In this document: positions 1 through 32,854 of the stretch, one piece after another
Layout: the number at the start of each line of letters is the position of its first letter
Numbering within the stretch: position 1 is the stretch's first letter
Source: an uncultured Acidimicrobiales bacterium
Lineage (GTDB): Bacteria; Actinomycetota; Acidimicrobiia; Acidimicrobiales; SHLQ01
Assembly (NCBI GenBank): GCA_938040365.1
Contig: CALHXU010000269.1
Span: 1 to 32,854 of the forward strand
Direction of reading: 5' to 3'
Length of the DNA: 32,854 bases
Program-made: the position numbers and the translations under genes
Notes under the pieces: generated by a model
What the model saw: the letters and a program-made list of their open reading frames with translations, nothing else
Databases searched by the model: none
What the model was told of the DNA's origin: nothing

Positions 1-856
1 GGTCGTAGCGTTCGAGCAGGACGTCCATCTCGGGGGTTTCGCCGGGCTCGGCAAGACCGAGCGTTTCGGCGAGGCGCCCGCGTACCTGGTCTGGGGTGAC
101 GCCGAGTGGTGCGAGGTCGTCGAGCGTGACGGCGCCGTCGCGTTTCGCAAGTCGGTCACCGGCCTCGTTCAAGACGAGAGGCACGTGGCCATGTTCTACT
201 TGAGCGAGTCCGAGAACGTCTCGGAGCCACACGTGCCGTGCGGTCCCGACGAGTAGGTCGGCACCGCGCACAACCTCGGCAATTTCTTGCTGCGCATCGT
301 CGAGGACGGTGGCCAAGTTGTACGAGGCCACCCCATCGTTTCGCTGAATGACAAAGTCGTCGACAAACTCGGACTGCGGACCAAAGTTGCGGTCCACAAA
401 CGAGATTTCGACGTTGTCAGTTCTGACGCGCATGGCCGCGGGGCGGTGCTCGGCCCGTTCGGTTTGGGCTGCCGAGTCGAGGTCGCGACACGTGCCGGGG
501 TAGGCGCCGTCGGGAAGGTGGACGTGTGGCGCTGACGCTGCCTCTCGGACCTCACGGCGAGAGCAGAAACACCGATACAGGAGTCCGTCCGCTGCGAGCA
601 AATCGATCGCTTCTTGGTACACCGAGGTGCGCTCTGACTGTCGAAGTTCGGGACCCGAGAAGGTGATCCCGAGCGCCGTGAGGTCGGCCCGTTGCGATTC
701 CTCGTGTTCGGGGAGTGAGACCCTCGGATCGAGGTCGTCGATGCGCAGACGAAGCTCGCCGCCGCCGTGGTGAGCAGATAGCCATGCGAGCATCGCCGTG
801 CGTAAGTTCCCGACGTGGAGGCTGCCCGATGGCGAGGGAGCGTAGCGGCCGATCAT
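1..856 (-). CDS. gluQRS: Glutamyl-Q tRNA(Asp) synthetase, C-terminus cut by window edge
   Basis: Class I aminoacyl-tRNA synthetase paralogue that activates glutamate and attaches it to queuosine in tRNA(Asp). The 285 visible residues start MIGRYAPSPSGSLHVGN: the HIGH-type motif is HVGN (residues 14-17), and the KMSKS-type loop is LAKRDG (236-241). A zinc site typical of GluQRS is visible as C96-x-C98 with Y119-x3-C123, which ordinary GltX enzymes usually lack. The frame is open to base 1, so the end is missing; GluQRS proteins are about 300 residues, so little is lost. The ATG lies 2 bases after the stop of the upstream DUF429 gene, implying translational coupling. A full-length GltX cannot be formally excluded without the C-terminus, but the zinc pattern favours GluQRS. 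Confidence 0.88.
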   Translation of the reverse strand, partial: MIGRYAPSPSGSLHVGNLRTAMLAWLSAHHGGGELRLRIDDLDPRVSLPEHEESQRADLTALGITFSGPELRQSERTSVYQEAIDLLAADGLLYRCFCSRREVREAASAPHVHLPDGAYPGTCRDLDSAAQTERAEHRPAAMRVRTDNVEISFVDRNFGPQSEFVDDFVIQRNDGVASYNLATVLDDAQQEIAEVVRGADLLVGTARHVWLRDVLGLAQVEHGHVPLVLNEAGDRLAKRDGAVTLDDLAPLGVTPDQVRGRLAETLGLAEPGETPEMDVLLERYD

Positions 857-858
857 GA

Positions 859-1554
859 TCAGATCGTGAGCTGCATTGGGCGTCCGAGCAAATCGGGTTC
901 GCCGCCAAGGCGAATCGACGTTCCCGCAATGACCCGCCGAGCAGTCCAGTTGAGGACCAGCGCATCGATGGCGTCGACGCGCCACTTCTTCGGAAACTCA
1001 GCGACGAGCGCGGTCACCTCTCTACCCAAGGCCGAATGCAGCAACCCAAGCCGTTCGCTTTGGCCTTCGGGCTGCGCCTTCTTCGTCGTGAGCGGTTCGC
1101 CGTTGAGCTCGGCGAAAGACGTTTCTGGATGGCCTTCGAGCACACGGTCACGAACTTCGAGAGTCCACGCATCATCGATCTCGGCGATCTTTGGGACGAG
1201 ATTCCAAGCCTGTTTCGACAGGCCCTTTCCAGCGACGCGCTTCGCATGATCATTGGCCTCGGACCAGTCCTCGAAATCGAGCACCGATCGAATCGGCGTA
1301 GGGAAGAATGTGGAACGCCGAGGTCCGAGTCGTTCCCGCACGAGGGCATCGACCGGTCGGATCCCATCCTCGGAAAGACCAATCGGCATGTCGACGACGA
1401 TGCTCGCCGTCGGTCCAGATTCGGCAATGATGTCGGCGAACGCGTCGTAGAACCCAAGGGAGAGGTCACCGTCGAAACTCACCGCAGCTACCCAACCCCC
1501 AGCTGCACCATCGACGCCAACCGCTCGCGACAGCGTTGAGGGCGTCGAGTTCAC
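859..1554 (-). CDS. DUF429 domain protein (predicted RNase H-fold nuclease)
   Basis: 231 residues from a GTG start with a GAGGA ribosome site about 9 bases upstream. The N-terminus has the DUF429 hallmark GVDGAAGGW (residues 13-21). It is followed by an acidic strand (VVDMPIGL), an arginine-rich stretch (RPVDALVRERLGPRRSTFF) and the late segment GHPETSFAELNG, all typical of this family. DUF429 proteins are predicted to have an RNase H-like fold, but no reaction is established that I know of. The gene is the middle member of a three-gene operon, 10 bases after the small membrane protein and 2 bases before gluQRS. The link to tRNA modification is inference from position only. Confidence 0.85.
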   Translation of the reverse strand: MNSTPSTLSRAVGVDGAAGGWVAAVSFDGDLSLGFYDAFADIIAESGPTASIVVDMPIGLSEDGIRPVDALVRERLGPRRSTFFPTPIRSVLDFEDWSEANDHAKRVAGKGLSKQAWNLVPKIAEIDDAWTLEVRDRVLEGHPETSFAELNGEPLTTKKAQPEGQSERLGLLHSALGREVTALVAEFPKKWRVDAIDALVLNWTARRVIAGTSIRLGGEPDLLGRPMQLTI

Positions 1555-1564
1555 GAGGGAGTCC

Positions 1565-1804
1565 TCAACGGCGGCTGATCAGCGGCAGGATGCCTGCTGC
1601 AACACCGAAGAAGCCGAGGATCATGAATCCCCATTCGCCGGTAATCCACGAAGCGACCAGCAAGATGATGATGAGTGATGCCATGAGGGCGAGAAGTGGG
1701 CCCGGTGCTTGTGGCTCGTGGACTGGTTCAGAGCGCGGCCGCCTCGGTGTCGAGCGGTCTTTGGGAACGCCCGATTCTGGGGAGTGCAGCGGATCGCTCG
1801 ACAT
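1565..1804 (-). CDS. Small two-helix membrane protein
   Basis: 79 residues from an ATG. The first 35 residues are polar, rich in Pro, Ser and Arg. Two hydrophobic segments follow at about residues 37-54 (LLALMASLIIILLVASWI) and 58-75 (WGFMILGFFGVAAGILPL), separated by a short TGE turn, and it ends in SRR. I do not recognise a named family. The stop lies only 10 bases before the DUF429 start, so it is probably the first gene of the operon with DUF429 and gluQRS. The intergenic bases 1805-1885 upstream probably hold the operon promoter, but I could not pick convincing boxes there. Confidence 0.7.
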   Translation of the reverse strand: MSSDPLHSPESGVPKDRSTPRRPRSEPVHEPQAPGPLLALMASLIIILLVASWITGEWGFMILGFFGVAAGILPLISRR

Positions 1805-1885
1805 GACACCAGTCTAAGCCGACCGGCCGACCGGGCGCGAAGCGCCTATCGGCTAAGTGACCTAGGGCCGGAGCGGGCCTGTCGC

Positions 1886-3085
1886 CTAGCCGATGTTGAC
1901 CCGATAGATGGTGGGCCAGTTCTTACCGGTGAGTAGAAAGTTGTTGCTCGCTTCGTCGAACGCAATGCCATTCCAGACAGCACCAGAGTCGTTGCGGGTC
2001 GACTCGGGGCGCAGTTCGTCGATATCGAGGACAGTGATGACGTCGCCGGTCGCCGGATCGATCTCGATGATGAGGCTGGTCAACCAAATGTTTGCCCAAA
2101 CGGTGTCGCCAACGCACTCGAGTTCGTTGATGTTCTCAATGGGTGAGCCGTTGAAGGTGACATCGACAAAACCGAGACTTTCGAAGGTGTCGGGGTTGCG
2201 AAACTCGAGCTGGGATGACCCGTCCGACATGACGAGGTTGCCGCTTCCTTGAGACGCAAGGCAGAGGCCCCAACCCTCGCCTTCGTAGGTGTAGGTCTCT
2301 TCGATTTGGAAGGTGTCGAGGTCGTAACGGAACGCCTGGCCTGCCCGCCAGGTCAGCTGGATGACGTCATCACCAACGATGGTCAGGCCTTCGGCGAAGA
2401 GTTCGGGTACCGCAACGTTTCGGATGATCTCGCCCGTGGCAAGGTCGAGTTCGCGGATCGACGAGCGGTCGAACAAACCCGTACTTTCGAAGAGCCGCCC
2501 GTTCGAGATCTCAAAGCCTTGCGTAAATGCGCTGGTGTCGTGGGGGAGTGTTTCGAGGATCTCAAAGCTCGCAACACGCGGCGTGTCAGTTGGCGGTTCG
2601 GCAGGCTCGGTGGTGGTTGAGGTGGTCGGCGGTGTTGTAGTCGCCGCAGCTTCGCTCGTCGTCGGTGCTGCAGTGGTCGCCACAGCTTCGCCACTCGTCG
2701 TCGTGACCGCCTCACTCGTGGTCGCCGCAGCTTCGCTCGTCGTCGTGACAGCATCTGTGGTCGGCGTCTCGGAATCGACATCGGCCTCGTCGTTCGTCTC
2801 AGCCTCCTCAGCCGAATTCGTGGTCTCGGTGCTTGCTGGAACATCGGTGGTGACTTCAGCGGTCTCCGAAGCGCCGACGTCTGAACCGCCGGCAGCTGAA
2901 ACGTCGGCGTCCGAACTACCCGATCCTGTGGCGTCTGTATTTGCTTCTTCGACGAGTTCTTCTAGTTCGCTTACGACCTGGCTTTGTTCCGGGTTGCCGC
3001 TGAACAAGATCAGCCACCCGCCAACCGCGATGAGCACAATGCCGAGCAGGCCTACCACGGCGCGAATCCGCGTAGTTGTCGACAC
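1886..3085 (-). CDS. Membrane-anchored glutamine cyclotransferase (glutaminyl-peptide cyclotransferase)
   Basis: 399 residues from a GTG lying 3 bases after the upstream stop. A single N-terminal membrane anchor (about residues 9-28) is followed by a 130-residue Glu/Ala/Thr/Ser linker with repeated TTSEA units, which pushes the enzyme domain away from the membrane. The domain from about residue 167 matches the plant/bacterial type cyclotransferase, a five-bladed propeller: FTQGFEISNGRLFESTG, EGLTIVGDDVIQLTWRAG, NELECVGDTVWANIW and WNGIAFD near the end. The family converts N-terminal glutamine to pyroglutamate. Topology implies it acts outside the membrane on exported proteins. It is probably co-transcribed with the preceding gene. 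Confidence 0.88.
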   Translation of the reverse strand: MSTTTRIRAVVGLLGIVLIAVGGWLILFSGNPEQSQVVSELEELVEEANTDATGSGSSDADVSAAGGSDVGASETAEVTTDVPASTETTNSAEEAETNDEADVDSETPTTDAVTTTSEAAATTSEAVTTTSGEAVATTAAPTTSEAAATTTPPTTSTTTEPAEPPTDTPRVASFEILETLPHDTSAFTQGFEISNGRLFESTGLFDRSSIRELDLATGEIIRNVAVPELFAEGLTIVGDDVIQLTWRAGQAFRYDLDTFQIEETYTYEGEGWGLCLASQGSGNLVMSDGSSQLEFRNPDTFESLGFVDVTFNGSPIENINELECVGDTVWANIWLTSLIIEIDPATGDVITVLDIDELRPESTRNDSGAVWNGIAFDEASNNFLLTGKNWPTIYRVNIG

Positions 3086-3088
3086 TGT

Positions 3089-4042
3089 TTAGCCGTCGGC
3101 AGCGGGAGCGGGAGCGGGGGCTGGGGCCTGCGTGGTCGCTGGAGGTTGGGTAGGTGCAGGAGCTTGCTGGGCGTCTGGATCGACCGGGGTCGGTACGCGA
3201 ATTGCAGTTACCACTTCGAGTTCTGGAGCTTCTTCTCGATAGATAAAGCCGTTGCCAATTCGAATGCTGCACTCTTCTTCGATGAATTCGAGTGTTGCAT
3301 CGACGCCGACAACCGGGGCGGTCGACAGCGCAAGCCATTGATCGCTGAACTCGGATTGTTCGAGCTCTTCGAGGTCCCAGCGAGCGCTACCGCCGATTTC
3401 GACAAAATCGATGAAGTAGTCCGCAGCAGCGGCAAAGTCGGCGTTGATCGTGCCGAGGCGCAGAATCGATGCGGTCGCATAAAAGTTAAGTGCGACCTCT
3501 TGGGGTTCACCGAGCAGGTTTGATTCGAGCGGGGCGACTTGCTCGGTGTCGATGACCGTCGGCGGGATGCGGCGCGTTGGTGCGGGCGGCTCGGTCGTGG
3601 TCGTGGTCTCGTTTGGGTCGGCGGTCGTCGTGGTAGTAAACGCTTGGCCGTTTACGAAGGCTTCTTCGCCAGCGACGGTGCGCGCTTCGCGGACTTCGAC
3701 GGGAATGTCGCCACGCTCGTCCAATCCAATGTCGATCGGTAGGGCATCGGCGGGTTCGAGCGAATCACCCGCGGTGTCGACAAGTGCGATTCGGATCTCG
3801 GCGAGGTCTTCGCGGAACCCGCCAGCGAGTGAGCACAAGCGCTCGTTATCGCTGGCCGGGATCGTCGTCGACGATGTCGTGGCAGCGACGGTGGTTGTTG
3901 TCTGTTCGGCTTCTGCGCGCGCAGCCTGGGCTTCGAGGCGGTCATCGTTGAGGCGAGTAAAGAGCCAAACGATGAGCGCTCCGACCAAGATCACGACGAG
4001 GACGCCACGAAGTTCTCGTGCCAAAATATTCGAGCGGGACAT
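3089..4042 (-). CDS. Hypothetical single-pass membrane protein with Thr- and Ala/Pro-rich linkers
   Basis: 317 residues if started at the ATG giving MSRSNILARELRG; an upstream ATG at 4075 would add 11 basic residues without a better ribosome site. A transmembrane helix at about residues 14-30 (VLVVILVGALIVWLFT) is followed by a TTTTVAATTSSTT linker, a first polar domain beginning NERLCSLAGGF, a second Thr-rich linker, and a second domain of about 100 residues (FYATASILRLGTINADF to CSIRIGNGF). It ends in an Ala/Pro tail. There is one cysteine in each globular part, so a disulfide between them is possible. No family recognised. It lies 3 bases before the glutamine cyclotransferase, which is probably translated from the same message. 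Confidence 0.75.
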   Translation of the reverse strand: MSRSNILARELRGVLVVILVGALIVWLFTRLNDDRLEAQAARAEAEQTTTTVAATTSSTTIPASDNERLCSLAGGFREDLAEIRIALVDTAGDSLEPADALPIDIGLDERGDIPVEVREARTVAGEEAFVNGQAFTTTTTADPNETTTTTEPPAPTRRIPPTVIDTEQVAPLESNLLGEPQEVALNFYATASILRLGTINADFAAAADYFIDFVEIGGSARWDLEELEQSEFSDQWLALSTAPVVGVDATLEFIEEECSIRIGNGFIYREEAPELEVVTAIRVPTPVDPDAQQAPAPTQPPATTQAPAPAPAPAADG

Positions 4043-4144
4043 TGTGGAGATTCTACGGTTTCTGCGGTGTCCCATGAGGTCACCCGCGGTAATTGTCGTC
4101 GGTGGAGTTGCCTGAAGGCACGGTCGCGCCTACGTTCGCGACCT

Positions 4145-4582
4145 ATGAAGGGGAAGTGGACACGCTTCGGGGCCTTTGCCGTGGCGGCGGCATGTCTTGT
4201 TGCTGCAGTGGTGATGGTGACGCGCGGAGAGGACCAGACCACCGGTCAAGCGTGGCTGAGCATTGTGCTCATCGGAGTCGTGGCATACCTCATCACCTTC
4301 GTGGTGTGGCCGCGACGCCTCATGGTCGAGCGTGCTAATGAAAAAAAGTCGGCGGGGGCGCAGACAGCGGATACGCCACAACCATCGAAGCAATCGTCAA
4401 CGTCGAAGCGTCCTGTCGTCGATGAACGGCCAGTTGCGGTCATTCAACCTCGACCCGCTGGGTCTCGTCCTGCATCGCGAGTGCACGTGGCCGAAACGCC
4501 TACCGCGCGGAGCCCTCGTGGGCGACGAGTCGGCGATCGCCGTTCCTCGGAGCAGGACTTTCGCTGGCCTGCATCGCGCTAG
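4145..4582 (+). CDS. Small membrane protein with basic cytoplasmic tail (hypothetical)
   Basis: 145 residues from the ATG giving MKGKWTRFG. Two hydrophobic helices are predicted at about residues 9-26 (GAFAVAAACLVAAVVMV) and 38-56 (AWLSIVLIGVVAYLITFVVW), followed by a polar tail of about 85 residues rich in Arg, Pro and Ser. The layout (short loop, then a WPRR segment) is common in small actinobacterial membrane proteins of unknown role. It is divergent from the gene ending at 3089, and the 102 bases between the two starts should hold both promoters. The long tail has no recognisable domain, so the exact 3' end is less certain than the membrane part. Confidence 0.55.
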   Translation: MKGKWTRFGAFAVAAACLVAAVVMVTRGEDQTTGQAWLSIVLIGVVAYLITFVVWPRRLMVERANEKKSAGAQTADTPQPSKQSSTSKRPVVDERPVAVIQPRPAGSRPASRVHVAETPTARSPRGRRVGDRRSSEQDFRWPASR

Positions 4583-4748
4583 CGGAGGCCTCGCTTGCGC
4601 AATCGAGCGATCCGACGTCCGGGCCCTAGATGCCAGGGTTTTTGATGACATGGCTCGGCCGGCACAACCACAATCGAGCGAAGGTGGGGCAAAGTCTCCT
4701 AGGCTAGCGAACGCTGTTAGTCCCGGTGGGAAAACAGGAGAGTAGGAC

Positions 4749-5753
4749 ATGGTAAAGGTTCCAAAGGGGTATCGAAGCAAGAACGTTCGCGACACCCGGT
4801 CCGTCGGTGGATCACGGTCGTCTGGTCGAGGTTTTGGCGGCGGGCGAAGCTTCGGCGGTGGAGGTCGGCGTTCGCCGAGCCGGGGAACCTTTGGCGGTGG
4901 GAACACCGCGGCGCAGCGACGACCAGGAGGCTGCGGCACGTTCTTGGTCATCGGGCTTGCCGTCCTTGCGTTCATTATCTTTTCGAGTGTCGGTGGCGGC
5001 CCATCGACGAGCGACAACGTCACATCCACTGGTAATGGTGGGCTGTCCGGCGGAAGCGGGGCGAGTGAAGACGTCGATTCGGGTGCCGTGGCCTCGAATT
5101 CCGAATCACAGGCAGAGGAAGACTCGTTCACGCTCATCAACTTCGTGCTCGACGACCTGCAGATGGATTTTTGGCCCCAAGAGTTCGAAGAAGCCGGCCT
5201 CATGTACGAAGACGCGATCGTCAACGTTTTCGAGAACGGCGTCAACACCGGCGGCTGTGGCAGCGCAACGAGTGCCGTTGGGCCGTTCTATTGCCCTGCC
5301 GACGACACGGCCTACATCGACATCGAGTACATGTTCTTGCTGCAGCGCCAGCTCGGAGCGGAAGGTGACTTCAGCCAGGCGTACATCCTCGCTCACGAGA
5401 TTGGCCACCACGTGCAGAACTTGCTCGGTATCAATTCGGCCCTCCGCCAAGCGCAAAGCGTCGTTGGCCAGGTCGAATCAAACGCCCTGCAGGTCAGCCT
5501 CGAACTACAGGCCGACTGTTTTGCCGGCGCGTGGGCTCGTAACTTTTCCGACCGTGGCTTCCTCGACGAGGGGGATCTCGACGAAGGCGTGCAGGCGGCC
5601 GGTTCGGTGGGCGATGATGCAATCACCGGAAGCACGAATCAGGAAAATTTCACCCACGGATCTTCAGCTCAGCGAATCGAATGGTTCACTCGGGGGTTTG
5701 AGGAAGGTACCGACAGTTGCACTACCTTCGATGGAGAACTCAGTCCCGGCTGA
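4749..5753 (+). CDS. Neutral zinc metallopeptidase, YpfJ family, membrane anchored
   Basis: 334 residues starting MVKVPKGYRSKNV, with an AGGAGAG ribosome site about 8 bases upstream. The N-terminal 60 residues are Gly/Arg/Ser-rich. A transmembrane helix follows at about residues 63-81, then a Gly/Ser linker, then the zinc peptidase domain (about 125-325). The zinc motif HEIGHH is at 216-221, and the downstream LELQADCFAGAWA (251-263) supplies the usual third ligand region of this family. The domain also has the characteristic YCPADDTAYID stretch. The substrate is unknown. The ABC ATPase starts 36 bases downstream, and co-transcription is possible. Confidence 0.92.
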   Translation: MVKVPKGYRSKNVRDTRSVGGSRSSGRGFGGGRSFGGGGRRSPSRGTFGGGNTAAQRRPGGCGTFLVIGLAVLAFIIFSSVGGGPSTSDNVTSTGNGGLSGGSGASEDVDSGAVASNSESQAEEDSFTLINFVLDDLQMDFWPQEFEEAGLMYEDAIVNVFENGVNTGGCGSATSAVGPFYCPADDTAYIDIEYMFLLQRQLGAEGDFSQAYILAHEIGHHVQNLLGINSALRQAQSVVGQVESNALQVSLELQADCFAGAWARNFSDRGFLDEGDLDEGVQAAGSVGDDAITGSTNQENFTHGSSAQRIEWFTRGFEEGTDSCTTFDGELSPG

Positions 5754-5789
5754 GTCGCCAAAGCTGTCGGCGAGGAACCGCGAGCAACT

Positions 5790-6836
5790 ATGAATGAAGA
5801 ATCGAATCGGTCGGGGATTGTCGTCGACGCTCGCGGAGTCAACGTTAAAGGCGTCGACAAGTCCTTTGGCGACACTGCGGTGCTCCATAACATCGATCTC
5901 TCGGTCGAGCCGGGGACAAGCCTTGCGCTCCTCGGTCCGAGCGGTTGTGGCAAGACCACGTTGTTGCGGCTTATCGCAGGGCTCGAGCGGCCCGATGGCG
6001 GCGAAATTTCGGTCGGCGCCAGGACTATGGCAGGCAGCTCGACGTGGGTTCCGCCCGAGAAACGCAACGTCGGCATGGTCTTCCAAGACTGGGCGCTGTT
6101 CCCGCACTTGACCGTTGGAAAGAACGTTGGCTACGGGCTGGATCGGGCCGAGCGAAAGGGCCCTCGCGTCAACGAGGCGCTCGACATGGTGGGTCTCGCA
6201 GATCTTGCCGATCGGATGCCCGACACGCTCTCTGGAGGTCAGCAGCAACGTGTTGCGCTCGCTCGTGCGATCGCTCCGCGGCCGTCGGTGCTCCTTCTCG
6301 ATGAACCGTTTTCGAATCTGGATTCTGCGCTACGCGTGGGCGTGCGTACCGAGGTCCATCGCTTGTTGATCGACCTTGGAATCACGTCGATCTTTGTCAC
6401 CCACGACCAGGAGGAGGCGTTTGTTCTCGGCGATGAGGTTGCGGTCATGCAGGGCGGACGAATCGAACAGATCGGTTCGCCACAAACGATCTATCAGACG
6501 CCGAGTTCGCCGTGGATTGCCTCGTTTGTTGGCGACGTGAACCTGCTTTCTGGGTCGGGCAACGGTGTCGAGGCCGAAACCGTCGTTGGCGGTTTGCGCT
6601 TGGCCGAACCGTCGAATGGCCCGCTGCAGGTCTTGGTGCGCCCTGAAGATCTTGCCTTGACCGCGGACGGTCCCGGCACGATCACCCTCACCGAGTACTA
6701 CGGCCACGACATGATGGTCACTGTCGAACTCGATGGGCAATCAGTTCTGGTCCGTGCGCCTGCTCGCGCCGAATGGATGCGCGGCGATCGCGTCAGCGTC
6801 TCCTACATCGGCGAAGCGGCTAACGCGTTTTCATAG
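5790..6836 (+). CDS. ABC transporter ATP-binding protein, Fbp/Pot (iron(III)/spermidine) type
   Basis: 348 residues with a complete nucleotide-binding domain: Walker A GPSGCGKTT (49-57), Q-loop at Q99 in MVFQDWALFPHLTV, signature LSGGQQQRVALARA (147-160), Walker B VLLLDEP (167-173), D-loop SNLD and switch histidine H205 in VTHDQEEA. A C-terminal TOBE-like region (about 255-340; VLVRPEDLAL) marks it as the importer type that energises ferric iron, thiosulfate, spermidine or similar uptake. No permease or binding protein is visible nearby, so it is an orphan ATPase here and its substrate cannot be assigned. Its last 34 bases overlap the end of the convergent CoxL-like gene. Confidence 0.9.
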   Translation: MNEESNRSGIVVDARGVNVKGVDKSFGDTAVLHNIDLSVEPGTSLALLGPSGCGKTTLLRLIAGLERPDGGEISVGARTMAGSSTWVPPEKRNVGMVFQDWALFPHLTVGKNVGYGLDRAERKGPRVNEALDMVGLADLADRMPDTLSGGQQQRVALARAIAPRPSVLLLDEPFSNLDSALRVGVRTEVHRLLIDLGITSIFVTHDQEEAFVLGDEVAVMQGGRIEQIGSPQTIYQTPSSPWIASFVGDVNLLSGSGNGVEAETVVGGLRLAEPSNGPLQVLVRPEDLALTADGPGTITLTEYYGHDMMVTVELDGQSVLVRAPARAEWMRGDRVSVSYIGEAANAFS

Positions 6837-9064
6837 GACGCCCACACCTTCGACGGGGTGAGCGGCAGGTCGATGTGGCGCACGCCGACGTGGGAAAGCG
6901 CGTCGATGACCGCGTTTTGTACCGCTGGGGTCGATCCGACCGAACCGGCCTCACCAATGCCCTTTGCTCCAAGCGGGTTCAGCGGCGTTGGCGTCTCGGT
7001 AAGCGTGACTTCGAAGCTCGGCACCTCGGTCGGTCCGGGAAGGGCGTAGTCGGCGAAGTTCGAAGAGGTGAGGTTGCCGTACTCGTCGTAGGTGATCTCC
7101 TCATAGAGCGCCTGAGCGATTCCTGAAGCCACGCCGCCGTGGACTTGTCCTTCGGCGAGCAGCGGGTTGATGAGCGTACCGGCGTCGTCGGTCGTGATCA
7201 TGCGCAACATGGTCACCTCTCCGGTCCCGGTGTCGACTTCGACGACGGCGATGTGGGTGCCGAACGGAAACGTTGCGCCGGTCTGTTGGAACTCGCTCAC
7301 GCCAATTACGGCTTCTTCTGCAGCCTTTGCGATCTCGGCCCAGGTCACTGCCTTCGCGGGCGTGCCGACGACGTGAAACCCTCCGACCGTCGCGTCGAAG
7401 GTCACGTCGGCTGGTGCGGCTTCGAGGATGTTGGCCGCCAGATCGATCGAGTTGTCGATGGCGCGTTGTGCCGCGTCGGCCATTGCCGAACCCGCCAGCT
7501 GCACCGAACGCGAGCCGCCGGTGATCTTCGACGACGCGACCCTGTCGGTGTCGCCCCAGACCACAGTTACGTCGTCGAGGGGGACGCCCATGGCGTTCGA
7601 GATGATCATTCCCCACGTGGTTTCGTGGCCTTGTCCATAGGGAGTGGAACCGGTGCGAGCAAGAACGGTTCCGTCGTCTCGAACCTCGACCGAACCAAAC
7701 TCGTCGTCGGTGAACGCGGCCCCCGGCGCGGTGATCTCGACATAGGACGCAATCCCGATGCCGAGTAGCGAGTCCGCACCTTCGTCGATCCGTCGTTGCT
7801 GTTCTGCCCGCAATTGGTCGTAGCCAGCGTTATTCAGGGCGAGGTCGAGGGCAGCGCCATAGTCGCCGCTGTCGTAGACCTGGCCCACTCCGGAGGTGAA
7901 GGGGAAAGCGTCGGGCTGTGCGAAGTTCTTTCGACGAATCTCGGCGGGGTCCATGTCGATTTCGCGTGCGAAGGCGTCGATTGCTCGCTCGATCGTGGCG
8001 GTTGCTTCGGGGCGTCCTGCGCCGCGGTAAGCAACGATCGGAGCGGTATTGGTGGCAACGCTGACCCAACTCGCAGCGACTTGCTCGAAGGTATAAACAC
8101 CGCTCGCCATGATCGACGTGAAGTAGGGCAGGAACGACACACCCTCGGGGTAGGCGCCAGCTTCTTGAGCGATCTCGAGTCGGTAGTGGGTGAGGTTGCC
8201 ATCGGCAGATCCGCCAAGGCGGACCCGATTCAGTTGCGAGCGGGCGTGGCCCATCGCAAGGAAGTTCTCGGTTCTGCTTTCAACCCACACGACCGGGCGG
8301 CCCACGACCTTTGCGATCGCGCCGAGGATGCTTTCTTCGGGGCCTGGTCCCGCTTTCGAACCAAAGCTTCCACCGACGTCGGTGGTGATAACTCGTACGT
8401 TTGCTTTGTCGAGCCCGAGGACCGAGCAAATCTTTGCTTGGGCGGGGTGTGCGCCTTGGCTGCTGGTCCAACACGTCAGTTGCCCGTCGTCGCTCCACGA
8501 CGCAGCCGCGACGCGGGGCTCCATGGGCGCTGCGTTCATTCGGTTGTTGACAATTTCCATGTCGATGACGACGTCGCAAGCCGAAAAGTCGATCTCATCG
8601 GCCGAACCTTCGTTCACGACATTGGTGCCGAGGTCGGGAAAAACGAGTACGTCGTTCGTGAGCGCATCGTGAATTGTTGTGACCGCATCGACGGTGTCGA
8701 CTTCGACCCATACCAGCTCGGCCGCGTCGACTGCTTGTGCGACCGTCTCGGCGATGACGACGGCCACGGGTTCGCCAGCGAAGCGCACGTGGGTCGAAGC
8801 GAGCGGAAACCGGCGAGTGACGTCGTTCTTTTTGTTCGAATAAGGGTTGAGTTCGAGGTCGGCCGCAGTGAGTACTGCGAGCACGCCGGGGGCCTGTTTC
8901 GCCTCGTCGATGTCGATGTGGGTAATCGCCCCAGCCGCTGCGGTGGAACGGACGAAGACGACGTGTGCGGGGTTCTCGAGCGGTATGTCGGCAACGTAGG
9001 TGCCGCCGGTTCTAAGAAAGCGAGGGTCTTCGACTCTAAGGACGGGATTGCCGAGAATGCTCAT
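6803..9064 (-). CDS. Xanthine dehydrogenase family molybdopterin-binding subunit (CoxL-like, form II)
   Basis: 753 residues, the usual length for the large molybdenum subunit of carbon monoxide dehydrogenase-like hydroxylases. It has the N-terminal a/b hammerhead domain (about 15-125), the Moco loop GGSFGSKAG (231-239), the active-site loop AYRGAGR (345-351) and the catalytic glutamate segment GIGEAGSVGS (E705). True form I CO dehydrogenases carry AYxCSFR in that loop; AYRGAGR is the form II signature, so the substrate is probably not CO, and an aldehyde, aromatic or purine-type substrate is as likely. The partner FeS (CoxS) and FAD (CoxM) subunit genes are absent from the window. The ATG start lies in a 148-bp intergenic region divergent from the dehalogenase. 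Confidence 0.9.
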   Translation of the reverse strand: MSILGNPVLRVEDPRFLRTGGTYVADIPLENPAHVVFVRSTAAAGAITHIDIDEAKQAPGVLAVLTAADLELNPYSNKKNDVTRRFPLASTHVRFAGEPVAVVIAETVAQAVDAAELVWVEVDTVDAVTTIHDALTNDVLVFPDLGTNVVNEGSADEIDFSACDVVIDMEIVNNRMNAAPMEPRVAAASWSDDGQLTCWTSSQGAHPAQAKICSVLGLDKANVRVITTDVGGSFGSKAGPGPEESILGAIAKVVGRPVVWVESRTENFLAMGHARSQLNRVRLGGSADGNLTHYRLEIAQEAGAYPEGVSFLPYFTSIMASGVYTFEQVAASWVSVATNTAPIVAYRGAGRPEATATIERAIDAFAREIDMDPAEIRRKNFAQPDAFPFTSGVGQVYDSGDYGAALDLALNNAGYDQLRAEQQRRIDEGADSLLGIGIASYVEITAPGAAFTDDEFGSVEVRDDGTVLARTGSTPYGQGHETTWGMIISNAMGVPLDDVTVVWGDTDRVASSKITGGSRSVQLAGSAMADAAQRAIDNSIDLAANILEAAPADVTFDATVGGFHVVGTPAKAVTWAEIAKAAEEAVIGVSEFQQTGATFPFGTHIAVVEVDTGTGEVTMLRMITTDDAGTLINPLLAEGQVHGGVASGIAQALYEEITYDEYGNLTSSNFADYALPGPTEVPSFEVTLTETPTPLNPLGAKGIGEAGSVGSTPAVQNAVIDALSHVGVRHIDLPLTPSKVWASYENALAASPM

Positions 9065-9150
9065 AGCGAAACACTAGCGACTTCGTTGCGATGCGGTCGG
9101 CTCGCGATCGCTTCGTTAGACGGCGGGCCTAGTTCGTGAGAGGTTGTCGT

Positions 9151-9196
9151 GCAGCGCAAATCTGCGAAGCAGCGCAAATCTGCGAAGCAGCGCAAA
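9151..9196. repeat. 18-bp tandem direct repeat upstream of the dehalogenase
   Basis: The unit GCAGCGCAAATCTGCGAA occurs exactly twice (9151-9168 and 9169-9186), then partially a third time to about 9196, ending 16 bases before the dehalogenase ATG. It lies between the divergent CoxL-like and dehalogenase genes and could be a regulator-binding repeat, or it could simply be slippage. An upstream GTG in frame would translate it as SSANLR repeats, which does not look like protein. Confidence 0.85.
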
Positions 9197-9212
9197 AGAG
9201 CCAGGGGGCGAT

Positions 9213-10079
9213 ATGGAGCATCAGTTCGTAGAGGTCGACGGCCAAAAGATGGCCTACATCGAAGAGGGCGAAGGCGACCCGATCGTGTTTCTGCACGGCA
9301 ACCCAACGTCGTCGTTTCTCTGGCGCAATGTCATACCCGAACTCGCGGGGACCGGCCGTTGCATCGCCCCTGACCTCGTCGGTATGGGACGCAGCGAACC
9401 GCTTCCCGATTCCGGGCCCGACTCGTACCGTTTCGTCGAACATCGTCAATACCTGGACGGCGTTCTCGAGGCGCTCGGGGTCACCGAGAATGTGACGTTG
9501 GTAATTCACGATTGGGGCTCTGCGCTCGGGTTTGATTGGGCGCGCCGTCACCCCGAGGCCGTCGCTGGGATTGCGTACATGGAAGCGATTGTCTCGACGG
9601 TCAAGTCGTGGGATCACTGGCCCGAGGCAGCCCGTGGCATCTTTCAGTCGATGCGATCAGAAGCGGGCGAGCAGATGATCCTCGAGAAGAACCTGTTCGT
9701 CGAGGCGATCCTGCCCGCATCGATTCTGCGAGACCTCTCCGACGAAGAGATGGCCGAATACCGGCGCCCATACTTGGAGCCGGGGGAGTCCCGACGACCA
9801 ACGTTGACGTGGCCCCGGGAGATTCCGATCGAAGGCACCCCGAGCGATGTCGCCGAAGTTGTCGAATCGTACGCCTCGTGGCTCGAAGGCTCCGACGTGC
9901 CGAAGCTGTTCATCAACGCAGATCCAGGGAGCATCCTCACCGGACGTCTACGCGACTACTGCCGTACGTGGCCGAACCAGACCGAGGTGACCGTGTCGGG
10001 CACCCACTTCATACAAGAAGACAGCCCGGCCGAAATCGGCCGGGCTGTCAACGAATGGATTATTGCCTCAAGGGCATAG
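9213..10079 (+). CDS. dhaA: Haloalkane dehalogenase, LinB-like (HLD-II)
   Basis: 288 residues from the ATG giving MEHQFVEVDGQ, with an AGGGGGCG ribosome site 3 bases upstream; LinB is 296 residues. It is an alpha/beta-hydrolase that cleaves carbon-halogen bonds to an alcohol plus halide. Nucleophile D100 and halide-binding W101 lie in VIHDWGSALGF, the second halide ligand N30 in HGNPTSS, the acid E124 in AYMEAIV and the base H265 in GTHFIQEDSP. The cap and late region (RRPTLTWPREIPIEGTP, KLFINADPG, CRTWPNQTEVTV) closely follow LinB as I remember it. All catalytic residues are present, so activity is expected; the natural substrate is unknown. The longer reading frame back to 9144 only adds translated direct repeat and is rejected. 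Confidence 0.93.
   Translation: MEHQFVEVDGQKMAYIEEGEGDPIVFLHGNPTSSFLWRNVIPELAGTGRCIAPDLVGMGRSEPLPDSGPDSYRFVEHRQYLDGVLEALGVTENVTLVIHDWGSALGFDWARRHPEAVAGIAYMEAIVSTVKSWDHWPEAARGIFQSMRSEAGEQMILEKNLFVEAILPASILRDLSDEEMAEYRRPYLEPGESRRPTLTWPREIPIEGTPSDVAEVVESYASWLEGSDVPKLFINADPGSILTGRLRDYCRTWPNQTEVTVSGTHFIQEDSPAEIGRAVNEWIIASRA
10020..10049. other. Perfect 14-bp hairpin inside the end of the dehalogenase gene
   Basis: Left arm 10020-10033 (GACAGCCCGGCCGA) and right arm 10036-10049 are exact reverse complements around a 2-base centre. It encodes residues DSPAEIGRAV of the dehalogenase. There is no T-run on either side, so it is not a canonical terminator. Confidence 0.8.
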
Positions 10080-10097
10080 CGGGTAAGGAGAGGAACT

Positions 10098-10115
10098 CGC
10101 CTTGCCCGTAAGGCG
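10098..10115. terminator. Hairpin between convergent genes, possible bidirectional terminator
   Basis: The arms CGCCTT (10098-10103) and AAGGCG (10110-10115) pair around a 6-base loop, in the 41-base gap between the dehalogenase stop and the stop of the convergent surface-protein gene. A competing pairing of 10080-10088 with 10100-10108 is possible. Flanks are only weakly T-rich. Confidence 0.4.
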
Positions 10116-10120
10116 ATGTT

Positions 10121-11905
10121 CTAAACCAAACGACCCCAACGCATGCACAAGGCACCGAGGGCAAACAGGACTGCTGACATCATCATCAGGAGCTTCCAAA
10201 CTTCGGAAGGACCAGTGAACGCCAGGACCGGCGCAGCTGCTGCACCTGATACCGGTGCTGCCGATGCGGTGTCGGTTGTATCTGTTGTGCTGTCGACCTG
10301 TGGAAGCACCGGAGCGGTGACGGTGATGCCTTCAACCTGGGCAACGATTTCGGTTGCCTCAACCGCTGGAGCGGTGGTTCCTGCAACCTCGTCAACAACG
10401 ACAACTTCTTCGGTGAGCGGTGGTGCGGTCTGCGCCGGAGCAGCGACCTCAACCGCGCCTTCGACGACGGTCGAAACCGGTGGTGCGGTAACTTCGACGG
10501 TCTCGATGACTACCTGTGGCACCTGGCAGCTCTGGCCGTCTTCGTAGCCAAATCCGTCGAAATCGGTGTCGGTTTCAGCCGATGCGCACACGGGGAATGG
10601 CACGGTGACTTCGACGTATTCGGTGATTGTTGGGTTGCCCGCTTCGAATACCTCGATGAACTCGGTGAGGACCTGGGTGACTTCGCAGGTTCGGCCGTCT
10701 TCGTAGCCGTATCCGTCGCCGTCTGGGTCTGAGTCGTCGAGTTGGCAGACCGGGTAGTTCACGGTGACTTCGACGAATTCGGTGACTGTTGGGTTGCCCG
10801 CTTCGAATACCTCGACGACTTCGGTGATGACCTGGGTGACTTCGCACGAAACGCCATTCTCGAAGCCGAATCCGTTTCCGTCTGGATCGCTTTCAGCCGA
10901 TTCACATACGGGGAACGGTACGGAAACGTTGACGGTTTCGGTAGTCGTTGGGTTGGTCTCGACGAAGACTTCGTTCACCTGGGTCAGTACCTGGGTGACT
11001 TCGCACGATGCGCCGTTTTCGTAACCGTATCCGTCGCCGTCTGAATCTGAGTCAGCTGATTCACATACTGCGAACGGCACCGTAACGTTGACCGTTTCGG
11101 TGGTTGTTGGGTTGGTCTCAATGAATTGCTCGACGGTTTCGACGAGTACTTCGGCAACTTCGCAGGATGCGCCGTTTTCGTAGCCGTATCCGTCGCCATC
11201 TGGATCTGAGTCATCGAGTTCGCAAACGGGGAGTGCAACTTGGACGGTCTCGGTGACGGTCACGGTCGGGTTGGTCTCGACGAAGACTTCGACGGTTTCG
11301 ACGAGTACTTCGGCAACTTCGCAGGATGCGCCGTTTTCGTAGCCGTATCCGTCACCGTCTGGGTCGGAGTCGTCAAGTTCGCAAACGGGGAGAGGAACCT
11401 GGACGGTCTCGACCGACCCTTCCTCGGTGAAGCAGACCGACGTAGCGAACAGCGAGTTAATGCCAAAGCCGATCTGAGCGTGCTCAACGGTCAGCGATGC
11501 GCTGTCTTCGATGACCTGGCCGGTAAAGACCGTCGTGATCTCGTTGACATCTTCTGGGATGTCGTCTGTTACTGGAGAGCGGTAACCCGAGTCGAGCACG
11601 ATGTGGAGTTGCTCTTCGAGCTGTGGCTCACCGCTAAACACGTCGTGTACGTCGCTCGTAACGACAGAGACGGTGTAGGTGCCAGCGTCGATTTCAACAT
11701 CGAATGGCCCCGCCGTAGGCGAGTTGTCGTTGTTGAGAAGCCGAGCGTTTCCGAGGTCGACGCTGAATGTACAGTCCGACTCTTGGGCACCGAGTGGCCC
11801 AGCGACCGTTGCAACGGTGCTGAGCAACAGCGTTGCTGCTGCTGCAGAAAAACACATTCGTGCGGCCCGATTTTCGGGCGCTCGAACGTCTTGGAGTATG
11901 GACAT
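10121..11905 (-). CDS. Cell-wall surface protein with six Cys/Asp-rich repeats and LAFTG sorting signal
   Basis: 594 residues with an AAGGAG ribosome site 7 bases before the ATG. A signal peptide (about 17-40) may be cut just before Gln41. Residues 41-173 form a head domain with three cysteines. Residues 174-475 hold five full 53-residue repeats plus one partial repeat. Each begins VC, has an acidic DSDPDGDGYGYENG-type motif that resembles calcium-binding DxDxDG loops, and a second cysteine about 21 residues after the first, then a Glu/Val/Thr stretch. After a Val/Ala/Pro/Thr region the C-terminus has LAFTG (561-565), a hydrophobic helix and a basic end (MRWGRLV): the layout of a sortase substrate, with LAxTG favoured by class E sortases of GC-rich Actinobacteria. 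Function is unknown; a stalk or adhesin is inference. Confidence 0.85.
   Translation of the reverse strand: MSILQDVRAPENRAARMCFSAAAATLLLSTVATVAGPLGAQESDCTFSVDLGNARLLNNDNSPTAGPFDVEIDAGTYTVSVVTSDVHDVFSGEPQLEEQLHIVLDSGYRSPVTDDIPEDVNEITTVFTGQVIEDSASLTVEHAQIGFGINSLFATSVCFTEEGSVETVQVPLPVCELDDSDPDGDGYGYENGASCEVAEVLVETVEVFVETNPTVTVTETVQVALPVCELDDSDPDGDGYGYENGASCEVAEVLVETVEQFIETNPTTTETVNVTVPFAVCESADSDSDGDGYGYENGASCEVTQVLTQVNEVFVETNPTTTETVNVSVPFPVCESAESDPDGNGFGFENGVSCEVTQVITEVVEVFEAGNPTVTEFVEVTVNYPVCQLDDSDPDGDGYGYEDGRTCEVTQVLTEFIEVFEAGNPTITEYVEVTVPFPVCASAETDTDFDGFGYEDGQSCQVPQVVIETVEVTAPPVSTVVEGAVEVAAPAQTAPPLTEEVVVVDEVAGTTAPAVEATEIVAQVEGITVTAPVLPQVDSTTDTTDTASAAPVSGAAAAPVLAFTGPSEVWKLLMMMSAVLFALGALCMRWGRLV
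10481..11386 (-). repeat. 159-bp tandem coding repeats of the surface protein
   Basis: Six units of 159 bp (53 codons) lie in register, the last partial. They start at residues 174, 227, 280, 333, 386 and 439. Units 1 and 2 are nearly identical in their first 30 codons, while units 4-6 have diverged, as expected from repeated duplication at one end of the array. Confidence 0.9.
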
Positions 11906-12022
11906 TGAAAGTCTCCTTAGGGTGTAGCTATACAGCGACCCCTACTCCGACCCATGATCTTACTTAACCGGCTCTTTCTTTTGAGGATGGTCGGGAAAGA
12001 TTTTTAGACCGGCTTTAGCTGA

Positions 12023-12069
12023 CCCCTACCGACGGATTTGGGGTCTGACCCCAAATCCGTCGGTAGGGG
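12023..12069. repeat. Perfect 23-bp inverted repeat with 1-base centre
   Basis: Left arm 12023-12045 starts CCCCTACCGACGG and ends GGGGTC; right arm 12047-12069 is its exact reverse complement, with T at 12046 between. The core GGGGTCTGACCCC resembles the palindromic cores of REP-like elements. No T-tract follows on the strand of the neighbouring genes, so it is not a standard terminator. Confidence 0.9.
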
Positions 12070-12137
12070 GATCGCTTCTGTGTTCAGATTGCATTCGCGA
12101 TGCCGTGGTTTTGGCGGGCCAGTCCGAGAAAACGGAA

Positions 12138-12177
12138 AGACGCCCGCACGGGTCGAAGTCGACTCATGCGGGCGTCT
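12138..12177 (-). terminator. Rho-independent terminator of the DUF937 gene
   Basis: An 11-bp perfect stem (AGACGCCCGCA at 12138-12148 with TGCGGGCGTCT at 12167-12177) encloses an 18-base loop. Read on the minus strand the stem is followed by TTTCCGTTTTC, a reasonable U-rich tail. It lies 44 bases after the stop of the DUF937 gene. Confidence 0.75.
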
Positions 12178-12221
12178 CTCTACTTCATTGAGGCCGGCGA
12201 GGACCCCGTTGCGGCGTGGAG

Positions 12222-12869
12222 CTACTTGCCGAGAATTTGTCCCAGGATTGCCTTACCAGCGCTGCTGCCGAGGAGGTCGCCAGCAACGTCCATCAAGCCG
12301 CCGCCAGCTTGGGGAGCATCGGGCTTTCCGTTTCCGCTGAGAACATCAAAGATTGCGCCGAGGCCACTATCTTGTTTGTGTGCTTGTTCGCGTTCTTGAC
12401 CGAGGAGGCTTCCAAGTCCACCGACGTCGAGGCCGCCGCTCGTGACCTTCCGGCCGATGTAGCCCATGACGATTGGAGCAAGCATCGGCAGCAGCTTCGA
12501 AACGAGGCTGCTCTCGACCCCTGCGAATTGTGCGACGCTCGACTCGACGTTGTTTTGCTGGTCTCCCATCAGGTGTCCGAGGATCCGCGAACCATCGGAG
12601 CCAAGTGCGCGGCTCGCGTAGCCACCCGAGAGCATCGGGCCCAACATGTCGAGTATCGACCCGTCGTGGCCGCTGGTTATTGCGCCTGCAAGCGCATTCA
12701 CGCCCTGAGGTTGGTCGGCATTGCCGGTGATCGATCCGAGTAGAACGGGCAGCGCTGCAGCGACAGCTTTGCCCGTGTCGTCTGTCGAGCCGCCGACGAG
12801 GCCGGCGAGTTTGCCGATCGTGTCGCCACCGAACTGTGCCGCAAGACCGTTGATGAGTGATTCTGACAT
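12222..12869 (-). CDS. DUF937 domain protein
   Basis: 215 residues from an ATG with GGGAG about 8 bases upstream. Like other DUF937 proteins it is nearly all Gly/Ala/Leu-rich helices: LINGLAAQFGGDTIGKLAGLVG at the start, ALPVLLGSITGN, the repeated LLGS/ILG/MLG words, and an end reading AGDLLGSSAGKAILGQILGK. There is no cysteine, signal peptide or clear membrane helix. The family has no well-established role; the closest related E. coli protein I can name is YidB. The gene is followed by its own terminator and preceded by the lipid kinase 60 bases away, so it may be monocistronic. Confidence 0.85.
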   Translation of the reverse strand: MSESLINGLAAQFGGDTIGKLAGLVGGSTDDTGKAVAAALPVLLGSITGNADQPQGVNALAGAITSGHDGSILDMLGPMLSGGYASRALGSDGSRILGHLMGDQQNNVESSVAQFAGVESSLVSKLLPMLAPIVMGYIGRKVTSGGLDVGGLGSLLGQEREQAHKQDSGLGAIFDVLSGNGKPDAPQAGGGLMDVAGDLLGSSAGKAILGQILGK

Positions 12870-12929
12870 GTGTTGTCTCCCTTACTTCTGGCGCCGTTCG
12901 GCGCTGCCGCCAAAGCCGACCCTAGTGGG

Positions 12930-13793
12930 TCAGCGGCCGGTCTGGAGCACTTCTTTGATTCGAAGTGCTTTGGGAACTATTTCGAACGTGAGCGGTGAGG
13001 AACCAATGGGTTCTCCGTCCGCCCAGAACTCGTGGCCCGCCGAGAGAATCTCGATACGGCGGCCTTCGCCTCGGAGTACCTCTTTGCGCTCTGCGCTCCC
13101 TCCTCGTCGTGCGAGGAGGTGCGGTGTTAGTCCCAAGCGTCCGACGTCTTGGATCGAGGTGAGGTGCAGTAACCCGTCATCGGGCAGCGCATCGGGACAC
13201 GGGAGCATCCCGCCTCCGAAGTACTTGGTGTTTCCGAGTGCGAGCATGGCCGAGTCCGTGCGAATTGGAATGTCGTCGATGGAAAGGACGACCTGCTGGC
13301 GGCCAAAGCGAGGCATCTCGAAAGCGGTCGCGACCGCGTAGACGCTCGACCCCCACCTGCGCGACATGGTGTTTGCTCGGGCGTTGATCTCGGCGGGGAA
13401 TCCGGCGATCGCCACCGATGCCGCCCAGCTTCGGCTTCCGTCGGTCTCGGTGATCATGATGAGATCGGCGTGGACGCTGTCGCCTCCGGCGTGTTCGTGA
13501 ATTGCCTTCGCGAAATCGTTTCCGGTGCCGGTAGGCACGAGCGTTACCGGTATGTCGCTGATCGCCAAGTGCTGAACGGCGAGATGTACAAGACCGTCAC
13601 CACCAGCGATTACGAGATGTTCTACCTCGCCTCGTTCCACTGCGGTCTCGAGCGCGGCTGTGGTCTCTTTTTGGGTCGACCTTGCTAAGTCAACGATCCG
13701 CTCGCCACCTGCTCGAAACGTTGTTATTGCGTCGCGGGTTCGCTTCTGTGATCGTTGCCCCGCAGTTGAGTTATGCAGCACGTGAACAACCAC
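12930..13793 (-). CDS. Diacylglycerol/lipid kinase family protein
   Basis: 287 residues from the GTG that gives VVVHVLHNSTAG. An upstream in-frame start at 13955 would add 54 Arg/Ser-rich residues and overlap the helicase gene, so it is rejected. The DAGK catalytic fold is shown by the nucleotide loop AGGDGLVHLA (GGDG at 64-67; usually GGDGTxNE) and TGTGNDFA (88-95), followed by the all-beta domain with GNTKYFGGGM and the late WADGEPIG segment typical of YegS/BmrU-type kinases. The expected reaction is ATP-dependent phosphorylation of a lipid such as diacylglycerol at the membrane. Leu-Val-His replaces the common Thr-Val-Asn after GGDG. No Shine-Dalgarno is visible; see the possible leaderless promoter. 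Confidence 0.85.
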   Translation of the reverse strand: MVVHVLHNSTAGQRSQKRTRDAITTFRAGGERIVDLARSTQKETTAALETAVERGEVEHLVIAGGDGLVHLAVQHLAISDIPVTLVPTGTGNDFAKAIHEHAGGDSVHADLIMITETDGSRSWAASVAIAGFPAEINARANTMSRRWGSSVYAVATAFEMPRFGRQQVVLSIDDIPIRTDSAMLALGNTKYFGGGMLPCPDALPDDGLLHLTSIQDVGRLGLTPHLLARRGGSAERKEVLRGEGRRIEILSAGHEFWADGEPIGSSPLTFEIVPKALRIKEVLQTGR

Positions 13794-13801
13794 GGTCTGA
13801 C

Positions 13802-13807
13802 TGTATA
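13802..13807 (-). promoter_or_regulatory. Possible -10 box for leaderless lipid kinase mRNA
   Basis: On the minus strand TATACA lies 8 bases before the chosen GTG and no ribosome site is present. This spacing would place transcription start at or next to the start codon, as in leaderless actinobacterial messages. No clear -35 box is seen. Confidence 0.3.
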
Positions 13808-13863
13808 GAGCGAACTGCGGTCGGTGGGGGATTGGCGTTGCTCGCCGGGCTGCTCGTTTGCGG

Positions 13864-16506
13864 CTAGACCGGTGCGAGCGCGTCGAAGACGAGGACCGCC
13901 CTACCGAGCTGGCGAGAGCGGTCGAGATCGACCCATCCAGTGAGTGCCCAGTCACGGTTTTCTTCGGGGTCGATTACGACTTGTCGAACCGAGATGACCT
14001 CGCTGCCCTCGTCGGCCGCCGTTTGTGCAGCGAACTGCGCGTCTTGTCCCGCGGCTTCTCCTAGTTGGAACAGGTCGGGGCTTCGCGCGTCGGGTCCGGT
14101 CGCTACCTCTTCGTAGGTTTCGAAATAGGCGTCGACCATCTGGTTGACCTGGTCGGTCGATCGCAGCGGGGTAGGTGCTCGTTCGAGGTCGGCGGCGTGA
14201 TCAGCATCTGAACAGCGCGAGAGCTCGCTCGTGTTCTTCCGAGAGAGCAACTGAACCCATCGGAACGCTTCGTTTCTCACCATGACCGAAAACGCCCGCT
14301 GATTCTGCGTGACGTCTCGGGGTGCCGCCTCGATTGTATTGAAACGTGAGTCGGGGGCGAGGTCGTCGGGGTCGGGGTTGATCAGCTTTTCCCATTCGTC
14401 GATCAGGCTTGAGTCGACCTGCCTCACGAGCTCGCCCAACCATTCGATGATGTTGGTGACCTCTTCGGTCTTCTCGCTATCGGGAACGGTTTGGTTGAGT
14501 GCCCGATAACAATCGGTCAGGTAGCGAAGCACGGCGCCTTCGCTGCGTTTCATGCCATATTCCGACACGTATTCGCCAAAGGTCATGACCCGCTCATAGA
14601 GCTCGCGCACGACCGACTTCGGCTTCACGTTCTCTTGGCCGACCCACGGATGGCGTTGTCGAAAGCCGTTGAACGCCTCATAGAGCTCGTCGCGGAGCGG
14701 CTTTGGGTACTCGACTTCTTCGAGCCGCTCCATGCGCTCTTCGTATTCGACGCCGTCGCGCTTCATTTCCGAGATGAGGTCGGTCTTTGCGCGGTTGAGT
14801 TGGGCAGCGAGGATCGCCCCGGGGTTTTCCAAGACCGACTCGATAACCGACAGCACGTGCATTGCATGTTCAGGATCATCGCGATCGAGGCGCTCGATCA
14901 CTTCGAGGGCGAAGAGTGAGAGCGGTTGATTGAGCGCAAAGTCGTCTTGGAGGTCGAGCGTGACACGGACGGTACGGCCCTCGTCGTCGGCCTGGTCGAG
15001 GTGTTCGACAACTTCGGCTTCGAGTAGCGACCGATACATAGCGATCGCCCGCTTTTGGTGACCTCGGGTGGCCTTCCTGCTCTCGTGGTTGTCGCGCAAC
15101 ACCTCGCGCACCGCATCGCAGCCGCCGGATTGGCCATGCTCGTCTTTGCTGGGGTCACCTTCGTTCGGCGGGCGATCGAGCAGGTTCAACAGCATCTGGT
15201 GGCTGATGGTGAAGCTCGAAACCATGGGTTCGGGGTCGCCGTTCACGAGTTTGGTGAAGGTGTCCTCGGTCCAGTGCGCGTAGCCCTTTTCGGGTTGTGA
15301 CTTCTTCTTGATCTTCTTCTTTTTCTTCGGGTCGTCAGCAGCTTTGCGTTCGGCCGCCAGGTTGTCGATGACATGGGCGGGCGCTTGGACCCAGACGGTC
15401 CCCTGATCATCAAAGCCCTTGCGGCCTGCTCGGCCAGCGATCTGCTGGAATTCTCGAACGGTGAGGATGCGAACCCGTTGGCCGTCGTACTTAAACAGTT
15501 GAGTCAGCAGCACCGAGCGGATCGGCACGTTGACCCCAACGCCGAGCGTGTCGGTGCCAACGATGACTTTGAGCAGCCCCTTCTGGGCGAGCTTCTCCAT
15601 GAGCAACCGGTATTTGGGAAGCAAGCCAGCGTGATGAATGCCAACGCCGTGGCTGAGGAACCGCTTGAGGTCTTTGCCGATCGGCGAGTCGAAACGGAAA
15701 TCGCCGACTTCGGCTCGGATCGCCGCCTTCTCCTCCTTGGTGCAGATCGAGAGGCTCGTGAATGATTGGGCCGCTTCAAGCGCCGACTTCTGTGTGAAGT
15801 ACACGACATAGACCGGGGCCCGCTCGGTTTCGAGCAACGTCTCGACCGTCTCGTGGATCGGTGAGGTCTGCCACGCAAAGTCGAGCGGGACGGGACGTTC
15901 TTTGCTCGACACGGTCACGGTGTCGCGTCCGGTTCGTTCGGCGAGTTCGGTCTCGAAGAACTCGGTCGGGCCGAGCGTCGCCGACATCAACAAGTGCTGC
16001 ACTTGAGGGAGCTGCAAGATCGGAATTTGCCAGGCCCACCCTCGCTGGGGGTCTGCGTAGTAGTGGAACTCGTCGACGACGACGAGGCCAATGTCGGCGG
16101 CCGAACCCGAACGCAGTGCAATGTTGGCGAGGATCTCTTGGGTACAGCAGATAATCGGCGCTTCGGGGTTGACCGATGCGTCACCGGTGACCATGCCAAC
16201 GTTGTCTGACCCGAGTTCTTTGCTCAGGGCGAAGAACTTTTCTGACACCAATGCCTTGATGGGCGCGGTGTAGTAGCTGCGTTGCGAGCGGGCCATGGCA
16301 GCGAAGTGCCCGGCCATGCCAACGAGCGACTTTCCCGAGCCGGTGGGCGTTGCCAAGATGACGTTGTTGCCGGCGAGGAGTTCAAGGATCGCTTCTTCTT
16401 GCGCGGGATAGAGGTCGAGCCCGACCGATGCGCTGAAGTCGATAAAGGCATCGATCAGTTCGTCGGGGTCTGAGCCCGACGGCGGAAGATGATCGAGAAG
16501 AGAGAT
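13864..16506 (-). CDS. DEAD/DEAH-box RNA helicase with C-terminal DUF3516, start codon non-canonical
   Basis: 880 residues if it begins at the AUC codon at 16506. Walker A TPTGSGKS (53-60), DEFH box (145-148), SAT motif (175-177), the GTDTLGVGVNVPIRSV and QIAGRAGRKGFDD motifs of the second RecA domain, and a long helical C-terminal half matching DUF3516 identify a Ski2/Mtr4-like helicase. The protein-like sequence SLLDHLPPSGSDPDELIDAF and the expected YPAQEEAI motif (Q-motif region) precede Walker A, yet between the in-frame TAG at 16513-16515 and the TTG at 16356 there is no ATG, GTG or TTG. The TTG at 16356 would remove the segment just before Walker A. AUC, or CUG at 16458, are the only candidates. 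It is 6 bases after the upstream stop, so translational coupling is likely. Confidence 0.9.
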   Translation of the reverse strand: MSLLDHLPPSGSDPDELIDAFIDFSASVGLDLYPAQEEAILELLAGNNVILATPTGSGKSLVGMAGHFAAMARSQRSYYTAPIKALVSEKFFALSKELGSDNVGMVTGDASVNPEAPIICCTQEILANIALRSGSAADIGLVVVDEFHYYADPQRGWAWQIPILQLPQVQHLLMSATLGPTEFFETELAERTGRDTVTVSSKERPVPLDFAWQTSPIHETVETLLETERAPVYVVYFTQKSALEAAQSFTSLSICTKEEKAAIRAEVGDFRFDSPIGKDLKRFLSHGVGIHHAGLLPKYRLLMEKLAQKGLLKVIVGTDTLGVGVNVPIRSVLLTQLFKYDGQRVRILTVREFQQIAGRAGRKGFDDQGTVWVQAPAHVIDNLAAERKAADDPKKKKKIKKKSQPEKGYAHWTEDTFTKLVNGDPEPMVSSFTISHQMLLNLLDRPPNEGDPSKDEHGQSGGCDAVREVLRDNHESRKATRGHQKRAIAMYRSLLEAEVVEHLDQADDEGRTVRVTLDLQDDFALNQPLSLFALEVIERLDRDDPEHAMHVLSVIESVLENPGAILAAQLNRAKTDLISEMKRDGVEYEERMERLEEVEYPKPLRDELYEAFNGFRQRHPWVGQENVKPKSVVRELYERVMTFGEYVSEYGMKRSEGAVLRYLTDCYRALNQTVPDSEKTEEVTNIIEWLGELVRQVDSSLIDEWEKLINPDPDDLAPDSRFNTIEAAPRDVTQNQRAFSVMVRNEAFRWVQLLSRKNTSELSRCSDADHAADLERAPTPLRSTDQVNQMVDAYFETYEEVATGPDARSPDLFQLGEAAGQDAQFAAQTAADEGSEVISVRQVVIDPEENRDWALTGWVDLDRSRQLGRAVLVFDALAPV

Positions 16507-16512
16507 GGTTGC

Positions 16513-16899
16513 CTAGCGGCTAACGCCGGCTTTTTCGAGCGCTGCTTTTGTCCGGTCGATGAGGTACTGAGGAACGCCAAAGGCGTTGTCGCCCCCACCG
16601 GATCCGCCGCCGCCACCGTCGTCAGATGAGATGCCAGCTGCCGCAGCAGCCGCAGCTTCTGCAGCGCGTTCTTTCTCGAGGAAGAACTGGTCCCAGGCTC
16701 GGCTGATCACGATCTCGTCGTGATTTACATGGCTTACCAGCTCACCGTTCTCAAACCGAACCCAGTAGCGCAACCAGGTGAGGCCATTGGACATGGCGAC
16801 TTTGCCTTGCGTGCCCGCTGGGACGCCCGGGAGGTCAACGGTTGCTCTCACCTTTGCCCCGGATCGAATCCGAGTTTTCAGGTCGACGGTCTTGGCCAT
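16513..16899 (-). CDS. Small KOW/SH3-like domain protein with Ala and Gly linkers (hypothetical)
   Basis: 128 residues from the ATG giving MAKTVDLKTRIRSG; longer in-frame starts lie in sequence that does not look coding. Residues 10-68 resemble a small beta-barrel of the KOW/SH3 type (GAKVRATVDLPGVPAGTQGKV, then WLRYWVRFENGELVSHV). A Glu/Ala helix with eight alanines in a row follows, then a Gly/Ser linker and a short C-terminal helix (YLIDRTKAALEKAGVSR). No named family. Its stop lies 6 bases before the presumed start of the DUF3516 helicase, suggesting a functional or translational link with RNA metabolism. Confidence 0.7.
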   Translation of the reverse strand: MAKTVDLKTRIRSGAKVRATVDLPGVPAGTQGKVAMSNGLTWLRYWVRFENGELVSHVNHDEIVISRAWDQFFLEKERAAEAAAAAAAGISSDDGGGGGSGGGDNAFGVPQYLIDRTKAALEKAGVSR

Positions 16900-17057
16900 C
16901 CCGACATCGTAACGTCCCCACAGCCGGGAACCTGTGCTGTGGTGGAGCGAATCTGAAGGTTCGAACTTGTCGTTCGAAACGCAGCCTCGGTCATCTTCCA
17001 TAACGAAGTCTTAACTACTTGTGAAATGTATTTTCCACATACCGGGTTGGGCGAGCT

Positions 17058-18446
17058 ATGAACCGATTCATCCCTGCCGTTTTGCTCCTCAGCCTCATCG
17101 CCGCTGCCTGCAGCACGGTCGAAGAAGCCGCCGAGAGCGCGATCGAAAGCACTGCGGACGCTGTTATTGCCGAACAGGAGGGCGACGCTGACGCGGCGCC
17201 GACCGCACCAGCGGACGAATCCGCGAGCGACGAGGGCGACGCGATCGACGACACCCGTCCTCGTGAGATCGACGGCGAGAAGTTGATCTTCAATCCACCG
17301 CTCGATGGCCCATTCGACCTCTCTGGCGGGATCAGCTTCGATCCGGCGACCGCCGAGGGCGTCATCATCGAACCTGGCGTGCAAAGTGCCCTGACCGACC
17401 GATACACGGCGTGGCCAACCGATTGGAGCCGCCGGACGGTCGAAGACTGGGATGAATTTCTTGCCGGACTCCAATCGAACGACCCTCGCGACGGAATTCC
17501 ACCGATCGATTCTCCGATCTTTGAAACGGTCTCGCTCGCATCGGAGTGGCTGACTCGAAACGAACCGGGGGCGCTGGTCCAGGTTGGCGACGAAGCCCGG
17601 TTCTACCCGCTCTCGATTTTGACCGCCCACGAGATCGTCAATGACGCATTTGGTGATGTTCCGGTCAGCGTGACGTTCTGTCCGCTCTGCAACACCGCTA
17701 TTGCATTCGATCGCCGTGTAAATGGCGAGGTCTTGGACTTTGGAGTCTCTGGGCTTCTCCGCAACAGCGACCTTGTGATGTGGGATCGTCAGACGACATC
17801 GCTGTGGCAGCAGGTGACCGGAGAGAGCGTGATCGGCCAGTTCGCTGGTGCCGAGCTCGATTCGGTTCCGACGTCGATCGTGTCGTTTGGCCAGTTCGCC
17901 GAGACGTTCCCCGACGGATTGTCGCTCGCCGGCGAAAGCGCCCGCGGTCGTTCTGCCTACGGCATTAACCCCTACCAGGGCTACTCGTCGTCAGCGACGC
18001 CATTTCTGTTCCGCGGCGAGATCGACGATCGCCTTCCGGCGCTCAGCCGGGTGGTCGGCGTGACCGAAGGCGAGGCGCAGGTCGCTTACAGCTTTGAGCG
18101 GCTGGCCGCCGAGAGCGTCATCAACGACGAGTCGAATGGTGTGCCGATCGTGGTCTTCCATGGCGGGCTCACCACCGACGCACTCGACGGAGGGCTCATC
18201 GCTGCGTCTGAGCAGATCGGTACCGGAGTTGCGCACGATCCGGTGGTTAACGGCCAGACCCTTACCTTCACGGCCAACGGTGATGACACCTTCACCGACG
18301 ATCAGACCGGTTCGACCTGGACGATTCTTGGGGCGGCGATCGATGGCGAACTCGCCGGTACCCAGCTCGGTGTTCTCGAACACCGCAACGAGTTCTGGTT
18401 CGCGTGGCAGGCCTTCTTCGGCGCCGACAACCTCCAGCAGAGCTAG
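17058..18446 (+). CDS. DUF3179 domain lipoprotein
   Basis: 462 residues. The signal peptide ends in a near-consensus lipobox AAAC with Cys18, followed by an acidic Ala/Glu/Asp linker to about residue 75. The DUF3179 domain fills the rest: LTAHEIVNDAFGDVPVSVTF, the diagnostic CPLCNTA, LRNSDLVMWDRQTTSLWQQ, YGINPYQGY and a late TGSTWTILG. DUF3179 proteins are extracytoplasmic and of unknown function; the Cys-x2-Cys suggests redox or metal chemistry, which is inference. Upstream bases 17001-17057 are A/T-rich and probably hold the promoter. Its end is 30 bases from the end of the convergent bpa gene. Confidence 0.88.
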   Translation: MNRFIPAVLLLSLIAAACSTVEEAAESAIESTADAVIAEQEGDADAAPTAPADESASDEGDAIDDTRPREIDGEKLIFNPPLDGPFDLSGGISFDPATAEGVIIEPGVQSALTDRYTAWPTDWSRRTVEDWDEFLAGLQSNDPRDGIPPIDSPIFETVSLASEWLTRNEPGALVQVGDEARFYPLSILTAHEIVNDAFGDVPVSVTFCPLCNTAIAFDRRVNGEVLDFGVSGLLRNSDLVMWDRQTTSLWQQVTGESVIGQFAGAELDSVPTSIVSFGQFAETFPDGLSLAGESARGRSAYGINPYQGYSSSATPFLFRGEIDDRLPALSRVVGVTEGEAQVAYSFERLAAESVINDESNGVPIVVFHGGLTTDALDGGLIAASEQIGTGVAHDPVVNGQTLTFTANGDDTFTDDQTGSTWTILGAAIDGELAGTQLGVLEHRNEFWFAWQAFFGADNLQQS

Positions 18447-18476
18447 CGGGCTGACGAGCTGGCTTGAGGTAGCGGG

Positions 18477-19004
18477 CTACAGGTACGTTCCGGGCCGCGA
18501 GCTTGCGTCGATGGTCGATCCGCCGCTCGATGACGGCAGCCCAGGCTGACCGCCTCCGCTTGCCTGGCCTTGTTGGAGTGCCTGGAGCTGTTGCAAGGCA
18601 GCGGCCTGTTGTGCCATTGCCATAGCTTGGAAACCTTGGTGGAGGCCTTGGAGCCAGCCGACGAGCTGGGCTTGGGCGACGCGAAGCTCGCCCTCGGAAG
18701 GAACTTCGTCGTGTTCTTCGCAGTCGATACAGATCTGGAATTCGCGAAGTTCGTCGAGGAGGTCGTCGCTCATCGTGTCTTCGAGCGCTTCCATCGTGTC
18801 ACGGTGGATCTTTGCGAGCATGCTGCGTCCGGCAGCATCTAGAGGGGCCTCTCGAGCTTCGGTCATGAGCGATTGGGTCATGGTCCCGAGGCGGATGAGC
18901 TTTGCTGCATCGGTGATCGCCGTGGTCTGTCCAGGTTCGGCCGGTACTGGCGCGTTTTCTGGTTGTCCGGTTTCGTTCGCTGATTCAGGCATCGTGTCAC
19001 TCAT
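18477..19004 (-). CDS. bpa: Bacterial proteasome activator Bpa/PafE (DUF2587)
   Basis: 175 residues, close to the 174 I recall for mycobacterial Rv3780. The conserved core is clear: LIRLGTMTQSLMTEAREAPLD, an IHRDTMEALED helix, and VPSEGELRVAQAQLVGWLQG. A Gln/Ala helix follows, then a Gly/Ser-rich tail ending in GTYL, equivalent to the GQYL HbYX-like tail that docks in the 20S proteasome alpha ring and opens its gate without ATP. Bpa rings feed unfolded proteins such as HspR to the proteasome in Mycobacterium. An unusual FQICIDCEEHDE stretch lies where the mycobacterial protein has LTLPFNED. The 20S proteasome and Pup genes are not in this window. Confidence 0.92.
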   Translation of the reverse strand: MSDTMPESANETGQPENAPVPAEPGQTTAITDAAKLIRLGTMTQSLMTEAREAPLDAAGRSMLAKIHRDTMEALEDTMSDDLLDELREFQICIDCEEHDEVPSEGELRVAQAQLVGWLQGLHQGFQAMAMAQQAAALQQLQALQQGQASGGGQPGLPSSSGGSTIDASSRPGTYL

Positions 19005-19067
19005 GAATGAGATTGTAACGCGGTCGGGTGACCAAAGGTTTATGGAGCTTTGGTCGATACTTACGGT

Positions 19068-20609
19068 ATGGATCGATGCAGTAATCAGTATCGGCGAGGG
19101 CGAATCCTCACGCTGATCATCCTCGGTGCGCTGGTACTTGCGGCGTGTGGCGCAACTGGGGACAGCGTTGCGCCTGAAGCGTCTGCCACTACTCCTGAGG
19201 ACGCAGCGGTCGAGGAGGCAGTTGAGTCGGGCGAGATCGACGGCGAGAGCGCAGCCACGAGTGCGGTCTCGTCCGATGACGATGACGATGACGACGGTGA
19301 GCCGACCGATGGCGACATCGACGCACAGGCGGATACTTCAGGAAGTGGCAGCGAAGAATCCAGCGCCGAAGCAAACGAAGCGACTGCGACCACCTCTACC
19401 CCGACAACGACAGTCGAGTCTGCCGATGCCGATCCTGATGCTGACGAAGGGGATTTCCAACCTTCAGAGGCATCGAATAGTGAGCCTGAAACCACTGCGC
19501 CCGCCGCTTCTGCTGAAGCCACCGAACCCGCGGATGGCCAAGACCAACAAACATCGACCGGTGATGCAGAGCTCGACCTGCTCATTGACGAACTCTCGGC
19601 ATTCGTCGAAGCCGAGCGGGGGCTGACCTTTACGAGTCGGCCCCAGATCGAACTGCTCGACAACGCAGAATTCGGCGAAGCCTGGCTTGAGTTGATCAAC
19701 GATGATGCGACTGAGAACGCCAGCGCCTACCGAAACTTCACCGACATCTACCGGGCACTCGGGATCATCTCGAACGACGCCGACCTCGAACAAATTTGGG
19801 CACGCTTCGGTGACGCCGGAGTGCTCGGCTACTACGAGACCGACAGTCAGGCGATTCGCCTTCGAAGCGGCGAGATCAACGCGTTGTCGAAGACGACGTT
19901 GGTGCACGAGTTGGTTCACGCCCTCGAAGATCAGAACTTCAACCTCGACCGCGAGTCGTACTCGGACCGCGACGATGAGATTGGATGGACGTTCTCAGCG
20001 CTCGTCGAAGGGTCGGCGCGAGTAATCGAAAACCGGTATCGCGCCACGCTTTCCGATGCCGAACGCCAAGAGGAACAAACAGCGATAGCGAACCTGCCCC
20101 GATCGGTCTCGTTCAGCGAATTCAACCAGTCGTTCCTCGAATTGCAGTTCGGCCGCTACAACTACGGCGAAGTATTCGCTAACGCGCTCTGGGCCCGGGG
20201 CCAATCCGCGGTCGACCAAGCCTTTTCGCAGCCACCGACAAGCTCTGAACAAGTGCTCGACCCGTCGAGCTATATCAACGGCGTGCAAGCCGATAGCCAA
20301 CTGAACCCACCACCTGCCGACGGCGCCGTGTTCGAAGACGGCGTTTTCGGTGAAGCAGCATGGATCGCCCTGCTCTCTGACACCGTCGCGACCTCAACCG
20401 CGATCGACCTCGCGAATGGCTGGGGTGGGGACTGGTTCGTTGCGTGGCGCGACGGAAGTACCACCTGTGTCCGCATCGACCTCGAAGCAGATTCACCAGC
20501 CGAACTCGCCGAATACGAATCCGCGCTACAGACGTGGACGAACGCCGGAAATGGCCGCGACCTCAGCGCGCCAACCACCGATGTTCTCCGCCTAACCGCC
20601 TGTCAATAA
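19068..20609 (+). CDS. Predicted HExxH (gluzincin-type) metallopeptidase lipoprotein
   Basis: 513 residues from the ATG giving MDRCSNQYRR; a TTG 18 bases upstream is an alternative. The signal peptide ends in a consensus lipobox LAAC (Cys27). About 140 residues of acidic, low-complexity linker follow, with eight aspartates in a row near residue 70. The globular domain begins about residue 168. LVHELVHALEDQNFNL places HELVH at 280-284, and ALVEGSARVIE puts a glutamate at 314, 30 residues after the second histidine, fitting zinc ligands His, His, Glu with catalytic Glu281. The combination HELVHALEDQ plus ALVEG recurs in bacterial secreted metallopeptidase-like proteins. The substrate is unknown. 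Confidence 0.8.
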   Translation: MDRCSNQYRRGRILTLIILGALVLAACGATGDSVAPEASATTPEDAAVEEAVESGEIDGESAATSAVSSDDDDDDDGEPTDGDIDAQADTSGSGSEESSAEANEATATTSTPTTTVESADADPDADEGDFQPSEASNSEPETTAPAASAEATEPADGQDQQTSTGDAELDLLIDELSAFVEAERGLTFTSRPQIELLDNAEFGEAWLELINDDATENASAYRNFTDIYRALGIISNDADLEQIWARFGDAGVLGYYETDSQAIRLRSGEINALSKTTLVHELVHALEDQNFNLDRESYSDRDDEIGWTFSALVEGSARVIENRYRATLSDAERQEEQTAIANLPRSVSFSEFNQSFLELQFGRYNYGEVFANALWARGQSAVDQAFSQPPTSSEQVLDPSSYINGVQADSQLNPPPADGAVFEDGVFGEAAWIALLSDTVATSTAIDLANGWGGDWFVAWRDGSTTCVRIDLEADSPAELAEYESALQTWTNAGNGRDLSAPTTDVLRLTACQ

Positions 20610-20613
20610 TGTT

Positions 20614-20632
20614 CAACTGACTTCGTCAGTTG
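20614..20632 (+). terminator. Hairpin after the metallopeptidase gene
   Basis: An 8-bp perfect stem CAACTGAC / GTCAGTTG with a TTC loop begins 5 bases after the stop codon. The downstream CGTTCTTGGTTC is only mildly T-rich. Its right arm is also part of the 49-bp repeat. Confidence 0.5.
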
Positions 20633-20733
20633 CGTTCTTGGTTCGAGCGCTCAGGTGTTGTTCGACTCGTTTCGTCAGTTGCGTTCTTGGTTCGAGCGCT
20701 CAGGTGTTGTCGGACCCGCTTCGTCAGTTGCGA
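20622..20733. repeat. 49-bp tandem direct repeat between convergent genes
   Basis: Copies begin at 20622, 20671 and 20720, each with TTCGTCAGTTGCG. The first 40 bases of copies 1 and 2 are identical and copy 3 is cut after about 14 bases. The array fills the gap between the metallopeptidase stop and the stop of the minus-strand thioredoxin-fold gene. Confidence 0.9.
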
Positions 20734-20741
20734 TTTCGGCT

Positions 20742-21221
20742 CTAGACCGGGGTGCCCTTGTAGGGAGCAGGATCTTTCGGACCTGGGAGCGTGAGTTCGC
20801 TCCAACCAACCTGAGTCGCGAGTGAGTCGATCACCGCTCGCCAGCCAACGGGGTCCCAACCTTCGCTCGACGCTGCGATCGTTCCATCCTGTTTGACGAG
20901 TACAAGCGCTGGGAGGGTCGAAAGGCCGAGGGCCTTAACCGCAACGCGGTCCGGGTCCGAAAAGGTCAGGTGCTCCTCGCCGTACGGGCCAAGAAAGGAC
21001 TTCACACCATCGGCGGGACCAGCGGCCAGCCATGCCACACGGACCCCAGCGCCCGAATAGTGATGAAAGATGCGCTTTGTCGTGTCGAGCAACCACGATG
21101 ACTCGTGGGTGTACGGATCGATTACGCCAAGGAGCAACGGGAAGGTCGTCAACCAGTCCGAGAAAGGTCGAGCATCACCGTTGATCGGGTCGAGATCTGG
21201 ATCACCGTCAAGAGTTTCCAC
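20742..21221 (-). CDS. Thioredoxin-fold protein lacking cysteines
   Basis: 159 residues from the GTG giving VETLDGDPDLDPING. A longer version starting at GTG 21293 adds 24 residues of non-protein-like sequence and would overlap the divergent gene start. The fold is suggested by PLLLGVIDPYTHESSWLLDTT where the active site would be, VAWLAAG as the central strand, the cis-proline loop STLPALVLVKQDG and a C-terminal helix ending VIDSLATQV. The CxxC is replaced and there is no cysteine at all in the 159 residues, so it cannot be a thiol oxidoreductase. A structural or binding role is more likely. No family name is offered. Confidence 0.75.
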   Translation of the reverse strand: METLDGDPDLDPINGDARPFSDWLTTFPLLLGVIDPYTHESSWLLDTTKRIFHHYSGAGVRVAWLAAGPADGVKSFLGPYGEEHLTFSDPDRVAVKALGLSTLPALVLVKQDGTIAASSEGWDPVGWRAVIDSLATQVGWSELTLPGPKDPAPYKGTPV

Positions 21222-21287
21222 GGGCGAAACGGTAGCTGCTTTTTCACTGCATCGTGCGGTTCGCGCGACTACTGATACCGTCGAAGC

Positions 21288-21992
21288 GTGCACCCAATTG
21301 AGCGACTTCGCTATGTAGCCCGTGCCGGGACAGCGCCAGATACGTTTCTCGTTGCCGAATCTGTACCCGCGTTCGCGGCGTTTGCCCGAAACCCCAACGC
21401 CATGCTCGTGTCGTTAAAGGGGCTCATCTCACGCCAGCCCGAGTCTCCAGGGCTACTTTGCCTCGCTGCACGAATGGTGCATTCGCTCGACGCCGTTGCC
21501 GCCGGCTGGGAATTCGCCGACGCAATGGAACTCGACCGAACCAACGACATTGCAGAGACCATCGCCATCACCGAAGCCGGCGGGACCGACGTGATCGATT
21601 CGGTCGCAACCGGCCTCGACGGGGAAACTGGTGAGTTGGTGGCACTCTGCCCCGCAGGGACCATGGCCTGGATCGAAGCCGCACGCGAGGGCGGGCGGTC
21701 GGTTGCCATCGTCACGCCGATGGGCACGCGTCTCCCGTCGATGTTGTGGGAGCGATTCAAACGGGTCCACCCGCGCGTCGCAGCGCTTGAAGGGTCCAGT
21801 TCCGCGCTGGAAGAGCCCAGTTCCACGCTGGAAGAGTCCAGTTCCACGCTGGAAGTATCCAGTTCTGTGTTGGGTGAGTTCGAATTGATCCCAGCGTCAT
21901 CTTTCGATGACGTGATTGGGCCCGACGGACTTACGCCGCTCGATGGGTGGCGACCGGATTGTCCAGATGTAGCCGAAGTTGCTCGCTTCTGA
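21288..21992 (+). CDS. Hypothetical protein with internal heptad repeat
   Basis: 234 residues from GTG. Not recognised with confidence. The N-terminal half is helical and Ala-rich (FAAFARNPNAMLVSLKGLIS, LCLAARMVHSLDAVAAGWEF). The middle has Rossmann-like alternation (LVALCPAGTMAWIEAAREGG, SVAIVTPMGTRLP), loosely like eIF-2B/sugar-phosphate isomerase-like folds; that comparison is weak. Residues 167-194 are four seven-residue repeats of the type LEESSST, then the chain resumes with FELIPASSFDDVIGPDGL and ends PDCPDVAEVARF. Its last 62 bases overlap the end of the convergent DegT-like gene. The promoter must lie in the 66 bases between this start and 21221. Confidence 0.75.
   Translation: MHPIERLRYVARAGTAPDTFLVAESVPAFAAFARNPNAMLVSLKGLISRQPESPGLLCLAARMVHSLDAVAAGWEFADAMELDRTNDIAETIAITEAGGTDVIDSVATGLDGETGELVALCPAGTMAWIEAAREGGRSVAIVTPMGTRLPSMLWERFKRVHPRVAALEGSSSALEEPSSTLEESSSTLEVSSSVLGEFELIPASSFDDVIGPDGLTPLDGWRPDCPDVAEVARF
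21787..21870 (+). repeat. Four 21-bp tandem repeats within the gene at 21288
   Basis: Units at 21787, 21808, 21829 and 21850, of the form TGGAAGAGTCCAGTTCCACG plus C. Units 2 and 3 differ at a single base. They keep frame and encode LEGSSSA, LEEPSST, LEESSST and LEVSSSV. Confidence 0.92.
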
Positions 21993-23307
21993 CGTCGACC
22001 GCCGGAGCGAGGTCGATGACCGCTGCTGACTTTGGGTCTGGCGGGTTCGTGATTGCATCGAGGAAGCTCGCAATCACCCGCTCGTGATCGAGCCTGGTCA
22101 TTCCCGACCCGCTCGGTAAGCACAAACTGCTCGCAGCGTGCGCCTCGGAGGCTCCGCCGCCGATCACCGTCGCGTCCACAAAGCGGGTTTGGCGGTGCAG
22201 CGGCAACTCCACAGGTCGCGCCTCGATCCCATCTTTTGCCATGTGTGCACAAATTTGGGAGGGGGTCGGCAGTCGGTTCTGGTCGATAGTGACAACCGAC
22301 TGCGCCCCGTTACCCACGCCGTCGCGGTCGATGTCGATGAGCGAGACTCCAGGGAGCATGGAGAGGACCTCGGCATAGCGACGATTGATCTGGCGGGTCC
22401 GCCCCATCAGCTCGACGAGTCGGTCGAGGTGCGCGCAACCAAGCGCCGCGAGCAGGTTCGGGAGGCGGTAGCCGTAGCCGAGTTCGTGCTGCTCAAACGC
22501 TCGTGTTTGATCTGCCCTGCAGCCGGCGAGGCGGCGGGCGCGTTCGATCATGGGCCGCGGTCCAACAAGGGCGCCACCGGCCTCGCTGCTGATCAGTCCA
22601 CTACCGGCAAAGTTGAACGCGGCGAGCGTCCCAAAGGATCCAGCTGCGCGTCCGCCGTGAGTAGAACCGAGCGACGTTGCGCCGTACTCGAGGAGAGGAA
22701 CGCCGTAGTTCGCGCAGATCGCTTCGATCCGTGAATAGTCGGCGCATGAACCATAGAGATCAGCGGTGATCACCGCCGCTGGCGTGCGATAGCTGTTCGC
22801 CAGTCCGCGGAGACCAAGATCGAGAAGGTGCGGGTCGATATTTCCCGTGGACGGATCGCAATCGATAAATATCGGGATGGCCCCGACGTGGCGAACGGCA
22901 TTGGCTGTTTCGACCTGAGAAAGCGCGGGGACGAGCACGATGTCGCGGCGTCCAACGCCGAGAAGAATGAGTGCGAGATGCAGCACGGACGCCCCGCTGA
23001 GCAAGGCCACGGCATCGCCGGTCCCGGCAACGCCGGCGAGCTTTGACTCGAACTCAGTCACGGCGGACTGAGTGGGAGCGCCCGAGTTCTCGTCGAACGC
23101 AGCGAGCAGCGCATGGCGCTCAGCATCGCCAAGGTCGGGCGTTGAAAGCAAGACTGGTTTGATCGAGTCATCCTCAGCAACATGAGCCGGTCGGTAACCG
23201 ACGTGGCCTTCCACGTTCGTCGTCACCTTGCCTGATGCATGCGCTGGTGCACGCACGGGTCGCGGCGTGTCGGTTTGATCCGCCTGTAGTCCTTTTGAAT
23301 CAGCCAT
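21931..23307 (-). CDS. DegT/DnrJ/EryC1/StrS-family protein without catalytic lysine (pseudo-aminotransferase)
   Basis: 458 residues from the ATG giving MADSKGLQAD with AGGGAG 4 bases upstream; the frame continues upstream to 23622, but the added sequence is antisense to mutY and not protein-like. Family landmarks are in order: SGASVLHLALILLGV (104-118), VETANAVRHVGAIPIFIDCDP (132-152), DLYGSCADYSRIEAI (183-197), GYGYRLPNLLAALG (277-290). In sugar aminotransferases the PLP aspartate lies in EDAA and the Schiff-base lysine in FSFxxxKN. Here they read EYGA (Tyr208) and FNFAGSG (Gly237), so both residues are gone while the surroundings align without gaps. An N-terminal extension of about 50 polar residues is unusual. 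It is probably not an aminotransferase; a dehydratase-like or binding role is possible. Confidence 0.88.
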   Translation of the reverse strand: MADSKGLQADQTDTPRPVRAPAHASGKVTTNVEGHVGYRPAHVAEDDSIKPVLLSTPDLGDAERHALLAAFDENSGAPTQSAVTEFESKLAGVAGTGDAVALLSGASVLHLALILLGVGRRDIVLVPALSQVETANAVRHVGAIPIFIDCDPSTGNIDPHLLDLGLRGLANSYRTPAAVITADLYGSCADYSRIEAICANYGVPLLEYGATSLGSTHGGRAAGSFGTLAAFNFAGSGLISSEAGGALVGPRPMIERARRLAGCRADQTRAFEQHELGYGYRLPNLLAALGCAHLDRLVELMGRTRQINRRYAEVLSMLPGVSLIDIDRDGVGNGAQSVVTIDQNRLPTPSQICAHMAKDGIEARPVELPLHRQTRFVDATVIGGGASEAHAASSLCLPSGSGMTRLDHERVIASFLDAITNPPDPKSAAVIDLAPAVDVRSEQLRLHLDNPVATHRAA

Positions 23308-23368
23308 ATCTCCCTGTCGGACGATTTCGGCGAGGTTTGAGCAAAGCAACGAGTGCGGGAAGACTGAC

Positions 23369-24265
23369 GTGGTGACCCGAGCGAGAAACGACAACGAATT
23401 TGCTCCGTTTGCTTCCGATGGTGTCGCGGCGGTAGTTGGGTGGTGGAGCGAGGAAGCGAGAGATCTACCGTGGCGCAAGACCCGAGACCCGTGGCTAGTG
23501 CTCGTGAGCGAGGTCATGTCCCAACAAACCCAGGTCGATCGAGTGATCCCAAAGTGGCACGCGTTTATCGAGCGCTTCCCGACTCCGGCAGACGCAGCCC
23601 GTGCCCCGGCGAGCGTGATCATCTCAATGTGGGACGGATTGGGCTACAACCGTCGAGCGCTCATGCTTCATAACTGCGCGACGAAAATATCGACAGACCA
23701 TGACGGCATCGTCCCTAACGAGCTCGACGAGTTGCTCGCCCTGCCCGGAATCGGCCCGTACACTGCACGAGCAATTCTGGCGTTCGCGTTCGAAGATGAC
23801 GTTGGGGTTCTCGACACAAATGTTGGGCGGGTGCTCGCTCGAGTATGCGGTCGAGCGCTGAAGCCACGAGACGCACAACTGGTCGCCGACATGGTGGTGC
23901 CCGTCGGGAAGAGTTGGGAATGGAACCAAGCGCTGCTCGACTTCGGCGCGCAGATTTGCCAAAAGCGGACTCCGCGGTGTTCGCAGTGTCCGGTTCGTGG
24001 TGTTTGCACCTGGGCCGGGACCGGCCCGGACCCAGCCGTTGGCTCGGCCGGCGTCGGAGTTGCGCAAACCAAATTTGTCGGGTCGGATCGACAAGGGCGA
24101 GGAAAGCTCGTGTCTCGTCTGCGGGCTGGTCCGCTTCGGGCAGAATCTGCGAGGGACGTCATGGGCTTTGCCGATGACCCTGACCGATCCGAGCGCGTGC
24201 TCGCTTCGCTCCTCGCCGATGGACTCGTCGTTTCGACCGGCGACGAACTTCATTTGCCCGAATAG
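23369..24265 (+). CDS. mutY: A/G-specific adenine glycosylase
   Basis: 298 residues from GTG (a second GTG follows directly). DNA base-excision repair enzyme that removes adenine opposite 8-oxoguanine. The catalytic glutamate is E48 in SEVMSQQTQVDRV, the helix-hairpin-helix is LPGIGPYTA (125-133), the catalytic aspartate is D149 in VLDTNVGR, and the [4Fe-4S] ligands are C197-x6-C204-x2-C207-x5-C213. The length and the lack of a clear NUDIX-like C-terminal domain resemble short actinobacterial MutY proteins. It is divergent from the DegT-like gene, with 61 bases between the two starts. Confidence 0.93.
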   Translation: MVTRARNDNEFAPFASDGVAAVVGWWSEEARDLPWRKTRDPWLVLVSEVMSQQTQVDRVIPKWHAFIERFPTPADAARAPASVIISMWDGLGYNRRALMLHNCATKISTDHDGIVPNELDELLALPGIGPYTARAILAFAFEDDVGVLDTNVGRVLARVCGRALKPRDAQLVADMVVPVGKSWEWNQALLDFGAQICQKRTPRCSQCPVRGVCTWAGTGPDPAVGSAGVGVAQTKFVGSDRQGRGKLVSRLRAGPLRAESARDVMGFADDPDRSERVLASLLADGLVVSTGDELHLPE

Positions 24266-24459
24266 ATCGCCAGTTTCGGCCCTGTCCCACCGTCGTTTCG
24301 CGCACGGAAGCAAAAGGCGACTCATCCCGACGATCCGGCCGTTTCGGCGCGTCAATTACGTCACACGGCTTATAGCGCGCACCCCCTTCGCCGTTAGTGT
24401 CTACATAGGCGTTGCGGGTCGAAAAGTGCCCGGACGACGGTGAGGAGGTCCGAGCTCGA

Positions 24460-25293
24460 ATGAAGTCAGCTGATGTGAACGTCTCGTTCTACGGCGTTCG
24501 CGGCTCCACTCCGTGTCATTGCTCCTCAATGAATCGCTTCGGCGGAAACACATCGTGTGTCGTCGTTCAACGGCAGGACGAAGATCCGATCATTCTCGAT
24601 GCCGGTACAGGTCTACGCTTCTTCGGCCTCGACTCTGGTCTCGACCACTTCAGCGGCACGGTGCTCGTCACCCACCTGCATTGGGATCACATTCAGGGCC
24701 TACCGTTCTTCCCCCAGCTGCTCCATCCAAACTCGACCGCCACCGTTATTGGGCCTCCTGAGAAAGATGCGTCGTTCGGCGACGCACTGACCGCATTTGT
24801 TCGGCCACCGTATTTCCCAGTCGGTATCGACGTGCTTCCTGGCAAGATCGAGCTGATCGATCTCTGGGAAGAATCGACCTCGGTAGCTGGAGCGACCGTA
24901 ACGACCCGACCAGTTCCCCACCAGGGCCGCACAAATGGGTATCGCATCGAATGGCCCGACTTTTCGCTCGCGTACATCCCCGACCATCAACAACCCGAAG
25001 ATTCGACCTTCGTTGATCCCGGAGTGCTCGAGTTGGCAAACGGTGTCGACCTGCTCATCCACGACAGCCAGTTCACCCCCGAGCTGTTGAAGAAGCGCCA
25101 GGACTGGGGCCACTGCACCCCCGAGTACGCGGTGCACGTTGCCCAGTTAGCCGGAGCGTCGACGCTGTGCCTGTTCCATCACGATCCGCTGCACAACGAC
25201 GACATGCTCGACGGAATCTTCGCCGACCTGATGTCGACCGAAACGGGCTGCGAAATTGTTCCTGCTGCCGAAGGAATGAAGCTCAGCTTCTAA
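24460..25293 (+). CDS. MBL-fold metallo-hydrolase
   Basis: 277 residues from the ATG giving MKSADVNVSFYGVRGS, with GGAGG 11 bases upstream (24444-24448). The zinc motif is THLHWDHIQG (HxHxDH at 72-77). Further ligands are expected at VPHQGRT, IHDSQF and LFHHDP. The GVRGSTP start and GGNTSCVVV segment are typical of the MBL subgroup related to PhnP and RNase Z that is often annotated as cyclic phosphodiesterase-like; the substrate cannot be assigned. The 194 bases between mutY and this gene hold no supported gene and probably its promoter. Confidence 0.88.
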   Translation: MKSADVNVSFYGVRGSTPCHCSSMNRFGGNTSCVVVQRQDEDPIILDAGTGLRFFGLDSGLDHFSGTVLVTHLHWDHIQGLPFFPQLLHPNSTATVIGPPEKDASFGDALTAFVRPPYFPVGIDVLPGKIELIDLWEESTSVAGATVTTRPVPHQGRTNGYRIEWPDFSLAYIPDHQQPEDSTFVDPGVLELANGVDLLIHDSQFTPELLKKRQDWGHCTPEYAVHVAQLAGASTLCLFHHDPLHNDDMLDGIFADLMSTETGCEIVPAAEGMKLSF

Positions 25294-25301
25294 CAACCTT
25301 G

Positions 25302-25323
25302 GCTCTGCCTTCGCCGACAGAGC
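25302..25323. terminator. Hairpin between convergent MBL and GT4 genes
   Basis: GCTCTG (25302-25307) pairs with CAGAGC (25318-25323) in the 31-base gap between two converging stop codons. There is no strong T-run, so termination is inferred mainly from position. Confidence 0.4.
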
Positions 25324-25324
25324 G

Positions 25325-26488
25325 TTAGCGACGGTGTCGGTGCGCAATCGCTGACACGTAAGCGTGCTCATGGACCTCAGCGGTCCGAGCCGGAGCGTAG
25401 CGTTCGTCGAGTTCGGCAGCGAGCAGTTTCGCGCCGAACAGTTCTTCGTCGTGGTGCTCGCTAACCATCGTCATGAGCTTGCCCAGTTGCTCTGGGTCGC
25501 CGGTTGGGTAAAGGCGTCGGCCGTCAATCCCATCGTTGGTGTTGAGAATCTCGCGATGTGGCGGGATGTCGCTCGCCAGAATCGGCAAGGCCGCACGGCC
25601 AGCCTCGATGAGGGCAGTCGGCAAACCTTCGAGGTGCGACGACGTAATGAAGCCGCCAGCATTGGTCAGAATCTCTGCGAGTTCGTCGCCATAGAGCGGG
25701 CCGGTGAGGATGATGTTTGGATCATCTGCGGCGAGCTCGTTGAGGTGGTCAACGTAGGACTCGGTTCCCGCTGCGCCACCGACGATCACCAATGGCATGT
25801 CGGTCATTGCATGGTGGTACGCCGTGATCGTCTCGTGAGGCGCCTTCTCGGGAACGAGGCGACCAACAGAAACAAAGTAGTTGTGCTGGAGCAAGCCGTA
25901 GCGGGCGAGAGTTTCACCGGGCGCCTTGCCAGAAATGGCGTGGGTCGAGTTCGGCACGACCGTGGTGGTCCGTCGGAACTCATCGGCGTACTCTTCTGCG
26001 AGCGTTTCAGAAACGACGAGCGTGCTGTGGGGAACACGTGCGCTCATCGAAGCAGCGACTCGAAGCAATGCCCGGACGCCTCGGCTCCACTTGTCTCGTT
26101 TGTCGTCTCGACCGTGAACGGTCACGAGGACGGTCGACTTCGTAGCAAGGCGCGAAATTAGCGCCATCATGCCCGGGCCGAGCGCATGGAAATGAATGAC
26201 ATCAAAGCCGCGCCCAATGCAGTACAGCGCAGCCCGAAAGGCGTGCAGTAATGCGCCAACGCCAGGAGAAGTTGAAGCCGACAGGTAGACGAGGCGAACG
26301 CCGTCCATCATCGGCGGGTGCGTTTCGTAATCTTCCGACCGGCAAAACACCGTGACTTCATGTCCGCGCAACACGAGCTGGCGAGCAAGAACATCGACGA
26401 CGGTTTCAACGCCGCCGTAGTTCGCTGGCATCCCGCGCGTACCGATCATCGCAATACGAAGACTGTCATTCGTGCGACGTTTGATCAT
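25325..26488 (-). CDS. Glycosyltransferase family 4 (GT-B fold)
   Basis: 387 residues from ATG. The N-terminal domain has MIGTRGMPANYGGVETVVDVLARQL, the start typical of DUF1972-type GT4 enzymes such as rhamnosyltransferases. The C-terminal donor-binding domain has VSVGRLVPEKAPHETI, DDPNIILTGPLYGDELAEIL and the EX7E-type motif in SSHLEGLPTALIEAG. It is expected to transfer a hexose or deoxyhexose from a nucleotide sugar to a lipid-linked glycan on the cytoplasmic face. It is the last gene of the polysaccharide locus, separated by 137 bases from the gamma-carbonic-anhydrase-like gene, and may have its own promoter there. Confidence 0.9.
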   Translation of the reverse strand: MIKRRTNDSLRIAMIGTRGMPANYGGVETVVDVLARQLVLRGHEVTVFCRSEDYETHPPMMDGVRLVYLSASTSPGVGALLHAFRAALYCIGRGFDVIHFHALGPGMMALISRLATKSTVLVTVHGRDDKRDKWSRGVRALLRVAASMSARVPHSTLVVSETLAEEYADEFRRTTTVVPNSTHAISGKAPGETLARYGLLQHNYFVSVGRLVPEKAPHETITAYHHAMTDMPLVIVGGAAGTESYVDHLNELAADDPNIILTGPLYGDELAEILTNAGGFITSSHLEGLPTALIEAGRAALPILASDIPPHREILNTNDGIDGRRLYPTGDPEQLGKLMTMVSEHHDEELFGAKLLAAELDERYAPARTAEVHEHAYVSAIAHRHRR

Positions 26489-26515
26489 TGTTGGCCCACC
26501 TGTGTGTTACGCATC

Positions 26516-26541
26516 AGGACCCCAAAGTACGACAGGGTCCT
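26516..26541. other. Hairpin in the leader of the GT4 gene
   Basis: AGGACCC (26516-26522) and GGGTCCT (26535-26541) form a 7-bp stem, about 30 bases before the GT4 start on the minus strand. There is no T-run, so an attenuator or mRNA-stabilising role is only a guess. Confidence 0.35.
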
Positions 26542-26576
26542 TTGCGTCGGGAGGGGGCACACGACCCGTTGGTGGC

Positions 26577-26590
26577 AGGTCAAATGACCT
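26577..26590. promoter_or_regulatory. Dyad-symmetric site, possible operator
   Basis: AGGTCA-AA-TGACCT, a perfect 6+6 inverted repeat with a 2-base spacer, lies in the gap between the gamma-carbonic-anhydrase-like gene and GT4. Its size suits a dimeric regulator, but no regulator gene is nearby. Confidence 0.3.
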
Positions 26591-26625
26591 ATCAAGCTCT
26601 GTGGGCGCGGGTGTTGTTGCACAGC

Positions 26626-27147
26626 TCAGTCGATTCGTCGCATCGACGTTTTGTAGCGGGTGAGCCGCTCGACGTAGTTGTCGGCGAACATCAGGTTTAT
26701 CTCTTCGGAATTGGCGTCTTCGCGAATCTTTGCGGGCACTCCGAGGGCCATTGCATTGGCTGGGACCACCTTGCCGCCTGCTACGACAGCGTTTGCGCCA
26801 ACCAGAGCGCCGCTCGAAATGACGGCGCCGTGCAAGATGACCGAACCGCTGCCAGCCAACGCAAGGTCTTCGAGCGTGCAACCTTCGAGGTGGGCGTTAT
26901 GACCAATAGTGCAATTGGCGCCGACCGTCGTTGGATGGTCGGTCGTGCAGTGGAGGACCGCACCGTCTTGGACCGAGGTTCGGGCCCCGATACGAATCGT
27001 ATTGTCGTCGGCTCGAATGACCGTGCCTGGCCATACCGAGGAGAACGGTCCCAAGATGACGCGACCGATGAGCGTCGCCTCTGGATGCACAAATGCATCG
27101 GGGTGAATCTCGGGTTCCCAGCCGCTCTCGAGAGCATAAATCGCCAT
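26626..27147 (-). CDS. Gamma-carbonic-anhydrase-like left-handed beta-helix protein
   Basis: 173 residues from the ATG giving MAIYALESGW. Hexapeptide-repeat turns run from residue 20 to 140 (FVHPEATLIGRVILGPFSSVW, VQDGAVLH, TTVGANCTIGHNAHLEGC, ALVGANAVVAGGKVVP) and a C-terminal helix follows. In gamma carbonic anhydrases three histidines bind the metal, in VLH, GH and LHG. Here H66 and H83 are present, but the third position, five residues after H83, is Glu88, with a histidine at 86. It may bind metal differently or act as an acyltransferase-like scaffold. It lies 78 bases downstream of GT2 on the same strand. A longer frame to 27285 overlaps GT2 and is rejected. Confidence 0.85.
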   Translation of the reverse strand: MAIYALESGWEPEIHPDAFVHPEATLIGRVILGPFSSVWPGTVIRADDNTIRIGARTSVQDGAVLHCTTDHPTTVGANCTIGHNAHLEGCTLEDLALAGSGSVILHGAVISSGALVGANAVVAGGKVVPANAMALGVPAKIREDANSEEINLMFADNYVERLTRYKTSMRRID

Positions 27148-27224
27148 TGCCCAGAGCGTAGTTGGGATAGTGGATTGTCTCAAGGCGCGCTGTCGGGGCC
27201 GCACCCCGTCACGCTCCGTGGTAT

Positions 27225-28124
27225 TTACCAGCCTCGAATGAGCCGCGTTGGTTGCTTGAGCTTCTTTGCGATGACCGCCATGCACTTGATCTGGTCGGTA
27301 GTTGAGGGGTTTGCTCGACGGACGCCGTTGACGTACCCCTTCAGAACTTGGCTCGCAAACGAGAGGTCTTGGGCGCCGTGCTCCTTCAGTTCTTCGAAGT
27401 TGAGCCCGTTGCGCCCTGAGTTCTTCGCGTGACTGCGCGAAGCAAAGAGTGCTTCGGGGACTTTCACAAAGCGACCGCGCATCGCCATCTCGACGAGCAG
27501 GGTGCGGTCGCCGCCATAGAAGGAGCCGTGGAGGCGGGTCTTCATCATCACGTCTCGTCGCATGATTCCAAAGATGAAGAAGTTGCGGTGATTGTTGTTG
27601 ATCACGGCATCGATTCGCTGGTGCGGCGCATTGGATCCAAAGCGGTCATCGCCCGGTGGCGGCGTCAGCTTGATCGCTTCTAAGTATCCGTCTCCGCCGA
27701 GGTAACCCTGATCCATCTCGAGCATGGCGTTGCTCGCCGGGTCGATAAGCAGGCTCTCAGAGTGGCCAATGACAATGCTTGGGTCGGCGTCCATCATCGA
27801 CACGACCGCAGACAGATAGCCGGGTTCGATGCGGTCATCGGCAGCAGCCCAGCGAAACAGATCGCCGTTCGTCAATCGAAAGAGTCGGTTGAAGTTCGCT
27901 GGCCCACCGATGTTGCTGTCGTTGCGTGTGTAGGTGACGCGGTCGTCTTGTGCGGCGAGTTCATTGACGATGTCTGGCGTTGCGTCGGTCGAGCAGTTGT
28001 CCGAGACAACCAGTTCGAAGTCGCCGAAGTCTTGCTCGAGGTGGCTCGTGATCGCCTCGTGGATGTAGTCGGCGCCGTTGTACACGGGCACGCCAATAGA
28101 CAGTTGTGCCATGGTGTTGTTCAC
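27225..28124 (-). CDS. Glycosyltransferase family 2
   Basis: 299 residues from a GTG overlapping the previous stop as GTGA; an ATG four codons later is an alternative. The GT-A fold is shown by LSIGVPVYNGADYIHEAI, the nucleotide-binding VVSDNCSTDATPDIV, NIGGPANFNRLF and the DXD-like AADDRIEPGYL. The late half (YGGDRTLLVEMAMRGRF) fits processive or single sugar transfer of the EpsH/WcaA style. It is expected to add a sugar to the lipid-linked repeat unit in the cytoplasm. Translationally coupled to the O-antigen ligase gene. Confidence 0.9.
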   Translation of the reverse strand: MNNTMAQLSIGVPVYNGADYIHEAITSHLEQDFGDFELVVSDNCSTDATPDIVNELAAQDDRVTYTRNDSNIGGPANFNRLFRLTNGDLFRWAAADDRIEPGYLSAVVSMMDADPSIVIGHSESLLIDPASNAMLEMDQGYLGGDGYLEAIKLTPPPGDDRFGSNAPHQRIDAVINNNHRNFFIFGIMRRDVMMKTRLHGSFYGGDRTLLVEMAMRGRFVKVPEALFASRSHAKNSGRNGLNFEELKEHGAQDLSFASQVLKGYVNGVRRANPSTTDQIKCMAVIAKKLKQPTRLIRGW

Positions 28125-29680
28125 TGAACCTTGGTTGCAGTTGGGGAGTGTCCCGATCCTGTCGGCAGTTCAAGGCGCGTTGTTGAACCGCCGTCTGGGT
28201 ATTCGTGGGTTGCATCGGGCACCTCGGTGCGGCGTGCTCCCCAGGTGAGGTAGGCAACGTGCGCGAACGCAATGTTGAGGTACCACCAGACGATCGTGTT
28301 GAGCAGCACGTTTTCGGTGATGAGCTGGGCTGCGACCGAGAGCAATCCGGCGATCGAGCCGGCGCTGATGACTGCGGTTTGACGGTCGAGCTCGCCGTTC
28401 TTGGCCTTCTTCCAGACCTTGATAGCGGCATAGGTGGCGACGCCGAGAAGGGTGAAGAAACCAATGGCGCCGAGGATTCCGCCCTCGAGGTACGCCTGGA
28501 GGAGGCTGTTGTGGGGGTCCTTCGCCTCGGGGGTTTGGGTCTTCGTGGCGTCGATGCCGATGCCGCTTACGGGGTTCTGTGAGGTGAATGGCCAGATGCG
28601 CTCCCAGTAACCGAAGCGCCATCCGAGCGAGTCATCGGTCTTTGGGGCGCCGTTTGGTCCGGTCGACGCGGTGAGGTTAGCGAGGCGGTCGCCGACGCCG
28701 GGAACGACGGCCGCTACGGCGAACGATCCAACGATGATGAGGCCGACGAGCTTCTTGTTGATGCGAGCTGCGAGCAACAACGCGCCGATAAGGAAGCTCG
28801 CCCACGCCCCGCGGGCGAAGGTCGCAATGAGGAGGAAGCCGCCGAGTCCGGTCGCAATGATGAGGCCGAGGCGAGCTTTCACCTCGAGTGTCGGAATGAC
28901 CGACAGGCCGATGAGTACGGCGAAACCGAGGTAGGTCGCGAACGTGTTTGGGTGGGCGAACGACCCGTCGATACGGACAAGACCCGAACCGCCAGGGTCG
29001 AGCGTGCCGGTGAAGAAGAACTGGACGAACCCGGTGACGAGCGGAACGAACATGCCGATGGCCGAGGCTGCGAGCAGGCGGATCAGGTTTTTGCGATCGT
29101 CGAGGAGTTGTTGCTCCATAGCCACGTACAACAAGACGACCGAGGCGAGGCCGAACATCGCAGCTTGGGAGACGCCGCGGTCGACCGAGGTTAGGAAGCT
29201 CGGCACGAACAGAACAAAGAACGCGACGAAGGCATAACCAAGCGGCGTTAGGCGGTGCCAGTTGCCGGTGAGTCGGCGGCTTACGAGGTGGGCAGCGGTG
29301 ACCAAGATGGCGAGAATGCCGAGGATTGCCGACGGTTGGAACGTTCCGAACTGGTCGGCGATGAGATCGTCGAGCGACGGGCGGATTGCGAGGGTGATGA
29401 GGAGGAACCACTGGTACCGGTAGAGGCCGATGATTGCGAGGATCATCGCCGACAGCAGCGTGCCGCCGAGAATCACAAAGGGCGTGTCGGGGGAGAGGGC
29501 CTGGAACGCAAACGCGCCACCGATTCCAACGATGGTCGCAACGAGTAAGACGAAGAGCGCCGCTGGGCCGGGGTTTGGCAGGGGCGCCTGGTCGGTTTCG
29601 ATTTCCTCTTGTTCGCGCCGAATCGAAATCCGGTCTTCGTGAGCAGCGAGGTGCTCCCGGCCAAGATCAGAGATCGTCAC
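28121..29680 (-). CDS. O-antigen ligase/polymerase family membrane protein (Wzy-like)
   Basis: 519 residues from a GTG that overlaps the sulfotransferase stop as GTGA, which decides the start over a longer frame to 29737. A polar N-terminus of about 35 residues leads into 10 or more hydrophobic helices. The Wzy_C-type core includes SFAHPNTFATYLGFAVLIGLS, ARGAWASFLIGALLLAAR and a large extracytoplasmic loop (VGDRLANLTASTGPNGAP to the PHNSLLQAYLEGGILG motif) carrying the conserved HNS. It probably polymerises or ligates repeat units outside the membrane. It sits in an operon with the chain-length determinant, sulfotransferase and GT2. Confidence 0.9.
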   Translation of the reverse strand: MTISDLGREHLAAHEDRISIRREQEEIETDQAPLPNPGPAALFVLLVATIVGIGGAFAFQALSPDTPFVILGGTLLSAMILAIIGLYRYQWFLLITLAIRPSLDDLIADQFGTFQPSAILGILAILVTAAHLVSRRLTGNWHRLTPLGYAFVAFFVLFVPSFLTSVDRGVSQAAMFGLASVVLLYVAMEQQLLDDRKNLIRLLAASAIGMFVPLVTGFVQFFFTGTLDPGGSGLVRIDGSFAHPNTFATYLGFAVLIGLSVIPTLEVKARLGLIIATGLGGFLLIATFARGAWASFLIGALLLAARINKKLVGLIIVGSFAVAAVVPGVGDRLANLTASTGPNGAPKTDDSLGWRFGYWERIWPFTSQNPVSGIGIDATKTQTPEAKDPHNSLLQAYLEGGILGAIGFFTLLGVATYAAIKVWKKAKNGELDRQTAVISAGSIAGLLSVAAQLITENVLLNTIVWWYLNIAFAHVAYLTWGARRTEVPDATHEYPDGGSTTRLELPTGSGHSPTATKVQ

Positions 29681-30624
29681 GCCGCAGAACCTGTATCGGT
29701 TTCGGGGGCCGGGCCGAAGGCGAGCGGGTAACCCCATCGGGTCAGATGTGAGGCAAGTTCGGCTTCGAGCTGGCGTTGCTGTAGCTCGGTGAGGTCACGG
29801 CGCCACTTGTCGTTCGTGTTGCGGAATCCAAAATCGATGACCGAGGTGTTGAATTCGTCGGTGTAGTCGAGCGAGCAGAAGTTCGTCACAAGCTCAAAGG
29901 TACCCGTTGGATCGTCACAAAGGTCTTCGTACCTAATCTCCATGAATTGTTCGCTCGGAACGAGCGGGGCTGCCTCGACCATGGCATCGAACATGTCGGC
30001 GAGTTCCATTGCCCCGAGGGTGACGAACGACTTTCCGCTCTCGTCCCAACGCTGCTGCTGATCTGGGGTCATGTCGAGGCCACGCCAGCCCTTCGTGCCT
30101 TTCCATCCTTCCCAGAAGTCGATCTGCATGATCGAGTTCACGACCGCTCGACCGTCGCGCACCACATGGATGAATCGTGCGTCGGGGAAGGCTTCGAGGA
30201 GGTAACCCATTCGGGGCCAGCCGGTGATCTTGATGAGCGGGGTTGGACGGCCGGGGACGACCAGTCGGTCGACGGCTGCGTTCAGGTTGGCCTTGGTACG
30301 TTCGGTGAGGTCGGTCGCTACGAGGTCGCGGAACGGTTCACTAAATCCAGGGGCAATGCGTTCCCAATAGGCGTAGGCCTCGCTGGGCTTAAGGTGGCCG
30401 GGTTCGATGACGCCACGCTTTAGGGCCGCGCCCAAGACGGGCGAGTCGAGGCCTTGAAGCAGCGCAGCATTGAGGCGTTCTGCCTTTGGTGAAACATCGA
30501 GAATCTTCGACACCCACGAAACGTTTTGGTGCCGGGCAAAGCAATGGTGGAAGGCGGTTGAACCGCTCCGACCAGCGCCCACGATGAAGATCGGAGGATT
30601 TGGTGACTCGCTACTGGAGGACAT
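29677..30624 (-). CDS. Sulfotransferase family protein
   Basis: 315 residues. The 5'-phosphosulfate loop is FIVGAGRSGSTAFH (13-26) and the 3'-phosphate motif is IHVVRDGRAVVNS, which together define PAPS-dependent sulfotransferases. Later landmarks such as FMEIRYEDLCDDPTGTFE also fit. The expected role is transfer of sulfate from PAPS to a sugar hydroxyl. Position between the chain-length determinant (2 bases upstream) and the polymerase (4-base overlap) argues that the polysaccharide or its lipid-linked unit is sulfated, which is inference. PAPS synthesis genes are not in the window. Confidence 0.92.
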   Translation of the reverse strand: MSSSSESPNPPIFIVGAGRSGSTAFHHCFARHQNVSWVSKILDVSPKAERLNAALLQGLDSPVLGAALKRGVIEPGHLKPSEAYAYWERIAPGFSEPFRDLVATDLTERTKANLNAAVDRLVVPGRPTPLIKITGWPRMGYLLEAFPDARFIHVVRDGRAVVNSIMQIDFWEGWKGTKGWRGLDMTPDQQQRWDESGKSFVTLGAMELADMFDAMVEAAPLVPSEQFMEIRYEDLCDDPTGTFELVTNFCSLDYTDEFNTSVIDFGFRNTNDKWRRDLTELQQRQLEAELASHLTRWGYPLAFGPAPETDTGSAA

Positions 30625-30626
30625 GT

Positions 30627-31907
30627 TCAGCCTGCTTTGGTGCTTGCTTCTCTACCCCACCGGCCGTCTTTCGAACGCTTCTTGTTCTTCTTGTTCGACG
30701 GCGGTTCATCGTCGTCATCGTCGCTGGACGCTTCTTCGACGAGGTCTTCTTGGTCCTCTTTCGCAACGACATCGATGATGTCTTCGTCGACGGCCAGAAT
30801 GTCGGTTTCCTGTGCTTCGTCGACGACGGTGAGCGGACGGCGGATGGTCGATTCGGGGAGTGCCCGCTGTGGGGCGGGTTCGATTTCGCCAGCGGCATCG
30901 AATTCTTCGACGGGAACGTGTTCGGTCTTTGCGCCTCGTCCTCGGATGAGGTCGAAGATCGTGAAGATCAAGATCATGAGCAACGCGACCGGAACGGCGA
31001 AGATGAGCAGGCCGGTGAGGAGCCCGGAGATCTTCGAGGTCTCTTCGGTCTCGACCTGGCGGATGACGAGCGAGGTTTCTCGTTCGGTCTCGATCAGCGT
31101 GATCGCTGACTCAAGTTCACGGATCGAGTTGTCGCGAGCCGAGAGGGTGCCGTTGACCTGGTCCTCTTGGACTCGCAGCGAGGTGAACTCGCGAGCGATT
31201 GGTGAAAGCTCGTTTACGACGTCTTCGAGTTCGTCGGCGGTTGGGCCGGTGAGCTCAACTTGCTGTTCGGTAATGGTGCCGTCGGGTCCGACGACGTTCT
31301 CGGTCGGCGGGTTGATCTCGTCCGCGCGTCGCTGCAAGAGCGCAGCTTCGGCATTGTCGAGTGCGTTCGTCGGGTTGATACCCCCGGACAGGACCGTGAG
31401 TTCGGCGATTCGAGAGTCGATCTCGGCAACGTCGGAGAGCAGCTGGTTGCGACTCGATTCGACACCGGCGATTTGGCGATCGATCGTAAGCGAGACCGCT
31501 TCGATACCCGTCTCGATGGCAACGTTGTTGGCATCGTTTGGATCGTCTGCGACGACGTTGATGTTGATGTTTGCGCCGCCGCCTTGGTTAACGACGAGGT
31601 CATAGTCGTCTTCGATGATGAGGCCGGTGCGTTCCTGCACGGCTTGTTCAACCTCAGGGAAAGATGCGGTGCTGACGATTTGTTCGACGACGAGGCCAAG
31701 CTCGCCTGCGGTGATGTCGTTATCGGACACCAAGCTTGCGTTCAGTACGTATCGAGCCTGGAACTGTGGCGGTTCTTGCAGCGCAAGAAAGACACCGGCA
31801 GCACCAGCGAGTCCGGCGACGAGGGCCAAAATGAGTGGTCGCCAGCCAGTGAGATGAAGGAACGAAGAGAGTTCCCCACCTGAGCTGTCTATTTGGCCTT
31901 GCGTCAT
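30627..31907 (-). CDS. Polysaccharide chain-length determinant (Wzz-like) without kinase domain
   Basis: 426 residues from the ATG giving MTQGQIDSSG, with GAGGAAAG upstream; the frame back to 32033 adds unlikely sequence. A first membrane helix (about 22-43, LILALVAGLAGAAGVFLALQ) and a second one near 302-326 (GLLTGLLIFAVPVALLMILI) flank a periplasmic-type domain with long coiled-coil helices (SRNQLLSDVAEIDSRIAELT, RDNSIRELESAITLIETE). The cytoplasmic tail of about 95 residues is acidic, with five aspartates in a row, then Lys/Arg-rich. No Walker motifs follow, so the BY-kinase part is absent or separate. First gene of the polysaccharide operon. Confidence 0.85.
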   Translation of the reverse strand: MTQGQIDSSGGELSSFLHLTGWRPLILALVAGLAGAAGVFLALQEPPQFQARYVLNASLVSDNDITAGELGLVVEQIVSTASFPEVEQAVQERTGLIIEDDYDLVVNQGGGANININVVADDPNDANNVAIETGIEAVSLTIDRQIAGVESSRNQLLSDVAEIDSRIAELTVLSGGINPTNALDNAEAALLQRRADEINPPTENVVGPDGTITEQQVELTGPTADELEDVVNELSPIAREFTSLRVQEDQVNGTLSARDNSIRELESAITLIETERETSLVIRQVETEETSKISGLLTGLLIFAVPVALLMILIFTIFDLIRGRGAKTEHVPVEEFDAAGEIEPAPQRALPESTIRRPLTVVDEAQETDILAVDEDIIDVVAKEDQEDLVEEASSDDDDDEPPSNKKNKKRSKDGRWGREASTKAG

Positions 31908-32166
31908 CGTTGAGTCTTTCCTCACCCGCTGTATCGACACCTTATTTCCGCAACCACTCGCCGCGTTAATCGGTCGTGTGTAAATTTCGTTACGGATTTT
32001 GAGCGTGAATTCGTTTGTGTGCTCTCCGTCCACAATAAATCAGTTTCGTACTGCATTGTTGGGCAGGAAGGCCCGGTTTCGCTGGGAAAAGGCCTAGGTG
32101 GCTGCGTCATCTGACACACCGTTGACCGATTGAGGGAACGCACCGAGGTATGGAGCACGCAACGGG
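31908..32166 (-). promoter_or_regulatory. 259-base leader region of the polysaccharide operon
   Basis: No coding sequence supported. The part next to the operon (31940-32060) is noticeably A/T-richer than its surroundings, as expected of a promoter or long 5' leader. I could not choose convincing -35/-10 boxes and recognise no known riboswitch. A GGGTCACCC-type element near 32165 may help terminate the upstream gene. Confidence 0.45.
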
Positions 32167-32854
32167 TCACCCTGCCGCTACGGCGGCGTGCGCGAGTTCG
32201 ACGGTCGTTGCGATCTGGGCCCGTTCATCATCGGTGAGTGCGTTCGCGCTGTGCGTAGTCATCGTTGCATCGGTCAGTGGTTCCACTTTTTCGTAGCGAG
32301 CGCGATCTTCTTCAGTCACCTCAAACGGCTCCCGATATCCGAACATCTCGAAGTCGTCGGGACGTTTGATTTGATGGGCTGCGCGAGTTGGACAGCCCGC
32401 TGCAGCGATTGCAGCGAGGTGGACGCCGCCGCGAAGTTCTCGGTAGAGAATCGCGTTGTGCATAAAGGCGTGTTCGGGTGCTTCTGGCACAGGTTGGCTT
32501 TGGAATGCAGCGAAGAGCGGGAGCGCCCCGATGTCGACGTTCGCCGCAAGTTTGCCGAGGCCCTCAGCGGCTTCTTCGAGGCCAGCTATACCTCCGAGGC
32601 GGGTCTCGCCAATGTGATACGCGACGTCGAGCTGGGCGGTCGCAGCTTCGGTCACGTCGCAGCGTTCTTTGCTCGAAGTCCACATCTTGTCGACGATTGC
32701 CGGGTTGAAATAACCAAAAGCCGACTGGACGAGTTCTGAGCTCACCGGTCCGAGCACTCCGGCCCGACCCGCGAAGTAGAAGCGGAACATATCGATGCCG
32801 AGCGCCTCGGCTTTCACTTGCGCTTCGGGGTCGAAATAGTGGAGCGCTCCAATG
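32167..32854 (-). CDS. SCO6745-like family protein, N-terminus cut by window edge
   Basis: The frame is open to the last base, so the true start lies outside; an internal GTG at 32817 is not needed. The visible 228 or so residues include IGALHYFDPEAQ, FRFYFAGRAGVLGPV and AFGYFNPAIVDKMW, then a helical Ala-rich body and GYREPFEVTEEDRARYEKVE near the end. The FxPEA...YFAGRAxPLGPV pattern matches, from memory, actinobacterial proteins annotated as the SCO6745 family, which have no assigned function. It is on the same strand as the polysaccharide operon but 259 bases upstream of it, so probably separate. Confidence 0.75.
   Translation of the reverse strand, partial: IGALHYFDPEAQVKAEALGIDMFRFYFAGRAGVLGPVSSELVQSAFGYFNPAIVDKMWTSSKERCDVTEAATAQLDVAYHIGETRLGGIAGLEEAAEGLGKLAANVDIGALPLFAAFQSQPVPEAPEHAFMHNAILYRELRGGVHLAAIAAAGCPTRAAHQIKRPDDFEMFGYREPFEVTEEDRARYEKVEPLTDATMTTHSANALTDDERAQIATTVELAHAAVAAG

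What the first reader, a model, noticed from the sequence alone, without database searches (positions are those of the whole stretch)
21931..23307. DegT/StrS-family protein lacking both PLP lysine and PLP aspartate
The fold landmarks of sugar aminotransferases are all present in order, yet the Schiff-base Lys position in FSFxxxKN is Gly237 (FNFAGSG) and the Asp of EDAA is Tyr208 (EYGA). The alignment around both sites is gap-free, so this is substitution rather than misalignment. Known exceptions such as ColD replace Lys by His but still use PLP or PMP chemistry. Losing both residues suggests a pseudoenzyme or new activity. It lies near a polysaccharide locus and carries a 50-residue polar N-terminal extension.
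Basis: partly seen in the sequence, partly recalled or inferred. Interest (0 to 1): 0.65.

Follow-up and report, generated by a model that had tools for sequence, protein, structure and literature searches.

The report
Dead sugar aminotransferase in dismantled pathway
In one species of an uncultured bacterial genus, an enzyme that normally adds an amino group to a surface sugar has lost its whole active site, and the rest of its pathway is deleted or dead too, yet the gene is still an intact, full-length coding sequence.

Summary
The gene (minus strand, 23307..21931, 458 aa) is a DegT/DnrJ/EryC1/StrS homologue with Gly237 and Tyr208 where the PLP lysine and aspartate belong. It is the syntenic orthologue of a PglE-type UDP-4-keto-sugar aminotransferase (nearest solved structures: C. 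jejuni PglE). All 10 genus relatives and the other close homologues examined keep both residues, so the loss is confined to this lineage. It is not two point changes: 40 of 136 residues invariant in the genus are gone (controls 2%), including four of the five ligand contacts shared by Pcryo_0638, PglE and DesI. No lysine lies between residues 89 and 358.

The explanation is outside the window. The upstream PglF-type 4,6-dehydratase of the same genome is also active-site dead and truncated in frame. pglD was not found, and pglC is missing from the syntenic place. The amino-sugar pathway has been dismantled in this lineage. Both dead genes keep open frames. The aminotransferase has no indel in its core and family-like substitutions at tolerant sites, which favours retention as a pseudoenzyme over simple decay; the statistics are moderate. 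A new activity is neither supported nor needed. No function of the retained protein is shown.

The parts
21931..23307 (-). PglE-type (DegT/DnrJ/EryC1/StrS) aminotransferase homologue, 458 aa, active site lost (A106, Y208, N232, G237)
23167..23307 (-). N-terminal 47 residues, polar, predicted disordered, variable in relatives
22684..22686 (-). codon of Tyr208 at the position of the PLP-pyridine aspartate (EDAA -> EYGA)
   Evidence: coordinate counted from ATG 23307
22597..22599 (-). codon of Gly237 at the position of the Schiff-base lysine (SFNGNK -> NFAGSG)
   Evidence: coordinate counted from ATG 23307
21934..22047 (-). C-terminal tail (residues 421-458), mostly predicted disordered, shared with the sister species; its last ~20 codons overlap the convergent gene 21288-21992
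25325..32033 (-). neighbouring surface-polysaccharide genes (GT4, hexapeptide protein, GT2, O-antigen ligase type, sulfotransferase, unknown), syntenic across the genus
23369..25293 (+). divergent mutY homologue and MBL-fold gene lying between the aminotransferase and the polysaccharide genes, also in the genus relatives

Best explanation
The gene is the vertically inherited, syntenic orthologue of the genus's PglE-type aminotransferase. In relatives this enzyme probably converts the UDP-4-keto-6-deoxy-HexNAc made by the PglF-type dehydratase into the 4-amino sugar that PglD acetylates and PglC loads onto a lipid carrier (inferred from families and gene order). In this lineage the pathway was dismantled: pglD and pglC are missing from their place, PglF became a truncated, active-site-dead protein, and PglE lost its PLP and sugar pocket. 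It cannot work as a PLP aminotransferase. The protein is most likely still made and kept as a catalytically dead fold, a pseudoenzyme, with a structural or protein-contact role (partner unknown). Shown here: orthology, loss of the catalytic residues, parallel loss in PglF, no PglD found, intact frame, and substitutions at tolerant sites more family-like than neutral drift gives. Inferred: the sugar product, that the protein is expressed, and any retained role.
For: Orthology and lone loss: same gene order in the 10 genus relatives; all close homologues examined have the canonical Lys and Asp. Acceleration in this gene only: protein branch 0.69 vs 0.10 in the sister, while six concatenated control genes give 0.23 vs 0.24. 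Genus-invariant residues lost: 40/136 vs 22/1089 in eight control genes. Ligand residues conserved in Pcryo_0638, PglE and DesI are Thr60, Asp156, Ser180, Lys185, Asn239 (PMC8040287); the first four correspond to A106, Y208, N232, G237 here. Pathway: every genus relative has a PglF-type dehydratase at 322-347 bits; this genome has one at 214 bits with TDK -> SCT and GYTKR -> GYTES; PglF uses Thr-Asp-Lys (PMC8987622). PglD_N is in 10/10 relatives and not found here. On contig C71 the dead pglF adjoins genes that in the sister lie several kb away on both sides. Retention: no stop and no indel in the core; neutral drift to the same loss leaves a stop-free frame in 3% of runs (aminotransferase) and 0.3% (pglF); tolerant sites keep family residues at 0.657 vs 0.568 +- 0.031 under drift, P = 0.001. 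Branch omega 0.07, 2dlnL 24 against omega = 1. Fold predicted with pLDDT >= 90 for 314 residues and matched to sugar aminotransferases.
Against: No expression or binding data and no known partner. Synonymous sites are saturated, so omega averages functional and post-loss time. pglF substitutions at variable sites look neutral (P = 0.63). The stop-free test for the aminotransferase alone is only P ~ 0.03. A predicted fold from an alignment of active relatives does not prove folding. The genome is 90.7% complete, so absence of pglD elsewhere is not certain.
Confidence: 0.58

Rival explanations
1. Decaying pseudogene: after loss of the pathway the gene drifts without selection and by chance still has an open frame.
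For: The pathway is gone and the gene is strongly accelerated; many invariant residues are lost; pglF substitutions at variable sites fit neutral drift; the stop-free probability for the aminotransferase alone is about 3%, so not excluded.
Against: Both pglE and pglF are stop-free (3% and 0.3% under drift), the pglE core has no indel against 10 relatives, the large pglF deletions are in frame, and pglE tolerant sites keep family-like residues (P = 0.001).
Confidence: 0.28
2. The protein has gained a new, PLP-independent enzymatic activity on a related sugar nucleotide.
For: Predicted fold and frame are kept and evolution is fast; 96 of 136 genus-invariant residues remain, including His110, Arg281, Asn284, Glu362, Arg364, His371.
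Against: Residues of conserved motifs presumed to line the substrate pocket (W75, Q263-R265, H270, H273, W367, M370) are also lost; the enzyme that would feed it is dead; no relative shares the new residues.
Confidence: 0.07
3. The protein is an inactive partner subunit that pairs with a canonical DegT enzyme of the same genome, as LCB1 pairs with LCB2 in serine palmitoyltransferase.
For: A canonical DegT gene lies on C129 beside a sugar transferase gene; fold-type I sugar aminotransferases are dimers; dead/active pairs are known elsewhere (PMC3794620).
Against: C129 is only 31% identical and belongs to another cluster; similar distant DegT genes occur in relatives whose PglE is canonical (by similarity only); nothing shows interaction.
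Confidence: 0.05
4. Sequencing or assembly artefact of a draft genome.
For: The genome is a 277-contig draft.
Against: Normal synteny and normal neighbouring genes, GC3 as in the sister, open frame with about 160 amino-acid differences from the sister in the aligned core, and a parallel loss on another contig.
Confidence: 0.01

Closest known systems
PglE (C. jejuni; PDB 4ztc, 1o61) and B. subtilis EpsN: UDP-4-keto-6-deoxy-GlcNAc aminotransferases
   Same: Best sequence match among solved structures (E 7e-44), same fold, and in relatives a PglF/PglD/PglC gene set in the genome
   Different: Schiff-base Lys, pyridine Asp, the conserved Thr and Ser and many pocket-motif residues absent
ColD / DdhC-type dehydratases (PMP-dependent DegT relatives, Lys -> His)
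   Same: DegT fold without the lysine
   Different: To my knowledge they keep the Asp and bind PMP; here both are lost and no His replaces the Lys
LCB1/SPTLC1 of serine palmitoyltransferase
   Same: PLP-fold protein that lacks the PLP lysine (PMC3794620)
   Different: Widely conserved in eukaryotes with a known active partner; here a single lineage with no known partner
Orthologous aminotransferase of the sister species (G004, L012)
   Same: Syntenic orthologue, 59% identical, C-terminal tail shared
   Different: Canonical EDAAES and SFNGNK motifs

Membership tests
DegT/DnrJ/EryC1/StrS family (Pfam PF01041) | Profile match over nearly the whole domain | tested here: met
   201.3 bits, profile 19-358 of 360, cut-off 19.8
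DegT/DnrJ/EryC1/StrS family (Pfam PF01041) | Fold-type I aminotransferase fold | tested here: met
   AlphaFold2 model mean pLDDT 82; Foldseek TM (target) up to 0.94 to sugar aminotransferases; a prediction, built on an alignment of active relatives
PglE-type UDP-4-keto-sugar aminotransferase (enzyme) | Lys forming the internal aldimine | tested here: not met
   Gly237
PglE-type UDP-4-keto-sugar aminotransferase (enzyme) | Asp contacting the PLP pyridine nitrogen | tested here: not met
   Tyr208
PglE-type UDP-4-keto-sugar aminotransferase (enzyme) | Other conserved ligand residues (Thr60, Ser180 of Pcryo_0638) | tested here: not met
   Ala106 and Asn232
PglE-type UDP-4-keto-sugar aminotransferase (orthologue by descent) | Syntenic place shared with canonical PglE-type genes of the genus | tested here: met
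   gene order conserved in 10 relatives; tree places it as sister to G004
TIGR04181 LegC family aminotransferase | Score over the curated cut-off of 420 bits | tested here: not met
   213 bits
Functional diNAcBac-like pathway | Active PglF, PglD and PglC in the same genome | tested here: not met
   PglF active site lost, PglD_N not found, syntenic pglC missing; genome 90.7% complete
Pseudoenzyme (retained, non-catalytic) | Coding sequence under selection after loss of catalysis | tested here: inconclusive
   stop-free P 0.03 (pglE) and 0.003 (pglF); tolerant-site P 0.001 for pglE but 0.63 for pglF
Pseudoenzyme (retained, non-catalytic) | Absence of PLP binding and activity in the purified protein | not testable with these tools
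   needs protein

The most novel reading that the evidence does not exclude
Two consecutive enzymes of one sugar-nucleotide pathway, a membrane-anchored PglF-type dehydratase and the PglE-type aminotransferase, encoded at separate loci, were both converted into retained pseudoenzymes in the same lineage, perhaps kept as a scaffold or regulator of the remaining surface-polysaccharide machinery.
Probability: 0.3. Interest if true: 0.6.

Novelty: new variant of a known kind. Interest (0 to 1): 0.42.

Why it matters
If the dead protein is truly kept, it is a bacterial DegT-family pseudoenzyme with canonical orthologues in sister species at the same locus, and it is paired with the same fate in the preceding enzyme of the pathway. 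That would let one test whether pathway enzymes have structural roles apart from catalysis. Practically, family-level annotation of this genome would wrongly predict a working amino-sugar pathway.

Tried and rejected
Plus-strand reading of the interval: rejected, full of stops. Longer 563-aa frame: rejected as antisense to mutY. Lysine elsewhere filling the pocket: none between residues 89 and 358. Second canonical PglE copy in the genome: none close. The genome-contig scan with the single protein found only two distant homologues, both canonical. The first codon-model script failed for a technical reason and was repeated; its omega values are weak evidence because synonymous sites are saturated. 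Reading the nearby hexapeptide protein (26626-27285) as PglD was dropped: it matches gamma-carbonic-anhydrase-like models better, and PglD_N was not found anywhere in the genome. Searches for a described DegT pseudoenzyme in the held papers found none. Promoter scan of the region found nothing.

Full report
What is there. The interval 21931-23307 encodes, on the minus strand, a 458-aa protein. A ribosome-binding-like AGGGAG precedes ATG 23307; the longer frame to 23622 runs antisense through the divergent mutY homologue and is not credible. The protein matches PF01041 with 201 bits over the domain and the LegC-type model TIGR04181 with 213 bits, half of that model's cut-off. Among solved structures the best sequence match is C. 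jejuni PglE (4ztc, 1o61). The AlphaFold2 model has a core with pLDDT of 90 or more for 314 residues, disordered ends, and matches sugar aminotransferases.

Gly237 and Tyr208 fall exactly on the Schiff-base lysine and the pyridine aspartate. In the alignment of some 35 homologous sequences every close one has the NGNK lysine and the Asp, including the 59%-identical sister L012. A study of Pcryo_0638 lists the five ligand residues conserved among Pcryo_0638, PglE and DesI: Thr60, Asp156, Ser180, Lys185, Asn239 (PMC8040287). By motif the first four correspond to Ala106, Tyr208, Asn232 and Gly237; the fifth is probably Asn284, retained (my inference). So four of five are lost. Of 136 columns invariant in the ten genus relatives, 40 are changed here, against 22 of 1089 in eight neighbouring control genes. 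The protein has no lysine between positions 89 and 358.

It is a lineage-specific loss in a true orthologue. The neighbourhood (unknown - sulfotransferase - O-antigen ligase - GT2 - hexapeptide - GT4 / MBL - mutY / aminotransferase - unknown - and on to a helicase) has the same order in the ten genus relatives, as far as their fetched stretches reach; one gene (20742) is on the other strand in two of them. On the species tree the protein branch of this gene is 0.69 in the window genome and 0.10 in the sister, whereas six concatenated controls give 0.23 and 0.24. The own genome has no close second copy.

Why it happened. In the sister G004 a second locus carries epimerase - PglC-type transferase - PglD (PglD_N + hexapeptide) - PglF-type dehydratase - DUF4012 - unknown - UDP-sugar dehydrogenase; hit positions show PglC, PglD and PglF types close together in the other relatives too. 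A PglF-type enzyme makes the 4-keto sugar, the aminotransferase aminates it and PglD acetylates it (PMC8040287, PMC8987622). Every genus relative has a PglF-type dehydratase at 322-347 bits; the window genome has only a 214-bit one on C71. That protein lacks most of the N-terminal membrane and CoA-binding region, its catalytic TDK has become SCT, the Lys of Yx3K is Glu, and KHLPLLE is SRSSQVL, while TGAGGSVG is kept. PglD_N is found in 10/10 relatives and not here; a search with the sister's PglD finds only weak hexapeptide matches. On C71 the dead pglF lies between an epimerase-like DUF1731 gene and a GT4 gene whose sister orthologues are several kilobases away on either side. The neighbours, pglC and pglD among them, are therefore missing inside an assembled contig, not in an assembly gap. 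The window genome's sugar transferases that I compared are at most about 40% identical to the sister's PglC, while the relatives' copies are 55%. I conclude that this amino-sugar pathway was dismantled in the lineage.

Pseudoenzyme or decay? Starting from the sister's codons, neutral drift to the same loss of invariant residues gives on average 3.9 stops in 389 codons and a stop-free frame in 3% of runs; variable positions would keep family residues at 0.568 +- 0.031, against 0.657 observed (P = 0.001). There is no indel in the roughly 370-residue core that is particular to this copy. For pglF the stop-free probability is 0.3%, but its variable positions look neutral (P = 0.63). A branch codon model gives omega 0.07 for pglE and 0.19 for pglF, both below 1 (2dlnL 24 and 9), but synonymous sites are saturated and the branch includes time before the loss. 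These lines favour selection on the reading frame after loss of catalysis, without proving it. They were several tests chosen along the way, not one planned test, and the neutral model assumes a base composition (0.58-0.60 GC) and a kappa of 2. The C-terminal tail is shared with the sister, but its last 20 codons overlap the convergent gene 21288-21992, which may explain that part.

How it most likely works. The committed reading is a dead fold kept for contacts (structural or regulatory), with a partner that I cannot name; the polysaccharide enzymes of the same locus and the equally dead, membrane-anchored PglF are the obvious candidates. This last step is inference only.

Relation to the known. 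By descent it is a PglE-type DegT protein; as an enzyme it fails the defining tests of the family. ColD-type proteins are not a model for it because, from my own knowledge, they keep the Asp and PMP chemistry. LCB1 of serine palmitoyltransferase is a precedent for a PLP-fold protein without the lysine kept as a partner (PMC3794620), but no partner is indicated here. I found no described DegT pseudoenzyme in the held papers, which is a limited library.

Verdict. Real, explained to a good degree, and of moderate interest: loss of the aminotransferase active site is close to certain; its cause, loss of the pathway, is well supported; whether the dead protein still does something is open.

Noticed in passing
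L065 (G000:C71) 4902-6329 +: PglF/WbpM-type dehydratase of the same genome is also active-site dead (TDK -> SCT, K320 -> E) with large in-frame N-terminal deletions; frame open.
   Followed up: yes
window 21288-21992 +: Gene without a Pfam match, conserved in all 11 genus genomes, overlapping the 3' end of the aminotransferase gene antisense by 59 bases.
   Followed up: partly
window 20742-21293 -: Unknown gene, no Pfam match, conserved in the genus but with the opposite relative strand in two genomes (L046, L048), a possible local inversion.
   Followed up: no
window 19050-20609 +: Weak DUF6782 and Hvo_1808-family surface protein matches; only the part from about residue 162 on is shared with relatives.
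   Followed up: no
window 10121-11905 -: 594-aa protein whose CBM_10 and DUF5110 matches have no stretch passing on its own, so probably repeats or low complexity rather than true domains.
   Followed up: no
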